Assembly (NCBI GenBank): GCA_030645475.1 | Contig: JAUSMA010000029.1 | Span: 1-64,000, forward strand | From: Nitrospirota bacterium | GTDB lineage: Bacteria; Nitrospirota; Nitrospiria; Nitrospirales; Nitrospiraceae | Direction of reading: 5' to 3' | Length of the DNA: 64,000 bases | Part shown: positions 1-64,000 of the stretch, piece by piece | Position numbering within the stretch: position 1 is the stretch's first letter | Layout of the letters: each line of letters starts with the position of its first letter | Position numbers and translations under genes: made by a program | Notes under the pieces: generated by a model | What the model saw: only the letters and a program-made list of their open reading frames with translations | Databases searched by the model: none | Told to the model about the DNA's origin: nothing

Positions 1-1
1 T

Positions 2-97
2 GACTCACGGATCCAACCGCTGAGCGCTCAAGGAATGGGCGCCAAGCGTGCGGATGTGCAGCCAGAGCCTCGTGCTATTCCGACGGCGATGAAGTAG
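2..97 (+). CDS. C-terminal end of an upstream gene (partial)
   Basis: One forward frame is open from the left edge and ends at a TAG at 95-97. It gives 31 residues with no recognisable domain. A strong intrinsic terminator starts 27 nt after the stop, which supports a real gene ending here. The stretch is too short to assign a function, and chance openness cannot be excluded. Confidence 0.35.
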   Translation, partial: DSRIQPLSAQGMGAKRADVQPEPRAIPTAMK

Positions 98-123
98 TCG
101 ACAGCGGAATAGTCTCGGTCAAG

Positions 124-164
124 ACGGGGGAGCTGCGCGTACAGTGTGGCTCCCCCGTTTTCTT
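124..164 (+). terminator. Intrinsic (rho-independent) terminator
   Basis: A perfect 10-bp stem, ACGGGGGAGC at 124-133 pairing with GCTCCCCCGT at 149-158, encloses a 15-nt loop and runs into TTTTCTT. This is the classic layout of an intrinsic terminator. It separates whatever lies left of the window from the gene starting at 239. Confidence 0.85.
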
Positions 165-238
165 AGAACAGTGCGTCTGCGCACTGAGCGGCATGGTTGA
201 AGCGCTGTCGCCCGCAGGGACGATAGGGAAGGACCTAG

Positions 239-685
239 ATGCCGGTCAAGTATGTCGTGCTGAATCAGGGATCGCTGGTGCTGGAGTTGTGGACGGGGGC
301 GGTCTCCCACGACGAAGTCCTCGCGCATGTGCGCCAGCATTTGAGCGATGCCTCGATTGCACACGGCGCATCCGTTCTGGTCGATGCCACAGGCGCATCA
401 TTCGAGACAAGCACGGAAGCGGTTCATGAAGTCACCGATCTCTATCGACGATCGATAGAAAAATTGAGAGTGGGGAAAGCGGCGCTTCTGGTGAATGAAT
501 TGACCTATGATCGCGCGCGAGTATACGAGAAGCAATCAATAGACCTTGGCATGCGGGTCATCCTATTCAACTCGCTGGATGTGGCCTCTGCATGGTTGGG
601 GGTTGACGTCACGAGGGCGCGTGAAGCATTTGAAAAGCTCCGGTCCTGTCTCGCTGGAATGGGAACGGTTTCACATCCCACGTAA
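239..685 (+). CDS. Hypothetical cytosolic protein, possibly STAS/SpoIIAA-like
   Basis: This 148-residue protein starts at an ATG preceded by GGGAAGG. It has no signal peptide or membrane segment. The alternating strands and helices, with a VLVDATG segment near residue 45 and RVILFNS near 110, recall the SpoIIAA/STAS-like fold, but that is only a resemblance in pattern. It lies directly upstream of two exported SUMF1-fold genes and may share their transcript. No function is assigned. Confidence 0.7.
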   Translation: MPVKYVVLNQGSLVLELWTGAVSHDEVLAHVRQHLSDASIAHGASVLVDATGASFETSTEAVHEVTDLYRRSIEKLRVGKAALLVNELTYDRARVYEKQSIDLGMRVILFNSLDVASAWLGVDVTRAREAFEKLRSCLAGMGTVSHPT

Positions 686-730
686 ACGGTGAGAGCGGTC
701 GGTTTGCTGATGAGGGATGAGGCGATAGGC

Positions 731-1690
731 ATGAGGGGATGGGGCGACATCTGTGAGAAGTGGGGCCGGGGCGTCCTATTGGTGCTCGCTGCGAGCCTCT
801 TGCCGCTGGTCACTTGCTCGGGCATGGCGTACGCCGATCATTTGTCTCCCAAGCATGATCCCTGGGCGCAACCCTGGGAGCTGGAACGGTTGGCGTTGCT
901 GGAGGTTCCCGAGGGGATGGTTCCTGTGCCGGGAGGACCGTTCTTGATGGGCAGCGATCCCAAGGTGGATCGCGCAGCCGGTCCTCAGGAGCAGCCGCAG
1001 CGGCCCGTCTCCCTCGATGCCTTCGAGATCGACCGGTATGAAGTCACCAACGTGCATTACCTTCGATTCGTGTTGGCGACAGGGGCAGCCTGGCCGGAGT
1101 TTTGGATGCAGGATCCCTTTCTCGAAAAGATGGCTTCGCATCCGGTGATCGGGGTGAGTTGGGGCGAGGCCACGGCCTATTGTCGGTGGGTGGGGAAACG
1201 TCTGCCGACCGAAGCCGAATGGGAAAAGGCCGCGCGCGGTGAGGACGGTCGCATGTTTCCATGGGGGAACGAACCGGCCGGGTGGCTGAAAAGTAATATC
1301 GCGCATTCGGGATCGAAACGCGGATTTAAGTATCCGCCGCTGGCCAATGTGAACCGGTATGACAAGGGTGTCAGCCCCTACGGTGTCCATCAAATGGCCG
1401 GTAACGTAAGTGAGTGGGTGTCGGATTGGTTCGACCCCGAGTACTACCGGAGCAGCCTGCCGGACAATCCGACGGGGCCGGCGACCGGCGAACTCAAAGT
1501 GTTCCGTGGCGGCTCCTGGAACGAAGATCCGGAGGTCGCGCGATCCGCCGGGAGGAATGGCGGCACGCCGGACCGCAGAAGTTATTTGACGGGATTGCGA
1601 TGTGCGAAATCAACAGTGGGCAAGGGGCTAGAGGCGAAAGGCGAGGGGGGTGAGTCTGTCTCCCCCTCGCCTATTGCCTCGCGCCGCTAG
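731..1690 (+). CDS. Exported SUMF1/FGE-fold protein, first of a tandem pair
   Basis: This 319-residue protein has an N-terminal signal peptide (hydrophobic stretch then an AYA-D type cleavage site) and a SUMF1/FGE-sulfatase fold. Hallmarks are FLMGS near residue 75, the KRLPTEAEWEKAARG block, GNVSEWVSDW, FRGGSW and a C-terminal LRCAK. The two catalytic cysteines of true formylglycine-generating enzymes, normally just after the GGS motif, are absent, so oxidase activity is unlikely and a binding or structural periplasmic role is more plausible. The start at 731 has a TGAGG about 8 nt upstream; a GTG at 689 and an ATG at 710 are also in frame. The next gene encodes a paralogue. Confidence 0.85.
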   Translation: MRGWGDICEKWGRGVLLVLAASLLPLVTCSGMAYADHLSPKHDPWAQPWELERLALLEVPEGMVPVPGGPFLMGSDPKVDRAAGPQEQPQRPVSLDAFEIDRYEVTNVHYLRFVLATGAAWPEFWMQDPFLEKMASHPVIGVSWGEATAYCRWVGKRLPTEAEWEKAARGEDGRMFPWGNEPAGWLKSNIAHSGSKRGFKYPPLANVNRYDKGVSPYGVHQMAGNVSEWVSDWFDPEYYRSSLPDNPTGPATGELKVFRGGSWNEDPEVARSAGRNGGTPDRRSYLTGLRCAKSTVGKGLEAKGEGGESVSPSPIASRR

Positions 1691-1712
1691 CCTGGGCAAC
1701 AAAGGAGGCCGG

Positions 1713-2678
1713 ATGATGAATGTGGCGGGAATGGAAAGGTTGGTGACGGTCAATCGGGTGGTGAATGCGATCATCGCCACGGCAGTGGCCCTGGTGATTG
1801 CGAACGTCGCTTGGGGGCTCGATACGCAGGACGTGACGATGGAGTGGACCGGGGTGGGTAAACAGCTTGCGGCAGAACGGGTGGCCACATGGAAAGCCAA
1901 GAACGACATGGTCCTCGTGCCGGCCGGTGAGTTTATCATGGGCAGCGATAAGAAGACGGACCGGCTCGCCTATCGCGGCGAGATCCCGCAGCGGCGCGTC
2001 TATCTGGATGCGTTCGAGATCGGCAAGTACGAAGTGACGGCGCTGGAGTATCTCAAGTTCGTGCTCGCCACGAACCGCCCGCCACAAGTGGATTGGCGGT
2101 ATGAGGGTGGAAATTTCCAGGAAGCGATGGCGCACCATCCGATCATGCACGTCTCCTGGTATGACGCCGATGCCTTCTGTAAGTGGGAAGGAAAGCGGCT
2201 GCCGACCGAAGCGGAATGGGAGAAAGCGGCGCGGGGAGTGGACGGGCGTCTCTTTCCCTGGGGCAAGGAATATGCGGGACCGAGCAGGGCGAATTTCGGG
2301 AGAACCGGCCTTTCCGGTCCGGTGCGGGATCGTCCAGAGCGACTCTTGCTCTATCCCCCGATTATTTCGGTCGATAAATATGAGAATGCCGTGAGTCCCT
2401 TCGGCCTCTATCAGACGATCGGGAACGTGTCTGAATGGGTGTCCGATTGGTACGACCAGGACTATTACGCCACGGCACCGGATCGGAACCCCAAAGGCCC
2501 TGAGGTCGGCACGCAGAAAGCCTTCCGTGGCGGTGGCTGGATGGACAGCACCACGACCATGCGGGTTGCCATGCGAAACGGGACCGATCCCAATACGAAG
2601 ATCAACTGGATGGGATTCCGCTGCGCGAAGGATGCACACGAAACAGCAGGGGCCAAGGTGTCGCAGCTCGTGCCGTAA
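1713..2678 (+). CDS. Exported SUMF1/FGE-fold protein, second of a tandem pair
   Basis: This is a 321-residue paralogue of the preceding gene, with the same order of motifs: EFIMGSDKKTDR, KRLPTEAEWEKAARG, GNVSEWVSDWYD, FRGGGW and GFRCAK. An N-terminal hydrophobic segment indicates export. The start at 1713 follows AAAGGAGG at 1701-1708; a longer in-frame extension to 1650 lacks a ribosome-binding site. It also lacks the active-site cysteine pair of formylglycine-generating enzymes. Tandem copies suggest local duplication. SUMF1-fold proteins of this type are often linked to nitrogen-oxide or cell-surface functions, but nothing here shows which. Confidence 0.87.
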   Translation: MMNVAGMERLVTVNRVVNAIIATAVALVIANVAWGLDTQDVTMEWTGVGKQLAAERVATWKAKNDMVLVPAGEFIMGSDKKTDRLAYRGEIPQRRVYLDAFEIGKYEVTALEYLKFVLATNRPPQVDWRYEGGNFQEAMAHHPIMHVSWYDADAFCKWEGKRLPTEAEWEKAARGVDGRLFPWGKEYAGPSRANFGRTGLSGPVRDRPERLLLYPPIISVDKYENAVSPFGLYQTIGNVSEWVSDWYDQDYYATAPDRNPKGPEVGTQKAFRGGGWMDSTTTMRVAMRNGTDPNTKINWMGFRCAKDAHETAGAKVSQLVP

Positions 2679-2750
2679 AGGAAGTCACCTGTGAAGGGTT
2701 TATTCATCATGCTGATGTCTCGGGCCGGCGAGCGCAAGTCAGCGCAACTG

Positions 2751-2775
2751 TCGGAGGACAAGGACTGTCCTCCGA
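2751..2775 (+). other. Perfect hairpin between the SUMF1-like gene and the barrel gene
   Basis: TCGGAGGACA and TGTCCTCCGA form a perfect 10-bp stem with a 5-nt loop. There is no T-run, so it may be a weak or Rho-assisted terminator of the SUMF1-like genes or a 5' leader structure for the gene at 2800. Confidence 0.5.
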
Positions 2776-2799
2776 TGATCGCCCAGGGAGGGGAACATC

Positions 2800-3501
2800 A
2801 TGCAGGTTCGGAAGGGAAACAGGAACATTGGAGTCAGGTCTGCCGTAGTTGCGATCATGCTGGGGCTCGCTGTCTGTGGTGCATCGCCGGCTTCGGCTGA
2901 CGAGAGTATTGGCGCCGGCAACCAGGTGTTCTTCCGGGGGGGCGCTGCCGGGATGAATAGTAATCGGTCGGGCGAGGTGTTCACAGATGTGTACAGTGGT
3001 GCCGGTAGGAGCGGCCGAAGCAACGACAGTACGGCTGGCTACTATGTCGGGGGAGGCCTGGATCTCCTGATGCACAAGGATTTCCTGGGAATCAAAGGCA
3101 TGTCGTTGCTGGGAGAAGTCGGGGTGGAGTTCAAGAGATGGAATTCCAATACCGTCAACCAAGCTGTACCGACTGTGGCTGGCGCCACAGGAGCAACCGT
3201 GACCGATAAAGTCCAAATGACCATGCTGACGGTGGATATCGCGCCGAAGCTCAAATTCATGGAAGGGAACAAGTTCCGTCCCTGGGTCATTCCGGTCGGA
3301 CTGGATTTTCACGTGATCAGCCCGCCGTCGAATCAGTCGCAGTATCTGGACATTGGTGTGCAATTCGGAGCGGGTTTCGAATACAACTTCTGGGGGCCGC
3401 TCAATCTCGGGGTGGATGCACGCTATCACTTGGCGTCCAATCAAACCAACACCGTGAACAGCTATGGCACGGCGGGCGCGTATTTGGGGATACTGTACTA
3501 A
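2800..3501 (+). CDS. Outer-membrane beta-barrel protein
   Basis: This 233-residue protein has a signal peptide (cleavage expected after ASPASA, about residue 34). A glycine- and aromatic-rich, alternating hydrophobic pattern follows and ends in a strand close to the C-terminus (AYLGILY), typical of small OmpA/OmpW-like barrels. GGGAGGGG precedes the ATG. It is monocistronic in appearance, with the next gene 64 nt away. The substrate or partner is unknown. The barrel assignment is an inference from composition and strand pattern. Confidence 0.75.
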   Translation: MQVRKGNRNIGVRSAVVAIMLGLAVCGASPASADESIGAGNQVFFRGGAAGMNSNRSGEVFTDVYSGAGRSGRSNDSTAGYYVGGGLDLLMHKDFLGIKGMSLLGEVGVEFKRWNSNTVNQAVPTVAGATGATVTDKVQMTMLTVDIAPKLKFMEGNKFRPWVIPVGLDFHVISPPSNQSQYLDIGVQFGAGFEYNFWGPLNLGVDARYHLASNQTNTVNSYGTAGAYLGILY

Positions 3502-3565
3502 ATCATAGGCGACTATCTTTTTGAACTAACTCGTGGCGAGCGGATGAAGATCATCGGGAGCTAAG

Positions 3566-4120
3566 ATGCAACTCGTCGTCCACATTCCATATCTGGTCGA
3601 CGAAGACAGCGCACGAGCCTTGGGCCTAGCCCAGCAGGCTCCGAGCTTCACGATGAAATGGGTCGATGCCCGGAAGGTGGCGATTGGGATGTTCCCGTCG
3701 CTGCCGTCTGGCATCGACCTGGCGATTCAGCTCGTGGGCGAAACGGTTAGACTGTCCGGAGCCTGGGCGAGCATGAACTCGGAGCGAGTTTCGAGTTTAA
3801 CCAAGCTCTGGCAGCGACTGAACTGTTATCGTGACAGTCTGAACGCGCAGGATCGCGAGCGGTATTGTCTGCAGAAAACCGCCTTCTTCAATACCCTGGT
3901 GGGGTGCGAAGGGCATCGGTGTCCTGTCTCGTGCCAGTTTATTTGCACACCCTGTATGCGCATGACCCAGGACCAGTCCTCTGTCGATGGAGAGGATCGA
4001 TTCACGGTCGCGACGGAGCTGGCAGAAATTTCCTGGTGCCCGAACCTCAGCCTGTCGGGGCCAAGCAGTCAGGCCGGACGTCCACTTCTCACCATTGACC
4101 CCAGAATGACGAGCGGGTGA
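3566..4120 (+). CDS. Hypothetical cysteine-containing protein
   Basis: This 184-residue protein has no recognisable domain. The middle contains a cysteine cluster, CEGHRCPVSCQFICTPCM at about residues 113-130, which could bind a metal or an Fe-S cluster, although spacing does not match a known motif. There is no signal peptide. GGAG lies 5 nt before the ATG. Its stop overlaps the GTG start of the CopD-like membrane protein by 4 nt, implying translational coupling and perhaps a joint role in metal handling. Confidence 0.55.
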   Translation: MQLVVHIPYLVDEDSARALGLAQQAPSFTMKWVDARKVAIGMFPSLPSGIDLAIQLVGETVRLSGAWASMNSERVSSLTKLWQRLNCYRDSLNAQDRERYCLQKTAFFNTLVGCEGHRCPVSCQFICTPCMRMTQDQSSVDGEDRFTVATELAEISWCPNLSLSGPSSQAGRPLLTIDPRMTSG

Positions 4121-4617
4121 TCGGTGGATTGGTTGCGGCGATGATCGTTCTCCTGGTCTGGTTCCATATGCTTGCGGCGGTCGCGTGGATTGGCGGGACG
4201 ATTTTCTTGTCGGTGGTGCTCGTGCCGGTGCTTCGAGGTGAAGCGTTTGCTTCACAGAGATCGTTGCTCTTTCGGACCACAGCTCGGCGATTTCGCGCGG
4301 TGGTGTGGAGCGCTATTGCCGTTCTCCTCCTCACGGGCCCTCTGTTGCTGCATCAGCGGGGGATCCCGATTGCAGACCCATCAGGATGGCCGACGGTCCT
4401 GGCAGCCAAGCTGGGGCTCGTGGCGATCCTTTTTTTGTTGACGCTGACCCACGATCTCATCCTCGGACCTCGCGTCGGGAAGATACGACAACTCCCTGTG
4501 GAGAGCCGAAGCAGGTTCGATCAGGCCCTGGTTCTGTGGTCTCCCTGGGTGGCTCGCTTTTCACTCGCTCTTGCGCTGGTCATCTTACTTGCCGCGGTCC
4601 TGCTTGTGCGGACCTAA
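4117..4617 (+). CDS. CopD-like integral membrane protein
   Basis: This 166-residue protein has four predicted transmembrane helices, at about residues 5-30, 65-80, 92-112 and 142-164. The first helix carries WFHMLAAVAWIGG, the histidine-tryptophan signature seen in CopD-domain and related heme or copper membrane proteins. It starts with a GTG inside the stop of the previous gene (GTGA overlap), with an alternative ATG at 4141. Copper transport or a membrane redox role is possible but unproven. Confidence 0.65.
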   Translation: MIGGLVAAMIVLLVWFHMLAAVAWIGGTIFLSVVLVPVLRGEAFASQRSLLFRTTARRFRAVVWSAIAVLLLTGPLLLHQRGIPIADPSGWPTVLAAKLGLVAILFLLTLTHDLILGPRVGKIRQLPVESRSRFDQALVLWSPWVARFSLALALVILLAAVLLVRT

Positions 4618-5105
4618 CAGGACGCTAAGAGGCCGCCATTGTCACCTCCCCCAGCCCTCGGTGCGCCGTGCCCGCCAGCGTGCGTGGTACGTGAAGTACA
4701 ATTAACAGGCAGGTTGCCCTGAATCTGTCTCGTCTATGTGGTCCATGTGGCCCGTCTCATGTGCTTGGTTGAAGCAGGCAAACCACTTAAACCGCGCGTT
4801 CAATAAGTGGAGTCAGCCTCTCGCTGGTATTTACTTGGACTCATAGCCGTCGCATCAGGTGTGGGCGTCATTCTGAAGAGAAATGGCATGCGCGGCCTGG
4901 GGCTTACCAAAGATCGCCTGATGGATTGATGATGCTGCCGACTCAGAGATCCGGGTTGATTGGCGCTTCGTAGGGGGATTGAAGTCCAAGGGAAGGTGAG
5001 CGATTTGCCCAACTGGCCCTTCAGATAGCTCCCTTTCTTGTCTCGCTCCATGCAGGTCGTGAGGGAACACTCCAGGGGAAACCTCGTATCGATTGACGCG
5101 TCGCA
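4618..5105. other. Intergenic region with no supported gene
   Basis: This is the gap between the 3' ends of two convergent units. I see no ribosome-binding site with a credible ORF and no T-tailed hairpin. Around 4724-4755 lies a pyrimidine-rich string (GTCTCGTCTATGTGGTCCAT) that recurs in variant form near 23173 and 38468, so it may be a short dispersed intergenic repeat. Confidence 0.5.
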
Positions 5106-6236
5106 TCATCGGTGCCTGAAGACAGGTGTGCCGACGGGAGTCCCCGCGACAGCCCCTGCTGAGAGTGAAGCCTCGTGCGTAGTGACGCCATCGATCGCAT
5201 CAGACAGAAATCTTGGCATCGTGTGCGCACGAGACCGCAACCCACGCACCGTACTCAACGAGTCCGCAAACAGAGAGGGGGAATGGTCTTGCCGCATCAT
5301 ATGCTCGACAAATCCGTCAAGGAGGGAGAAATTTTCCGGTGTCATGCCCTGCATATTCCATATGGACATATTGCGCGGAAAGGATTGCCGATTCGCATGG
5401 ACAAACTCGTGGGGGTGGCAATAGAACACCAGTCGTGAAGCACGTCGGAATATCCGGCGGACCATCCACTTCATCACCGGCAGGCCGAGCACTCTGAGCG
5501 TGGCCATATTGATAGGGAAGAGGAGCGCCGAGGGGGCCATCTCAATGATCGAGCTGTGTCCAGGCACGCGAAGGTGGCTTGATGAAAGACGATACGGCTC
5601 ACTCGGAGCACGAAAGTATTTCAGGTAATGCACCCGCCCAAAGCCGCAATCGAATCGCCTGGCCGGAACAGATGAATCGTAGCGGTATCCCTCGTCTTCG
5701 AGCGCACGCAAAGTCGTTTCACCGATCCACAAGCTCGGTGCGCGAAAGACGACTGGACGAACCCCTGAGGCGTTCTCCACGGCCTCCGTGGCCCTTCGGA
5801 TCCAATCTCGTTGCTGGGTATAACTGGCTGACCTGAAATCCTCGTCGCGCTCGAGACTCCCGTGTTCCCACCCATGAGTACCGAGTTCGTGCCCTCGCCG
5901 CCGGCATTCTCCGATCAGATTTCCATGAGTTTCCGCAAACCGCCCGGCCACAAAGATCGTGGCCTTCATCTTCCATCGGTCACAGAAATCCAGTAAGCCT
6001 TCCAGTCCGACCTGGGACCCTGGAACCCAGTCGACATCGATAGTGAAATGCCACGGCAGAACGGTTTGTGTACGCAGGGGATGGAGATGTAGCGATCCAT
6101 CCAACGGCTCAGAGGGAACTCGCGCCTGAGCCCAGTGGATCGGTTGCTTTTCCAGTACTTGAACCTTCTTGTGCATCTCGGTTTTCGGTATATCTGACGT
6201 GGTCTTCGTATTCACTGTGCTCATCTTGGCTTGCAT
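5106..6236 (-). CDS. Polysaccharide deacetylase family protein (NodB-like, CE4)
   Basis: This 376-residue protein has the NodB/CE4 motifs in order. Motif 1 is TIDVDW (catalytic and metal aspartates near 67 and 69), motif 2 is HELGTHGWEH (metal histidines near 116-125), motif 3 is FRAPS near 164, followed by RYDSS and a late CHPHEF histidine motif near 280. Such enzymes remove N- or O-acetyl groups from glycans or related amides. No signal peptide is visible, suggesting a cytosolic substrate such as a lipid-linked sugar. The ATG at 6236 is preceded by GAGGTG; a GTG 9 nt upstream is also in frame. It is the last gene of the unit headed by the chorismatase. Confidence 0.88.
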   Translation of the reverse strand: MQAKMSTVNTKTTSDIPKTEMHKKVQVLEKQPIHWAQARVPSEPLDGSLHLHPLRTQTVLPWHFTIDVDWVPGSQVGLEGLLDFCDRWKMKATIFVAGRFAETHGNLIGECRRRGHELGTHGWEHGSLERDEDFRSASYTQQRDWIRRATEAVENASGVRPVVFRAPSLWIGETTLRALEDEGYRYDSSVPARRFDCGFGRVHYLKYFRAPSEPYRLSSSHLRVPGHSSIIEMAPSALLFPINMATLRVLGLPVMKWMVRRIFRRASRLVFYCHPHEFVHANRQSFPRNMSIWNMQGMTPENFSLLDGFVEHMMRQDHSPSLFADSLSTVRGLRSRAHTMPRFLSDAIDGVTTHEASLSAGAVAGTPVGTPVFRHR

Positions 6237-6261
6237 CGTATTCACCTCAGTGCGCCTCCGT

Positions 6262-7188
6262 TCAGATGCGCGCGTGTTTCTTCGTCCGGTCTTCCTTGAC
6301 CCTCTCTGTCGCCTTCTTGGATTTCCTCCCGACGTCCTCGGCGGACATCAGACAAGTCTGCCGCCGACTACGCCGGCAGACGAGGAGAATTTCATCCACG
6401 TTTGCGACGTCGATCAGACCAGAGGCCCAGGCAAGGCGCGGTTGTAAGAATAGCCCGATGGGGAGAACGAGCCCGTTGTACCAACGCATGGCCTGAGCCC
6501 GTTTGTGAGTCATGCCCCACACGGCGAAGTCCAGGAGCCAGCCGCTTCGGGGTTGCATGCCGAATACGGCGCTTTGCTCAAGCACAAAGGCATGTTCTTC
6601 GAGGATGGCCAGGAGCTCGCCGGGGTCATAACGTCGAGCGTGGCCGACGAGGGCGTCGAAGCCTGTCCAGCGGTCTGGATGCAGTGGTACCGAAAAGATG
6701 ACCGTCGCATCGTCCTTCGCCACCCGACTGAGCTCGCGAAAGGCCTGCCGGTCATCCTCGATGTGTTCGACGATGTCGAAGGCACAGACGAGGTCAACGC
6801 TGCAATCGGGGAAGGGCAGGGCGGTAATTTCGCCGAGCATCGCGTGACCGCCGCAGGACTTCAGACCGGAGAGCGCCAGCCGGCTGATGTCGATAAAGGA
6901 CGTACCCAGGATAGGGAGTCTCGGGCGCAGGCCTGGGCCGATTTCGAGTCTCGCCGGTGCCGAGGCGGCGAGTACGGCGAGCAGCGGCCATGTGTTGAAG
7001 CGATGCGGCAGAACGACATGGCTTCCTGCCCAGAGTCCGTCGTAGAAGTTCTGGTTGATGGTCGCAACGGTCGGGCGCGTCGCCTCCTGCACCTGGCTGA
7101 TCGGCGTGAGGCCACCATAGGCAGAGCCCGCGGTCCCCGCATTACTATGTTGACTATGGCTAAGCTCTCTTGAGGCGATTAGGCTCAT
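6262..7188 (-). CDS. Class I SAM-dependent methyltransferase
   Basis: This 308-residue protein has a Rossmann-type SAM site: motif I LEIGPGLRPR near residue 81, a DIS acidic position, and VDLVCAFDIVEHIEDD (motif IV, Methyltransf_11 style) near 130-146. A basic C-terminal tail (SKKATERVKEDRTKKHARI) is unusual. The start overlaps the 3' end of the chorismatase gene by 29 nt and has no clear ribosome-binding site, so translation is probably coupled. Seventeen codon-scale bases (25 nt) separate its stop from the deacetylase start. The acceptor is unknown; an aromatic or glycan product of the neighbouring enzymes is the natural guess. Confidence 0.85.
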   Translation of the reverse strand: MSLIASRELSHSQHSNAGTAGSAYGGLTPISQVQEATRPTVATINQNFYDGLWAGSHVVLPHRFNTWPLLAVLAASAPARLEIGPGLRPRLPILGTSFIDISRLALSGLKSCGGHAMLGEITALPFPDCSVDLVCAFDIVEHIEDDRQAFRELSRVAKDDATVIFSVPLHPDRWTGFDALVGHARRYDPGELLAILEEHAFVLEQSAVFGMQPRSGWLLDFAVWGMTHKRAQAMRWYNGLVLPIGLFLQPRLAWASGLIDVANVDEILLVCRRSRRQTCLMSAEDVGRKSKKATERVKEDRTKKHARI

Positions 7189-8344
7189 ATTGGGACATCA
7201 TAGGTTCGTGGAGATGGGCAGGAGGTGGCGACACTGTTCGATTCACGTCAATGGTCGATTCTTGACTCAGGACGCCTTCGATCTCCAGCAATAACTCGCG
7301 TCGGCACATCTCTCCTTGAAGATACAGGACCTGAGCATGGGACGGTAGCCGGCTTTGGAGGACGTTGCGGATCGCCGAGGCATGCTCCGGGTGTCGGACA
7401 TACGTCTTGAAGAGGGCCTGCCCGGACCACTGCCCGCGAGAGATTCCATGAAGCCGCTCTGTCTGCGTGAGTAGTGCCTTCAGGTTGTAGAGTATTTCGA
7501 GCGTCTGTTTGTGAGGCTCGCCGATGTGAGCACTGATATGACCGACCACGCTTGCCGTGCCGGCGATGAGCAGATTGGCCCCGGAGACGGAGGGTCGTAG
7601 GGTGGCTCTCGCGAACGACGGGCTGCGCGGACCGTACACAGGAGGATACTCGTACGCGCGCACCTGGCGTGGATTTTCGACATGCGTTCCCGGAAGCTTG
7701 GCTGCCAGAAAGTGGATGCTCAGCGGGCCGGACAATGTCCCGACGGCGGTTCCCGCAGGCAGGGTGCGAGGGAAGCCAGAAAGGCCCTCGGCCAAGGCCT
7801 GGTAGCGGCCGGCGCAAAATTGTTGGTATCGTTCAAGCCCGTTGGATTCACGGTTGATGTGGGGGAAGTAATTCCACATCCGCAACAGATGAGGGTAGCC
7901 CAGGGCACGGGTTTGGACGAGCAGGCGTCGATAGGCGTTGTAGGTCACGGTATCCAACTGCGTGCCCGGGCGTTCTTCTACGTGCAATGCGCCAAAGAGC
8001 ACCTCATCGTTCATGGCGCAGTGGATGTCCTCGGCCTGGTGATAGGTGACTGGCTGGGTGCTCGCCCATATCTCGGCCAACGGAGGCCCGTTCAATTGTG
8101 GAAGATCGAGGTAGACAACCGGGCAGGCACCGGAATCACGGGGCTCCCCGTGATTCCGGTCATGACGGACGATACCCAAGACGTGAGAGGGCAAGGCCTT
8201 CAGAAGTGTGTCGAGCCGAGTAATCTCCACATATTCCATGCGGAACGCATGCGCAGTGGATACTGGGATAGGCGGAGCGGGCGTGACTAGGGGCCACGTA
8301 AGGCCGCGTTCCACCACACATTGGTTTGACTTGGTTCGGCTCAC
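7160..8344 (-). CDS. Chorismatase family protein (FkbO/Hyg5/XanB2-like)
   Basis: This 394-residue protein resembles chorismatases, which hydrolyse chorismate to hydroxybenzoates or a dihydroxycyclohexadiene acid plus pyruvate. Supporting blocks are LLRMWNYFPHINRESNGLERYQQFCAGR split over residues 152-179, NPRQVRAYEYPPVYGPRSPSF near 223-243, AGTASVVGH near 258, LYNLKALL near 285 and the terminal ELLLEIEGVL containing the conserved glutamate. The GTG start at 8344 has GGAG 8 nt upstream; an ATG at 8239 would remove 35 residues. It is the first gene of a minus-strand unit with a methyltransferase and a deacetylase. Which chorismatase subtype (3-HBA, 4-HBA or diol) is not decidable by eye. Confidence 0.78.
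   Translation of the reverse strand: MSRTKSNQCVVERGLTWPLVTPAPPIPVSTAHAFRMEYVEITRLDTLLKALPSHVLGIVRHDRNHGEPRDSGACPVVYLDLPQLNGPPLAEIWASTQPVTYHQAEDIHCAMNDEVLFGALHVEERPGTQLDTVTYNAYRRLLVQTRALGYPHLLRMWNYFPHINRESNGLERYQQFCAGRYQALAEGLSGFPRTLPAGTAVGTLSGPLSIHFLAAKLPGTHVENPRQVRAYEYPPVYGPRSPSFARATLRPSVSGANLLIAGTASVVGHISAHIGEPHKQTLEILYNLKALLTQTERLHGISRGQWSGQALFKTYVRHPEHASAIRNVLQSRLPSHAQVLYLQGEMCRRELLLEIEGVLSQESTIDVNRTVSPPPAHLHEPMMSQYEPNRLKRA
8129..8160. repeat. Perfect inverted repeat inside the chorismatase gene
   Basis: ACCGGAATCACGGG at 8129-8142 and CCCGTGATTCCGGT at 8147-8160 form a 14-bp perfect stem with a 4-nt loop. It lies in the coding sequence for the segment around HDRNHGEPRDSG, and could be a small palindromic insertion kept in frame. 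Confidence 0.8.
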
Positions 8345-8559
8345 ACCCTGATCTCCACTTGTGGTCGACGCGGCGGGAAGGCCGGCGAATTCACCGGGTC
8401 ACTCGTGACCCCGGTCACCTCTCAGAAGACATCCATCTTGGTACGTCGGTATCACGGGAGAAACCAGTCTCACGTTGCGGCAGGATACCTCCCTCGCGGG
8501 TCATGGACCCCCTTGGGAGATATCCTTGAAACCAGGGCTCGTCGGGTATCACGCTTCGA

Positions 8560-8913
8560 CTACGGAAGCAGCGCGTCTCCCGCGACGTTCGTGTATACCG
8601 GGGTGAAAATGAACCCCAATCCTGGAATGAGATACCACATGACCGACGTGTCAGATTGTACGATCCGTACCTTCGTGGCGCCGACTTTTTTGGCCTCATC
8701 CGCGAAGCTCTGGACGGTCGCGTTGAGTGTGGCGTCTCCCACGATCGGTTTGCTCATGAACAGGTTAATTGCATAGTTCCTCGTGTTGATGTGCGTCAGC
8801 TTGTCGCCGTCAACTCCTTTTATGCCGCGTAAATCACTCGCGGTATCGGTGATGGAGCAGCCGGCGCCAACTCCCATGACTAACACCAGCATCGCCATAG
8901 CGGAATATCTCAT
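8560..8913 (-). CDS. Small lipoprotein of unknown function
   Basis: This 117-residue protein begins with a short charged stretch, a hydrophobic core and a lipobox ending at GAGC (cysteine near residue 19), so it should be lipid-anchored. The rest contains no recognised domain; a second hydrophobic segment (YLIPGLGFIFTPVY) lies near the C-terminus. The start has an AGGAGGGA ribosome-binding site. A CRP/FNR-type palindrome sits 78 nt upstream with a TAGGCT -10-like element, so it is a likely member of the regulon described in the findings. Confidence 0.8.
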   Translation of the reverse strand: MRYSAMAMLVLVMGVGAGCSITDTASDLRGIKGVDGDKLTHINTRNYAINLFMSKPIVGDATLNATVQSFADEAKKVGATKVRIVQSDTSVMWYLIPGLGFIFTPVYTNVAGDALLP

Positions 8914-8964
8914 GGTTCCCTCCTGTGGATGGACACATGCCTGCGCATGTGTAAGTTCTGGTTA

Positions 8965-9008
8965 AGCCTATCTCACAAGCAGTCGGCAATCTGGTCACAA
9001 TTGCTCAC
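8965..9008 (-). promoter_or_regulatory. Candidate class II CRP/FNR-type promoter of the lipoprotein gene
   Basis: On the minus strand GTGAGCAATTGTGACCAG (8991-9008) is followed after 20 nt by TAGGCT (8965-8970). The palindrome matches the identical copies at 13755 and 23353 in 16 of 18 positions and would be centred near -41.5 of the start point. Confidence 0.65.
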
Positions 9009-9207
9009 ATTACAAATTAATGCGGAGTATGCGCAGCAACGTCTACTTGACGATAGTCGGCGAGGGGCGGCTCGCCTGTATTCTTCGGGCAGGGTCGTCA
9101 CGACAATACCCGATGACGGGTTTCTAGCCAGAAGATTTTGGAACCGACGGCTGATAGCAGGCGAAGAGTTACCGAAACTTCCATTGGGGCCAGACCTTTC
9201 CTCCAGA

Positions 9208-9251
9208 CTGAGCAATTGTGATCAGACGCTGAATCGTGCTCAGGGCAGACT
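9208..9251 (+). promoter_or_regulatory. Candidate class II CRP/FNR-type promoter of the DUF3309 gene
   Basis: CTGAGCAATTGTGATCAG at 9208-9225 is followed 20 nt later by CAGACT. It lies 229 nt before the DUF3309 start and is divergent from the site at 8991; the interval between the two (9009-9207) holds no supported gene. Confidence 0.6.
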
Positions 9252-9453
9252 AGACATAGTCCCGATCCGGACGCCGTGCGATGTTCCAGTGCCGGGCGGA
9301 CTTGCCGGTGAAGTTGATGAAGCAGGATCAGAGTCGGTTCGGTGAACGGCTAGAGATAGACCGAAGAGATGTGCTTGTCAGGGGTTCGCGTGGCCCATCG
9401 CTGAATACTATGGTGCGGGATAGATCGAACAGATCCTTAATCGGAGGTGATAT

Positions 9454-9606
9454 GTGAGCACAATACTTCTTGTCATTCTCATCCTTCTCCTTGTCGGCGC
9501 CTTGCCGACCTGGCCTCATAGCGCGAACTGGGGTTATGGCCCCAGCGGCGGACTCAGCTTGGTGCTCTTGGTGTTGCTCATTCTGTTGCTGACGGGTCGG
9601 CTGTAA
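9454..9606 (+). CDS. DUF3309-family small hydrophobic protein, copy 1
   Basis: This 50-residue peptide has two hydrophobic segments around the family core GALPTWPHSANWGYGPSGG, ending LLLTGRL. It starts with GTG after TCGGAGGTGAT; an overlapping ATG two bases earlier leads straight to a stop. DUF3309 proteins are small inner-membrane proteins linked to stress in many bacteria, with no known biochemical role. Two more copies lie at 25637 (intact) and 28850 (broken). It is followed by a BON lipoprotein 65 nt downstream, probably in the same transcript. Confidence 0.85.
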   Translation: MSTILLVILILLLVGALPTWPHSANWGYGPSGGLSLVLLVLLILLLTGRL

Positions 9607-9671
9607 CGGCTGCTTCACTATCTTCATAGGGCCTGACGGGCGCTCACGTGAGCAAAGAGAGGACTATTATC

Positions 9672-9980
9672 ATGATCCGAATTCCAAACGTTCTGATGAC
9701 GCTAGCTGCTTCCAGCTTGCTTATCATCGGTTGCCAATCGAATCCTCAGACCACGGGGCATTATATCGACGACGCGGGCATTACGACGGCGGTGAAGGCG
9801 CATCTTGCTACGGACGGTCCGCTCAAGACGATGACACAGATCAGCGTCAAGACCGTCGAGAACACCGTCTATCTCACCGGCGTGGCGGCAACTCCGCACG
9901 ATAAGAATCGAGCGGAGGAGATTGCACGCCAAGTGGAGGGGGGTTACACGGTTGTGAATAACATTACCGTTCAACCGTAG
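9672..9980 (+). CDS. BON-domain lipoprotein
   Basis: This 102-residue protein has a lipobox (LLIIGC, cysteine about residue 19) and a single BON domain (about residues 32-100: DAGITTAVKAHLATD to GYTVVNNITVQP). BON domains bind phospholipid surfaces and are common in osmotic-stress proteins such as OsmY. The ATG at 9672 follows AGAGAGG; a GTG 24 nt upstream is in frame but would extend before the signal. It lies downstream of DUF3309 copy 1 and is probably co-regulated. Confidence 0.87.
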   Translation: MIRIPNVLMTLAASSLLIIGCQSNPQTTGHYIDDAGITTAVKAHLATDGPLKTMTQISVKTVENTVYLTGVAATPHDKNRAEEIARQVEGGYTVVNNITVQP

Positions 9981-10308
9981 TGTTTGTCAGCGTTCAGCCC
10001 CGATACTCAAGTCAGCACTCTTCGGGGTGCATCGCCGGTCTAGCCTTTCCGACAACGACCGGGTTTCCTCTTTCATGTTGAATGGCCTCACCTCGGATAT
10101 GAACGAGAAATGGCACTAGTTGTTGTGCGCACAATCAAACCAGTCTGAGTTGCTGCCGCATTATTCTTGAATTGAAAGTGCCTAGCCGCGCAGATCGTCT
10201 TCTCCGAATCGAAACAAAATCCGCTGTTCGCTCCGCGCGTTGCGGAAAACGGCCGAGTGAGGCCGAGGTCCTATCGTATCATTGCCCTGGCGATTCAGCG
10301 GGAGCCTG

Positions 10309-10516
10309 CGATCTGTTGCTTGCCCACGTCGGGAGAGTCAATAAGCCTGAGACGGTTCATCCAAAGATCAGTCAAGGTATGCTGGCGGACATCGCCGGTA
10401 GTACGCACTGTCGCGTCAGTTGCTTCACGACTACGTTCCGCAAATTGGGCTTCATTGACGGCACCTGCGAGTTAACCGTACACAATTGCCCTCCTCAACA
10501 TCGTCCTTCACGACTA
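10309..10516 (+). pseudogene. Remnant of a CRP/FNR-family regulator (C-terminal HTH)
   Basis: The translated stretch LLLAHVGRVNKPETVHPKIS and what follows aligns with the C-terminal helix-turn-helix of the two larger CRP-like genes in this window. It retains HPKISQGMLADIAG and FRKLGFID, but TRSRV and SFF positions are altered. A frameshift then separates it from ALLNIVLHDY at about 10488-10520, the family C-terminus. The sensor domain is missing. It is therefore a decayed 3' fragment rather than a working gene, and it lies directly upstream of the palindromic promoter at 10591. Confidence 0.75.
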
Positions 10517-10590
10517 CGTCCCCTGTCATTATCGGTGCCTTCGTTCAGCGAAGGTGCGATCTTGCATGCCTTGAATAATATTTTTCAGAC

Positions 10591-10634
10591 CTGATCAGTT
10601 TTGACCAGCCTGGAATTAATCTACACGTCAGACT
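10591..10634 (+). promoter_or_regulatory. Candidate class II CRP/FNR-type promoter
   Basis: CTGATCAGTTTTGACCAG at 10591-10608 is followed 20 nt later by CAGACT, the same spacing and hexamer as at 9208. It lies 134 nt before the ATG of the SmbP-like lipoprotein gene. Confidence 0.6.
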
Positions 10635-10741
10635 GTAATCAGAGCTGAAGGGATTGCAGCAAGCGGTACTGGCTGCGCTGATGCGGTGACCGGGTTCAAT
10701 TCATTGTTTACAGGTTCTAACCGATTCAAGGAGGTGTCCCC

Positions 10742-11176
10742 ATGAGACAGGTCAAGAAGATTGGCGCATTCGCGGGTGGGTGCATGTTCGTGCTGACATT
10801 GGTTGCCTGCTCGTCGATGACGAGCGCACCAACGATCGACCCGAGCGTGAAGCATTTGCAAAAAGAGAATGCGTTTTATGACCGGAATGTCAACGCAGCC
10901 TATAACCATGCGCGAGCTGCCGAGATCGCAGGGGGCCAGGGCAATAACGGCTTGCTCGTCCACCATGCACAAATAGCCTTGGGGCAGGCGCAAGAGGCGC
11001 AACGGACAGGAAGTAATATGCCACTGGACGAGGCAGTCATGTCGCTGAGGAAATCGGTAGAAGAAGGCCAGCAAAATGCCACGCAAGATGCGATGCAATC
11101 TGCGAAGGATGCGCGCGAGAAGCTCTCGCATGCGGCTGACGTGCGCATCGTCGAAAGCGCCAATAAGATCTCCTAG
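10742..11176 (+). CDS. Lipoprotein with SmbP-like helical repeats
   Basis: This 144-residue protein has a lipobox (TLVAC, cysteine near 23). A helical region follows, with spaced histidines and alanines (NHARAAEIAGG, VHHAQIALGQAQ) resembling the small metal-binding protein SmbP of nitrifiers. A metal- or polyamine-buffering periplasmic role would fit, but the histidine density is lower than in SmbP, so this is tentative. AAGGAGG lies 8 nt before the ATG and a CRP/FNR-type palindrome lies upstream. The csbD gene follows 137 nt downstream. Confidence 0.75.
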   Translation: MRQVKKIGAFAGGCMFVLTLVACSSMTSAPTIDPSVKHLQKENAFYDRNVNAAYNHARAAEIAGGQGNNGLLVHHAQIALGQAQEAQRTGSNMPLDEAVMSLRKSVEEGQQNATQDAMQSAKDAREKLSHAADVRIVESANKIS

Positions 11177-11313
11177 GAGGCTGCACATGGAGAAGTGGCC
11201 GGCGGAAAGCTGGAGAGGCAAGCTGTCAGGAAATCGAGTGGCAGTGCCTGTTCTGCTGCTTCGTCGGCCTGTAGAAGTCGTAAATTCACATGACCCAATC
11301 AAGGAGGTGCAGC

Positions 11314-11541
11314 ATGAATGCAGATCAACTCAAAGGAAAATGGATGCAATTCAAAGGGGAACTGAAACAGCAGTACGGCAAGTTCACAGATGACGACCTG
11401 ACGCAGATCGAAGGCAATTACGATAAGTTCGTCGGCAAAGTTCAGGAACGGTACGGCGACAAAAAAGATGAGCTCATGAAATGGGCTGACCAATGGCATC
11501 TGAAGTCCGCGCCGGATACGACGAAGATCAAGACGCATTAA
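11314..11541 (+). CDS. CsbD-family stress protein, copy 1
   Basis: This 75-residue hydrophilic protein carries the CsbD core (KGKWMQFKGELKQQYGKFTDDD, QIEGNYDKFVGKVQERYG). CsbD proteins accumulate under general stress in many bacteria; their activity is unknown. AAGGAGG lies 6 nt before the ATG. It is followed 65 nt later by a double-BON protein, and the same csbD-BON order is detectable in a collapsed form at 23464-23747, so the pair was duplicated as a unit. Confidence 0.92.
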   Translation: MNADQLKGKWMQFKGELKQQYGKFTDDDLTQIEGNYDKFVGKVQERYGDKKDELMKWADQWHLKSAPDTTKIKTH

Positions 11542-11606
11542 CGGAAAGTCATCAAGACGAGAGAGAGATCGCTGGGCAATTTCACATTTCAGTGAGGGGG
11601 AAGACA

Positions 11607-12164
11607 ATGAACACAGGTTATGTACTGACACTTTGCACGGCCCTGGTTGTTGGTGGGGCATTCATCACCGGAGCAGTGACCGCTGCGGACAAGGCCGCAG
11701 AGAAGACTCCGATCAATGACACGTGGCTCACGGCGAAAACGAAGATCGCCCTTGCTGCCGATGGTCGGGTCAAAGGGCGGCACATCGATGTCGAGACCAC
11801 GAAGAACGTCGTAATGCTCCGAGGCAAGGTCGATTCCGACGCGGCCAAGCAGGCGGCGGAGGGCATTACCAAAATGCTTGATGGCGTCAAGACAGTGAAG
11901 AACGACCTCGAAGTGGTGGCTCCATCCAAGCGTGAAGCGGTGGAGGAGAAGGATGAGGCTATTACGGTACGCGTCCAAAAGAAGATTGCGAAGGACGCAC
12001 ATCTGAAGAAGGCTGATATTGCCGTTCAGACCAACGCGGGAGTTGTCTCGCTGACTGGCGAGGTCAAGGACCTCATGACCAGCGCTAATGCGTCCTGGAC
12101 GGCTTGGTTCGTGCCGGGGGTGAAGTCCGTGAAGAACGATCTCACGGTGAAAGAGAAGGCCTAA
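11607..12164 (+). CDS. Exported protein with two BON domains
   Basis: This 185-residue protein has a signal peptide (to about AVTAADKAAEK) and two BON domains, at about residues 35-105 and 115-180, each ending in the VKSVKNDL/VKTVKNDL motif. Layout and length match periplasmic OsmY-like proteins that bind membrane surfaces during osmotic stress. The ATG at 11607 follows GAGGGGGA. Co-transcription with csbD is likely. A 3' fragment of a close paralogue survives at 23713-23747. Confidence 0.9.
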   Translation: MNTGYVLTLCTALVVGGAFITGAVTAADKAAEKTPINDTWLTAKTKIALAADGRVKGRHIDVETTKNVVMLRGKVDSDAAKQAAEGITKMLDGVKTVKNDLEVVAPSKREAVEEKDEAITVRVQKKIAKDAHLKKADIAVQTNAGVVSLTGEVKDLMTSANASWTAWFVPGVKSVKNDLTVKEKA

Positions 12165-12254
12165 GGCATTGGGAAATGCCTCGCCCATTGTAGTTCGAAA
12201 CGACAGAGTCAGCGCAATCGGATACACCACAATTACGTACAAGGAGGTTATGTC

Positions 12255-12551
12255 ATGAAAAAGCTCATCGGGTTGTTCGTATGTGCAATGGCCATCGGTG
12301 TCGGCGCAGCATCCCTTTCATACGCAGCTGATGGCATGGCTGTGCAAGTCAACCAGACAGTCACCGGGGATCTGCTGAAGATCGACGGGGAGTTTTACGT
12401 GGTGAAGGACATGACCGGCAAGGAAATCCGCCTGCATGTCGACAAGACTACGACCCTGGATGGCTCCATCAATGTCGGCGAAAAAATCGAGGCCCAGGCT
12501 ACGGAAAAAAACCACGCCGTGTCCATTAAACACGTACAGCCAAAGAAGTAG
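12255..12551 (+). CDS. Small exported protein of unknown function
   Basis: This 98-residue protein has a clean signal peptide (cleavage after SYAA, about residue 24) and a short beta-rich domain (GDLLKIDGEFYVVKDMTGKE) similar in style to DUF5666-type folds. AAGGAGG lies 7 nt before the ATG. It sits in a run of small exported proteins after the BON gene. The protein at 37081 has repeats of a broadly similar pattern, which may be an analogy rather than homology. Confidence 0.75.
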   Translation: MKKLIGLFVCAMAIGVGAASLSYAADGMAVQVNQTVTGDLLKIDGEFYVVKDMTGKEIRLHVDKTTTLDGSINVGEKIEAQATEKNHAVSIKHVQPKK

Positions 12552-12668
12552 GTCGGCGGTGGAAATTCAAGCATAGAGAGCGGGCCAGTCTTTAGGATTG
12601 GCCTACTGTGCTCAAGAAGAGTTGGCCTTCTCGTCATGAGAGGGGGCCAACAGCAGGAGGGTTGTCTT

Positions 12669-13085
12669 ATGCGCATCATGACGTTGACTAGGCTTGTGGG
12701 GGCATTGGTTCTGGCAGGCGTCGGGCTCGTTACGACTGCCTGTAACACGTCCAAAGCCACGGTCGATACGTTCGCCAAGTTTACATCGAGCACGAGTCCT
12801 GGGGAGATGTTCGATGCCGATGGCTACGTCAAGCAAAGCCAAAAGGCGCGTCTGTTTGCCGCGGTCGCGTTCGAGAATCTTGAGCAGGACATCGCACGCG
12901 GGAATGGAGAATATCTCGCATCGTTGGACTTGTTGCTGGACATTCCAGCCGCGGAGCAGGAGGAGTTTAGGACGCGCGCTCAGAGCGCATATCCCTTCCT
13001 ATTCGCGTCCAATCGGCGGACGGCGGAAGGCCTATTGGCTATGCTGGCCCGCCAAAGAGCAGACGACCGAACCGACCGACAATAA
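12669..13085 (+). CDS. DUF3015-like lipoprotein
   Basis: This 138-residue protein has a lipobox (LVTTAC, cysteine near residue 25). The conserved-looking core SSTSPGEMFDADG and ENLEQDIARGNGEYLASLDLLL resembles DUF3015 proteins of unknown function. CAGGAGGG precedes the ATG at 12669; an earlier in-frame ATG at 12636 lacks a ribosome-binding site and would place residues before the signal peptide. It belongs to the small exported-protein cluster. Confidence 0.75.
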   Translation: MRIMTLTRLVGALVLAGVGLVTTACNTSKATVDTFAKFTSSTSPGEMFDADGYVKQSQKARLFAAVAFENLEQDIARGNGEYLASLDLLLDIPAAEQEEFRTRAQSAYPFLFASNRRTAEGLLAMLARQRADDRTDRQ

Positions 13086-13144
13086 ATAGGCTACGTGTAT
13101 CTGCCCGGACGTTCACCTTTATTTCTTAGCCCAAGGAGGCCGCT

Positions 13145-13528
13145 ATGTCGTTATTTAAAATGTTCATCGTGGGTGGATTGATCGCCGTAGGCGCGTTGTC
13201 TGCAGAGGCTGCGGATATGGAGCTGCAGCTGGTCGATAAGAACTGTTGGATCGAGGTGTTCGATGACACCAAGTACGACGCTGATGATCCCCATGTCAAA
13301 ATTCAGGGCCCCAAAGAGTACGCTTCGCTGAAGGATCTCAATGGTCGGGATTGGAACAATGACATTCAAAGCGTCATTGTCGGATCAAGCGCGACGGTGC
13401 TTGCCTATAAAGATAAGGATTTTAAAGCCACGGAGATCGCCTTCGCATCGGGGCAGCGCATTCCGGATCTGTCCAAGCTGGACATGTCCAACGACATTGA
13501 GTCGATGAAGATTGCCTGCGTGAAGTAG
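13145..13528 (+). CDS. Exported beta/gamma-crystallin-like protein
   Basis: This 127-residue protein has a signal peptide (cleavage after AEAA). A beta-rich domain follows with WIEVFDDTKYDAD, two DW/ND(I) turns (DWNNDIQSVIVG and MSNDIESMKIAC) and a cysteine pair that could form a disulfide. The NDI-S-x-x-(I/V) turns recall calcium-binding beta/gamma-crystallin domains. CAAGGAGG precedes the ATG. It is the last gene of the cluster and is followed by a strong hairpin. Confidence 0.7.
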   Translation: MSLFKMFIVGGLIAVGALSAEAADMELQLVDKNCWIEVFDDTKYDADDPHVKIQGPKEYASLKDLNGRDWNNDIQSVIVGSSATVLAYKDKDFKATEIAFASGQRIPDLSKLDMSNDIESMKIACVK

Positions 13529-13547
13529 CCGTCCGTCGGATCATGCT

Positions 13548-13576
13548 CGGGATGAGCACTGCACGTGCTCATCCCG
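13548..13576 (+). terminator. Strong hairpin after the crystallin-like gene
   Basis: CGGGATGAGCAC and GTGCTCATCCCG form a perfect 12-bp stem with a 5-nt loop, 20 nt after the stop codon. There is no T-run, so Rho-assisted termination or 3'-end protection are both possible. Confidence 0.6.
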
Positions 13577-14190
13577 GCATGTCCTGCCGGTCGACCTGGA
13601 CAGCGGGCGGCGGTCTTTCTGGCTGCGAGACCGTCGTGCAGGCACACGTTCACCGAAAAACAGGGAATCGTCCTTCGCCAGTAGTTTTCCCTTCACGAGA
13701 CTTGTGGGCTCCGACCACGCGAGCGTGAAATTGCCTGCCTCTGGATTCTTCAGGCTGAGCAATTTTGACCAGACGGCCTTCCGTCGAGTTGGATAGAGTT
13801 GAAAAAAACTTTGCGCGCGTGGATTGCTAGCGTGCTGCCTTGTGACGAGCCTTCGATCGGTCAGGCCTCTGGCACGCACCTCCCTCCTCATGTCAGGCGC
13901 GGCGAGCGAGGAGTTCCTGGACTCCTACAGTCTGACGTAGATCGCAGTTGCGCGGGTGTTGCCAGGATCAACGGTCCAAGGGGAAGGATGCAGCCGCTGC
14001 TCACTCAGTCTACTCGCCAGCGCTCGATCTTCTGTTTCGCATTGGACGTCGACATACACGTTGGCCTTGAGACCTTCGTCTCGACCCGAACGTGGCCTTC
14101 GGTCGGACGCGCCGAAGAGCGGCATCCACATCCTTCACCTGATTGCGGACTGGTTCGCAAGACCTCGCCTCGAAGAAAGAGACCTCATAG
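13577..14190. other. Leader region of the cyclic glucan synthase gene
   Basis: I see no credible gene in these 614 nt. They hold the palindromic promoter at 13755 and a leader of almost 390 nt before the synthase start. Open frames here (for example from a TTG at 13799) lack ribosome-binding sites and known domains. Confidence 0.5.
13755..13799 (+). promoter_or_regulatory. Candidate class II CRP/FNR-type promoter of the cyclic glucan synthase
   Basis: CTGAGCAATTTTGACCAG at 13755-13772 is followed 21 nt later by TAGAGT (13794-13799). The palindrome and its next two bases are identical to the copy at 23353. The nearest supported downstream gene is the glucan synthase at 14191. Confidence 0.65.
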
Positions 14191-17100
14191 ATGAAGGTCC
14201 GCAGCAAGATCAATCTCAGCAGCTTGCTCCATCTGAGAGCAAGCTTTCCTGAAAACGATTTGGCAGAAAAATACGCCGGTGGCGAGCCTCCGCTGCGTTC
14301 GGAGCTTTTTAGCGCCGATCAAATGGAACAACATGGCAAGATTTTGGCTGGTCAGCACCAGTTAAGTCCGGGACAGGCCCCAGACCAGCTTCTAAGCAGG
14401 CTGGCTGAGAATGAAGACGTGCTGGTCGGCGTGCGCGATCTGTTGGCCGAAGCGGTCAAGGCGAACCGCCGGATTACGCCGGCGGGGGAATGGCTGCTCG
14501 ATAATTTCTATCTCATCGAAGAGCAGATTCGCACGGCCAAGAGACATTTGCCCAAGGGGTACAGCCGGGAGCTGCCTCGCTTACTGAATGGCTCATCGGT
14601 CGGGCTTCCACGTGTGTATGCCATCGCGCTTGAAACGATCTCGCATGGCGATGGACGAGTCGATCCGGGAAGCCTCAGCCGTTTCGTGGCGGCCTACCAA
14701 ACGATGACCAGCCTCACGTTAGGCGAATTATGGGCCATCCCGATTATGCTCCGCCTGGCCCTGATCGAGAATCTCCGGCGCGCAGCCACGCGCATCGCCG
14801 CGCACAGGATCGACCGTAATCGCGCCGACTACTGGGCGGATCAGATGATGGAGATCGCCGAAAAGGATCCCAAAAGTCTGATTCTGGTGACAGCGGATAT
14901 GGCGCGGTCGAGCCCGCCAATGGCGAGTGCGTTTGTAGCGGAGTTCGCGCGCCGGCTGCAGGGACAGAGCCCCGCATTGGCGTTGCCCCTCACCTGGATC
15001 GAGCAGCAGCTCTCCGAGTCCGGCCTGACGATTGAACAGTCGGTGCAATCGGAAAACCAACAGCAGGCCGTCGATCAGGTCTCCATCAGCAACAGCATCG
15101 GCAGTCTCCGGTTTCTGGGCACGATGGACTGGCGCACGTTCGTTGAGACGATGAGTGTGGTCGAGCAGACGCTGCGGGAGGATCCCGCAGCCGCCTACGG
15201 CAAGATGGACTTTGCGACCCGCGATCGCTACCGCCATGTGGTGGAGAAAATGGCGAGGAGTAGCCGGCTCTCCGAAAGCGAAGTGGCGCGCCATGCGATC
15301 CGTCTCGCGCAGCAGAGCGCGAGCGGGCATGGCGGCGACCGTCGAGAAATCCATGTTGGGTTCTACCTGATCGACAAGGGGGTGCCGCAGCTCGAACGAA
15401 CGGCAGAGGTGCGCCTCTCCACATACGACGCGCTTCAGCAAGCGAGCAGCCGGGTTCCGTTGCTCCTGTATGTCGGCACGATCGCGTTGATGACGGGGGG
15501 CTTCACCGGCGGCTTGCTGGCACAGGTGTCTATCGAGGGTATGGAGGGTTGGGTCCTCGCGCTGGCCGGCCTCCTGTCCCTGCTCGGCACTAGTCAATTG
15601 GCGGTGGCGCTGGTGAATTGGCTTACAACAAGGCTGGTGACACCACATGCGCTGCCGCGACTGGACCTCACCGGCGGCATCCCCCCGGAGTTGCGCACGC
15701 TGGTCGTGGTTCCGACGATGCTGAGCAGCATTGAACATATCGATGAGCTGACCGAAGCGCTCGAAGTCCGGTTTCTGGCCAATCGAGACGAATACCTATA
15801 TTTCGGCCTGTTGACCGACTTTCGAGACGCGCATGAGGAAACACTTCCTGAAGATGAGCCCCTCTTGCGGCTGGCTCAGAAGAGAGTCGAAGCGCTGAAT
15901 GAAAAGTACAGAGAGGTGACGCGCGATGCGTTCTTTCTGTTTCATCGCCCCCGCCGGTGGAATCCTGAGGAACGGATCTGGATGGGATATGAGCGAAAAC
16001 GAGGAAAACTTGCCGACTTAAACCAGCTGCTTCGCGGTGGCTCACCGGATCGCTTCTCACTGATCGTCGGTGAGACGACCGTGCTGTCGAACGTGCAATA
16101 CGTGATCACCCTCGACACGGATACACAATTGCCGCGCGATGCGGCGCGGCAGTTCGTGGGCGCGATGGCACATCCGCTGAATCGTGCGCGATACGACGAA
16201 GCCAAACAGCGGGTCTGCGAAGGATATGGCATCCTGCAGCCACGCGTCGCCGTGAGCCTCCCAGGCACGAGCCGATCGCACTATGCGCGACTCCACGGGA
16301 GTGAGCCAGGTATCGATCCCTATACGCGCGCCGTCTCCGATGTCTACCAGGACCTGTTCGCTGAAGGTTCGTTCATCGGTAAGGGGATCTATGAGGTAGA
16401 CGCGTTCGAACGCGCCCTCGCAGGCCGCTGTCCCGAGAACCGGATTCTCAGCCACGATCTGCTGGAAGGATGCTACGCGCGGGCTGGGCTGTTGAGCGAT
16501 GTGCACTTATACGAGGAGAATCCCTCTTGCTACAGCGTGGATATGAGCCGGCGGCACCGCTGGATCCGTGGAGATTGGCAGCTTGCGGGGTGGATCCTGC
16601 CGCGCGTCCCAGGTCCCGGAGGGCGGCGTCAGAAGAATCCGCTCTCCGGACTGTCTCGATGGAAGCTCTTCGATAACCTCCGGCGAAGTCTCGTCCCGTC
16701 GGCATTGACCCTCCTGTTGCTGCTCGGCTGGACGGTCGTATCCCCGTTCTGGTTGTGGACCCTGTCGGTGATCGGCATCGTCCTGATTCCTCCTATACTC
16801 GCCGCGATTCTCGATCTGTTTCAGAAGCCGGAGGATGTGTTGCCGGAGCAGCATGCCGCCACCGCGCTCCGCACGGCCGGCCGCCACGTCCTTCAGACGG
16901 TTTTGACGATCGCATTCCTTCCCTACGAGGCGTTCGTCAGTGTGGATGCGATTGTGCGCACGATCTGGCGAATGGCGGTCACGCAGACACGACTGCTGGA
17001 GTGGAGCCCGTCAAGTCACCCGGATCTCGATCGCCGCACAGACCTCGTCGCCTACTGTCGGACGATGTGGCTCGGACCCGTTCTTGCCACGGCCGCAGTG

Positions 17101-20100
17101 GTTTGCCTGGCGCTGTCGGAGCCGGGCGTCTTCGGTGTCGCGATGCCCATCCTGAGTCTCTGGTTCACCTCCCCTGCGATCGCGTGGTTTATCAGCCAAC
17201 CGATCGTTCGGCGCGACGCGAATCTGACGGCCGACCAGACGATCTTTCTTCGGAAGCTCGCCCGAAAGACCTGGGCCTTCTTCGAGCAGTTCGTCGGGGC
17301 GGGTGATCATTGGCTGCCGCCTGACAATTATCAGGAGCATCCCGTGGCCGTCGTCGCGCATCGCACGTCGCCGACGAATATGGGGCTCGCGCTGCTCGCG
17401 AATTTGTCCGCATACGACTTCGGCTACCTGTCGGTCGGACAACTCATCGAACGCACGTCGAATGCGCTCCACACGATGAAAGCGTTGGAGCGGCATCGGG
17501 GGCACTTTTACAACTGGTACGACACGCAATCGCTGAAACCGTTGCTGCCGACCTATGTGTCGACGGTGGACAGCGGAAACCTTGCAGGCCATCTGCTGAC
17601 ACTTCGGCCGGGTCTGCTCGCACTCCCTGATCAGAAAATCCTGGGGTCGCGATTCTTCGACGGGCTCAGCGACACCCTCAGGATCCTCGAAGATAGGCTC
17701 GGGGGAGCCATTCCGGTCCAACTCGCGCACTTTCAGCAGCATCTGGATGCTGCCTGCGAGACCCGGCCAACGACGCTTACGACGGCGCGGCTCTGTCTCG
17801 ACCGGCTGGCGACGACCGCCGAGGAGATACACTCGAACGTGAAGGCGGTCCCTGAGAGCCAGGCGGCCTGGTGGGCGCGCGCACTTGCCCTGCAATGCCA
17901 AGACGCCCTCGCGGATCTCATGTTTCTCGCTCCATGGGCCTTGCTGTCGGCCTCACAGAACAGGCTTATCGAATGTGGCGACATCGACGAGATCCCCACA
18001 TTGCGAGAATTGGCGCGCCTTGACGAGGTGTGTCTACCGGCCATCGAACATCGAATGGACCTGGAGCCGACGCATGAGGGGAATGCATGGGTTGATCGTC
18101 TGCATGCACTCATCGCGGAGGCTAGCCAGCGCGCGCGAGAACGAATCGCGGCGGTCGAAGCCCTGGCACGTCAAGCCGGTCACTTTGCGAATGTGGAATA
18201 CGATTTCCTGTTCGACAAGGGCTGTCATTTGCTCGCGATCGGCTACAACGTCGGCGAGCGCCGGCGGGATTCGAGTTACTACGATCTGCTGGCGTCGGAG
18301 GCGAGATTGTGCAGTTTCGTGGCAATTGCACAGGGACAACTGCCGCAAGAAAGCTGGTTTGCGCTCGGGCGTCTCCTCACGACCGCCGGTGGAGGGTCGG
18401 CACTGATCTCGTGGAGCGGGTCGATGTTCGAGTACCTCATGCCGCTGTTAGTGATGCCGACCTACGAGAACTCCCTGCTCGACCAAACCTGCAAGGCGGC
18501 GGTGGAGAGACAGATCGAATATGGCAGGCAGCGCAGCGTCCCGTGGGGCATTTCGGAATCCGGCTATAACATGATCGATGTGCATCTCAACTACCAGTAC
18601 CGCGCGTTCGGCGTGCCCGGACTGGGACTCAAACGCGGGCTGGCCGACGATGTCGTGATTGCACCCTATGCCTCGGCGCTTGCGCTGATGGTGGCGCCCG
18701 AGGCGGCATGCCTGAATTTGCAGCGGCTCTCGGCTGAAGGAGTTGAAGGACCATTCGGGATGTATGAAGCGATCGACTATACGCCTTTCCGGCTCCCACG
18801 CGGGCAATCGAGTGCCGTGGTTCGATCGTACATGGCCCATCACGAAGGCATGAGCTTGCTATCCCTGGCCTACCTGCTCCTGGACCGTCCGATGCAGAAA
18901 CGATTCGAGTCGGATCCCATGTTCCAGGCGACCACGCTGCTGCTGCAAGAGCGGATTCCAAAGGCCACGGCATTGTATTCGCCCACTGTCGAGTTGTCCG
19001 ACGTCCAGACGGCTGCCAGTGGATGGGAGACGCCGGTGCGCCGATTCAGCAGTCCGCACACGCCGATCCCGGAAGTCCACCTATTGTCGAACGGCCGGTA
19101 TCACGTGATGATCACGAATGCAGGTGGCGGCTATAGCCGTTGGAGGGACCTCGCCGTGACACGCTGGCGGGAAGATAGTACCTGCGACAACTGGGGGACG
19201 TTCTGTTACATCCGCGACGTGACGAGCGGGGAGGTCTGGTCCACGGCTTATCAGCCGACACTTATGCCACCGAAGTCCTACGAAGTCATCTTTTCCGAGG
19301 GACGGGCTGAGTTTCGCCGGCGTGACCACGATGTCGAGACGTATACCGAAATCGTGGTGTCTCCGGAAGACGACATCGAATTACGTCGAACCCGCATCAC
19401 CAACGGCTCAAGGATTCGCCGAACGATAGAGATTACGAGTTACGCAGAAGTCGTGCTCGCCTCACCTGCGGCAGACGCCCTCCATCCGGCGTTCAGCAAT
19501 CTTTTTGTGCAGACCGAGATCGTTCGCGAACAACAAGCGATTCTCTGTACGCGCAGGCCCCGCTCCGTCGACGAACACTCGCCATGGATGTGTCATCTCA
19601 TGGCCGTGCATGGAGCAGACGCCGGAACGATGTCCTACGAGACGGACCGCCTCCAGTTCATCGGCCGCGGCCACACCACCGCCGATCCGCAAGCCATGGG
19701 CGGATCCGGCGCGCGACAAGGGGCTGTGGCGCTGTCCGGCAGCGAGGGCTCCGTGCTCGATCCGATTGTCGCCATCCGGTGTCGGATTACGCTCGATCCT
19801 GAAGAATCGGCCACGATCGATCTGGTGACCGGCATCGGCGACACTCGCGACATCTGTCTGGGCTTGGCTGAGAAATACCACGATCGGCGACTGGCCGACC
19901 GCGTCTTCGATCTGGCCTGGACCCATAATCAGGTGGTCATGCGGCAGCTGAATGCCACCGAGGCCGATGCGCAACTCTATGGCTGCCTGGCCAACTCTAT
20001 CCTCTACGCCAATTCCTCCCTGCGGGCCGACCCGAGCGATCTGATCAAAAACCGCCGCGGGCAATCCGGGCTCTGGGGCTACGCGATTTCAGGCGATTTG

Positions 20101-22929
20101 CCGATCGTGCTGTTGCAGATCGGCAATCCGGCTAATATCGATCTGGTGCGCCAGCTCGTACAGGCTCACGCCTATTGGCGCTCTAAGGGGTTAGTGGTGG
20201 ACCTGGTGATCTGGAATGAAGACCACACCGGGTACCGGCAAGTCCTTCACGAACAGATCATGGGGCTGATTGCCTCGGGTCTCGAGGCACAGGTGATGGA
20301 TCGACCGGGCGGCATCTTCGTCCGCCCGATCGACCAGATCTCGAACGAAGACCGCATTCTGCTGCAATCGGTCGCCCGTGTCATTCTCACCGACAATCGG
20401 GGATCGCTTGCGGACCAGGTTGCCCGTCGCGTCTATACGGACGTCACGGTGCTGCGCCTGATACCAACCCGGACCCGCCGAACCGAACCCTTGCCGTCCG
20501 CGGCGGTCCCACGCCACGATCTCATGTTCTTCAATGGGCTGGGAGGGTTCACACCTGATGGCCGCGAGTATGTCGTCACGACCGCGCACGGACATGTGAC
20601 CCCGGCACCGTGGGTGAACGTGCTGGCGAATCCGCATTTCGGCACCGTCATCTCGGAAAGCGGCCAAGCCTATACGTGGTATGAGAACGCCCACGAATTC
20701 CGCCTCACTCCCTGGCACAACGACCCGGTGAGCGATGCGAGCGGAGAAGCGCTCTACCTCCGTGACGAAGAGCGGGGCCACTTCTGGTCTCCCACGCCGC
20801 TGCCCAGCCGCGGGGCGACCCCGTATGTCAGCCGGCACGGCTTCGGCTATAGCGTCTTCGAGCATACGGAGCGCGGCATTCGCTCAGAACTATGGGTATA
20901 CGTGGCCCTGGATGCATCGATCAAGTTCATGGTTTTAAAAGTAAGGAACGAGTCGGGCCGGAGGCGCAAACTGTCCGCGACGGGCTATATGGAATGGGTG
21001 TTGGGAGATCTGCGGCCGAAATCGGCGATGCACGTCGTGACCGAATTGGACGCGAAGAGCGGCGCGATCTTCGCGAGAAATTCCTATCACCCGGAGTTCG
21101 CCGGAAAGATGGCGTTTTTTGACGTGGACGAGACGACTCGAACCATCAGTGGAGACCGGACTGAGTTTATCGGGCGCAACGGTTCGCTGCGCAATCCCGC
21201 GGCGATGGCGGCGTCCGGGCTCTCGGGCAACGTGGGGGCCGGTCTCGATCCCTGCGCCGCGATCCATGTTCCATTCGAACTGGCCGACGGACAAGAGCGT
21301 GAGATCATCTTTCGGTCCGGCGTCGGGCGGGATGCGGATGATGCCGGAAATCTAATCCATCGCTTTCGGGGATCTGCGGCTGCGCGGGGCGCTCTCGAAG
21401 CGGTGTGGCAATATTGGACGCACGCGCTCGGTGCCGTGCAGGTGGAGACCCCGGACCAGTCACTGAACGTGCTGACCAACGGCTGGCTGATGTACCAAAC
21501 GCTCGCATGCCGTCTATGGGCGCGGAGCGGATACTATCAATCGGGGGGCGCCTTCGGGTTCCGCGATCAATTGCAAGATTCCATGGCGCTCATCCACACC
21601 GCGCCGCATCTTGTGCGCGAGCATCTTCTGCTGTGCGCAGCCCGCCAGTTTCAGGAAGGTGATGTCCAGCATTGGTGGCACCCCCCTACAGGACGAGGTG
21701 TGCGTACACGCTGTTCGGACGATTACCTCTGGCTGCCGTTGGCGGCATGCCGATACGTGCTGAGCACAGGAGATAGCGGGGTCTTGGATGCACCCATCCA
21801 CTTCGTCGAAGGCCGCCCGGTCAATCAGGAGGAGGATTCGTATTACGATCTGCCGGGCCGATCTGAACAGACGGCCAGCTTGTATGAGCATTGCGTGCAA
21901 GCCATTCTGAAAGGCCTCACACGCGGGGAGCACGGCCTCCCACTCATCGGATCCGGCGACTGGAACGACGGCATGGATATGGTCGGCAAGCAGGGCAGAG
22001 GCGAGAGCATCTGGTTGGGGTTCTTTCTCTACGACGTGCTCATGCAGTTCACGAAGGTGGCACGCTTGCGTGGCGACCTCTCCTTCGCGCAACGTTGCCA
22101 GACGGAGGCGCATGACCTGCGCCAGCATCTCGAGCAGCATGGCTGGGACGGAGCATGGTATCGCCGTGCGTACTTTGACGATGGCTCACCTCTTGGGTCG
22201 GCGAGTAACCCCGAATGCCAGATCGATTCGATTGCACAAAGCTGGTCGGTGCTCTCCGGGGCAGGGGATGCCGCGTGCTCGCACATGGCGATGGAGGCGG
22301 TGGATCGGCGCCTTGTGCGCCGGGATTCTGCGCTGATCCAACTGTTGGATCCGCCATTCGACAAGTCGACGTTGAATCCTGGCTACATCAAAGGGTACGT
22401 CCCGGGGGTGAGAGAAAATGGCGGGCAGTATACGCATGCGGCGATCTGGGCGGCGATGGCGTTCGCCGCATTGGGAGACGGACGGCGCGCGTGGGAACTG
22501 CTGTCCATGATCAACCCGATCAACCATGCGAGATCTCCGGAGGGGACCGCGACCTACAAAGTAGAACCCTACGTGGTCGCCGCCGACGTCTATGCGGTTT
22601 CGCCACACATTGGCCGCGGAGGATGGACCTGGTACACGGGCTCAGCCGGCTGGATGTACCGGCTCATCGTCGAATCACTCCTCGGGGTGAGGCTGGAAGT
22701 CGACAAGTTATATGTGGCTCCGTGCCTCCCTGCGGATTGGAAGGAGTTCACGCTGCACTACCGATACCGGGACACGCGCTACCATATCACCGTCTCGCAC
22801 GTCATGGCCGGGAACGGTGCGACGAGCGTGACGGTCGATGGCGTCGAGCAATTCGATCAGGCGATTCCTCTTGTGGACGATCGGCAGGAACATTCGGTTG
22901 AGGTCACAATACAGGCCGCGGGCGGTTAA
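14191..22929 (+). CDS. ndvB: Cyclic beta-1,2-glucan synthase
   Basis: This 2912-residue inner-membrane enzyme makes cyclic beta-1,2-glucan, a periplasmic osmoprotectant, from UDP-glucose. Its length matches NdvB/Cgs (about 2830-2870). Order: an N-terminal helical domain; membrane segments near 425-480; a GT84 glycosyltransferase with VITLDTDTQLPRD near 636, SHDLLEG near 754 and RHRWIRGDWQ near 788; further membrane segments near 830-870 and 950-1010; a glucoamylase-like middle domain; and tandem GH94-type modules ending in GSGDWNDGMD near 2588, the phosphorolysis/cyclisation site that sets ring size. The ATG has only a weak ribosome-binding site (GAGACC). A CRP/FNR-type palindrome lies 419 nt upstream. 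It appears monocistronic. Confidence 0.95.
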   Translation: MKVRSKINLSSLLHLRASFPENDLAEKYAGGEPPLRSELFSADQMEQHGKILAGQHQLSPGQAPDQLLSRLAENEDVLVGVRDLLAEAVKANRRITPAGEWLLDNFYLIEEQIRTAKRHLPKGYSRELPRLLNGSSVGLPRVYAIALETISHGDGRVDPGSLSRFVAAYQTMTSLTLGELWAIPIMLRLALIENLRRAATRIAAHRIDRNRADYWADQMMEIAEKDPKSLILVTADMARSSPPMASAFVAEFARRLQGQSPALALPLTWIEQQLSESGLTIEQSVQSENQQQAVDQVSISNSIGSLRFLGTMDWRTFVETMSVVEQTLREDPAAAYGKMDFATRDRYRHVVEKMARSSRLSESEVARHAIRLAQQSASGHGGDRREIHVGFYLIDKGVPQLERTAEVRLSTYDALQQASSRVPLLLYVGTIALMTGGFTGGLLAQVSIEGMEGWVLALAGLLSLLGTSQLAVALVNWLTTRLVTPHALPRLDLTGGIPPELRTLVVVPTMLSSIEHIDELTEALEVRFLANRDEYLYFGLLTDFRDAHEETLPEDEPLLRLAQKRVEALNEKYREVTRDAFFLFHRPRRWNPEERIWMGYERKRGKLADLNQLLRGGSPDRFSLIVGETTVLSNVQYVITLDTDTQLPRDAARQFVGAMAHPLNRARYDEAKQRVCEGYGILQPRVAVSLPGTSRSHYARLHGSEPGIDPYTRAVSDVYQDLFAEGSFIGKGIYEVDAFERALAGRCPENRILSHDLLEGCYARAGLLSDVHLYEENPSCYSVDMSRRHRWIRGDWQLAGWILPRVPGPGGRRQKNPLSGLSRWKLFDNLRRSLVPSALTLLLLLGWTVVSPFWLWTLSVIGIVLIPPILAAILDLFQKPEDVLPEQHAATALRTAGRHVLQTVLTIAFLPYEAFVSVDAIVRTIWRMAVTQTRLLEWSPSSHPDLDRRTDLVAYCRTMWLGPVLATAAVVCLALSEPGVFGVAMPILSLWFTSPAIAWFISQPIVRRDANLTADQTIFLRKLARKTWAFFEQFVGAGDHWLPPDNYQEHPVAVVAHRTSPTNMGLALLANLSAYDFGYLSVGQLIERTSNALHTMKALERHRGHFYNWYDTQSLKPLLPTYVSTVDSGNLAGHLLTLRPGLLALPDQKILGSRFFDGLSDTLRILEDRLGGAIPVQLAHFQQHLDAACETRPTTLTTARLCLDRLATTAEEIHSNVKAVPESQAAWWARALALQCQDALADLMFLAPWALLSASQNRLIECGDIDEIPTLRELARLDEVCLPAIEHRMDLEPTHEGNAWVDRLHALIAEASQRARERIAAVEALARQAGHFANVEYDFLFDKGCHLLAIGYNVGERRRDSSYYDLLASEARLCSFVAIAQGQLPQESWFALGRLLTTAGGGSALISWSGSMFEYLMPLLVMPTYENSLLDQTCKAAVERQIEYGRQRSVPWGISESGYNMIDVHLNYQYRAFGVPGLGLKRGLADDVVIAPYASALALMVAPEAACLNLQRLSAEGVEGPFGMYEAIDYTPFRLPRGQSSAVVRSYMAHHEGMSLLSLAYLLLDRPMQKRFESDPMFQATTLLLQERIPKATALYSPTVELSDVQTAASGWETPVRRFSSPHTPIPEVHLLSNGRYHVMITNAGGGYSRWRDLAVTRWREDSTCDNWGTFCYIRDVTSGEVWSTAYQPTLMPPKSYEVIFSEGRAEFRRRDHDVETYTEIVVSPEDDIELRRTRITNGSRIRRTIEITSYAEVVLASPAADALHPAFSNLFVQTEIVREQQAILCTRRPRSVDEHSPWMCHLMAVHGADAGTMSYETDRLQFIGRGHTTADPQAMGGSGARQGAVALSGSEGSVLDPIVAIRCRITLDPEESATIDLVTGIGDTRDICLGLAEKYHDRRLADRVFDLAWTHNQVVMRQLNATEADAQLYGCLANSILYANSSLRADPSDLIKNRRGQSGLWGYAISGDLPIVLLQIGNPANIDLVRQLVQAHAYWRSKGLVVDLVIWNEDHTGYRQVLHEQIMGLIASGLEAQVMDRPGGIFVRPIDQISNEDRILLQSVARVILTDNRGSLADQVARRVYTDVTVLRLIPTRTRRTEPLPSAAVPRHDLMFFNGLGGFTPDGREYVVTTAHGHVTPAPWVNVLANPHFGTVISESGQAYTWYENAHEFRLTPWHNDPVSDASGEALYLRDEERGHFWSPTPLPSRGATPYVSRHGFGYSVFEHTERGIRSELWVYVALDASIKFMVLKVRNESGRRRKLSATGYMEWVLGDLRPKSAMHVVTELDAKSGAIFARNSYHPEFAGKMAFFDVDETTRTISGDRTEFIGRNGSLRNPAAMAASGLSGNVGAGLDPCAAIHVPFELADGQEREIIFRSGVGRDADDAGNLIHRFRGSAAARGALEAVWQYWTHALGAVQVETPDQSLNVLTNGWLMYQTLACRLWARSGYYQSGGAFGFRDQLQDSMALIHTAPHLVREHLLLCAARQFQEGDVQHWWHPPTGRGVRTRCSDDYLWLPLAACRYVLSTGDSGVLDAPIHFVEGRPVNQEEDSYYDLPGRSEQTASLYEHCVQAILKGLTRGEHGLPLIGSGDWNDGMDMVGKQGRGESIWLGFFLYDVLMQFTKVARLRGDLSFAQRCQTEAHDLRQHLEQHGWDGAWYRRAYFDDGSPLGSASNPECQIDSIAQSWSVLSGAGDAACSHMAMEAVDRRLVRRDSALIQLLDPPFDKSTLNPGYIKGYVPGVRENGGQYTHAAIWAAMAFAALGDGRRAWELLSMINPINHARSPEGTATYKVEPYVVAADVYAVSPHIGRGGWTWYTGSAGWMYRLIVESLLGVRLEVDKLYVAPCLPADWKEFTLHYRYRDTRYHITVSHVMAGNGATSVTVDGVEQFDQAIPLVDDRQEHSVEVTIQAAGG

Positions 22930-23352
22930 CGGAGAAGGATCGGCCGCAGTTCATGACATGGTTCAACACGACACGATATTGACCAGACCACGCGCTGTCT
23001 TTTCGCCATACGAAGGCCAGTGCCTGACATGCTCTCTCGCCGTCACCCTCAGCAAGAAGGAGGCGGCACCATGCCGACTTGCTGAAGCGGCCGGCGGTCT
23101 CAAGCCTCCACACACTGCCAGCCTTAGCGGGAGCGGGAACTTTCGGCAGCCGTGAAGCGCAAGGACTGGTTGGTCTCTCGTATGTATTTGGTCTATGTCG
23201 TTGCACGAGACTGACCAGATGAACCAGATCAGCGCTCATCCATCCCGCCCGCCTCGCGTGTCAACCTGTCTGAAAGAGTGAAGCCTCGAATCCCATTCGA
23301 GTCGCACAAGCGGTATGCGCGCCAAGCTGCGATCGGATTCATACTCCCTAAT
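22930..23352. other. Intergenic region with a degenerate promoter copy and a mini-ORF
   Basis: There is no supported gene. CGACACGATATTGACCAG at 22969-22986 keeps only the right half of the palindrome, but is followed at the same 20-nt spacing by CATACG. At 23058-23084 an AAGGAGG ribosome-binding site precedes ATG CCG ACT TGC TGA, a four-residue ORF that looks like the start of a lost small gene. A variant of the dispersed GTCTCTCG...TTGGTCTATG string lies near 23173. Confidence 0.45.
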
Positions 23353-23396
23353 CTGAGCAATTTTGACCAGACTGCTGCCGGTCTTCTCGCGATACT
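23353..23396 (+). promoter_or_regulatory. Candidate class II CRP/FNR-type promoter of csbD copy 2
   Basis: CTGAGCAATTTTGACCAG at 23353-23370 is followed 20 nt later by GATACT (23391-23396), the best -10 match of the set. It lies 94 nt before the csbD start. Confidence 0.7.
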
Positions 23397-23463
23397 AATC
23401 TTGCATGGAGAAGATCATGAAGACGGGGCCAGATCGAGAGAACCGCTCAAGGGGAGAGACCGT

Positions 23464-23733
23464 ATGAACGCGGATCGACTCAAAGAGAAATGGATGCAGT
23501 TCAAAGGCGAACTGAAACAGCAGTATGGCAATTTTATCGATGACAGCGCGAAACAGATCGAAGGCAACGACGACACGTTCATCGGTAAAGTTCAGGGGCG
23601 GTATGGCGAGAAAAAAGATGCGTTCATAAAAGAGGCGGATCGGCGGCAGCAACAGCCGTGGCCACAATGTTGGGGAAGCAGCCCCACTGAATGGATGCGA
23701 TTCACGAGAGATGAACCAACGACCTCACGATGA
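23464..23733 (+). CDS. CsbD-family stress protein, copy 2, with an altered tail
   Basis: The first 55 residues (MNADRLKEKWMQFKGELKQQ, QIEGNDDTFIGKVQGRYGEKK) closely match CsbD copy 1. The last 30 residues are unrelated to CsbD and run out of frame into the remnant of a BON gene, so the 3' part was lost by a deletion that joined csbD to the end of the neighbouring gene. AAGGGGAG precedes the ATG. The CsbD core is intact, so a product may still be made. A CRP/FNR-type promoter lies upstream. Confidence 0.8.
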   Translation: MNADRLKEKWMQFKGELKQQYGNFIDDSAKQIEGNDDTFIGKVQGRYGEKKDAFIKEADRRQQQPWPQCWGSSPTEWMRFTRDEPTTSR

Positions 23734-23747
23734 AAGAGAGGGCCTGA
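23713..23747 (+). pseudogene. 3' remnant of a BON-domain gene
   Basis: The 35 nt here, and the bases just beyond the stop, align with 12129-12165, the end of the double-BON gene. The frame reads TNDLTMKERA-stop against KNDLTVKEKA-stop. It is in a different frame from csbD copy 2 and marks the far end of a collapsed csbD-BON duplicate. Confidence 0.65.
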
Positions 23748-24038
23748 GCAATGGGGAACAACATATTGATGCCGCTGAACCAACCCGCCATCTCATGGCG
23801 TCCCGTTGCCCCTGCGCTGTGTCTGGCCCTCGCCCAGGCAGGCCGCCGGAAGCACAGTTCCCAGCCGCAGCCCGGATCACCAGGCACGTCGGCGAGCGGA
23901 ACATGGCGGCCACGTTGATGCGGCGGATGTCGCGTTGCGAGCTGGCATTCGTGGAAGCTGTCCGAGAATGACAGGCAAGCCTCGGGTGACTCGTAATCGG
24001 GACACTAGAAACGGGGCATTCGCCGAAAGGAGAGAATC
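23748..24038. other. Intergenic region before the ferritin-like gene
   Basis: There is no supported gene. A 55-codon frame from the ATG at 23751 has no ribosome-binding site and a proline/serine-rich, low-confidence product. No copy of the palindromic promoter is present here. Confidence 0.4.
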
Positions 24039-24695
24039 GTGAAAGACACTACATCGATCAAAGAAGCCACATCGACAACGACACAACCTGAAACAGCAGT
24101 ACCTCGGAGGTCCCGGAAAGAGGAAATCGTGAGGGAAACCATCGGTCTGACAGATGTGAAGACGCTCCGGGCTCGGGCACGGCAGGGGATCGAGGACGGT
24201 GCCATGACCGCAGGCTATAAGGCCAAAGTGGAGACAGTGATCAAGCTGCTGAACGAAGCCCTCGCCACGGAAATTGTCTGCATCCTTCGCTACAAGCGCC
24301 ATTATTTCATGGCCAGCGGGATCAATTCTCTCAGCGTGAAGGCCGAGTTTCTCCAGCATGTTATTGAGGAACAGGCCCATGCCGATCAATTGGCCGAACG
24401 CATCGTTCAACTCGGGGGTGAGCCGGACTTATCTCCTGAAGGGCTGCTGAACCGGAGCCACTCGGAATATGTCGAAGGGGACTCCTTGCTGGAGATGATT
24501 ACAGAAGACCTGATTGCCGAACGGATCGCGATCGACAGTTACCAAGAAATGGTCACCTGTGTCGGCACGGATGATCCCACGACCCGTAAGGTGTTGGAGC
24601 AGATCCTCGCTCAAGAAGAAGAACATGCCGAGGATCTGTCCAGTCTCTTGAAGGACCTCGGTTCTGAATCTCAACCTCATCGCTCGGGTCGCTAA
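24039..24695 (+). CDS. Ferritin-like (bacterioferritin/Dps-type) protein
   Basis: This 218-residue protein has an N-terminal charged extension of about 65 residues and a four-helix ferritin-like domain. Diiron-type residues are visible: NEALATEIVCILRYKRHY (first helix), EEQAHADQLAERI (second), EDLIAERIAIDSYQEM (third) and EEEHAEDLSSLL (fourth). Likely roles are iron storage or detoxification of peroxide. The GTG start follows GAAAGGAG. The extension is unlike standard bacterioferritin. It heads a run of small stress and envelope genes. Confidence 0.85.
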   Translation: MKDTTSIKEATSTTTQPETAVPRRSRKEEIVRETIGLTDVKTLRARARQGIEDGAMTAGYKAKVETVIKLLNEALATEIVCILRYKRHYFMASGINSLSVKAEFLQHVIEEQAHADQLAERIVQLGGEPDLSPEGLLNRSHSEYVEGDSLLEMITEDLIAERIAIDSYQEMVTCVGTDDPTTRKVLEQILAQEEEHAEDLSSLLKDLGSESQPHRSGR

Positions 24696-24718
24696 TCGGG
24701 TGGGAAAGAAGGTGCACC

Positions 24719-24802
24719 ATGGGAAAGGCATTTATTCTCTGGCTACTGGGAGTGCCGTTCACCTTGCTCGTCGTCCTCTGGGTATTCGGTGTCCTTCGAT
24801 GA
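24719..24802 (+). CDS. 27-residue single-span membrane peptide
   Basis: MGKAFILWLLGVPFTLLVVL followed by WVFGVLR is almost entirely one hydrophobic helix with a basic end. GAAGGTG precedes the ATG. Similar tiny membrane peptides are widespread next to stress genes, but no function is known. It sits between the ferritin-like gene and a DUF948-like gene, 24 and 55 nt away. Confidence 0.6.
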   Translation: MGKAFILWLLGVPFTLLVVLWVFGVLR

Positions 24803-24857
24803 TCTGGCGTGTGAAGAATTTCCATCTCGCAGAGCCGCATAGCGGAGGAGGCGCGTG

Positions 24858-25262
24858 ATGATTGTCGAGATTGCCCTCTGTGTGGGGGCGGGGGCGTTAG
24901 TCGTGCTGGTAAACGCGTTGGTTCCGCTGTTGAGACAGCTCAGGAGGCCGGTGGCCGAATCAGAACATCTGCTGGTCCAGATGAATGCCGAGCTGCCGTT
25001 GTTGCTCAAAGAGATGCGGGCCACGACTGAGAACCTGAACGCGCTCATTGCGCAGGCGCAGGGAGGAGTCGAGCATGCAGCAGTGCTGCTGCACGCCGCC
25101 GGTGCATTGGGCGACACCGTGCAGCGGGTTCATGAGATGGTCGGAGGTACGAGCCGGTCGTTGTTGGTCAGCCTGGCCAGCATGGTGGCGGGGTTGAGGG
25201 CGACGACGACCGTCGTCAAGTCACACATTCACCGAGAAGGAGGGACGCATAATGGGAAATGA
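24858..25262 (+). CDS. DUF948-like membrane-anchored helical protein
   Basis: This 134-residue protein has an N-terminal transmembrane helix (about residues 2-22) and a long amphipathic helical region (LLVQMNAELPLLLKEMRATT, NLNALIAQAQGG), the pattern of DUF948/methyl-accepting-like coiled coils. AGGAGG precedes the ATG at 24858 by 7 nt; a GTG one codon earlier is also possible. Its 3' end overlaps the YtxH gene by 11 nt, so the two are translationally linked, as DUF948 and YtxH genes often are. Confidence 0.75.
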   Translation: MIVEIALCVGAGALVVLVNALVPLLRQLRRPVAESEHLLVQMNAELPLLLKEMRATTENLNALIAQAQGGVEHAAVLLHAAGALGDTVQRVHEMVGGTSRSLLVSLASMVAGLRATTTVVKSHIHREGGTHNGK

Positions 25263-25572
25263 CAGAGGCTGTTCACTGGGAGCCGTGGGATTGGCGTTTG
25301 TGGGCGGAGGGTTGTTGGGCGCTGCGATGGCGCTGTTGCTGGCGCCGCAGTCCGGCCGTGAGTCACGAGAGCAGTTGCGAGGCTATGCGCGGCGAGCGGA
25401 AGAGAATATCCATGAGTTCGCCGATACCGCCACCCAGGTCGTGGAGCAGGCGGTGGACAGAGGCCGCGAGTTCGTCCGGGAGAACAAGACGGTCCTGACC
25501 GACGCGGTGGAGGTCGGGCGTGCGGCGATGTCACGGGAGCGTGAGCGGCTGTCTGGCGAAAAAAACGCGTGA
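25252..25572 (+). CDS. YtxH-domain protein
   Basis: This 106-residue protein has the YtxH pattern: a glycine-rich hydrophobic helix (AVGLAFVGGGLLGAAMALLLAPQSG) followed by a charged helix (ESREQLRGYARRAEENIHEF). YtxH proteins are small membrane stress proteins. AAGGAGGG precedes the ATG. It overlaps the preceding gene and is followed by DUF3309 copy 2. Confidence 0.9.
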   Translation: MGNDRGCSLGAVGLAFVGGGLLGAAMALLLAPQSGRESREQLRGYARRAEENIHEFADTATQVVEQAVDRGREFVRENKTVLTDAVEVGRAAMSRERERLSGEKNA

Positions 25573-25636
25573 CGGTAGAATGTCTAGACGCAGCTGAGAG
25601 CCGATAGGTTGAACGCGGAGAAAAAAGAGGCCCACG

Positions 25637-25804
25637 ATGAATATGATTGTGACCGTATTGCTGATTTTGTTGCTCGTTGGCGCGCTGCCCACCTGGCCGC
25701 ACAGCGCCGAGTGGGGCTATTACCCGAGTGGCGGGTTGGGTGTAATTCTGCTGGTCCTGGTCGTCCTGGCCCTGACCAACCGGCGCGGACGGACAGCGTA
25801 CTGA
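25637..25804 (+). CDS. DUF3309-family small hydrophobic protein, copy 2
   Basis: This 55-residue peptide has the family core GALPTWPHSAEWGYYPSGG and ends with a basic tail (NRRGRTAY) that differs from copy 1. The ribosome-binding site is AAGAGG. Unlike copies 1 and 3, it has no palindromic promoter immediately upstream and probably depends on the ferritin-YtxH transcript. Confidence 0.85.
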   Translation: MNMIVTVLLILLLVGALPTWPHSAEWGYYPSGGLGVILLVLVVLALTNRRGRTAY

Positions 25805-25916
25805 GAGATCTGTGGCAATTGCTCGAGCTCGCCCGCGGCGCCCCCGTCTCATGCACAGGGATTGGCATCGCAGGGAAGAAGCAGCCCGTCATGTTCGCAT
25901 GCGAAAGGATAGGACT

Positions 25917-26141
25917 ATGAAAACAGCAACGATTCTCGGCATTGCGCTCATTATGCTCGGCATCGTCGCGTTCACCTACCAAGGCATTACGTATACCACC
26001 CGTGAAAAAGTGATCGACCTCGGCCCACTCCAAGCCACGGTCGACAAGAAAGAGACCATTCCGCTGACGCCCCTCGTCGGGGGATTGGCGCTCGTCGGCG
26101 GTATCATGTTGCTCATCGGTGGAGCCAGGAGAGCCTCATGA
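25917..26141 (+). CDS. Small two-helix membrane protein
   Basis: This 74-residue protein has two predicted transmembrane helices (residues 4-24 and 52-70) around a polar loop, YTTREKVIDLGPLQATVDKK. The pattern recalls DUF3185-type small membrane proteins, of unknown function. AGGATAGG precedes the ATG at 25917. An extended frame to 25812 lacks a ribosome-binding site. Confidence 0.75.
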   Translation: MKTATILGIALIMLGIVAFTYQGITYTTREKVIDLGPLQATVDKKETIPLTPLVGGLALVGGIMLLIGGARRAS

Positions 26142-26215
26142 CGTGACGACACTTCTTGCGATGCAGCGCAACGAGGCTTGTCGGTGACAGGCGGAAGCCG
26201 CGGGAGCGAGAAACC

Positions 26216-26749
26216 GTGAAGACCGTGACCGTCCTCGCAAATGTGCTGATGAGTCTGGTGCTGGTGGCCGGATGTGCAGACCCGACTGAGCAGCGGCTCA
26301 GGCAGGTGCAGCATGAGTTGGAGCAGGTGCTACGAAGGGCCTTGCGCGATGGTGACATCAGTATCCAACGGACCAGCGATCATCTCACCATCGTGATTGC
26401 CGAACGGCTCCTCTTCGACGCCGGGAGTCCTGAGATCACGCTGAACGGCATCGACGTGCTGACCCGGATGGGAATAGTTTTCACCGCGGCATCGTTCAAA
26501 GAAATCCGAGTGGCTGGGCATGCCGACAAGGCTCCAGCCTCCGACCCTTCCACCCAGTATTTCGAAAAATTAGCCTTATCCAAAGCTCGTGCGACGCACA
26601 CGGTACGTGCGATGAAGGCATACGGGGGGAATTCACAGAGTTTCATCGTCGAATGGTTCGGGGACATCCGGCCGATCGCCAGTAATGAGACTGAAGAAGG
26701 GCGGCAAATGAATCGCCGCGTCGAAATCCTGCTGTACATAGGAATTTGA
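26216..26749 (+). CDS. OmpA-family lipoprotein
   Basis: This 177-residue protein has a lipobox (LVLVAGC, cysteine about 20), a short helical linker and an OmpA_C-like peptidoglycan-binding domain. Domain marks are LLFDAGSPEIT near 67, EIRVAGHADKAP near 100, LSKARATHTVRAM near 125 and EEGRQMNRRVEILL near the end. It should anchor the outer membrane to peptidoglycan. The GTG start at 26216 lies in GAAACCGTG without a strong ribosome-binding site. Confidence 0.85.
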   Translation: MKTVTVLANVLMSLVLVAGCADPTEQRLRQVQHELEQVLRRALRDGDISIQRTSDHLTIVIAERLLFDAGSPEITLNGIDVLTRMGIVFTAASFKEIRVAGHADKAPASDPSTQYFEKLALSKARATHTVRAMKAYGGNSQSFIVEWFGDIRPIASNETEEGRQMNRRVEILLYIGI

Positions 26750-26792
26750 CCGGACATTTTCATGCGCGAGCAGCAAAGGTCACGGACAAGTT

Positions 26793-27302
26793 ATGATGCA
26801 GAATCTGGATGCAACGTCATTGTTATTCATGTTGCTGGGCCTGATTGCCGGCGTTGCCGCGATCTATTATGCATTCGGGACCGCTCGTGAATGGCTGGGG
26901 CGATGGGGACGCGCCACCAACGGCACGATCCGCAGGGCGGTCGTGCCCGATTTGTCTCTCGATGGGCACATCGCCACCCAATGGACTGAAGGCCGGGTGC
27001 GGTTGGATTTCCTTCTGGCCATGATGAAGAAGCTTGGACTCTCGTTGGAGCAGGAGGTGGAGACCCTGAGGGGGCTCGATCATGCCGATCCCCGGTACGA
27101 GAGCGAAGCCCGTAAGATGGTCGAACCCAACCTGCGGCGTTTCACCTTCGATCGACATTTGCGGGATGAGTGCCGTACGCTGATCCCCTTCCTCCAGTTC
27201 TGCGCCCATGATCTGGCGGAATCTCAGGGCCTCGACATGACCCAGAAATTGCGCGTCCTCGCCGAGATCCAAGCGGCTTTCGAGTTGGTTGATCGCGGCT
27301 GA
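26793..27302 (+). CDS. Membrane-anchored hypothetical protein
   Basis: This 169-residue protein has one N-terminal transmembrane helix (about 9-29) followed by a soluble helical region of about 135 residues with no recognised domain. The ribosome-binding site is weak. It lies 43 nt after the OmpA-like lipoprotein gene and may be co-transcribed with it. Confidence 0.65.
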   Translation: MMQNLDATSLLFMLLGLIAGVAAIYYAFGTAREWLGRWGRATNGTIRRAVVPDLSLDGHIATQWTEGRVRLDFLLAMMKKLGLSLEQEVETLRGLDHADPRYESEARKMVEPNLRRFTFDRHLRDECRTLIPFLQFCAHDLAESQGLDMTQKLRVLAEIQAAFELVDRG

Positions 27303-27352
27303 CTGAACGTGCGGTCAATCGGTTATCCCCTTTGCTCACAGGAGGTCCCGTT

Positions 27353-27613
27353 ATGAACGTCCTACGCGCGTGTGTCGTAGTGTCACTTCTGTTTCTCGGC
27401 GCTCCAGCGCATGCACAACACCTCTGCGAAGACTGTCTCAAGGCCGCGCAGGACCAGCTGAAGCAATGCCGCGAGAGTGCGATTAGCGCAGAGGATAAGA
27501 AGTCCTGCCTGGAGAGACAGGAAGCCAAAGCGAAGACCTGCGAAATCGGTGCATGCAAGATAGAACGGGACAGGAGTACGAAGAGAGATGATACCCTCCC
27601 CCAGAAGAAGTAA
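27353..27613 (+). CDS. Small exported cysteine-containing protein
   Basis: This 86-residue protein has a signal peptide (cleavage after APAHA, about residue 20) and a helical body with six cysteines in CEDC, QC, SC, TC and AC contexts, which could form disulfides or bind metal. CAGGAGG precedes the ATG at 27353. No family is recognised. Confidence 0.7.
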   Translation: MNVLRACVVVSLLFLGAPAHAQHLCEDCLKAAQDQLKQCRESAISAEDKKSCLERQEAKAKTCEIGACKIERDRSTKRDDTLPQKK

Positions 27614-27652
27614 CGGGCTTATGAGAGGGAACAGACATCTGGCCTCCCCTGA

Positions 27653-27681
27653 TTGACAGCAATACGTCATGTTTTCATAAT
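27653..27681 (+). promoter_or_regulatory. Near-consensus sigma-70 promoter
   Basis: TTGACA at 27653-27658, a 17-nt spacer and CATAAT at 27676-27681 give a near-perfect vegetative promoter. It would drive the interrupted CRP/FNR-family gene at 27747, with transcription starting near 27688. Confidence 0.75.
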
Positions 27682-27746
27682 AACCACGCGTGTCAGGCAC
27701 CGGCGTGCTGTAGGTGCTGTCCCTTCTTTTGAATGGAGTTCCCCTG

Positions 27747-28400
27747 ATGGCGCGTAAGCAACCTCCGCAGTTTGTCCCCAAGACCTTTCTCGCAAAAGTC
27801 GTCCTCGGCACAACATTGCTGTAGTCCGCAAAGCGTCAACTGATTTTTTCGCAAGGGGATGCGGCGGATGCCGTGTTCTATGTTCAGACCGGCCAGGTCA
27901 AGCTCACCGTGGTCTCGCAGCAGGGCAAAGAAGCCGTCATCGCGATGCTGGGGCCGGGAATTTTTTTCGGGGAAGGGTGTCTTGCCGGGCAGCTGGTATG
28001 CATGGCCACGGCGACCGCCGCGGCAAATTCCACGCTCGTCCGCATTGACAAACAAGCGATGATTCGTGTGTTCCACGACGACCCCAGCTTCTCCGAGAAG
28101 TTCCTTGCCTATCTCCTGACACGCAACATCCGCATCCAAGAAGACTTGGTGGATCAACTCTTTAACTCGTGCGAGAAGCGGCTGGCGCGAGTGCTGCTGC
28201 TGATGGCCCACTTTGGGAAAGACGGCAAGTCGGAGGCGATCATTCCGAAGATCAGTCAGGAGATGCTGGCCGAAATGGTCGGCACCACGAGGTCACGGGT
28301 GAGTTTCTTCATGAACAAGCTTCGGAAGCTGGGCTTCTTGGAGTACAACGGTGGTGTCCACGTGCATAGCTCCTTCCTCAGTATCGTGCTCCACGACTAG
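27747..28400 (+). pseudogene. CRP/FNR-family regulator interrupted by an amber codon
   Basis: Reading from the ATG at 27747 (GGAG 9 nt upstream) gives 25 residues matching the N-terminus of the intact paralogue at 36248 (KTFLAK then TTLL), then TAG at 27822-27824 where the paralogue has Q. The same frame continues open for 192 codons to the TAG at 28398. It has a complete cNMP-binding domain (FYVQTGQVKLTVVSQQGKEA, GEGCLAG) and a Crp-type helix-turn-helix (IIPKISQEMLAEMVGTTRSR). A GTG at 27873 could restart translation but would cut into the sensor fold. It could be a recent pseudogene, a suppressed amber or a sequencing error. Confidence 0.8.
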
Positions 28401-28573
28401 CAGGCTGTTCAGGAAGGCCGCCAGCAGCGTTCTCGCGGCGCGCAGAGGCTCAACGTACTGCCGAGAGTACGCTTTTCGCCTCTCCGCTTGCTGCGGCCTT
28501 GCTTGGGACAAGACGCGTCTTGGCGCGCCAGGGTTGGGCGGGTGAGAAGTCTGGCCTTTCTGGACAGCCTGCG
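28401..28573. repeat. Dispersed long palindromic repeat, copy A
   Basis: CAGGCTGTTCAGGAAGGC (28401-28418) pairs imperfectly with the arm ending GGACAGCCTG near 28571. The centre contains the family core CGCTTGCTGCGGCCTTGCT. It begins right after the stop of the CRP-like gene. Copies B, C and D lie at 40252, 43891 and 61207. Confidence 0.65.
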
Positions 28574-28732
28574 ACTACTTTTGACAGCGTCTACAGCTGT
28601 TCTGGCATGCGCATTTCTGCAGTGGCTTGGTAGTTTGTCAAGAACCTGCTAGCCGAATATAGCAGCAGTCCTCCAGCAGAAGAGGATGGCTTCCCCTTAA
28701 TGGTGCTGCGCGGCCCCATCATTTTTTCCAAC

Positions 28733-28777
28733 CTGAGCAACTCTGAACAGATGCCTCGTCATCGACAGGCGTAGTCT
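28733..28777 (+). promoter_or_regulatory. Candidate class II CRP/FNR-type promoter
   Basis: CTGAGCAACTCTGAACAG at 28733-28750 is followed 21 nt later by TAGTCT (28772-28777). It lies 100 nt before the broken DUF3309 copy 3. Confidence 0.55.
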
Positions 28778-28849
28778 TACAGGTAGCCCCTCACGGGTCA
28801 TCTGGTCCTGACCGTTGTATCGTCTTATCGGAGAGGAAGGAGTCGCAAC

Positions 28850-29006
28850 CTGCTCAGCACAATTCTTATTGTTCTCTTGGTTCTGTTTCTCATCGGTGCT
28901 TTGCCGACCTGGCCACACAGCACCAACTGGGGGTATTACCACCAGTGGTGGAGTCGGCTTACTCCTTCTGATCCTGCTCATACTCCTTCTGACTGGACGG
29001 CTCTGA
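28850..29006 (+). pseudogene. Frameshifted DUF3309 gene, copy 3
   Basis: After AGGAAGGAG, a frame opening with CTG CTC AGC ACA reads the DUF3309 core GALPTWPHSTNWGYY. At about 28940 the rest of the family sequence (SGGVGLLLLILLILLLTGRL) continues in the +2 frame to TGA at 29004-29006. The normal start codon is also lost (CTG in place of ATG/GTG). Both lesions point to a decayed gene under a still recognisable promoter. Confidence 0.8.
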
Positions 29007-29020
29007 GGCCCGGCCCGGTG

Positions 29021-30510
29021 ATGCGCAGATTCCAGCAAGCCAGCAAGTTCCTGCGGGCATTCCTCACTGGCACCTTCGTCCTCGTGTCGCCCGGCACAGG
29101 ATTCGCTCAGGAGCCTGCCACCACCGATGAGCTGAGAGCTCCGGCATCGCCGCAGGCTTCTCCCATCGGCCCGCCTGCTCTCGATGGGCCGAATCAGTCT
29201 CTGAACTGGGAGACAAGGGCCGGTCGGAGCTACGTCATCCCGGCCGGCGAGCTGATCGGGTATCTCGTACTCTTGAATCAGTTCGACCGCCGTTTCGTCG
29301 ATCCCAAGGACGTCTACCGCACCGGCACCAAGTCGACATGGAAGAACCTGACCGACTCCAAGTGGGTGGTCGATACAGATCCGTTTGCCACGAATCAGTT
29401 CCTGCATCCCTATGGAGGGTCGATCTACTATGGGATCGCGTGATCGACCGGCCTCACCTTTTTGGAGTCATTCGGGTATGCCGCCGTCGGCAGCTTTATC
29501 TGGGAGTTCGCGGGCGAGACCGGAGCGCCCTCTATCAACGACCAAATCACCACTCCGATCGCGGGAAGTTTCTTGGGCAACCGCTCTTCCGGATGGCCAG
29601 CCTGTTGTTCGAGAGCGGCGGCGGCAGGCCCGGGTTCTGGCAAGAGCTGGGTGCGGCGGTGCTTTCGCCGCCCATCGGTTTCAACCGCCTCGTCTTCGGC
29701 AACCGGTTCGATGCCGTATTCCCGAGCCACAATCCGGCCATCTCGACGCGGTTTCAGCTCGGCGCAAGTGTCAATACGGTCCTGACCGGTCCAGCCACCT
29801 CGAAATTCAGAGAGAATGAAGCGACCGCAGATTTCCAGTTGGCCTACGGGCTACCCGGGAAGCCCGGCTATCGCTACACACGCCTATTCGATTACTTTAG
29901 CTTCCAATCCACCGCCTCTTCCGCCAACACGTTCGAGAATATCATCACCCGCGGCCTCCTGGTCGGAGCACCGTACGGAATCGGCGATTCCTATCGCGGA
30001 GTCTGGGGCCTCTAGGGGACCTACGATTACATTTCGCCGCAGGTCTTCCGTGTCTCCAGTACGGCCCTCTCGCTCGGGACGACCGCCCAATGGTGGCTCT
30101 CACAGAGCGTGGCGCTCCAGGGAACGGCCCTCAGTGGCGTCGGCTATGGCGCAGCGGGCACCATCCGCGGTTCGGGTGAACGCGATTATCACTACGGGGC
30201 CACCCCGCAGGGGCTCCTCGAACTTCGTCTGATCATGGGCGATAGGGCCATGGTTAACATGACCCTGCACGAATACTATGTGAGCGGCGTGGGGTCCACC
30301 GAGAATCGTGGATCGTAAACCATCGCCCGCGGGACGGCGTCGTTCACCCTGCGAGTGTACGACCAACATGCCATCGCGCTCAGGTACATCGCGTCGACTA
30401 GGGATGCGCATTATTCGGACCTGCCCGACAGGCACCAGACGGTGGGAACCATCACCATTGGCTACACCTACCTCGGGAGCACCGATTTCGGCGCGGTGGA
30501 ATGGCGCTAG
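29021..30510 (+). pseudogene. DUF3943-like outer-membrane protein gene with multiple lesions
   Basis: Translating piecewise gives one continuous exported protein of about 490 residues: a signal peptide (ending TGFAQEP), then NQFLHPYGGSIYYGIA, SFIWEFAGETGAPSINDQIT, FRMASLLFESGGGRPGFWQE and RYTRLFDYFSFQSTA, ending TFGAVEWR-like. This resembles DUF3943 family outer-membrane proteins. Four lesions break it: TGA at 29441, a frameshift near 29575-29580, TAG at 30013 and TAA at 30316. The downstream frame otherwise stays open, indicating recent decay or several sequencing errors. Confidence 0.78.
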
Positions 30511-30872
30511 AGCCGCCGTCGGCTGCTGAACCGACAAACGGATTTGTGGCTAGACGTAGATGAGCCTGTCATCGGGGGTGAGGAACAGACGATGCTCCAC
30601 ATGTAATGTAACAGATAAGTGGCATTAACCCGGCGGCGATTGCCGTGAAGCTGAATCGTTCGGCCTCGACAGGTTCTCACGATCTTTGTCGAAACGGTCG
30701 GACTCGATCGAAGACGCGTTGTGGCCTTGGATGACGAATTGATGGGGAAACCTGCTCCCGCCTGCTGCACATCCTTGCAGCGGCAGGTCCTTGGGGTGTA
30801 TCCATAGATCGGTCCCAACGAGACAATCGTGAGAAACAGAGTTGGGTTTCTGAGAACAAGAGGGGAAGAGCG
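30511..30872. other. Intergenic region with nothing recognised
   Basis: There is no credible ORF, repeat or terminator here. The last 20 nt supply the ribosome-binding site of the histidine kinase. Confidence 0.5.
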
Positions 30873-32639
30873 TTGACGCTTCAGGCACGATTGGACCTCG
30901 ACAAACCCTGGTGGTCGGGAATCTTATTGCCCCTGGCGTTGCTCCTATCATTTGCAGTCGCCGTCGGAGTGGTATTTTATACGACGGCGTCTTTGAGAGC
31001 CGTGCTGGTCGAAGAAAGGGGCGCAGACCTCGCCAGAACTGCCGCCAGGGTCGCGGATAGGCTTGACCGTGTCTTGTTTGAGCGGTTCGGCGATATCCAG
31101 TTGTTTGCGAATGACAGAGTGCTCTTAGAAAGCAACCCGGCTGCGAAGAGACAACGGTTACTGCAATACAAGCAAATGTACTGGCAGTATTCCTGGATTG
31201 GGGTGACCGATGCGACTGGTCGAGTGGTCGCGGCGACCGACGTGGTTGTCAGGCCAGAGACCGGCGGGCCGACAAAGGGCTCGGTAGAGGGTGGAACTCG
31301 GCCAGAATGGTTTCAACGGGTGCGACAGACGGGGCAGGTACATCTGGACTCGGCTCAGCCTTCACCAGAGTCAGAGGGGATTATGGTGGTGGGGTTCTCG
31401 GCTCCGATCTCTGGGCCACAGGGAGAGTTTCGCGGAGTAGTGACGAGCCAGGTCCCGCTGGAAAGCCTTCGAACCATTCTTGCGCAGGAAGCGAAGCTCC
31501 AACATGGAGAAGAAGCCCACGACTGGTTGGTGCTGGACCGTCAAGGAGCGGTCATCATCGAGAAGGACCAACCGACGGGTTTGGACCGTACTCTGCCGAT
31601 GATGGACCTGTCTTCCGTCAGACGAGCAGCCGGGGAGCGTGACAAGTCCGGCTTTGTGGAAGAACTGCACCAGCGCCGGCAGATTCCTGTGGTGACCGGC
31701 TACGCGACCGCAGGAGGCTATAGTAAATTTCCTGGATTCGACTGGACTGTGTTGGTTCGGTTGGATCGTGACCGTGCCTATGCTCCGATCAACCGGCGCG
31801 TCTGGGCCATCGTCTCCGTTGGGCTCCTGCTCGTCATGCCGTTGGCCGGCTTCGGCATATGGGCGTCGTGGAGGCTGATTCGCGAGCAGCGCATTCTTGT
31901 GGTGTCGCAGCAGGCGCTGAAGGATAGCGTCGCCGAACTCAGCCGCTCCAACTCCGATCTGCAACAGTTTGCCTATGTCGCCTCCCACGACTTGCAGGAG
32001 CCGCTGCGGATGGTTGCCAGTTACGTGCAGCTCTTGGCGAGGCGCTACAGGGGCAAGCTGGATTCCGATGCCGACGAGTTCATCTCGTATGCCGTGGACG
32101 GGGCCAAGCGCATGCAACATCTGATCAATGACCTGTTGGCGTACTCACATGTGACCTCCCAGGGCCAAGTCTTTGAACCGGTGGACTGTAACGGGGTTCT
32201 GGAGGAGGTGCTGAACAATATACAGGTCGCGGTTGAGGAGAGCCGGGCGGTCGTGACTCATGATCCTCTCCCCACCGTGATGGCCGACGAGAGACAACTG
32301 GGGCAACTCTTTCAGAATCTGATCGCCAATGCCATCAAGTTCCACGACGCGGAGCCACCGAACATTCACCTGTCGGCTGAGCAGCGGTCCGGCGATTGGC
32401 TCTTCTCGGTTCGTGACAATGGCATCGGGATGGACCCCCAGTATGCCGAGCGGATCTTTGTCATTTTTCAGCGCCTGCACGACAGAGAAAAATATCCCGG
32501 CACCGGCATCGGCCTGGCCATCTGCAAGAAGATTGTGGAACGCCATGGCGGACATATCTGGGTGGCATCGCAGATAGGACAGGGAGCCACCTTTTATTTC
32601 ACCCTGCCGATAGTCGCCCAGAGCCACCAGGGCTCGTGA
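30873..32639 (+). CDS. Membrane sensor histidine kinase with a periplasmic sensor domain
   Basis: This 588-residue protein has a transmembrane helix at about 17-37, a periplasmic Cache-like sensor region (40-300), a second helix near 308-330 and a HisKA domain with VASHDLQEPLR (phospho-acceptor histidine near 372). The HATPase_c domain has NLIANAIKF, DNGIGMD and GTGIGLAICKKIVERHGG. The HisKA type matches phytochrome-like kinases that pair with Rcp1-type regulators, as the next gene encodes. The start is TTG after AGAGGGGAAGAG. It is the first gene of a four-gene signalling unit; the ligand is unknown. Confidence 0.92.
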   Translation: MTLQARLDLDKPWWSGILLPLALLLSFAVAVGVVFYTTASLRAVLVEERGADLARTAARVADRLDRVLFERFGDIQLFANDRVLLESNPAAKRQRLLQYKQMYWQYSWIGVTDATGRVVAATDVVVRPETGGPTKGSVEGGTRPEWFQRVRQTGQVHLDSAQPSPESEGIMVVGFSAPISGPQGEFRGVVTSQVPLESLRTILAQEAKLQHGEEAHDWLVLDRQGAVIIEKDQPTGLDRTLPMMDLSSVRRAAGERDKSGFVEELHQRRQIPVVTGYATAGGYSKFPGFDWTVLVRLDRDRAYAPINRRVWAIVSVGLLLVMPLAGFGIWASWRLIREQRILVVSQQALKDSVAELSRSNSDLQQFAYVASHDLQEPLRMVASYVQLLARRYRGKLDSDADEFISYAVDGAKRMQHLINDLLAYSHVTSQGQVFEPVDCNGVLEEVLNNIQVAVEESRAVVTHDPLPTVMADERQLGQLFQNLIANAIKFHDAEPPNIHLSAEQRSGDWLFSVRDNGIGMDPQYAERIFVIFQRLHDREKYPGTGIGLAICKKIVERHGGHIWVASQIGQGATFYFTLPIVAQSHQGS

Positions 32640-32694
32640 GGCGTGACATGAGCCGTAGGGCACCTATGACGTTGAGCGAAGGAGGCACGACCGC

Positions 32695-33159
32695 ATGAAC
32701 ACCTATATGAATGTCAGGCCCGTGAAGATTCTCTTAGTGGAAGACAATCCCGGTGATGTCCGTCTCACAATTGAGGCCCTCAAAGAGGCCAAGGTTCTCA
32801 ACAAGCTTATATTCGCCAAGGACGGCATCGACGCCTTGTCGTTACTACGTCAGGAAGGGCAGTATGCAGACGTTGCGCCTCCGGATCTCATCCTGCTCGA
32901 CCTCAACCTTCCCAAGAAAGACGGTCGGGAGGTGCTGGCTGAGATCAAGAATGACGACAAGCTGAAACACATTCCCGTGGTCATTCTTACGACCTCTCGG
33001 GACGAAGAAGACGTGTTGAAGAGCTACAACCTCCATGCCAATTGCTACATTAACAAACCGGTGGATTTGGATCAGTTCATGAAGGTGGTGAAGACGATCG
33101 AAGATTTCTGGCTCGGGATCGTGGTGTTGCCGAAGAATGACAAGAACAATGCCGTGTGA
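32695..33159 (+). CDS. Single-domain response regulator (Rcp1-like)
   Basis: This 154-residue receiver-only protein has VKILLVEDNPGDVRLT, phospho-acceptor LLLDLNLPKKDG near 66, TTSRDEED and YINKPVDLDQF. Rcp1-type regulators accept phosphate from phytochrome-like kinases such as the upstream protein. GAAGGAGG lies before the ATG at 32695. It has no output domain, so it may act through protein contacts or relay phosphate to the following hybrid protein. Confidence 0.9.
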   Translation: MNTYMNVRPVKILLVEDNPGDVRLTIEALKEAKVLNKLIFAKDGIDALSLLRQEGQYADVAPPDLILLDLNLPKKDGREVLAEIKNDDKLKHIPVVILTTSRDEEDVLKSYNLHANCYINKPVDLDQFMKVVKTIEDFWLGIVVLPKNDKNNAV

Positions 33160-33168
33160 GTCATACCG

Positions 33169-34218
33169 ATGCACATCCTCCTGATTGAAGACAATCCTGG
33201 CGATATCCGGCTGCTGCAGGAGTATCTGAAAGAGGGCAGCACCTGCCGGTTTCAGATCACGCAGGCGGACAGGCTGTCGATCGGGCTTGAGCGCCTGGCT
33301 GAAGCACGTTTTGATGCGGTGCTGCTGGATCTCTCGCTTCCCGACAGTCAAGGGATCGACACGCTGCTCCGATTGCATGGGGCCGCGAAGGGCGTGCCGA
33401 TCGTCGTCCTGACTGGCACCGAGGATGACGTGCTGGGGGTACAGTTAATCCAGGCCGGCGCCCAAGACTATCTGGTCAAGGGGCAGGTGACCGGCCATCT
33501 GTTAATACGTTCCATCCGTCACGCTGCTGAACGCAAGCGGGCAGAGGAAGCGCTGCAACGCGCATTGGGCGAACTGCGTGCCCTCACACGGAAGATGGAA
33601 GCCGTGCGGGAGGACGAACGGACCAGGATCGCTCGGGAATTGCACGATGAATTGGGGATGCGCATGACCTGCCTGAAAATGGACCTTACGCGGCTACAGA
33701 TCCTCATGAACAGCGCGTCTCATTCCGCAGTGGAGGAGAAGTTTCAGTCGATGATCGAGGTCGTGGACACCACCATCGTCGCCGTGCAGGCACTGGTCTC
33801 AGAACTGAGGCCCGGGGTGCTGGATGATCTCGGATTGGTGGCAGCCGTTGAATGGCAGTGCCAGGATTTAGAACGGCGGAGTGGCATCCGATGTCTCGTG
33901 GACTCCGAGGCCGGGGATATCCCGCTGGGTTCTAGCAAGGCCACAGCCGCCTTTCGTATCTGTCAAGAAGCGCTCATTAACGTCGTGCGGCATGCCGGGG
34001 CGAAGGAGATCCGCGTGCGACTGGAGGCATTCGAGGGAGTCCTGAGACTGGAGATTCACGATGATGGACAGGGGATCCTGCCGGAGACAATCACCGAGGC
34101 GACATCGTTGGGTCTGTTAGGGATGCGTGAGCGGGCAGAAGCAGTCGGGGGTACGTTCCGGATTGTCGGCCTGCCGGGACAGGGGACGACCGTGACGGTG
34201 CGAGTGCCTTGCGGGTAA
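33169..34218 (+). CDS. Hybrid receiver-NarX-type histidine kinase
   Basis: This 349-residue cytosolic protein has an N-terminal receiver (LIEDNPGDIRLL, LLDLSLPDSQG near 65) joined by a coiled coil (RKRAEEALQRALGELRALTR) to a HisKA_3 domain (RIARELHDELGMR, histidine near 160). A HATPase_c domain ends in GLLGMRERAEAVGG. HisKA_3 kinases phosphorylate NarL/LuxR-type regulators, and one follows 27 nt downstream. It has no membrane segment, so it is probably driven by phosphate from the upstream kinase rather than its own ligand. Confidence 0.9.
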   Translation: MHILLIEDNPGDIRLLQEYLKEGSTCRFQITQADRLSIGLERLAEARFDAVLLDLSLPDSQGIDTLLRLHGAAKGVPIVVLTGTEDDVLGVQLIQAGAQDYLVKGQVTGHLLIRSIRHAAERKRAEEALQRALGELRALTRKMEAVREDERTRIARELHDELGMRMTCLKMDLTRLQILMNSASHSAVEEKFQSMIEVVDTTIVAVQALVSELRPGVLDDLGLVAAVEWQCQDLERRSGIRCLVDSEAGDIPLGSSKATAAFRICQEALINVVRHAGAKEIRVRLEAFEGVLRLEIHDDGQGILPETITEATSLGLLGMRERAEAVGGTFRIVGLPGQGTTVTVRVPCG

Positions 34219-34245
34219 GCCGTAGGGCAGAGGTAGGAGGAGCCG

Positions 34246-34878
34246 GTGCTGAAATTTTTGATTGCCGACGATTTCCCGCTGTTTCGGCGGGGGGTGAAAG
34301 AATTGCTGGCCGACGGCCTGGGGGAGGTCACGGTTGGCGAATGTGGCAACGCATACGATCTGCTGGAGCTGGTCCGGCTGAAGAAATGGGACATGGTGAT
34401 CCTGGATATCACCATGCCAGGAACCACCGGGACGGAGGCGCTGACGCAGCTGAAAACCAAATGCCCGAAGCTGCCGGTCCTTGTGCTCAGCATGCATCCG
34501 GAGGATCAGTACGCCGTCCGCATGTTCAAGGCCGGTGCGGATGGATATCTGGCCAAGGCGAGCGCACCGGAAGAACTCGTGAAAGCCATCAAGAAGATAC
34601 TCGGAGGAGGACAGTATGTCAGCCCCGCGTTGGCAGAAACATTGGCGCTGACGCTCAAGGCGAATACCGGCGACACCCCTCATAAGCAACTGTCAGACCG
34701 TGAATATGAGGTGATGTGCCTCATTGCATCAGGAAAGACGGTCTCTGAAATCGCCGAGACGTTACATCTCGGCGTGACGACCATCAGCACTTATCGGGCG
34801 CGCATCCTGGAGAAGATGAATCTCAAGAACAACGCTGAGCTCACTCGATACGCGCTCCACCGCGGACTGGTCAGCTGA
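34246..34878 (+). CDS. NarL/LuxR-family response regulator
   Basis: This 210-residue protein has a receiver (LIADDFPLFRRGV, MVILDITMPGTTG near 52, KASAPEELVKA) and a C-terminal LuxR-type helix-turn-helix (LSDREYEVMCLIASGKTVSE, TISTYRARILEKM). GTAGGAGGAG precedes the GTG start. It completes the kinase-regulator-hybrid-regulator unit and should be the DNA-binding output. A perfect 24-bp palindrome spans its stop codon. Confidence 0.93.
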   Translation: MLKFLIADDFPLFRRGVKELLADGLGEVTVGECGNAYDLLELVRLKKWDMVILDITMPGTTGTEALTQLKTKCPKLPVLVLSMHPEDQYAVRMFKAGADGYLAKASAPEELVKAIKKILGGGQYVSPALAETLALTLKANTGDTPHKQLSDREYEVMCLIASGKTVSEIAETLHLGVTTISTYRARILEKMNLKNNAELTRYALHRGLVS

Positions 34879-34886
34879 CCAGTCCG
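34863..34886. other. Perfect 24-bp palindrome across the stop codon
   Basis: CGGACTGGTCAG and CTGACCAGTCCG meet without a spacer. The centre CTGGTCAGCTGACCAG carries the same half-sites as the CRP/FNR-type palindromes, but with 2 nt rather than 4 nt between them. It could be a binding site or a short hairpin. Confidence 0.7.
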
Positions 34887-34927
34887 GTTCCCCTCTCGTG
34901 TCCGTAGGCCCCGCCAATCATGCATCC

Positions 34928-34960
34928 ATTATTCTGTCGTTCAAACCACGACAGAATAAT
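34928..34960. other. AT-rich perfect inverted repeat
   Basis: ATTATTCTGTCG at 34928-34939 and CGACAGAATAAT at 34949-34960 form a 12-bp perfect stem with a 9-nt loop. It lies 50 nt after the NarL-type gene, where it may act as a terminator despite lacking a T-run, or as an operator for the following gene. Confidence 0.65.
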
Positions 34961-35056
34961 CGAACTGCCGCCGATGGTGTCCCCCACGTTAGGACAGTAT
35001 AAGTAAAGCACGGAAGATTCAGGCGCTCAACGCAACACCGTGCAGAGGAGGGAACC

Positions 35057-35407
35057 ATGAAGTACGAATCCACCCAGATCATGTCACGCATCGAATGGTG
35101 CCGGCTCCAGCAACAACTCCACTCGGTCACGAAGGATGAACGCGCAGGTTGGCGGGCCGAGGAAGCCGGCCTCACGGATGCCTTGGGCGGTAGCGATCGG
35201 ATCGCGTTCATGCGAGGGGAACACCAATCTCAGTTCCCTCGCTATCAACGAGGTCTCCAGGATGGGCAAGCGCTCCTCCGTCTTAGCACGTCGACTCCCT
35301 GTGGCATGACACGTATGGAGGGCTGGAGCCCGCTCTTGGCCCCAGCCTTGGTGAACAGCCGGCCCTCACAAGTTTTTCCGTCAGCGCAAATGGAGTCTGT
35401 ACGATGA
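35057..35407 (+). CDS. Hypothetical protein
   Basis: This 116-residue protein has no recognised domain, signal or membrane segment. GAGGAGGG precedes the ATG, which supports translation. Its stop overlaps a possible small ORF (ATGA at 35404), and it lies upstream of two zinc-ribbon proteins, so the four frames may form a coupled chain. Confidence 0.5.
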   Translation: MKYESTQIMSRIEWCRLQQQLHSVTKDERAGWRAEEAGLTDALGGSDRIAFMRGEHQSQFPRYQRGLQDGQALLRLSTSTPCGMTRMEGWSPLLAPALVNSRPSQVFPSAQMESVR

Positions 35408-35511
35408 TCTGCCCATATGATGATGGCCTTGTGGCCCATGAGTATCTGTTCGATCCTCCGGAAGGGCTTGTTTACCGGGTGAATGAAAGAGGTGGTGTAT
35501 GTCTCTTATGA
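35404..35511 (+). CDS. Possible 35-residue peptide
   Basis: The frame starts in an ATGA overlap with the stop of the previous gene and ends 13 nt inside the next gene. The product has no known motif. Only the overlap pattern supports it, so it may equally be a chance frame that helps carry ribosomes to 35499. Confidence 0.25.
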   Translation: MICPYDDGLVAHEYLFDPPEGLVYRVNERGGVCLL

Positions 35512-35792
35512 GAATAGTTGCTCAGTCCACTCGGAGGGTGCCGTCCACTCTAAGGAGCGCAACGCTCATCGCACCAAGACTGCTTCCTGTTTGTTGTGTG
35601 TGTGGACTCATTCGAGAGGAGACCGGATTGTCTCTTCATCGCGAGCGCTGGGTATCGCCACGGACCTATCGACAGACCCATGGCGTGAACTCAACCAAGC
35701 TCGCACTCACGCACACCTACTGCCCGAAATGTTTCATGAGGGTCCAGAAGGAAGTGCAGCAGTACCTCAAGACGATCGGAACGCCATCATGA
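35499..35792 (+). CDS. Small zinc-ribbon protein
   Basis: This 97-residue protein has two cysteine pairs, CCVCG near residue 32 and YCPKC near 75, separated by 40 residues with an ERWVSPRTYRQTHGV block. The spacing fits a zinc ribbon. AGAGGTGG precedes the ATG. Its stop overlaps the start of the next zinc-ribbon gene (ATGA at 35789), so the two are translationally coupled and may act together, possibly as DNA- or RNA-binding factors. Confidence 0.7.
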   Translation: MSLMRIVAQSTRRVPSTLRSATLIAPRLLPVCCVCGLIREETGLSLHRERWVSPRTYRQTHGVNSTKLALTHTYCPKCFMRVQKEVQQYLKTIGTPS

Positions 35793-36139
35793 ATCCGCGC
35801 ATTGGTGTTGCAAACATCGATTCCGCTCCGTTCACCCTGTCCGATGTGTCTCGCCGGACAGCGGTCAGGGCCGCACAGCCGCGCAAGCAGGCGTCGGCTC
35901 CGTCTGACACATCCTGTCTGCGTTGTGGTGGGTTATTCGTTCCCAGTTATACGGCATCCCTGGAACGGGACTTTATCGGCGCACCGGAGACGCTGTGGCG
36001 TTGCGTCAACTGCGGCGATTGCGTGGATCCCGAGATCCTGGCCAACCGAGGGGCGCGTGTCTTGCCAGCGCGCCAGCGTGCGAGACCACGAACTCATGTG
36101 CCGATACCGTTGTTCCGCAGCCTGCGACAGGCGGTGTGA
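35789..36139 (+). CDS. Zinc-ribbon protein coupled to the preceding gene
   Basis: This 116-residue protein has an N-terminal low-complexity region and two cysteine pairs, SCLRCGG near 45 and WRCVNCGD near 70, followed by VDPEILANR and an arginine-rich C-terminus. Small zinc-ribbon proteins of this layout are often seen in this kind of genome, with no known function. It starts in an ATGA overlap with the previous stop. An AGGGGGAG at 36139-36146 precedes a nine-codon ORF (36150-36179) that may be the start of a lost gene. Confidence 0.7.
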   Translation: MNPRIGVANIDSAPFTLSDVSRRTAVRAAQPRKQASAPSDTSCLRCGGLFVPSYTASLERDFIGAPETLWRCVNCGDCVDPEILANRGARVLPARQRARPRTHVPIPLFRSLRQAV

Positions 36140-36247
36140 GGGGGAGCACATGCCGCTGACCGATGAAACCATGAAGTAGGCCACTACCGGCACGATCGAT
36201 CCTGTACGTAGATCACGAGTGTATTCGACCCGAAAGGAGTTCCCGTC

Positions 36248-36970
36248 ATGACTACCACCTATTCGCTTTCCGCAAGCCCTCGCACCTCAACCGTGAGATC
36301 TCCTGGAACGGTGCCCGTCCGAAGCACAGAAGCGGTGCCATTCAATCCCCGGACTTTTCTGGCACAAGCCGGCGACAGTCGAACGACTCTGCAATGCCAG
36401 AAACACCAGATGCTTTTTGCGCAAGGGGATACGGCCACCGCCGTGTTCTACGTCCAGACAGGCCAGGTCAAACTCTCGGTCGTGTCGCAGCAAGGGAAAG
36501 AGGCCGTGGTCGCGATCCTGGAACAGGGAAATTTTTTCGGGGAAGGGTGCCTCGCGGGGCAACTCCTGTACATGGCCACGGCGACTGCCATGGGCCACTC
36601 CAGTATCGTGCGGATCGATAAACAGGCGATGATTGATGTGCTCCACAACGAGCCGGCGTTCTCCGAGCTGTTCATGGCCTATCTCTTGACGCGCAGCCTT
36701 CGCATTCAAGAGGACTTGATCGATCAACTCTTTAATTCTGCCGAGAAGCGGCTGGCGCGGACGCTGCTGCTCCTGGCTACGTTCGAGAAAGCCGGTCAAT
36801 CGGTATCGGTCATTCCCAAAATCAGTCAGGAAACGTTAGCCGAAATGGTCGGTACCACGCGGTCGCGGGTGAGTTTTTTTATGAATCGGTTCAAGAAGCT
36901 CGGCTTCATTGAGTACACCGATGGCTTGCATGTGCACAAAGCTCGCCTCAATGCCGTACTGCTCAATTAG
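36248..36970 (+). CDS. CRP/FNR-family transcriptional regulator (intact)
   Basis: This 240-residue protein has a cyclic-nucleotide-binding-type sensor domain (residues 45-165: LFAQGDTATAVFYVQTGQVK, GNFFGEGCLAG, DVLHNEPAFSELF). A Crp-type helix-turn-helix follows (IPKISQETLAEMVGTTRSRV, 185-225). It lacks the N-terminal cysteine cluster of FNR, so it is not an oxygen-sensing Fe-S regulator of that kind; the effector is unknown. GAAAGGAG precedes the ATG. It is the only undamaged member of four CRP-like sequences here and the best candidate to bind the 18-bp palindromes. Confidence 0.92.
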   Translation: MTTTYSLSASPRTSTVRSPGTVPVRSTEAVPFNPRTFLAQAGDSRTTLQCQKHQMLFAQGDTATAVFYVQTGQVKLSVVSQQGKEAVVAILEQGNFFGEGCLAGQLLYMATATAMGHSSIVRIDKQAMIDVLHNEPAFSELFMAYLLTRSLRIQEDLIDQLFNSAEKRLARTLLLLATFEKAGQSVSVIPKISQETLAEMVGTTRSRVSFFMNRFKKLGFIEYTDGLHVHKARLNAVLLN

Positions 36971-37080
36971 CAGGATGCCGGCAACGTCCGCCGGCCTGTC
37001 TTGTTCCTAGCGAGAGAACCGTATGAATGGTCCTGTTCAAGAGAGTCAAGAAGCTGTAGACAATACAAGGATTAAAACTG

Positions 37081-38001
37081 ATGGGAAAGATGATGATTCT
37101 CGGTTCGATGGTTCTGAGTTTGTTGGTGCTGGAGCCCTATGGGTTTGCCGACGAAGCCGGGAAGTCCGGGACAATCGCGCCGCATATGAAAGTCAGCGGG
37201 GTCGTGTCCAAAGTACAGGTGGATCAGGTGACGGTAAAAACGTCTTGGGGACAGATCGTCATCTCGTCTGCCACGGCACCGAGCAATCTGAAAGTGGGCG
37301 AAGAAGTGGACATGCAGGTGAGCGGTAACAATGTCGTGATCGATGTGCACCGAAAAGGGGAGAAGGCGCTGTCCCATCGGTACCTGTCGGGCAACCTGAC
37401 CTATGCGTCATCGGACAAGAAAGAGATCAAGCTGTGGACACCGGATGGCGAGAAGACGTTTGACGTGCAAACGGGCCGATCGAAGATGTCGGCGTTCGAG
37501 GAGGGCGCACCCATCACGATCGAACTGAACGAAGCCGGGAAAGTGATCGACATCCATCGCGTGTCGGTTGAGATGAGTTTTGACGAGCACCCCCGCATGT
37601 CGCCTGGCCATGTGATCCAGGTGAATGGAGCAGTCACCAAGATCCAATCCGGCGTCATCTATGTGAAGACGCCGACGGGACAATACACCATCAGTGCGAA
37701 CACCGCTCCTGCGAATGCGGCAGTCGGTGATGAGGTGTCGCTCTGGCTCAATGACGAAAATATGGTCATCGACCATCACGGAAAAACCAAGCATATGAAG
37801 GGCGCCCATCGTCTGATTTTCGGCAAGTTGATCTATACCGGCACGACGAAGAATCAGATCAAGCTCTCGACTCCGGAAGGAGAGCAAGTGTTTCCGCTGG
37901 AGCGGATGGAAGTGAAGACCAAGGCGATCGCGGAAGGCTCGCAGATTGTGGTGGAGCTGAACGAGGAGGGGACTGTGATCGATCTTCGAAAGGCACAGTG
38001 A
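37081..38001 (+). CDS. Exported protein with two similar domains
   Basis: This 306-residue protein has a signal peptide (cleavage after YGFAD) and two related halves, about residues 35-155 and 172-305. In each, a GVVSKVQ/GAVTKIQ strand, VKTSWGQIVIS/VKTPTGQYTIS, NLKVGEEVD/NAAVGDEVS, a GNLTYASSDKKEIKL/GKLIYTGTTKNQIKL block and IELNEAGKVIDI/VELNEEGTVIDL recur in order. This shows internal duplication of a beta-rich domain of unknown function. The ribosome-binding site is weak (AAGGATT). A strong nested hairpin follows. Confidence 0.8.
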   Translation: MGKMMILGSMVLSLLVLEPYGFADEAGKSGTIAPHMKVSGVVSKVQVDQVTVKTSWGQIVISSATAPSNLKVGEEVDMQVSGNNVVIDVHRKGEKALSHRYLSGNLTYASSDKKEIKLWTPDGEKTFDVQTGRSKMSAFEEGAPITIELNEAGKVIDIHRVSVEMSFDEHPRMSPGHVIQVNGAVTKIQSGVIYVKTPTGQYTISANTAPANAAVGDEVSLWLNDENMVIDHHGKTKHMKGAHRLIFGKLIYTGTTKNQIKLSTPEGEQVFPLERMEVKTKAIAEGSQIVVELNEEGTVIDLRKAQ

Positions 38002-38020
38002 CGGCGTCCGACTGTTGAGC

Positions 38021-38070
38021 GTATCGGCGACAGGGGCCATCGTCGGACTGACGATGGCCCCGGCCGATAC
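38021..38070 (+). terminator. Nested strong hairpin
   Basis: An outer stem GTATCGGC/GCCGATAC encloses a perfect 12-bp inner stem GGGGCCATCGTC/GACGATGGCCCC with a 5-nt loop. It starts 20 nt after the stop at 38001 and has no T-run. It is probably the 3' end of the transcript. Confidence 0.65.
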
Positions 38071-38138
38071 GCAGCGCCTAACCCGTGAATCGTGACGCGC
38101 GGCGCGTATACCCGAAGTGATGAGTAGGAGGTCAGATC

Positions 38139-38375
38139 ATGGATAAATCGGTCATTGCAGCCAAACAACCGGCGGTGCTCACATTGGATCCGGGCACCTA
38201 TCATTGGTGTCAATGCGGGCGTTCGAAAACCCAACCGTTTTGCGATGGGTCCCATCAGGGAACCGGGCTGACGCCGGTCGAGTTTTCGTTGACGGAGAAG
38301 AAGCAAGTCGCGTTGTGCCAGTGCAAGCAAACCAAGACCCCACCGTTCTGCGACGGCACCCATACGTCGTTGTGA
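38139..38375 (+). CDS. Double CDGSH iron-sulfur protein
   Basis: This 78-residue protein has two CDGSH-type [2Fe-2S] sites: CQCGRSKTQPFCDGSH near residue 24 and CQCKQTKTPPFCDGTH near 60. Each has the three-cysteine, one-histidine ligand set. Bacterial double-CDGSH proteins carry two clusters and have been linked to iron or redox handling. AGTAGGAGG precedes the ATG. It stands alone. Confidence 0.93.
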   Translation: MDKSVIAAKQPAVLTLDPGTYHWCQCGRSKTQPFCDGSHQGTGLTPVEFSLTEKKQVALCQCKQTKTPPFCDGTHTSL

Positions 38376-38579
38376 ACTCGCCGGAAGGCTCGTCAGGAGA
38401 CCAAGGTGTCAGAGCGCATTTCGCGAGAGGTGGCGTGGGCTAGTTCATCGGTCCTGCTAGTTTCCTTGGTCTCTCTCGTGTATTTGGTTCGACAAAAGAA
38501 AGAAACAAGACAGGCCTCGCACCAACGGGGGGTCTTCGCGAAAGACAGCACGACCCGATACCCCTACATATCTATCGGC
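38376..38579. other. Intergenic region after the CDGSH gene
   Basis: There is no supported gene. A string near 38457-38495 (TTGGTCTCTCGTGTATTTGG) is a variant of the dispersed string near 4724 and 23173. Confidence 0.4.
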
Positions 38580-38660
38580 ACTGCCGCTGACGATGGAGTT
38601 GCGGTTTGCTGACCTTGCAGCGTTCCCTTCTCAATATCGTCCTCCACGACTTTGTCCATC
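38580..38660 (+). pseudogene. Remnant of the extreme 3' end of a CRP/FNR-family gene
   Basis: SLLNIVLHDF at 38618-38650 matches the C-terminus of the CRP-like genes (SSFLSIVLHD at 28371-28397, ALLNIVLHDY at about 10490-10519), and the preceding DDGVAV matches the TDGLHV/NGGVHV strand. Stops and frame changes break it. The rest of the gene is missing. Confidence 0.6.
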
Positions 38661-38728
38661 ATCGCATCAGGGTCGGCGGTTTCTCCAGGAACCTGCGTGA
38701 CGTTGCCCCGGATCATCACTATTCAGAT

Positions 38729-38772
38729 GTGAGCTGTTTTGAGCATCTCCTCATCGGTCGATGGGGCATATT
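38729..38772 (+). promoter_or_regulatory. Weaker candidate CRP/FNR-type promoter
   Basis: GTGAGCTGTTTTGAGCAT at 38729-38746 matches the consensus palindrome in 13 of 18 positions and is followed exactly 20 nt later by CATATT. The TTTTGAGCATC part also resembles an arm of the dispersed repeat, so this site is less certain. Confidence 0.4.
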
Positions 38773-39032
38773 GCGGCAGCCTGGTCGCCCGAATGAGACA
38801 TCAGCGAGCCCTGGCAGCAGGGCACTCGCGCGATGAGGTGTATGGAGGTTCTGCCCCGCAAGACTGTGCGCGGAGAGCGACTCCGTCGAAAAGTTAAGCA
38901 TTCACTTGTCGTCGTCCAAGCCTCGGATGGGACGGTCAAAAAATCCGTTTCAATGAATGGCGCGGCTCTTGCCTGGTTGGAGCTGGACTGCAGATTTTCG
39001 GATGGCTCATTCGGGGTAAAAGGAGAAATAAC

Positions 39033-39179
39033 ATGCTCGAGACTATTGCTGTCGTGTTGGTTGTTCTCTGGATTCTGGGTCTTGTCAGCTCGTACACCAT
39101 GGGCGGATTCATTCATGCCCTCTTGGTCATTGCGATCGTGGTGATTCTGGTTCGTGTCATTCAAGGTCGACGCGTGTAA
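39033..39179 (+). CDS. lmo0937/DUF5670-like small membrane protein
   Basis: This 48-residue peptide (MLETIAVVLVVLWILGLVSS then TMGGFIHALLVIAIVVILVR) has two hydrophobic helices and a basic tail, the layout of the lmo0937/DUF5670 family of small stress-associated membrane proteins. AAAGGAG lies 7 nt before the ATG. A weak CRP/FNR-type promoter lies about 300 nt upstream, so it may belong to the same set as the DUF3309 and CsbD genes. Confidence 0.85.
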   Translation: MLETIAVVLVVLWILGLVSSYTMGGFIHALLVIAIVVILVRVIQGRRV

Positions 39180-39258
39180 GGTCCCCTTAAGGGATAAAAA
39201 CTGTGCCAACAACTGTCGTGGGTTTGCGCAAGCCGCTCGAATGAAGGGGGAGATAACA

Positions 39259-40251
39259 GTGTGGGGCCGTTGTAAGATTCGAGCCATTCAGGTGAATGTC
39301 TGTTGGGTGTTGGTGCTGGGGGTTGTACTGTGGGTGACCGGGGTGTCTGTGGCCCGGGCGGGTGACGCCGAGGGCGAGAAGGTGGCTCCTCCTGTCGATT
39401 GTCGATACGAGTCAGCCACTCAGGGCTCTGCGGCAGAAGGCCCTGATTCGACGGTGAGTATTCCCTTCCCCGGTGGCGATGTCTTTCGTCCGCTCTTTGC
39501 GGACCCGAAGCAGCCGCAGACGTTCGCAACCTTACAGGCCGTGAGGAACCGAGACTCAAAGACCTCGACCACGGTGGGATCGGTCGGGTTCGGAGAGAAC
39601 TTCGGATTCTATTCGCGCCGGGACGGCTGTAACGGATGGCAGGTGGGGCTTCTGGCCGGTGTCTTCTCTCAATTCGATATGAATGCGCCGTCCTCAGACC
39701 TCATCAATACCGATTACGTGGTCGGTATTCCGGTGTCCTGGCGGAGCGGCCTCTTCTCGACGCGTGTGCGCCTCTATCATCAGAGCACGCACTTGGGCGA
39801 TGAGTTTGTGCTCCATAATCCCGGAGTCGGCCGGGTGAATTACAGTTATGAAGAAGCGGAAGCGATTTTGTCCCTGGATGCCCCTGGCGGCTGGGGCCGC
39901 CTCTATGCCGGTGGCGGATACTTACTGCATCGCGAGCCGGCCAACCTGGACCGGTTGAAAGTCCAGGCAGGGGTCGAACTGCGAGGGCCGACGTGGAGCA
40001 GCGGTCCGATTGAACGATTCGTGAGCGGGCCGCTCGTCGTGACCCCGGTCCTCGGGGCGGACTTCAAAACATTCGAACAATTGCATTGGACCCTCGACGT
40101 GAATGTCGTGGGCGGGCTGGAATTTGCGCGGGCTGGAGCACTACGACGGTTCCGAGTCCTCGTCAACTACTATCACGGCAACAATCCCTATGGGCAGTTC
40201 TATGGGCAGAAGGTTGAAAGTGTGGGGCTCGGTATTTATCTGGCGTTCTAG
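39259..40251 (+). CDS. Exported DUF1207-like protein
   Basis: This 330-residue protein has a signal peptide (cleavage after SVARA) and a beta-rich body with the DUF1207-like FPGGDVFRPLFADPKQPQTF block near 73-92. GRLYAGGGYLLHREP and a C-terminal strand follow, suggesting an outer-membrane barrel. GGGGGAG lies 6 nt before the GTG at 39259, making it a better start than the ATG at 39241. The stop is followed at once by dispersed repeat copy B. Confidence 0.8.
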   Translation: MWGRCKIRAIQVNVCWVLVLGVVLWVTGVSVARAGDAEGEKVAPPVDCRYESATQGSAAEGPDSTVSIPFPGGDVFRPLFADPKQPQTFATLQAVRNRDSKTSTTVGSVGFGENFGFYSRRDGCNGWQVGLLAGVFSQFDMNAPSSDLINTDYVVGIPVSWRSGLFSTRVRLYHQSTHLGDEFVLHNPGVGRVNYSYEEAEAILSLDAPGGWGRLYAGGGYLLHREPANLDRLKVQAGVELRGPTWSSGPIERFVSGPLVVTPVLGADFKTFEQLHWTLDVNVVGGLEFARAGALRRFRVLVNYYHGNNPYGQFYGQKVESVGLGIYLAF

Positions 40252-40475
40252 CAGGACGCTGAAAAAATCCGCCAGCTGGAAAACGCTGAACGATGAGTGC
40301 TGAACGATGAACGAAAAGCGATGTTCACTTCAGCACTCACCGTTCAGTTGTTCGCTCGCTGCGGCCTTACTGGACGACATTTTTGAGCATCCTGAGGCGA
40401 TTGAGGCCTCCATGCCATGCGGAGTATTCACCCGTATTTTTCGCATGCACCGAGTTTTTCCGCAGCCTGCTAGTC
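40252..40475. repeat. Dispersed long palindromic repeat, copy B
   Basis: It begins GCAGGACGCTGAAAAAATCC and ends GCAGCCTGC, with the family core TTCGCTCGCTGCGGCCTTAC followed by TTTTTGAGCATCC. The interior contains tandem AACGATGAGTGCTGAACGATG-like repeats. Confidence 0.65.
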
Positions 40476-40942
40476 GTGGCGGGAATCTGAGGCTCTGGTC
40501 ATCCGAAGCAAGACGAGTACTCGTGAGCCAGTGACTAACAACATATCCATTTCGATCTGATCCGCCATTTTTCTCAAGGCGTGGGGCTCGATATGTTCTG
40601 GTCGTCGATCCCGCAGAGGCAGTGTTCGCGCACGGCGTACGGCGGGCTGGTATGTTGCTCCCTGCCGTTGCTGTTGTCTGAATGCCCATTAGACCGAATG
40701 TAGCCTTCCGCTACAGCGCGAGTTTTCTGTGCTGTCGCAAGACTCCCCATACGTCGTGGAATCTTCTCGCTTGAATGGTTTAACTACTCAATAATGCAAG
40801 GAAAATCTGTGCGATTTCCTGAGCAGCAAACGGCCTTTGGTTTGCAACGATCTGCTTGCGACGCGGTCGCTCACCCTCGCTTTGCGAGGGTGGCACTATG
40901 CGATCGTCTTTACCCTCTGCTCTCTCTGGATAGGTGCCAGCT
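40476..40942. other. Intergenic region upstream of ftsH
   Basis: There is no supported gene. It holds a small 8-bp perfect hairpin, ACCCTCGC/GCGAGGGT at 40873-40891, 50 nt before the ftsH start. I could not define a promoter with confidence. Confidence 0.45.
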
Positions 40943-42748
40943 ATGCCAGTGAATAACAAAATATCTTTTTCGATCTGGTACGTCTTTCTCGCCATTTGGG
41001 CGGTCATTCTCGTGCACGATTTCATTCAGGCCATGCAGAAGCTTGAAGAGCTTCCCTATAGCGAGTTCAGGACACTCGTAGCGGCCGGTAAAGTGGAGGA
41101 AGTTATCGTTACTCACCAGACACTGACTGGGAAGCTGAAGCAGGAAGAGAGTGCCAAATCGCAGAAGCCGTTTACGACGATTCGTGTCGAGGACCCGGAT
41201 CTTGTCAAAGAGCTGAACGCACATCACGTGAAGTTCACCGGTGTGATTGAGAGTACGTTCCTGAAGGACCTCATCTCGTGGCTGCTGCCGACGCTGGTCT
41301 TCGTGGGCATCTGGTTTTTCATCTTCCGTCGGTTAGGGCAGGGCCAGGGCGGGTTCATGACGGTGGGGCAGTCGAAGGCGAAGATCTATGCCGAGAAAGA
41401 CACGAAGGTCACCTTCGCTGATGTGGCCGGCGTGGACGAGGCGAAGGACGAACTGCGCGAGGTGATCGAATTTCTCAAGACGCCGGAAAAGTTCACGCGA
41501 CTCGGAGGAAAGATTCCAAAAGGGATCTTACTCGTCGGCCCGCCAGGCACCGGCAAGACGCTCCTGGCCCGCGCCGTGGCCGGAGAGGCCGGGGTGACGT
41601 TTTTCAGCATCAGCGGGTCCGAGTTCGTGGAAATGTTTGTGGGGGTGGGGGCAGCCCGCGTGCGGGACCTGTTCGAGCAGGCGAAGGTCAAAGCGCCCTG
41701 CATCATCTTCATCGATGAACTGGATGCGATCGGAAAAGCGCGCGGCATGGGACCGATGGCACATGAGGAGCGTGAACAGACCTTGAATCAGTTGCTGGTC
41801 GAGATGGATGGCTTCGATCCCCGCATCGGCGTCATTCTGATGGCGGCGACCAACAGGCCGGAGATTCTGGATCCCGCATTGTTGCGGGCCGGTCGCTTCG
41901 ACAGACAAGTATTGGTCGATCGTGCGGACAAGATCGGACGCCTGGCCATCTTGCGTGTCCATGCGAAGCAGGTGGTCATGGGTCCCGATGCGGACCTTGA
42001 GGTGATCGCCGCGATGACTCCCGGTTTCTCGGGCGCCGATCTCGCCAATATCATCAACGAGGCGACGCTGTTGACCGTTCGCCGTGGCAAGGAGCAGGTC
42101 GGTCTCTCGGAATTGCAAGAAGCGGTCGAGCGGGTCGTGGCTGGGTTGGAAAAGAGAAACCGGGTGCTCAACAAGATGGAGAAGGAACGGGTCGCCTACC
42201 ATGAAGTGGGCCATGCGCTGGTGGCGCTGTCGTTTCCGGGGGCAGACCCGATTCAGAAGATCTCGATCATTCCTCGCGGGATTGCCGCGTTGGGCTATAC
42301 CCTTCAGCTCCCGACCGAGGATCGATTTCTCATGACGAAGACGGAGTTGGAGAACAAGGTCGCGGTGTTACTGGGAGGACGGATTGCGGAAGAATTGATC
42401 TTTGGCGAGGCCTCCACGGGTGCGCAGAACGACCTAGTCAAGGCCACGGACATTGCCAAGAGTATGGTCAAGTCCTACGGGATGAGCGGCAAGCTGGGCA
42501 CCGTTACGCTCGATCGTGAGCGCCAGTCGTTCTTTATGCAGATCCAGGCGCCTCAGGAGAAAGGCGACTATTCGGAAGAGACCGCCCGTGAGATCGACTG
42601 CGAAGTCCGCCGTATCATCGATGAGCAGTATGAGCTGGTGAAGCGGCTGTTGGCGGAGCAGAAGGCCTCGCTCCTCGAAGGCGCGAAGCAGTTGCTCGAG
42701 CACGAGGTGATCAGCGGGGCGGAACTCAAAGCGATTATGGACAAGTAG
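40943..42748 (+). CDS. ftsH: ATP-dependent zinc metalloprotease FtsH
   Basis: This 601-residue protein is a membrane-bound AAA protease that degrades misplaced membrane and regulatory proteins. Visible parts are two transmembrane helices (about 6-28 and 105-125), Walker [14 protein letters not shown] near 199, Walker [12 protein letters not shown] near 257, the second region of homology [20 protein letters not shown] and the zinc motif HEVGH near 420. The ATG at 40943 is used here; a GTG three codons earlier is in frame. It lies 4 nt before a STAS-MlaE gene, so it may be co-transcribed with the lipid transporter. Confidence 0.95.
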
Positions 42749-42752
42749 GAAT

Positions 42753-43889
42753 GTGACGTCTATGACGGCGGCAGCTCAATTGGAACAAGCGGGCATCACG
42801 ATCGGTCACGACCAGATCGTGCACTGTGTCGGCCCCTGGACACTCGATCACCTACTGGATCTTGAACGAGAGCTGGTGAGCCTGTCGTGGCCCCGGTCGA
42901 GAGAACTGGTGTGCGAAGCGGGTCACGTCACAGCAATGGACACGGGTGGAGCGGTGCTGTTGTACCGAGCGGTGATGCAACTCCGCAGGCAAGGACGGCA
43001 GGTGTCGGTCGAAGGGTTGCGTGCTGAGTTCTCCGAGCTGCTTCGCCTGGTGTCTGCCAATTGGGATCGCATCGAGGCGGCTCCGCCGCCAACACCTGAC
43101 CGACTGGAGCAGCTGAGTCGATTCATCGCGGATCGCGCCCGGCACGTCGTGACGGCGCTTGGCTTTATCGGTGAGAGCACAGTCGCGGTCTGGCGGTCCT
43201 TGAAGAGGCCGTCGCTCATTCGTTGGCAGGCGCTGTTCAGAAGTCTCGAACTGGATGGATTCAATGCGCTGCCCATCACGGGCCTTCTCGCCTTCCTGAT
43301 CGGAGTGGTGATCTCCTATCAGGGGGCGGAGCAGTTACGGAAGTTTGGCACGAATATTTTCGTGGTGGATCTGGTCGGGATTTCGTTGTTGCGCGAGATC
43401 TCTCCATTGATCGTCGCCATATTGATCGCCGGCCGCTCCGGTTCGGCCTATGCCGCGGAGATCGGTACGATGAAGGTGACGGAGGAGCTAGACGCAGTCC
43501 AAACGTTAGGCCTCTCACCGATGCAATTGCTGGTACTGCCCAGGGTTTTCGCGCTGATGATCGCCTTGCCCTTGCTCACGGTCTATGCGGACGGATTGGG
43601 CGTGTTCGGTGGCATGTTGATCGCGTCGAATTTGCTCAATGTCAGTTTCACCGAGTTCGTCTCACGCTTTGAAGAGGCAGTGGCGGTGCGCCATTTTCTC
43701 ATTGGAATCGTGAAGGCGCCTTTCTTCGCAATGATCATTGCGCTGGTGGGCTGTTATCAGGGATTTCAGATTCGAGGGGGCGTGGATGATGTAGGGCGGC
43801 ACACGACCACCAGCGTTGTGCAGAGTATCTTCCTCGTCATTGTGTTCGATGCCATGTGCAGCATTCTGCTCAACTGGTGGGATTTATGA
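42753..43889 (+). CDS. mlaE: Mla-type ABC permease fused to an N-terminal STAS domain
   Basis: This 378-residue protein has an N-terminal STAS-like domain (about 20-110, with AMDTGGAVLLYRAV) joined to an MlaE/YrbE permease (about 150-378, with LLAFLIGVVISYQGAEQLRK and MKVTEELDAVQTLGL). In proteobacteria the STAS protein (MlaB) is usually separate; a fused form is known in other lineages. Together with MlaF and MlaD it should move phospholipids between the membranes. The start is GTG at 42753 or ATG at 42762. A dispersed repeat separates it from mlaF. Confidence 0.88.
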   Translation: MTSMTAAAQLEQAGITIGHDQIVHCVGPWTLDHLLDLERELVSLSWPRSRELVCEAGHVTAMDTGGAVLLYRAVMQLRRQGRQVSVEGLRAEFSELLRLVSANWDRIEAAPPPTPDRLEQLSRFIADRARHVVTALGFIGESTVAVWRSLKRPSLIRWQALFRSLELDGFNALPITGLLAFLIGVVISYQGAEQLRKFGTNIFVVDLVGISLLREISPLIVAILIAGRSGSAYAAEIGTMKVTEELDAVQTLGLSPMQLLVLPRVFALMIALPLLTVYADGLGVFGGMLIASNLLNVSFTEFVSRFEEAVAVRHFLIGIVKAPFFAMIIALVGCYQGFQIRGGVDDVGRHTTTSVVQSIFLVIVFDAMCSILLNWWDL

Positions 43890-43890
43890 C

Positions 43891-44080
43891 GGGATGTTGA
43901 AAATGGCTTCCAGCTTCGTTCTCGCATCGCTCAGGGGCTCAACGTTCTCGGAAGCACTGGAGGGGATTTTCCGTTCGCCAAGACCCATGAAAATGGCGAA
44001 CGGATCGCACAAAGTGAGGTTTGTACCTCCTCGCCTCTTCGCTCGCTGCGGCCTTGCTGGAAATCCATTTTGAACATCCC
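43891..44080. repeat. Dispersed long palindromic repeat, copy C, inside the mla operon
   Basis: GGGATGTTGAAAATGG at 43891 pairs with CCATTTTGAACATCCC ending at 44080, 15 of 16 bases matching. The interior has CCAGCTTCGTTCTCGC and the core CGCTCGCTGCGGCCTTGCTGG. It is the clearest copy, and it lies between mlaE and mlaF. Confidence 0.8.
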
Positions 44081-44107
44081 TTGGAGTAGGCAAGGGATCT
44101 ATAGGTA

Positions 44108-44896
44108 ATGGCTATCGTGGCGAACGAGAAGAATGTCCCGATCATCGAGGTCAATCATGTCTCGACTCGTTTCGGGACGGCGGTCGTGCACCGGGATGTG
44201 AGTTTGACGATTCAGCGGGGCGAGGTCTTTGCCATTGCCGGGGGGAACGGCTGCGGGAAGTCTACGCTGATGCGTGAGATTGTCGGATTGCTAGATCCGA
44301 CCTCCGGATCGACGAAGCTCTTTGGCATGGATAGCCGATTGTTGCGCGATGGGCACCCGCAAGAGATCCATCGCCGGTTCGGCGTGATGTTTCAGCAGGG
44401 CGGCTTGTTCAGTTCTCTCACCTTGGCGGAGAATGTCGCCGTGCCATTAAAAGAACATACGAAGCTGAGCCGTGAGATCGTCCATGACATTGTCGCCCTG
44501 AAGATTGCTTCGGTCGGGTTGCCGGCGGACAGCGCCGCGAAATTTCCGAACGAACTCAGTGGCGGCATGAGGCGGCGGGCGGCCCTGGCACGGGCCATCG
44601 TGATGGACCCGGAGGTGTTGTTCCTCGATGAGCCGACCGCCGGCTTGGATCCGATCATCGCGGACGGGTTCGATGAATTGGTCCTGCAACTCAAAGCGTT
44701 ACTAGGGCTCACGGTGGTGATGGTGACTCACGATCTCGATTCGCTCTGGCGCATTTCAGACCGTGTGGCAGTGCTGGGCAACGGGACGGTCTTGGGGATC
44801 GGCACCATGCAGGAATTGTCGCGCTCGGCCGATCCCGTGATTCACGAATACTTTCACGGTCCGCGCGGCCGCGCGGCGGAAGCGCAACATGGGTAG
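44108..44896 (+). CDS. mlaF: Mla-type ABC transporter ATPase
   Basis: This 262-residue ABC ATPase has Walker A GGNGCGKST near 45, Q-loop VMFQQGGLFSSLT near 95, signature LSGGMRRRAALARA near 152 and Walker B VLFLDEPTAGLDP near 176. The signature and C-terminus fit the MlaF branch. It pairs with the permease upstream and the MCE protein 5 nt downstream. Confidence 0.92.
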   Translation: MAIVANEKNVPIIEVNHVSTRFGTAVVHRDVSLTIQRGEVFAIAGGNGCGKSTLMREIVGLLDPTSGSTKLFGMDSRLLRDGHPQEIHRRFGVMFQQGGLFSSLTLAENVAVPLKEHTKLSREIVHDIVALKIASVGLPADSAAKFPNELSGGMRRRAALARAIVMDPEVLFLDEPTAGLDPIIADGFDELVLQLKALLGLTVVMVTHDLDSLWRISDRVAVLGNGTVLGIGTMQELSRSADPVIHEYFHGPRGRAAEAQHG

Positions 44897-44901
44897 CGAC
44901 T

Positions 44902-45864
44902 ATGGATAACAAGGTAAATTACGTCATCGTCGGAGCATTTGTCGCAGTCTTAGGAGCGGCGATTCTGCTGGTCGTCCTCTGGCTGGGAAAGTCTGATTAC
45001 CGCGGGGTCTATGATCGGTACTACACCTACATGCAAGAGTCTGTAGCCGGGTTGAGCGTCAACTCCACGGTGAAATATCGGGGGGTCGAGGTCGGGCGCG
45101 TGAAGGATATTCAGTTAAATCCGGAGAATCCTGAAGAGGTTCGGCTCACCCTCGACATTCTCCGTGCCACACCGATCAAAACGGATACGGTGGCGGTGCT
45201 TGAAACGCAAGGGCTGACCGGACTGGCCACCGTCAATCTGAACGGGGGGAGTCGAGAGGCGCCGGCGTTGGCGAGTGCACCGGGCCAGGAATACCCGGTC
45301 ATCAAGAGCGGCCCCTCGCTGTTCTTTCGCCTCGACATGGCCATTTCGCGCTTGCTCTCCGATCAGGGGCTGACGAAGCTGCTCGCCAATGTGAATCTGC
45401 TCAGTCAGAATGCGACGGCGGTGGTGGATGAAGAGAATCGCACGACCATCAAACAGATTCTCAAAGACCTGTCGGATATCACGCGCACCGTCGCAGATCA
45501 GAGTGAGCGAGTGGACAGCGGTTTGGTCGGCGCCTCGAACGCGGCGCAGAACGTCGCAAAGATGACCGAGACCATGAATAAACAGGTGCCGGTTTTATTG
45601 GAACGAGTCAACAAGAGTGCGGCGGCGCTCCAAACCATGACCGAAGAATTGGCTCACACGGGAAGATCTGTGAGGTCGGCTGTGCAAGAGAGCCGCCCCG
45701 ATATAGAACAGTTCACCCGACAGACGTTGAGTGAGACCGGTGCGCTGGTGACAGAGCTGCGCCAGCTCACAGGCACGTTGCAGCGAGTGGCTCGTCAACT
45801 GGAGCAGGAGCCGAGTTCGCTCGTGCTGGGGAAGAAGTCTCAACAACGAGGACCGGGAGAGTAG
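44902..45864 (+). CDS. mlaD: MCE-domain substrate-binding protein (MlaD-type)
   Basis: This 320-residue protein has one N-terminal transmembrane helix (about 7-28), an MCE domain (about 38-115: VAGLSVNSTVKYRGVEVGRV, GLTGLATVNLNGG) and a long C-terminal helical region that probably forms a periplasmic bundle. MCE proteins carry phospholipids for the Mla transporter. It sits 5 nt after mlaF and 3 nt before the lipoprotein gene. Confidence 0.92.
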   Translation: MDNKVNYVIVGAFVAVLGAAILLVVLWLGKSDYRGVYDRYYTYMQESVAGLSVNSTVKYRGVEVGRVKDIQLNPENPEEVRLTLDILRATPIKTDTVAVLETQGLTGLATVNLNGGSREAPALASAPGQEYPVIKSGPSLFFRLDMAISRLLSDQGLTKLLANVNLLSQNATAVVDEENRTTIKQILKDLSDITRTVADQSERVDSGLVGASNAAQNVAKMTETMNKQVPVLLERVNKSAAALQTMTEELAHTGRSVRSAVQESRPDIEQFTRQTLSETGALVTELRQLTGTLQRVARQLEQEPSSLVLGKKSQQRGPGE

Positions 45865-45867
45865 CCG

Positions 45868-46524
45868 ATGGGGATGCTGCCGATACGGCTCGGTACAGTC
45901 ATGGGAACCGGGATCGTCGCGCTGGCGCTGGCCGGCTGCCTGTCTCTTCCGCGTGACGAGCAGCAGACGCAGACCTTCTTCTTGAGTCTGGACCGGTCGG
46001 CTGGAGGGGCTTCGATCCCTGACGTACAACCGAAAGCCGGTATTCTCGTCGTGAATGTGCCGGTGGCGCAGCCGGGGTTCGATACGCAACGAATGGCCTA
46101 TGCGCAACGGCCGTATGAAGTGAGCTACTACGCGACCCATCAATGGGCGGACTCCCCGGCCAGAATGGTGACTCCCTTACTGATTCAGGCGTTGGAACAG
46201 ACGGGTTATTGGCGAGCCATTGTCCCGATGCCGACATCCGTGCGCGGCGACCATCGCGTGGAGATCGATCAGCTGGAACTCGTACAGACCTTTCTGCAGA
46301 AACCGAGTCAGGTGCGTCTTGCGTTGCGCGTACAAGTAATCAAGCTGCCGGAATATCTGGTGCTCGGCACCCGCCTGTTCGAGGTGGTCGAAGGAACGCC
46401 CACTGACGATGCGTACGGCGGGGCGGTTGCCGCAAACCGGGCGGCCGATAAGCTACTGAGGGAGGTGGCCGGCTGGCTGAGCGGTTGTGTGTCGGGCAGC
46501 CAGGGAAGTGGCTGCTCACGATGA
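45868..46524 (+). CDS. ABC-type transport auxiliary lipoprotein (PqiC-like)
   Basis: This 218-residue protein has a lipobox (LALAGC, cysteine near 24) and an ABC_trans_aux-type domain (RDEQQTQTFFLSLDR, then QRMAYAQRPYEVSYYATHQW). Such lipoproteins are the outer-membrane partners of MCE transporters. Its stop overlaps the start of the next gene (ATGA at 46521). Confidence 0.88.
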   Translation: MGMLPIRLGTVMGTGIVALALAGCLSLPRDEQQTQTFFLSLDRSAGGASIPDVQPKAGILVVNVPVAQPGFDTQRMAYAQRPYEVSYYATHQWADSPARMVTPLLIQALEQTGYWRAIVPMPTSVRGDHRVEIDQLELVQTFLQKPSQVRLALRVQVIKLPEYLVLGTRLFEVVEGTPTDDAYGGAVAANRAADKLLREVAGWLSGCVSGSQGSGCSR

Positions 46525-46997
46525 AGCAATCGCTCAAGACCGGTTTCAGCTTTGGGTTGACCTCGGGGGTGATCACGACGCTCGGCCTTATGGTCGGATT
46601 GAATGCGGGGACTCATTCGCGGCTCGCGGTCATCGGCGGCATTGTGACGATCGCGGTGGCCGATGCCCTCTCCGATGCGTTGGGGATGCATATTGCCGAG
46701 GAGTCCAAGAATAACGGGAACGCCTCGGAGATCTGGGAGTCGACCATCGCCACCTTTGTGGCCAAGTTCCTGATCGCGTTGACCTTTGTCGTGCCGGTGC
46801 TCATGTTGCCGCTAGAGGAGGCGATGCTGGTGAGCGTGGGATGGGGCCTTATGTTACTTGCGGTGCTGAGCTATTTTCTGGCGCGGGCGCAGCAGATCTC
46901 GGCCTGGAATGTGATCGTGGAGCATCTAGTCATTGGCGTCAGCGTGATCGCGATCACCCATGTCTTAGGTGATTGGATCCACTCGCATTTGAGTTAG
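46521..46997 (+). CDS. VIT1/CCC1-like membrane protein
   Basis: This 158-residue protein has about four transmembrane helices, and the motif GGIVTIAVADALSDALGMHIAEES near residues 33-56 resembles the metal site of VIT1/CCC1 iron/manganese transporters. The glutamate-rich cytosolic metal-binding domain of full-length members is absent. It starts in an ATGA overlap with the lipoprotein gene, so it belongs to the mla unit. Its substrate is unknown. Confidence 0.75.
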   Translation: MKQSLKTGFSFGLTSGVITTLGLMVGLNAGTHSRLAVIGGIVTIAVADALSDALGMHIAEESKNNGNASEIWESTIATFVAKFLIALTFVVPVLMLPLEEAMLVSVGWGLMLLAVLSYFLARAQQISAWNVIVEHLVIGVSVIAITHVLGDWIHSHLS

Positions 46998-47035
46998 TCT
47001 GCAATAGCACGAGGACGTCACTGAGGGAAATATTG

Positions 47036-48745
47036 ATGGTGCAGCCACCGCTCGTCGCATACTTCTCCATGGAGATCGGCCTGGAGTCCGGGATGCCGAC
47101 CTATTCGGGAGGGCTCGGTGTGCTCGCCGGCGATACGATTCGCTCGGCCGCAGATCTCGATGTGCCGATGGTGGCGGTGTCGTTGCTGCACCGGCGAGGA
47201 TATTTTTTTCAGCGACTGGATGTGCAGGGCCATCAAAGCGAGGAGCCTGTCGCCTGGCCGGTCAATGATTTCGCGGACCTGATCGACGAGCGGGTCACGG
47301 TCGACATCGAAGGTCGCACGGTCCATGTCAGGGCCTGGCGCTATCGCGTCACCGGTGAGTCCGGACATGTCGTTCCGGTGTATCTGCTCGACACCGATGT
47401 GAGCGAGAACCAGCCTTGGGACCGGACCCTCACCGATGTGCTCTATGGAGGCGACGACCATTATCGCTTGTGTCAGGAGGTGGTGTTGGGGATCGGAGGC
47501 CTCCGCCTGTTACGGGCGCTTGGACACCAGGACATTCTCCGGTTCCATATGAATGAGGGGCATGCAGCCTTGCTCGTCCTCGCGCTGGTGGAAGAGAAAC
47601 TGGCCTTGCAGGGTCAATCGGACTCCCTGTCGGCCGATCTCATCGACACCGTTCGTGAGCAATGTGTTTTTACGACCCATACCCCCGTGCCGGCAGGTCA
47701 CGATCAATTTTCCGAGGAACTCGCGCGCAACGTATTGGGAGAGCAGCGGTGGGCCAGGCTGAAGGACTGCGGCATCGAGCAGCGATTGAATCTGACGCAA
47801 CTGGCCCTGCGGGGCTCCCGGTATGTCAATGGGGTTGCGATGAAACATGGGGAGGTCTCGCATAGCATGTTCCCCGGTTATCCGATCCATTCCATTACCA
47901 ACGGAGTCCACGCGGCCACCTGGACCGCGCCGTCGTTCCAGAAGCTCTTCGATACCCATCTGCCGGATTGGCGGCGCGATCAACTCTCGCTGCGCTACGC
48001 TGTGGGCATTCCGACTTCGGAGATCTGGGCGGCGCACGTAGATGCCAAACGCACGTTGGTTGAGCATGTGAATCGAGAATCGAACGCGGGGTTCGATCGC
48101 GAAGTCTTGACGATCGGATTCGCCCGCCGGTTTGCGGCCTACAAACGTGCCGGTCTGATCTTTCAGGATCTCGACCGGCTCAAGCAGATTGTCCGAGCGG
48201 CCGGACCGATCCAGATCGTCTTTGCCGGCAAGGCGCATCCACACGACCGTGAGGGCAAAGATTTGATTGCGCACATCCATGAGATGCGTGATGCGCTGCA
48301 GGGCATGGTTGCGGTGTCGTATTTGACCAATTACGACATGGAGGTGGCCAGGATGCTCTGTGCCGGTTCCGATGTGTGGCTCAATACCCCGTTGCCGCCG
48401 CTGGAGGCATCGGGGACGAGCGGGATGAAGGCAGCGATGAACGGGGTGCCCAGCTTGAGTGTGCTCGATGGCTGGTGGATCGAGGGCCATCTGGAGGATG
48501 TGACCGGCTGGTCGATCGGCGATCGGGTGGAAGCCTGCATGGAGCCCCAGCCAGGGATGGATACCTGTCACGCAGCAAAGCTCTATCGAAAATTAGAAGA
48601 GAAAGTCTTGCCCTGTTTCTATAAGGACCAAGGTCGTTTTATCGAGATCATGCGGCATGCGATTGCCTTGAACGGCGCATTTTTTAATACGCAGCGCATG
48701 GTTGCTCAGTACCTCCACGATGCCTATCGCTTGGGGCCGGCATGA
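47036..48745 (+). CDS. glgP: Alpha-glucan (glycogen) phosphorylase
   Basis: This 569-residue GT35 phosphorylase of the short form releases glucose-1-phosphate from glycogen. Visible parts are YFSMEIGLESGMPTYSGGLG at the N-terminus, FHMNEGHAA near 180, FARRFAAYKRAGL near 358 and the pyridoxal-phosphate region EASGTSGMKAAMNG near 457-470. The ATG at 47036 is chosen because the N-terminus matches the family; the ribosome-binding site is modest. Its stop overlaps the acetate kinase start by ATGA, so the two are translated together. Confidence 0.92.
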   Translation: MVQPPLVAYFSMEIGLESGMPTYSGGLGVLAGDTIRSAADLDVPMVAVSLLHRRGYFFQRLDVQGHQSEEPVAWPVNDFADLIDERVTVDIEGRTVHVRAWRYRVTGESGHVVPVYLLDTDVSENQPWDRTLTDVLYGGDDHYRLCQEVVLGIGGLRLLRALGHQDILRFHMNEGHAALLVLALVEEKLALQGQSDSLSADLIDTVREQCVFTTHTPVPAGHDQFSEELARNVLGEQRWARLKDCGIEQRLNLTQLALRGSRYVNGVAMKHGEVSHSMFPGYPIHSITNGVHAATWTAPSFQKLFDTHLPDWRRDQLSLRYAVGIPTSEIWAAHVDAKRTLVEHVNRESNAGFDREVLTIGFARRFAAYKRAGLIFQDLDRLKQIVRAAGPIQIVFAGKAHPHDREGKDLIAHIHEMRDALQGMVAVSYLTNYDMEVARMLCAGSDVWLNTPLPPLEASGTSGMKAAMNGVPSLSVLDGWWIEGHLEDVTGWSIGDRVEACMEPQPGMDTCHAAKLYRKLEEKVLPCFYKDQGRFIEIMRHAIALNGAFFNTQRMVAQYLHDAYRLGPA

Positions 48746-49944
48746 AATCCCAACAGGGTTTCATTCTGACCATCAATGGAGGCTCGTCGAGCCTGAAGTG
48801 TTCGCTCTTCCAGGTTGGTCCCTCGCTCACGCCTGTTGTCTCCTGCCTGGTCGACCGAATCGGGTTTCCAGATGTCACGCTGACCCTCACGGACCTGGCC
48901 AGCGGTACCAGCGAGCGCCGGACGATTCAGGCCGCGCATCACAAGGATTGCGTCGATCCGCTCGTCACATGGCTGGAACAGAAGTTCACGATCGCAGACC
49001 TTGTGGCCATTGGCCATCGCGTGGTGCATGGAGGTCATCGGTATCGCGAGCCGCACGTGATTACGTCTGAAGTCATGGGCGAGTTGCGCCGGCTCAGTCC
49101 CTATGATCCGGAACATCTGCCTGCGGAGATTGAGCTGATCGAGACGTTTGGCCGTCGGTTTCCGACGATCCCGCAAGTCGCCTGTTTCGACACCGCCTTT
49201 CATCGCGATCTGCCGCAGGTCGCACGCCTCTTGCCGATCCCCAGACGGTACGAGGCCGCTGGAATCAGGCGCTACGGGTTTCATGGCCTCTCCTATGCCT
49301 ACTTAATGGGGGAACTCAGGCGGCTTGCGCCTCATGAGGCGCAGGGCCTGGTGATTCTGGCTCATCTGGGCAATGGGGCGAGCATGGCGGCGGTGCGCGG
49401 GGGTAAGAGCATCGATACGAGCATGGGTTTTACGCCCACGGCGGGGTTGCCGATGAGCACACGCTCAGGCGATCTCGACCCGGGCTTGCTGTCCTATTTG
49501 TCGAGAACGGAAGGTATGACGGTGGCGCAGTTCCATACGATGGTCAATCGGCAATCGGGACTGCTCGGTCTGTCGGAGACGAGTTCCGATATTCGCGACC
49601 TCCTTGCCTGTGAGGGCAGTGATGTACGAGCGGCTGAAGCCGTGGCGCTCTTCTGCTACCAGGCCAAGAAGTGGATCGGCTCATTTGCCGCGGCGTTGGG
49701 CGGATTGGATACGCTCGTCTTCAGCGGCGGGATCGGTGAGCATGCAGCGGTCATCCGCGCGCGTATTTGTGAGGGGTTGGAATTCCTCGGTATGACCGTC
49801 GATGAGGTTCGGAATGGAGCCGGTGACCCCGTCATTTCCACAGCAGGCAGCCGTGTGACCGTTCGCGTCATCCACACGGACGAAGAGCGTGAGATCGCGC
49901 AATCTGTCTTTCATGTGCTGGCAGAGGATCGCCGGGATCGATGA
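48742..49944 (+). CDS. ackA: Acetate kinase
   Basis: This 400-residue enzyme interconverts acetyl phosphate and ADP with acetate and ATP. Visible motifs are [14 protein letters not shown] near 8, [10 protein letters not shown] near 94, FDTAFH near 149, GFHGLSY near 180, LAHLGNGAS near 208 and FSGGIGEHA near 330. It lies between glycogen phosphorylase (ATGA overlap) and phosphoketolase (7 nt gap), and would capture the acetyl phosphate made by phosphoketolase as ATP. Confidence 0.95.
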
Positions 49945-49951
49945 GGAGATT

Positions 49952-52318
49952 ATGCTGAGAAGCCACAAGCGGTTGAAGCCGGAGCAGCTTCGGAAAATGG
50001 ATGCCTATTGGCGTGCAGCCAATTACCTGTCCGTCGGCCAGATTTATCTCTACGATAATCCGTTGCTGAAGAAGCCGCTCACGCTGGCCCATATCAAGCC
50101 GCGCTTGCTCGGCCACTGGGGCACCACGCCGGGGCTGAACTTCGTCTATGTCCACCTGAATCGTGTCATTACAGAATATGAGCTGAACGTCATGTACATT
50201 ACCGGGCCGGGCCATGGTGGTCCCGGACTGGTGGCGAACGCCTATCTCGAAGGCACCTATAGCGAGGTCTATCCGAACGTCTCGCAAGATGAAGAGGGCC
50301 TGAAGCGGCTGTTCACGCAGTTCTCCTTTCCCGGCGGCATTCCGAGTCACGTCTCACCGGAGACGCCGGGATCGATTCACGAGGGCGGCGAGCTGGGGTA
50401 TTCGCTGTCCCATGCGTTCGGCGCGGCGTTCGATAATCCGGACCTGCTCGTCGCCTGTGTCGTGGGCGATGGAGAAGCGGAAACCGGCCCGTTGGCAACC
50501 AGCTGGCATTCGAATAAGTTTTTGAACCCTGTGCACGACGGCGCCGTGCTGCCGATCCTGCATTTGAACGGGTACAAGATCGCCGGCCCCACGGTGCTGG
50601 CGCGGCTTCCGCATGACGAATTGGAATCGCTCTTTGTCGGGTATGGCTACCAGCCCTATTTCGTCGAGGGCGACGATCCTGCCACGATGCATCAACAGAT
50701 GGCCGCCACGCTCGATGTCGCCGTCGCGGACATCAAGAAGATCCAGCGGACTGCGCGGGCCAAAGGATTTAGAAAGCGGCCTCGCTGGCCCATGATCGTC
50801 CTGCGTTCGCCGAAGGGCTGGACCGGGCCGAAGGTCGTGGATGGGAAGCAGGCTGAAGGGACATTCCGGTCACACCAGGTGCCGATGGGCGATATGGCCA
50901 AGCCCGGTCACCTCAAGATTCTCGAGAAGTGGATGAAGAGTTACAAGCCGGGGGAGCTGTTCGATAAGGCCGGCCGACTCATTCCTGAGTTGGCAGCTCT
51001 AGCACCGGCCGGCTCCCTCCGCATGAGCGCCAATCCTCATGCCAACGGCGGTCTCCTGTTGCACGACCTGCGTTTGCCGGATTTCCGCGACTACGCAGTG
51101 AAAGTGCGGAAGCCCGGGGCGGTGGATGGCGAAGCCACGCGCGTCCAAGGGGAGTTTATTCGCGATGTGATGAAAGGTAATGCCGGCAACTTTCGTGTCT
51201 TTAGCCCGGACGAGACGAACTCGAACCGCTGGGGGGCGCTGTTCGAAGTAACGAACCGCTGCTCGACCGCGGAGATCCTGCCCGGCGACGACCATGTGGC
51301 GCCAGATGGCCGCGTGATGGAGATGTTGAGCGAGCATCAATGCGAAGGCTGGCTCGAAGGTTATCTCTTGACGGGCCGCCACGGCATGTTCTCCTGCTAT
51401 GAAGCCTTTATCCATATTGTCGATTCGATGTTCAACCAGCATGCCAAGTGGCTCAAAATGTCGAATCATATTCCCTGGCGGCGGCCGATTGCGTCTTTGA
51501 ATTATCTCTTGTCATCGCATGTATGGCGGCAGGATCACAACGGTTTCAGCCACCAGGACCCTGGGTTCATCGACCATGTGGTGAATAAAAAGGCCGAGGT
51601 CATCCGGGTCTATCTTCCGCCGGACGCGAACTGCCTCTTGTCCGTCACCGATCATTGTCTGCGCAGCCGTAACTACGTGAACGTCATCGTCGCCGGGAAG
51701 CAGTCTGCGCCACAGTGGTTGAACATGGACGCCGCGATCAAACATTGCACCGCCGGGCTCGGTATCTGGCCATGGGCCAGCAACGACCGCGGTGGTGAGC
51801 CCGATGTCGTCATGGCTTGCTGCGGCGACGTTCCCACGCTGGAAACGCTGGCCGCCGTCGGCCTGCTCAGGACATTGTTCCCTCAGCTAACCGTGCGAGT
51901 GATTAACGTGGTGGACTTGATGAAGCTCCAGCCGCAGCGCGAGCATCCGCACGGGTTGAGCGACAAGGAGTTCGACAGCCTGTTCACGACCGACAAGCCG
52001 ATCATCTTTGCGTTTCATGGTTATCCCTGGCTGATTCACCGGCTGACCTACCGCCGGACAAACCACAAGAATTTGCATGTGCGCGGGTATAAGGAGGAAG
52101 GGACGACCACCACGCCGTTCGACATTACGGTCATGAACGATCTCGACCGGTTCCATCTGGTCGGCGATGTGATCGACCGTTTGCCCCAGTTGGGGTCTCG
52201 CGCTGCCTATGCCAAGCAATGGCTCGGGGAGAAACTCATTGAGCATAAGCAATACATCTCTGAACATGGCGATGATTTGCCGGAGATTCGGAACTGGCGA
52301 TGGAGCGGGAAAGGATGA
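49952..52318 (+). CDS. xfp: Xylulose-5-phosphate/fructose-6-phosphate phosphoketolase
   Basis: This 788-residue thiamine-diphosphate enzyme splits xylulose-5-P or fructose-6-P to acetyl phosphate. Its length matches the family. Key blocks are [20 protein letters not shown] near 88, [19 protein letters not shown] near 172, [11 protein letters not shown] near 208 and [20 protein letters not shown] in the pyrimidine domain. GAGGAG precedes the ATG at 49952. With glgP and ackA it forms a glycogen-to-acetate path that yields ATP without a full glycolysis. Confidence 0.95.
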
Positions 52319-52372
52319 GTGCTGCGCGCTGTTGTGCAAAGGACCGGGCACGGCGAGGGAGATGAAAAGTTT

Positions 52373-52897
52373 ATGACGACGCCAGGCAAAGCCGACCTCG
52401 ACGCAACGTACGAACATCTTATGACCCTCTGGACATCCGGAGTACGGGACTATCACACAATGCTCTCCGACTACCTCACGGCCAATTCCATTTTTGTCGC
52501 GGTGATCGGGCTGATCCTCTCGCGGGAATTACTGGCCTTGTCCTTTACGGTGCTGATCGTGCTGTTGTGCATTTTTGGGGTTCTTCTGTGTCTCCAAATG
52601 GCCATCGTTCTCGGTCGGTTGTCAGGTCAGAACGCATTGTGGGAATGGCGATTGAGAGGAATCGAGCAAGATCCTGCCTGGCATAAAGAGAAGCTGATAA
52701 CCAGTCTTCGCTTGCTCCATGAGGTTCGGCAACCGATCGAGGATCGACGGAATGAGCCCACGGTGTTTGAGCCGAACTGGGCCTTTCGGCAGCACCGCCA
52801 ATGGTGGGCCCATCGCGCCGTCAGTTTCCCCTGGTTTTTCGGCAGCGTGTACGCGTTGTTGCTTGTATGGAGCCTCACCAAGTTGATGAATGCCTAG
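52373..52897 (+). CDS. Membrane protein of unknown function
   Basis: This 174-residue protein has two adjacent hydrophobic segments (about 32-50 and 52-75) and a third near the C-terminus (155-172), with a soluble part between. No family is recognised. GAGGGAGATG precedes the ATG at 52373. It lies between phosphoketolase and the P-type ATPase on the same strand, 54 and 33 nt apart. Confidence 0.65.
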   Translation: MTTPGKADLDATYEHLMTLWTSGVRDYHTMLSDYLTANSIFVAVIGLILSRELLALSFTVLIVLLCIFGVLLCLQMAIVLGRLSGQNALWEWRLRGIEQDPAWHKEKLITSLRLLHEVRQPIEDRRNEPTVFEPNWAFRQHRQWWAHRAVSFPWFFGSVYALLLVWSLTKLMNA

Positions 52898-52930
52898 GCC
52901 CTAGGCGGGCCCGAGAGGATTTCTCTCACG

Positions 52931-55450
52931 ATGTCAGATACGTGGAGTTTTTGGAGCCGTTCATCGGCCGAGGTGCTGCGGCAGCTTGAAACGGCCCCCC
53001 AGGGCCTATCGGGCGATGAGGCGCGACGGCGTCATCTGCGCGATGCGCATCTCTTGTTGAAGCCGAAGAGCCGGCTGTCCACTTACGAGCTGCTGTTCCG
53101 GCAATTTACCAGCCCGATCATCCTCATCCTCCTGGCCGCCGCGGGGCTGGCGTTCTTTCTGGCGGATCCGACCGACACGGCGATCATTCTCCTGATCGTG
53201 CTCGCCAGCGGTCTGCTCGGGTTCTGGCAGGAACGAAGCGCAAACCAAGCGGTGGCCAGCTTGCTCGCGATCGTGCAGATCAAAGCCGATGTGTGGCGTG
53301 ACGGAAGTCAGGTCGCTGTGCCGGTCGATGAGGTCGTGCCGGGGGATGTCGTCCTGCTCAGAGCGGGCGACACGGTTCCCGGCGATTGTCTCCTGCTCGA
53401 ATCGAAAGATCTCTTTGTGGACGAGGCGGCGCTCACGGGCGAAACCTATCCGGCCGAAAAAGTCTGCGGCGTCCTGCCTGCCGATATTCCCTTGGGGCGG
53501 CGGACGAACAGCCTCTTTCTAGGGACCCATGTCATCAGTGGAAACAGTACGGCAGTCGTGGTGCACATTGGGTCGGATACGGAATTCGGGAAGGTCTCTG
53601 GCCGGTTACAGCTCAGGCCTCCCGAGACGGAGTTCGAGCGAGGCATCAGGCAATTCGGGTATCTGCTCTTGGAAGTAACCGTCGTGTTGGTCGTCGCCAT
53701 CTTTGCGGTCAACGTGTATCTGGCCCGGCCTGTGCTCGAAGCATTTCTGTTCTCCCTTGCCCTCGCGGTCGGTCTCACTCCGCAGCTGTTGCCGGCGATC
53801 ATCAGCATCAATTTGGCCCATGGGGCCAAGCGCATGGCGCAACAGAAAGTGATCGTCAAACGCTTGGCCTCGATTGAAAATTTCGGGAGCATGACCGTCT
53901 TCTGTTCGGACAAGACAGGGACATTGACCGAGGGGCTCGTCCGGCTGAAGTCCGCCTGCGACATCGCGGGCAATCCGAGCGAGCGAGTGTTCTTGCACGG
54001 CGCGCTGAATGCGAGTTTCGAAACCGGATTTCATAACCCGATCGACGAAGCCATTCGCACCGCTCGACCGTTCGATCTCTCTCCCTATCGGAAATTGGAT
54101 GAAGAACCCTACGACTTCGTTCGCAAACGACTCTCGGTATTAGTGGCGACGCCGACCACGCATCTCTTGGTGACCAAGGGCGCCCTGGCGAATGTGTTGG
54201 CGGTCTGTTCAACCGCCGAGAATGCGGATGGCACAGTGGTTGAGTTGGCGGTCGTGCGGGATGCCATCCAAGCGCAGATGGCGCAGTGGGCCGGCCAGGG
54301 ATGGCGGGTGCTCGGGCTTGCCTCGCGGGAGATGGGCGCGCGAGAGGGCATCACCAAGGACGACGAGGCGGGCATGACGTTTTTGGGGTTTCTGGTGTTC
54401 GAAGATCCCATCAAGGCCGATGTCCCGGAAACGATCGGTCGTCTCAAGGGGCTGGGTGTCACGTTGAAAATCGTGACTGGCGACAATCGTCTCGTTGCGG
54501 CCCATGTCGGACAGGCGATAGGTTTGATGAATGGACATCTGTTGACCGGCGAGGATTTGCGGAAAATGAGCGACGAAGCGCTGGTGTCGCGCGTGAATGA
54601 CGTCCATGTGTTTGCCGAGGTCGAGCCGAATCAGAAAGAACGGATCATCCTGGCCTTGAAGAAGGCAGGCCATGTCGTTGGTTATGGGGGCGATGGGATC
54701 AACGATGCGTCGGCTTTACATGCGGCGGACGTCGGCGTGTCCGTCGAAAGTGCGGTGGATGTGGCGAAAGAGGCGGCGGATATCGTATTGCTGGAAAAGG
54801 ATCTCGGCATTTTGGTCGAAGGCGTCCAGGAAGGGCGGAGGACGTTCGCCAATACGTTGAAGTACGTCTTCATGGCGACCAGCGCGAACTTCGGCAATAT
54901 GTTCAGCATGGCGGGGGCTTCGCTCTTTCTGTCCTTTCTGCCGCTACTGCCCAAGCAAATATTATTGACCAATCTCCTGACCGACATTCCGGAAATGACC
55001 ATCGCCGGCGATCGTGTGGATGAAGAGCTGATCGATCGGCCCAGGCGGTGGAATATCGCGTTCATCAGAAAGTTCATGCTCACGTTCGGTTTAGTGAGTT
55101 CTATCTTCGACTATCTGACGTTCGGGGTGTTGCTCTGGTTTCTTCAAGCCGGTGTCGAGGAATTCAGAACCGGGTGGTTTGTGGAGTCGGTGATCTCCGC
55201 TTCGGTCATCGTGCTGGTCGTGCGGAGCCGGCGGCCGTTCATGCGCAGCAAACCGAGCCGGGGCTTGCTGGCAGCGACGCTCGCGGTGGTGGGATTGACG
55301 CTGCTCTTGCCCTATACTCCGCTGCGCGGACCGCTGGGGTTTGTGCCGTTACCGGCATCGTTCCTGGCGGCCTTGCTCTGCATCGTGATCGCCTATGTGG
55401 GAGCGGCCGAGTTCGCCAAGAAGATCTTTTACCGGCATGTGGTCTATTGA
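52931..55450 (+). CDS. mgtA: Mg-type P-ATPase (MgtA-like, P3B)
   Basis: This 839-residue P-type ATPase has an N-terminal cation-ATPase domain, LTGETYP actuator motif, M4 motif VGLTPQLLPAIISINLAHGA followed by QKVIVKRLASIENFGSM, phosphorylation site CSDKTGTLTEG (aspartate near 327), MVTGDN-type IVTGDN near 520 and GDGINDASAL near 592. The M4 and IENFG-type blocks are close to MgtA, so Mg2+ import is the best guess; other divalent cations are possible. Confidence 0.85.
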   Translation: MSDTWSFWSRSSAEVLRQLETAPQGLSGDEARRRHLRDAHLLLKPKSRLSTYELLFRQFTSPIILILLAAAGLAFFLADPTDTAIILLIVLASGLLGFWQERSANQAVASLLAIVQIKADVWRDGSQVAVPVDEVVPGDVVLLRAGDTVPGDCLLLESKDLFVDEAALTGETYPAEKVCGVLPADIPLGRRTNSLFLGTHVISGNSTAVVVHIGSDTEFGKVSGRLQLRPPETEFERGIRQFGYLLLEVTVVLVVAIFAVNVYLARPVLEAFLFSLALAVGLTPQLLPAIISINLAHGAKRMAQQKVIVKRLASIENFGSMTVFCSDKTGTLTEGLVRLKSACDIAGNPSERVFLHGALNASFETGFHNPIDEAIRTARPFDLSPYRKLDEEPYDFVRKRLSVLVATPTTHLLVTKGALANVLAVCSTAENADGTVVELAVVRDAIQAQMAQWAGQGWRVLGLASREMGAREGITKDDEAGMTFLGFLVFEDPIKADVPETIGRLKGLGVTLKIVTGDNRLVAAHVGQAIGLMNGHLLTGEDLRKMSDEALVSRVNDVHVFAEVEPNQKERIILALKKAGHVVGYGGDGINDASALHAADVGVSVESAVDVAKEAADIVLLEKDLGILVEGVQEGRRTFANTLKYVFMATSANFGNMFSMAGASLFLSFLPLLPKQILLTNLLTDIPEMTIAGDRVDEELIDRPRRWNIAFIRKFMLTFGLVSSIFDYLTFGVLLWFLQAGVEEFRTGWFVESVISASVIVLVVRSRRPFMRSKPSRGLLAATLAVVGLTLLLPYTPLRGPLGFVPLPASFLAALLCIVIAYVGAAEFAKKIFYRHVVY

Positions 55451-55593
55451 GAGGGCCGGTGTTGCTACGGCGTTCCACTGTAGCCCCTTGATATTGCTGA
55501 CCGAGACGACTATCACAACAGGGGCTGACCAACCGGTGAATCCTTTCCTGCTCCCGTCGATCATACAGGTAGCGTAAACCGGGAGGTGATTCG

Positions 55594-55782
55594 ATGAAGC
55601 TCAATGAATGGTTGCGGTTGATTGCCGGGCTCTTTGTCCTGCTGGCGATTGTCCTTGGGGCCACCGTCCATCCCTATTGGAATTATGCCGCGGTGTTTGT
55701 GGCGGTGAACCAGATCCAGTCTGCATTCACCGGCTGGTGTCCGATGATGGCCTTCTTACGTTGGCTGGGTGTGCAGGAATAA
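55594..55782 (+). CDS. DUF2892 small membrane protein
   Basis: This 62-residue protein has two hydrophobic segments and the DUF2892/YgaP-type core NQIQSAFTGWCPMMAFLRWLG. GGGAGGTG precedes the ATG. The C-terminal FTGWCPM block is typical of the membrane tail of rhodanese-like YgaP proteins; here it stands alone. Confidence 0.85.
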   Translation: MKLNEWLRLIAGLFVLLAIVLGATVHPYWNYAAVFVAVNQIQSAFTGWCPMMAFLRWLGVQE

Positions 55783-55838
55783 TTCATATGCGGGTCGTTG
55801 GGATGGATGTCGTGACTAGAGAGGGAGAGAATCTGCTC

Positions 55839-56873
55839 ATGTACCGGCTCGTGCTTGCCGTCATGATGGTTGTTTCGATCACAGCCTGTAACTCTCGGGA
55901 GGAGCCGGTCCAACCGGCGCGGACTCCCACAGTTTCTGCACCGATCCAGGCCGCGGTGACAGAGGTGCAGACGGTTCAAGTTCCGCTACGTGTCGAAGTC
56001 ACGGGGCAGATCACAGCGCTGGTACAGGCGACGTTGTCGAGCCAAGTCCAATCCACGGTGGACAAGCTCTTGGTTCGAGAGGGCATGATCGTAAAGAAGG
56101 GCCAGACGTTGGTGGTCCTCGACAGCCGTGACCTTCGTGAGGAACTCGCCCGGGCGCAAGCAGAGTCTGAGAATGCTCGCGCGCATCTCGATCGCATGAA
56201 GCAACTCTATGGTGAGGATGCAGTCTCGAAGCAGGAGAAGGAGAACGCCGATCGCACGTTCAAAGTGGCCGAGGCCAGCCGGCGGGCTGCTCTCACGAAG
56301 GTGAGCTACACCATCGTCACGGCGCCGTTCGACGGGGTCATCACGGAAAAGAAGATCGAGGCCGGCGAGATTGCCTCCCCAGGACAGCCGCTCCTGAAAA
56401 TGGAAGACCCGCAGCGATTACGTCTGGAAGCGACCGTGGCAGAAGGAGACCTTCAGGCGCTCTCGCGTGGCGCGACGATCCCGGTCATGATCGATGCGCT
56501 CGGTTCTAAGACGTTGCCCGGCACGGTGGCGCAGATCCTTCCAGCGGGAGACGCAGCGACCCATACGTTCCTCGTCAAGGTGGAGCTGCCTCCGACGCCC
56601 GGGCTGAAGACCGGCATGTTCGGGCGCATGCTGGTGGATAAGGGAACCGGCCAGACGCTGGTTGTTCCGAGGGCTGCAGTCATAGAGCGAGGCGAGCTTA
56701 CGGGCCTCTATATCGTCGGGCCCGATTCGTTGGCCCGCCTACGTTGGGTCAAGCTGGGCCGCACGGTGGGCGAGTCGATCGAGATCCTGTCCGGGGTCAC
56801 AGCCGGAGAACGGCTGCTTGCGGACGCCAGTACTGGCATTGAGGGGGCTCGGATCGAAGCCGTGACGCGGTAA
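55839..56873 (+). CDS. RND efflux periplasmic adaptor lipoprotein
   Basis: This 344-residue membrane fusion protein has a lipobox (SITAC, cysteine near 16), a biotinyl-lipoyl-like beta domain, an alpha-hairpin (SRDLREELARAQAESENARA, LDRMKQLYGEDAVSKQEKEN), and a PFDGVITEKKIEAGEIASPG motif near 160. GGGAGAG precedes the ATG at 55839; earlier in-frame ATGs at 55788 and 55803 would put residues before the signal. It pairs with the RND permease downstream. Confidence 0.9.
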   Translation: MYRLVLAVMMVVSITACNSREEPVQPARTPTVSAPIQAAVTEVQTVQVPLRVEVTGQITALVQATLSSQVQSTVDKLLVREGMIVKKGQTLVVLDSRDLREELARAQAESENARAHLDRMKQLYGEDAVSKQEKENADRTFKVAEASRRAALTKVSYTIVTAPFDGVITEKKIEAGEIASPGQPLLKMEDPQRLRLEATVAEGDLQALSRGATIPVMIDALGSKTLPGTVAQILPAGDAATHTFLVKVELPPTPGLKTGMFGRMLVDKGTGQTLVVPRAAVIERGELTGLYIVGPDSLARLRWVKLGRTVGESIEILSGVTAGERLLADASTGIEGARIEAVTR

Positions 56874-56956
56874 CAGGCTTCCCCGCTCGCAGTGAGCAGA
56901 GATAGGGCGACAGGAAGGCCGCTTCCCTCGTCATCGTTCACGCATCACGAGTCATC

Positions 56957-59900
56957 ATGTCCACCCACGTCGGTCTCTCAGGACGTCTCGCCGGTCTGTT
57001 CATCGGGAGCAAGCTCACGCCTCTGATCTTATTAGGGGCGCTGTTGCTCGGGGTGTTCGCCGTTGTCGTCACACCGCGAGAGGAAGAACCGCAAATCGTC
57101 GTGCCGATGGCCGACGTCTTCCTGTCATTTCCCGGCGCGTCAGCAAAGGTCGTCGAAGAACAACTCACCAAACCCTTCGAGCGCAAGATCTCCGAGATTC
57201 GCGGAGTCGAATATGTCTATTCGATCTCCCGGCCCAGCGGTGTTCTGATCATTGTGCGGTTCTACGTCGGTGAACCGATGGAGCAGAGTCTCGTCGACCT
57301 CTACGACAAGCTCATGTCCAACCAGGATCTGTTTCCGCCGGGCGCCGGGACCTTCCTCGTGAAGCCGCGGGACATCAACGATGTGCCGATTGTCACAGTA
57401 ACCCTCTCCAGCAACCGCTACGGCGATGCTCAGCTCCAGCAACTGGCGGAGCATGTGCTCGAACACGTGAAGAAGGTGCCTGGGACGGCCGGAGGATTCT
57501 TTGTCGGCGGACGCCCGCGTGAACTGCGTATTCAGATCGACCCGGCCCGCATGCGTGCCTATGGGGTGACGCCGCTCGACATGGCCGGAGTAATCAGGGG
57601 CGAGAATCTGGCGCTGCCTGCCGGCCGTTTCCAAAGTCAAAACCAAGAGTATGTGCTGGAAACCGGCCGCTTTATTCGTTCGCGCGAAGATCTCGAAGCG
57701 CTGGTGGTCGGCGTTCGCGATGGCAGGCCGATCTATCTCCGTCAGGTCGCAGACGTGATCGATGGTCCTTCCGACGTCACGCGATACGTCTGGTTCGGCC
57801 TGGGCGCCGGTGGGGATCGTGAAACGGGCCGCACGAGCGACGCTTCACGAGATACGCTTCACGAGTCCCCTGCCGTGACCGTGGCAGTCGCCAAGCAGCG
57901 GGGCATGAACGCCGTCACCGTCACCCGCGAGGTGCTCCGTACCGTCGATGAGTTGAAAGGCACGATCATCCCGTCAGACGTGCGCGTCACGGTCACGCGC
58001 GATTACGGGGAGACGGCCGATGACAAGGCGAACGAATTGCTGTGGCATCTGCTGATCGCGGTGGCGGCGGTGGTGCTGTTTCTCGGGCTGACCCTGGGCG
58101 TGCGGCCGGCGATGGTCGTCTCGCTGGCCATTCCCGTGACGCTCTCCCTCACGCTCTTTACCTCCATGCTGATCGGCTACACGATCAACCGGGTCACACT
58201 CTTCGCCCTGATCTTTTCGATCGGCATCCTGGTCGATGACGCCATCGTCGTGGTGGAGAACACCTATCGGCATCTGACTATGCGTCGTCTTCCCCATCGC
58301 GAAGCCTCCATTTATGCCGTGGACGAAGTGGGGAATCCCACGATCCTGGCCACCTTCACCGTGATCGCGGCCCTCCTGCCCATGGCCTTTATCTCAGGCC
58401 TGATGGGCCCCTATATGAGGCCGATACCGGTGAACGCGTCGATCGCCATGTTCTTTTCGTTGCTGGTCGCCTTCATCGTCATTCCCTGGTTTTGTCAGAC
58501 CTGCTATCGCGCAGGTGTGGTGATGAAGGGCGTGGAGCAAGACGATGTGACAGACGGCTGGACATACCGGTTCTATCAGCGAGTCCTCACGCCGCTGCTC
58601 CGCCACCCATGGCTAGCCTATGGGTTTCTGGCCTTGGTCGGCTTGCTGCTCGTCGCATCGGTGGCGCTGTTCTATACGAGGAGCGTGACGGTCAAAATGC
58701 TGCCCTTCGATAACAAGAGCGAATTGCAGGTTGTTGTCGACATGCCGGAAGGGACCACGTTGGAAGAAACGGCGCGAGTCACGAAGGCCGTGACCCAATA
58801 TGTGCGCACGATTCCAGAAGTCCGCGATTATCAGGCCTATGTCGGGACGGCCTCGCCGTTCAATTTTAACGGCCTGGTCCGGCATTACTTTCTCCGGGAG
58901 GGGAGCCATCAAGCCGATATTCAGATGAATCTGTTGCCCAAGGATCAGCGGTCGGCGCAGAGCCATGAGATCGCCCGGCTGGTGCGGCCGGCCGTGCAGG
59001 AGATCGGCCGTCAGTTTGGCGCGAACGTGAAGGTAGTGGAAGTGCCACCGGGGCCTCCCGTGCAATCGGTGCTGGTGGCGGAAGTCTATGGACCGGACTA
59101 CGATCGGCAACGGGCTGTGGCTAAGGAACTTCGAGCCATGTTCGAGGCGACCCCCGGGGTGGTGGATGTGGACGATTTCATGGAGCACGATCAGATCAAA
59201 TATGTCTTTACCGTCGATCATGCGAAGGCGGCGCTGGCGGGGGTTCCGTCCGACGATATCGTGAGGACGTTGCGTATGGCGCTTGGCGGGGACAAGATCG
59301 GCCTGGTGCATATTCCCAAAGAGAAAAGTCCGGTTCAGATCGTCATGCGGCTGCCGCAGGCGGAGCGGACCGGATTGGAGCATTTCGGCGAAATTGCCGT
59401 GCGGCGGCCGACCGGTGAAATGGTGCAGTTGTCGGAACTCTTGCGGTTGGAACAGACGATCGAAGAGAAGGCCATTTACCACAAGAACCAGAAGCCGGTG
59501 GTCTATGTCGTCGGCGACGTCGGAGGGCCCGGTGCGGAGAAAGCGGAGAGTCCTGTGTACGGGGTGCTCGGGATCGGTGACCGGCTGAAATCCTATCGCC
59601 CGCCGGAAGGTTATGAGATCGAACAGCACTACGCAAAGGCACCCTGGTCCGAGAGCCGTGTGGCGGTGAAGTGGGACGGGGAATGGCAGATCACCTACGA
59701 GACCTTCCGGGACATGGGGATTGCGTTTGCCATCGCCATGTTGCTGATCTATCTCTTGATCGTCGGCGAGTTCCAGTCGTTTCTCACGCCGTTCATCATC
59801 ATGGCGCCCATTCCCCTGACGTTGATCGGCATCGTGCCGGGACATTGGATGACCGGCTCATATTTTACCGCCACGTCGATGATCGGGTTCATCGCCCTGG

Positions 59901-60247
59901 CGGGTATCATCGTGCGCAATTCAATTTTATTGGTGGACTTCATCGAGTTGCAACGACGGGAGGGCTGGCCGTTGCAGGAAGCGGTGATCCGGGCCGGAGC
60001 CATCCGCACGCGCCCGATTCTCTTGACCGCGGCGGCGCTGATGGTCGGGGCCTTCGTCATCATTCTCGATCCGATCTTTCAGGGACTTGCGGTCTCGCTG
60101 CTCTTCGGAGTCGGCGCCTCGACCCTGCTGACATTGGTCGTGATCCCGGTTCTCTATGTCAGTCTGATGAAATGGTCCCGCCCTCAGGGGCCGACAGAAG
60201 AGGCAGGTCAGAAGCAGGCGGCTACCGAGTCGTCGGGAGTGAACTGA
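56957..60247 (+). CDS. RND-family efflux permease
   Basis: This 1096-residue inner-membrane pump has the usual 12-helix, two-large-loop RND layout. Recognisable blocks are LLLGVFAVVVTPREEEPQI near 30, DDAIVVVENTYRH near 427, and LVDFIELQRREGWPLQEAVI plus ILLTAAALMVGAFVIIL near the C-terminal half. It is of the hydrophobe/HAE-to-heavy-metal intermediate type; the substrate is unclear. A short in-frame insertion with repeated ACGCTTCACGAG lies at about 57830-57870 in the first periplasmic loop. Confidence 0.92.
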   Translation: MSTHVGLSGRLAGLFIGSKLTPLILLGALLLGVFAVVVTPREEEPQIVVPMADVFLSFPGASAKVVEEQLTKPFERKISEIRGVEYVYSISRPSGVLIIVRFYVGEPMEQSLVDLYDKLMSNQDLFPPGAGTFLVKPRDINDVPIVTVTLSSNRYGDAQLQQLAEHVLEHVKKVPGTAGGFFVGGRPRELRIQIDPARMRAYGVTPLDMAGVIRGENLALPAGRFQSQNQEYVLETGRFIRSREDLEALVVGVRDGRPIYLRQVADVIDGPSDVTRYVWFGLGAGGDRETGRTSDASRDTLHESPAVTVAVAKQRGMNAVTVTREVLRTVDELKGTIIPSDVRVTVTRDYGETADDKANELLWHLLIAVAAVVLFLGLTLGVRPAMVVSLAIPVTLSLTLFTSMLIGYTINRVTLFALIFSIGILVDDAIVVVENTYRHLTMRRLPHREASIYAVDEVGNPTILATFTVIAALLPMAFISGLMGPYMRPIPVNASIAMFFSLLVAFIVIPWFCQTCYRAGVVMKGVEQDDVTDGWTYRFYQRVLTPLLRHPWLAYGFLALVGLLLVASVALFYTRSVTVKMLPFDNKSELQVVVDMPEGTTLEETARVTKAVTQYVRTIPEVRDYQAYVGTASPFNFNGLVRHYFLREGSHQADIQMNLLPKDQRSAQSHEIARLVRPAVQEIGRQFGANVKVVEVPPGPPVQSVLVAEVYGPDYDRQRAVAKELRAMFEATPGVVDVDDFMEHDQIKYVFTVDHAKAALAGVPSDDIVRTLRMALGGDKIGLVHIPKEKSPVQIVMRLPQAERTGLEHFGEIAVRRPTGEMVQLSELLRLEQTIEEKAIYHKNQKPVVYVVGDVGGPGAEKAESPVYGVLGIGDRLKSYRPPEGYEIEQHYAKAPWSESRVAVKWDGEWQITYETFRDMGIAFAIAMLLIYLLIVGEFQSFLTPFIIMAPIPLTLIGIVPGHWMTGSYFTATSMIGFIALAGIIVRNSILLVDFIELQRREGWPLQEAVIRAGAIRTRPILLTAAALMVGAFVIILDPIFQGLAVSLLFGVGASTLLTLVVIPVLYVSLMKWSRPQGPTEEAGQKQAATESSGVN

Positions 60248-60266
60248 GGTTTAAGGAGGGATGGTT

Positions 60267-60725
60267 ATGTCTCGATATGCCACTGTTGTCGGTTTCGTCG
60301 GCTTGATGCTGTTGGCCGGTCTTGTCTGCCGTGTGGAACCGGTGCAGAGCGCAGAGGGACCAGAGGCCGGCAGCAAGATCCATCGCGTGGTCATGCACCT
60401 GAATAGCGGAGAGGAGAAGGTGCAGAAGGGAGCGCTCAACAACATCAAGAATCTCTATGAGGCATTGGGCGCCGAACGAGTGATGGTGGAACTCGTCGCC
60501 CATGGAGCTGGACTGTCGTTGTTCACGAAACAGGATACGAAGCTGGCCGAAGAGCTGGCGAGGCTGAAGACCTCCTATGGGGTCTCGTATACTGCCTGTT
60601 CAAACACGATGAAGGCTCAAGGGCTTACGAGGGCCGATTTGATCGATCAGGTGGATCGCACCATGCCGGCCGTGGTGCGCCTGATGGAATTGCAGGAGCA
60701 GGGGTGGGCGTACATCAAACCGTAA
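60267..60725 (+). CDS. Exported DsrE-family protein
   Basis: This 152-residue protein has a signal peptide (cleavage near PVQSA-E) and a DsrE/DsrF-like domain (HRVVMHLNSGEEKVQKGALNN, VELVAHGAGLSLF, YGVSYTACSNTMKAQGLTR). The TACSNTM cysteine is at the site used for sulfur or redox chemistry in the family. AAGGAGGG precedes the ATG at 60267; an ATG at 60261 is too close to it. It follows the RND permease by 19 nt. Confidence 0.85.
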   Translation: MSRYATVVGFVGLMLLAGLVCRVEPVQSAEGPEAGSKIHRVVMHLNSGEEKVQKGALNNIKNLYEALGAERVMVELVAHGAGLSLFTKQDTKLAEELARLKTSYGVSYTACSNTMKAQGLTRADLIDQVDRTMPAVVRLMELQEQGWAYIKP

Positions 60726-60771
60726 CGAAGAGCTGATGGCCTATAGCTGATAGCAGGAACTGGGAGGAATC

Positions 60772-61206
60772 ATGGATGTGAAGCCGAAAGTCTATCTGTA
60801 TCACACGGCAGTGAAATGGACGGAGCAGCGCAAGGGAGTCATCTCCTGCGCCGGTAAACCGGATATTCAAGTTGCGACGCCGCCGGAGTTCAAAGGGCAC
60901 GACGGCATCTGGTCGCCGGAGGATCTATTCGTCGCCTCCGCCAATATCTGTTTGATGACGACGTTCCTGTCGGTGGCGGAGCGAGCCGGTCTGGTCTTTA
61001 CCTCCTACGAGAGTCAGGCTGAAGGAAAGCTGGAATTGGTCGAGGGGAAGTTTCAGTTCACGACCATCACGTTGAAGCCGACCATCACGCTCCCGGCGAA
61101 TGCCGATGCGGCCAAGGCGAAGGAGCTGATCGAGAAAGCCGAAGCGAACTGCCTGATTTCCAACTCGATGAAGGCCAACGTCAGCTTGGAAGCGACGATC
61201 CGATAG
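60772..61206 (+). CDS. OsmC/Ohr-family protein
   Basis: This 144-residue protein has the OsmC/Ohr fold marks: WSPEDLFVASANICLMTTFLS near 43-64 with the peroxidatic cysteine at CLM, and EKAEANCLISNSM near 122 with the second cysteine. Such proteins reduce organic hydroperoxides. GGGAGGAA precedes the ATG. It is the last gene before repeat copy D. Confidence 0.9.
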   Translation: MDVKPKVYLYHTAVKWTEQRKGVISCAGKPDIQVATPPEFKGHDGIWSPEDLFVASANICLMTTFLSVAERAGLVFTSYESQAEGKLELVEGKFQFTTITLKPTITLPANADAAKAKELIEKAEANCLISNSMKANVSLEATIR

Positions 61207-61430
61207 CAGGATGCGGGAAATGGCGGATGCTGAAAACGCCCGCCAGCTTCGTTCTCACCTCGAAAGCATCCTCAACGTAGCCCAGAGGCTACGCCTCCGG
61301 TGCTTTCATCGGCTGCGGCCTTGCTGGACGAACGTTTTGAGCATCCTACCGGGAAGGTTCTCCTGTTGTCTCACAGATGTCGACCATCGACGTTCTGCTG
61401 AGCCGAAATGGTTTTTCCGCAGCCTGCTGG
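61207..61430. repeat. Dispersed long palindromic repeat, copy D
   Basis: It begins GCAGGATGCGGGAAATGGCG, contains CGCCAGCTTCGTTCTCACC, the core CGGCTGCGGCCTTGCTGGAC and TTTTGAGCATCC, and ends GCAGCCTGCTGG. It directly follows the OsmC-like gene, as copies A, B and C follow other genes. Confidence 0.7.
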
Positions 61431-61477
61431 AGTGAGGCAACCCGCGAATCTTACACTGACCATGCTATACTGATTGT

Positions 61478-61681
61478 ATGTTGAAACGCTCACTGACCAA
61501 GACCAATCCCTACCTCCTTGATCCTGCCAAGCGCCGTGCGATGTTTCAGATGACCGTGTCTACCTCTACGGATATCGAGGGAGTGAAGCTCACTCCCGCC
61601 GATTTGCGCTCTAACCCAAACACCTCGGAACGTCTCACCTCTTCTCGTGCACCTGTAAAGTCCTCTCGATCACCGCGGTAA
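61478..61681 (+). CDS. Small protein with a Fic-inhibitory-type SxxxEG motif
   Basis: This 67-residue protein has STDIEG at residues 30-35, which fits the (S/T)xxxE(G/N) inhibitory motif of Fic antitoxins and of self-inhibited Fic proteins. It converges with a Fic-domain gene and overlaps its 3' end by 47 nt. A TGCTATACT extended -10 lies just before it. An antitoxin role is an inference from the motif and position. The C-terminal 20 residues are serine/arginine-rich and may be a frame accident. Confidence 0.5.
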   Translation: MLKRSLTKTNPYLLDPAKRRAMFQMTVSTSTDIEGVKLTPADLRSNPNTSERLTSSRAPVKSSRSPR

Positions 61682-62017
61682 ATAGTGTGGTCATGGGATC
61701 GTAATTGCGATCTAGTCCCGCCTGCACCGCAGCAAAATACTGGCGCCGTTTCCTGCCAGATAACTTGTCGAACACAAGAGCGGGCAACCCCGCCTGTAGC
61801 CCCATAAGCACAGCGAGAATTCGAGCGGCTCTCCCGTTCCCTTCCCGGAATGGATGGATGAGGGGATAGAGGCTGATGATCTTCTGTGCTCGCGCAACGC
61901 GCGGTCGCGGACTACCCTCGTTGGACGCGCGCAATGGAAGATCAATCAGCCCCCATCCCCTGAGAAATGACGAGCGAGTTTGGAGTGATCATCTGTAGCC
62001 TCGTTCGACGTGTGCAT
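61635..62017 (-). pseudogene. Fic/DOC-family protein, frameshifted and truncated
   Basis: The Fic catalytic motif HPFREGNGRAARI is intact, followed by a helical C-terminus. Fic domains usually have about 100 residues before the motif; here only 26 are in frame from a TTG at 61934. Upstream, RHFSGDGG from an ATG at 62017 is in another frame, and the joining LIDLPLRASNEG follows a run of five Gs at 61950-61954, consistent with a one-base frameshift. Fic proteins AMPylate target proteins. The gene is probably inactive or needs resequencing at the G-run. Confidence 0.6.
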
Positions 62018-62288
62018 TCGAAGATCGGCCAGGCTATTATTGAGACATAAGTCGTAATGGAGCGGACGTGGGTAGTGGGGATTCTGCTAGGCCAGACTGA
62101 GAAGAAGAGGTATAGGCGCTGATTGCCAGTACGCTCGCGACATTGCAGTAAGGTTGAACGGACCTGTCGCCGATGAATTCATTGCAAGCGCGAAAAATAG
62201 AATAACTAGTTTCTCTCTTGCCGAAAGAGAAGCACAAGGACTTTTCAAGTCGGAAAGGAGAAAGGTGTCTGGAGCCATTCACGCCACC

Positions 62289-62777
62289 ATGAGGAACAGG
62301 TGGCCGACCGATCCGACAACTTCAGCCCGCATGAAGCGGGTACGGCAAATAGCGACTGGCCCTGAACAAAGAGTTCAGGCTGTGATTCGAACACTTGGGG
62401 TGCGGTTTTCCAACTCGCTTAGGTCTCTTGATGGAAGCCCTGACTTCTGCAGCAAAAAGCATCGCTGGGCTGTTTTTGTGCATGGATGTTTCTGGCATGG
62501 CCATGCATACTGTCGATACGCCACGGTGCCACAAAGAAATCGTACTTCTTGGTTGGCGAAAATCAAAGGAAACAAGGCTCGGGATCGTCGAGTCACAAAT
62601 ACTCTGCGAAAAAGCGGGTATGCGGTTTATGTGATCTGGGAGTGCCAGACACACGACCCTAACCGACTTCGCCGTCGGCTGGTTGCATTCTTTACAAGAC
62701 AGACTCACTGTACTCTTCGCAATTTGGAAGTAATTTCCAAATCAAAATCTGGCACCTTGACACAGCGAAGACTTTGA
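62289..62777 (+). CDS. vsr: Very short patch repair endonuclease (Vsr)
   Basis: This 162-residue protein has the Vsr core: SARMKRVRQIATGPEQRVQAV near the start, GSPDF (catalytic aspartate), VFVHGCFWHGH near 64-74 with the active-site histidine and zinc ligands, and KARDRRV. Vsr nicks T:G mismatches that arise when 5-methylcytosine deaminates, so it normally travels with a Dcm-type methyltransferase, as here. The ATG at 62289 matches the family start; an earlier TTG at 62154 would add 45 unrelated residues. Confidence 0.88.
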   Translation: MRNRWPTDPTTSARMKRVRQIATGPEQRVQAVIRTLGVRFSNSLRSLDGSPDFCSKKHRWAVFVHGCFWHGHAYCRYATVPQRNRTSWLAKIKGNKARDRRVTNTLRKSGYAVYVIWECQTHDPNRLRRRLVAFFTRQTHCTLRNLEVISKSKSGTLTQRRL

Positions 62778-62823
62778 GTATCATGCATTCACCAAGGCCT
62801 ATTAATTGGTTGACATAACTTCC

Positions 62824-64000
62824 ATGCGTGAAAATATTTTCGACATGCGATCACGAAGGTTGGAGCTCGGACTTCCACAGCGCGAGGTCGCACTGCGTGC
62901 CTGCGTCCGAGAGACGCAACTCAGAAAATGGGAACGTGGGCTCGAGTTGCCGGATTCTGAGTCAGCAAAAAGATTGGGAAAGGTTCTTAAGATCAGCCCG
63001 TATAAGCTTCTCAGTGCACAGGAGATCCACGCTGAATTTGCTACCCCAGGTGAGGGATACACAACTGCTGAGGCTGGCAAAGGTGAAGTTACTCGTCGTA
63101 AGTCGGTTCCTCCCAGTGGGATTAGACGAGTCTTGGATGTTTTTTGTGGGGCCGGTGGTCTTTCATATGGATTTGAACGGTCAGAAGGGTTCATCACCAC
63201 ATGTGGAATAGATCTGCTCCCTGACCGTATCAAGACATTTATGGCCAACCATCACTATGCAACTGGTATTGCCGGAGATTTGCGTGCATATTCTCTTCAC
63301 GAGATACACAAGCTAACAGGGCATGTTGACGTTGTTGTGGGTGGACCGCCCTGCCAAGGATTCTCATCGATTCGCCCCTTCCGAAATCTGACAGAGGGCG
63401 ATCCTCGGAATTCATTAGTCGAGCATTATGTATTGGTCATCAATCACTTGCGTCCAGAGTGGTTCGTTTTTGAGAACGTTGTTGGAATACTAACCCATGA
63501 AAACGGCTCACGGCTTCGCGCCGTCCTTGAAGGCTTCCGTAGCGCGGGCTACTCAGTTGAATGGCGTGTGGTTAACGCGGCTTTGTATGGTGTCGCACAA
63601 CATCGCGAGCGTGTTGTAATTGTTGGAAATCGAAGAGGGGTGCCATTTTTATGGCCAAATCCTTCTCACCGCGCTGAACATAAAAGCATGGCTGGATCGC
63701 GGCCAGAAGTTATTCGAACTGAGGGCCCTCTCTTCTGTCCCGACCTCCCGCCCGCGGTCACTCTGATGGAGGCCATCGATGATCTGCCGCCAATACCTGC
63801 TGGTGGGGAGGCCTCAGGGTATATTGGGCCGACTCGGACTGAGTATCAGCGAAAACTGAGAGCCGGATCAAACCTCCTTACTTTGCACAGGGCAACCAAT
63901 CACTCAGCAAAGATGCTCGAAATAATACGTCACGCAGGAAGCAACATTTCTGCTCTGCCGCAGGGTATGGTCAAAAGCGGTTTCAGTTCATGCTACAGCC
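62824..64000 (+). CDS. DNA (cytosine-5) methyltransferase with an N-terminal HTH, partial
   Basis: The open frame runs off the window after 392 codons. Residues 1-65 look like an XRE-type helix-turn-helix (RRLELGLPQREVALRACVRE, LRKWERGLELP). The catalytic domain has motif I VLDVFCGAGGLSYGFE near 106, motif IV GGPPCQGFSS with the catalytic cysteine near 179, ENVVG, and motif VIII QHRERVVIVG near 260. The target-recognition region and motifs IX-X are off-window or only begun. M.SsoII-like fusions regulate their own operon through such a domain. It pairs with vsr; a cognate restriction gene may lie to the right. Confidence 0.92.
   Translation, partial: MRENIFDMRSRRLELGLPQREVALRACVRETQLRKWERGLELPDSESAKRLGKVLKISPYKLLSAQEIHAEFATPGEGYTTAEAGKGEVTRRKSVPPSGIRRVLDVFCGAGGLSYGFERSEGFITTCGIDLLPDRIKTFMANHHYATGIAGDLRAYSLHEIHKLTGHVDVVVGGPPCQGFSSIRPFRNLTEGDPRNSLVEHYVLVINHLRPEWFVFENVVGILTHENGSRLRAVLEGFRSAGYSVEWRVVNAALYGVAQHRERVVIVGNRRGVPFLWPNPSHRAEHKSMAGSRPEVIRTEGPLFCPDLPPAVTLMEAIDDLPPIPAGGEASGYIGPTRTEYQRKLRAGSNLLTLHRATNHSAKMLEIIRHAGSNISALPQGMVKSGFSSCYS

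Follow-up and report, generated by a model that had tools for sequence, protein, structure and literature searches.

The closest described system is the biosynthesis of arcuflavin, a xanthomonadin-type pigment of Azoarcus sp. BH72, for which two unlinked loci are reported, both of them needed for the pigment (PMC3949708). As described there, the arc loci include the halogenase arcA, the chorismatase arcB and the methyltransferase arcM, the latter next to the PS-deacetylase arcN. In vitro, 3-hydroxybenzoate (3-HBA) was formed only with the ArcB enzyme, while 4-hydroxybenzoate (4-HBA) also formed without it, and arcuflavin carries a methionine-derived methyl group (PMC3949708). For Xanthomonas, the same paper describes XanB2 as also supplying 4-HBA for coenzyme Q, and 3-HBA as a diffusible factor.

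The aryl-polyene (APE) core of E. coli, in the account given in PMC8253772, is of the same kind as the one discussed below, with ketosynthases, dehydratases, a ketoreductase, an acyl-ACP synthetase, ACPs, an RND transporter and an acyltransferase. The gene table of that paper lists no chorismatase and no CE4 deacetylase, the 4-HBA starter being given as an early ubiquinone intermediate. It is also proposed there that ApeB, a methyltransferase, methylates the aryl head and that the polyene is joined to its lipid anchor by an acyltransferase and a glycosyl-/acyltransferase (PMC8253772). In Nitrospira, antiSMASH aryl-polyene clusters are reported for N. inopinata, N. lenta, N. japonica and N. sp011405515 (PMC9765116), and Nitrospirae are listed among the phyla with KS-CLF hits (PMC10132072). 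Our search of the open-licence PMC literature returned no paper joining a chorismatase with Nitrospira.

Here we describe a chorismatase operon of Nitrospira that shares with the Azoarcus arc loci, as listed in PMC3949708, both the split into separate loci and, taken together with a second locus of the same genome, the chorismatase, halogenase, methyltransferase, PS-deacetylase, glycosyltransferase, acyltransferase, ketosynthases, dehydratase, AMP-ligase and ACP. The likeness to ArcM and ArcN is one of gene listing. In Azoarcus the chorismatase and arcMN are placed in different loci, whereas here they form one operon, with a second chorismatase in the core cluster. Compared with xanthomonadin and XanB2 of Xanthomonas, the operon belongs to another phylum, lies away from the core and has the methyltransferase and the CE4 deacetylase directly attached. 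It looks like a known kind of system in an unusual arrangement rather than a new system.

Results

Organisation of the operon

The stretch of DNA analysed, hereafter the window (64,000 nucleotides), is Nitrospira DNA. It is the initial 64 kb of a 151-kb contig, C29, in an assembly of 3.75 Mb with a completeness of 99.92, and its closest relatives on named contigs are Nitrospira MAGs. The ORF coordinates bear out the three same-strand genes announced by a sequence-only reading of this DNA, all on the minus strand with the chorismatase first: a chorismatase of the FkbO/Hyg5/XanB2 family (7160-8344, 394 aa, GTG start; PF21168, 4.5e-37), a class I SAM-dependent methyltransferase (6262-7188, 308 aa; PF08241) and a CE4 polysaccharide-deacetylase family protein (5106-6245, 379 aa; PF01522, 2.4e-18). 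Because the first two genes overlap by 29 bp and only 16 bp separate the methyltransferase from the deacetylase, a single operon is likely. The chorismatase ORF is intact. In support of its GTG start, the related loci L034 and L022 have an ATG in this position, ahead of the same SRTKSN stretch.

Upstream of the chorismatase, also on the minus strand, lies a small gene (8560-8913) that we call lipoprotein-like from a reading of its sequence, as it has no family match. A relative of it, 68-98% identical, precedes the chorismatase in all 13 other intact window-type loci, being partial at a contig end in L043. The sequence-only reading had mentioned neither this gene nor the second chorismatase and the aryl-polyene cluster found elsewhere in the genome (see below). 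Within the window the operon is isolated; some 6 kb from it, beyond several small genes, a protein of 2912 aa with a GH94 and a glucoamylase domain is encoded (14191-22929). Our scan returned 0 promoter-like sites (1.8 expected) and 5 terminator-like sites (3.5 expected), and the Rfam search of the window gave no match at gathering scores.

The chorismatase and its predicted product

The assignment to the chorismatases, which the sequence-only reading had made, stands. Besides the Pfam match, the window protein matches solved FkbO (4bps) at 6.8e-49, over residues 54-359, and TIGR04444 at 9.4e-69 with 232 bits, below the cut-off of 325 bits of that model; the match to solved FkbO/Hyg5 members spans residues 53-359. 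The structures 5ag3 and 5a3k, both named putative pteridine-dependent dioxygenases in the match table, are taken here to be Hyg5. Glu354 of the window protein corresponds to the catalytic Glu of Hyg5, E334, described as the acid (PMC7170507), and is kept in 18/18 aligned rows. By the same alignments, G262 and C347 correspond to Hyg5 G240 and C327, and in our own mapping Ala200 stands where Hyg5 has Gly173. Among the aligned Nitrospirales rows, G262, C347 and E354 are conserved in 17/17, and position 200 is likewise Ala in all 17, while it is Gly in Caballeronia.

The 3-HBA subtype (CH-II) is marked, according to PMC7170507, by Gly, Gly and Cys (G164, G231 and C318 of Nat-hyg5). The window protein has in common with Hyg5 and FkbO the family, the Hyg5-subtype Gly and Cys and the catalytic Glu, and differs by the Ala200 that, in our mapping, replaces the third residue of Hyg5 type, the first Gly of the series. 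Given this replacement, it may belong either to the 3-HBA subtype or to the mixed subtype (CH-III, that of XanB2), which makes both 3-HBA and 4-HBA. The enzyme would be predicted to convert chorismate to 3- and/or 4-hydroxybenzoate, bearing in mind that the reaction of a chorismatase is reported not to be predictable by alignment alone (PMC3949708). A plasmid search with the chorismatase gave 10 records, all with a query coverage below 80%. The sole beta-proteobacterial plasmid record, from Caballeronia (L058), names an aryl-polyene gene in 0/32 annotated features.

The methyltransferase and the CE4 deacetylase

The CE4 protein of the window carries the stretches FTIDVDW, HGWEH, FRAP and FYCHP, which we take to hold the metal-binding and catalytic residues, and D70, D72, H124, H128 and R168 are invariant in 15/15 aligned rows. 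Its predicted structure matches CE4 folds, including that of ArnD (8t0j); since the model is weak (mean pLDDT 49), these matches only repeat the family assignment. The structure predicted for the methyltransferase (mean pLDDT 33) was too low in confidence for use. In plasmid searches, the methyltransferase returned 20 records and the CE4 protein 160; the 20, and the best 25 of the 160, are all distant relatives with a query coverage below 80%.

The window-type methyltransferase was found in 11/196 Nitrospirales genomes. In five of them it adjoins a chorismatase (G000, G028, G065, G147 and G156); the other six are genomes of another family, f3, whose methyltransferase is 42-46% identical and has no adjacent chorismatase. 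No cluster genes were found in 10-17 kb around the methyltransferase gene of G095, G103, G114 and G120, and a further f3 genome, G097, has no chorismatase and no ketosynthase at the thresholds applied. The methyltransferase is thus not strictly a pigment gene, as these six genomes carry it away from a chorismatase.

A second locus in the same genome

A second chorismatase, 51% identical to the window copy, is encoded on contig C16 of the same genome. The surrounding cluster is preceded (L030, L049) by a UbiE-like methyltransferase, an ACP-like protein (named from its sequence) and an AMP-ligase (a best match under cut-off); after these come a FabA-like protein (22.9 bits, just under the cut-off), a lipid-A-type acyltransferase and an MMPL exporter. 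The ketosynthase (NF006618, 512 bits, over the cut-off) is next to a second ketosynthase-like protein (PF13723). A 147-aa protein with no family match occupies the place expected of the dehydratase, and a ketoreductase and a GT2 come after it. On the opposite strand are a small protein without match, a CE4 deacetylase, the chorismatase and a tryptophan-halogenase-like FAD enzyme. The window-type methyltransferase is absent from this cluster. The matches of the GT2 lie far below the cut-offs, the best being PpgS (polyprenyl-phospho-N-acetylgalactosaminyl synthase) and the third an undecaprenyl-phosphate Ara4FN transferase.

Judged by its gene content, the C16 locus is an aryl-polyene gene cluster. 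The search for such genes elsewhere in the genome, proposed along with the sequence-only reading, has therefore located a cluster, and one with its own chorismatase. The aryl-polyene-type ketosynthase occurs once in this genome, on C16 and not on C29, and three other ketosynthases are 32-35% identical. The remark that no ketosynthase gene is adjacent to the operon also holds at the scale of the window: tblastn of the 64 kb with the core and arm proteins of the relative G147 recovered only the four arm genes. As the core genes are missing from the window and present on C16, the operon does not amount to a cluster of its own and is only a detached arm of one.

Linkage in relatives

We refer to the chorismatase lineage of the window as type A and to that of C16 as type B. 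In five relatives (G147, G005, G009, G018 and G004) no more than 8 kb separate a type A chorismatase and CE4 from an aryl-polyene ketosynthase, so that the related genes are members of aryl-polyene clusters there, four of them in G147 and three in each of the others. The core of G147 (L129) reads ACP, AMP-ligase, acyltransferase, an ORF without assignment, MMPL, ketosynthase, second ketosynthase, dehydratase, ketoreductase and GT2; 116 bp past the GT2, and convergent with it, follow CE4, methyltransferase, chorismatase and lipoprotein, which is exactly the set of the window. In G005, G009, G018 and G004 the CE4 is 1.6-3.1 kb from the GT2 end of the core, and the lipoprotein-like gene is present.

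Altogether 14 intact type A loci were compared, with chorismatase and CE4 as neighbours in 14/14. The adjacency of the three genes, which the sequence-only reading had offered for a conservation survey, is seen in 8 of them, from 7 genomes (window, G028, G011, G147, G065, G156 and two loci of G023), and all three genes are open in each. One of these 8 loci is linked to a core (G147) and 4/8 are unlinked by a genome-wide ketosynthase search (window, G028, G065 and G156); in these four genomes a second chorismatase lies 5.3-5.7 kb from a C16-type ketosynthase, being partial in G156. No core was seen in the 20 kb examined of G011, and the G023 contigs are short (4.0 and 6.9 kb). The remaining 6/14 loci have chorismatase and CE4 only (G188, G005, G017, G004, G009 and G018); 4/6 are linked to a core, and those of G188 and G017 are on contigs of 5-6 kb. 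In G187, a broken type A chorismatase stands beside a type A ketosynthase and another chorismatase is intact, where an assembly error is possible.

Identical records were counted once (G156/CG24D and G188/L022 are the same contigs; G095/OFTM313 and G114/OFTM334 have identical proteins). G011, G018 and G023 are outside the order sample, and the ketosynthase was sought in their fetched stretches only. ORFs came from a simple script, which can miss genes; tblastn was therefore used to check which loci lack the methyltransferase and that the lipoprotein-like gene is there. We also considered whether the core had simply been deleted from between the operon and the GH94 gene, as suggested by G009, where a GH94 protein 85% identical ends about 600 bp from the ACP. 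This reading was set aside in view of the differences in gene order and orientation.

Co-occurrence, phylogeny and selection

In a survey sample of 196 Nitrospirales genomes, the chorismatase (E <= 1e-20) was found in 42 and the ketosynthase (E <= 1e-90) in 52, with both in 39 (Fisher p = 2.7e-26, shared ancestry being ignored). The ketosynthase is thus present in 39/42 genomes with a chorismatase, compared to 13/154 without; the exceptions are 13/52 ketosynthase genomes without chorismatase and 3/42 chorismatase genomes without ketosynthase. The chorismatase gave 48 matches: 32 have the ketosynthase within 12 kb, one has it 641 kb away, and for the other 15 the contig carries none.

In maximum likelihood trees the type A chorismatases form one clade, of 15 rows with support 100/99 in a first tree of 40 rows, which excludes the partial, stop-bearing and locus-less matches among the 48, and of 14 rows (99/99) in a second tree of 21 rows. 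This clade mixes core-linked with core-less loci, and the methyltransferase is present in some of its loci and absent from others. In the 40-row tree, the rows that lack it group in a single nested clade (97/94), which suggested one loss; we did not retain this reading, as the 21-row tree does not resolve the point and a grouping of all methyltransferase-bearing rows is not rejected (p-AU 0.547).

The dN/dS values are 0.24-0.34 for the chorismatase, 0.24-0.32 for the methyltransferase and 0.17-0.27 for the CE4 deacetylase, compared to 0.03-0.06 for the type B ketosynthase. The window arm is under purifying selection and is constrained less than the core.

Discussion

The linkage in five relatives, the co-occurrence with the ketosynthase and the constraint on the genes make it probable that the operon is an arm of an aryl-polyene cluster, of the xanthomonadin/arcuflavin kind, that lacks an adjacent core and likely still acts in trans. 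The idea that the methyltransferase and the deacetylase point to a use other than aryl polyenes is not supported: arcM and arcN are in the Azoarcus loci (PMC3949708), and the same set stands beside the core of G147. Of the aromatic-modified lipid that was also proposed, only so much is supported as follows from aryl polyenes being proposed to be lipid-attached (PMC8253772).

In the scheme that we favour, the lineage of the window would have lost its adjacent core, while in G147 a core still converges on the same arm; a loss of the core, rather than a transfer, would then account for the split. Polyene synthesis would be carried out by the second, divergent aryl-polyene cluster on C16. The window chorismatase would convert chorismate to hydroxybenzoate and pyruvate, with 3-HBA and/or 4-HBA serving as starter, which the AMP-ligase of C16 would load on the ACP for extension by the C16 core. 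The window arm would thus act in trans on that core. The methyltransferase would methylate the aryl head group or possibly another part of the product, the head being the favoured site in this scheme. The GT2 may put an amino-sugar on a lipid, from which CE4 would remove the acetyl group, de-N-acetylating the sugar or the lipid-linked anchor. In the ArnC-ArnD pair, a transferase is likewise paired with a CE4 deformylase, and it is from this pairing and from the C16 GT2 matches, far below cut-offs as they are, that the anchoring step is proposed. Because the ketosynthase is not near the window copy, we infer the present function of the latter in the pathway. The window chorismatase would not be needed on paper, since the C16 cluster has its own. 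A switchable second starter-and-tailoring module, in which a separate hydroxybenzoate pool, another head group and another anchor would let one core make two pigments (or the pool would also serve as a free 3-HBA signal), is an unlikely role for the detached operon in Nitrospira species that have both loci.

The solitary position of the operon in the window, near the GH94/glucoamylase protein, and the diffusible 3-HBA of Xanthomonas described in PMC3949708 would fit a product unrelated to aryl polyenes, either an aromatic compound released as a signal or a modified glycan of the cell surface, as the sequence-only reading had suggested. The small genes that separate the operon from the GH94 gene, the core found near the same genes in five relatives and the co-occurrence of the chorismatase family with the ketosynthase (39/42 genomes) all count against these options, and we regard them as very improbable. 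A supply of quinone precursor had been put forward too; here the window chorismatase would be freed to make 4-HBA for methyl-plastoquinone while the C16 copy serves the pigment. Methyl-plastoquinones are reported in Nitrospira (PMC12324825), and XanB2 gives a precedent. The look-up of ubiC found none in the genome by PF04345, the PF01947 chorismate lyase is in 0/32 Nitrospira genomes, and a 4-hydroxybenzoate prenyltransferase of UbiA type is present in the genome, scoring just above its cut-off (280.9 vs 275.45 bits). This UbiA is, however, on contig C14, away from the operon, and the CE4 partner has no obvious role in quinone synthesis. The futalosine menaquinone marker PF02621 was not found in the genome. 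UbiA is in 29/32 Nitrospira genomes and the chorismatase in 12/32, all 12 with UbiA, so that 17/29 UbiA-bearing genomes, some of them incomplete assemblies, show no chorismatase and the quinone cannot generally depend on it; where a chorismatase is present, it may still contribute. Moreover, Nitrospira may have its own lyase in MpqC, a protein that one paper lists with the homologues used for its trees, alongside a mention of UbiC (PMC13386864). The quinone option is accordingly weak, and we give it little chance.

A redundant relict, that is, an arm that persists after its core has gone and is now decaying without a function, would be in keeping with the second chorismatase on C16, with the broken window-type copy beside the core of G187 (if this is not an assembly error) and with dN/dS values of the arm (0.17-0.34) above those of the C16-type ketosynthase. 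These values are nevertheless well below 1, the three genes are open in 8/8 three-gene loci and G262, C347 and E354 are retained throughout the aligned Nitrospirales rows, which makes decay hardly probable.

With the operon read as a detached aryl-polyene arm, a locus proposed for a glycan, a quinone or a signal moves into a known pigment pathway. The nitrifying Nitrospira have two divergent versions of this pathway, whose loci are whole, stranded from their core or broken, and the recurrent pair of CE4 and GT2 suggests a way, open to testing, in which the polyene may be anchored.

Genes in the neighbourhood of the operon

The small genes adjoining the operon span 9648-12161 of the window on the forward strand, with BON-domain genes at 9648-9980 and 11493-12164 (both +) and a gene with a small metal-binding protein domain at 10742-11176 (+). 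Another window gene, at 12636-13085 (+), encodes 149 aa and has relatives in the stretches L132, L133, L134 and L137, with an identity of 31-41% over short stretches only. In each of the four f3 loci examined, such a relative adjoins the distantly related methyltransferase gene.

The protein encoded at 14191-22929 (+), of 2912 aa, matches GH94 and glucoamylase domains, and we take it to be cyclic beta-glucan synthase-like; the observation also covers 3248-12052 of the stretch L053. In genome G009, some 600 bp separate the end of an 85% identical relative from the ACP gene of a type A aryl-polyene core. In several type A loci the CE4 gene is followed by that of a DUF1207 outer-membrane-like protein, of which the window holds a 34% identical relative at 39397-40248 (+).

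Copy number and integrity of the chorismatase genes

The single MAG G023 carries the three-gene unit twice (L039 and L043), together with a third, partial chorismatase; these extra copies could be due to duplication or to mixed strains (listed contamination 6). In G187 the type A chorismatase is in pieces in the uncorrected sequence (contig C4, L136, 10459-11190) and adjoins a type A ketosynthase, with the CE4 gene there still open, and a second, intact chorismatase lies at another site. The break could be an assembly error. Thirteen genomes of the order survey (e.g. G037, G080 and G083) have an aryl-polyene-type ketosynthase and no chorismatase at the thresholds used (E <= 1e-90 and E <= 1e-20, respectively).

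Supply of 4-hydroxybenzoate

Chorismate lyase was not recognised with PF04345 in the window's own genome or with PF01947 in 32 genomes, and these models point to no clear 4-HBA source for the methyl-plastoquinone of Nitrospira. The window's own genome encodes a UbiA-type 4-hydroxybenzoate prenyltransferase (contig C14, 182542-183378; L138, L143).
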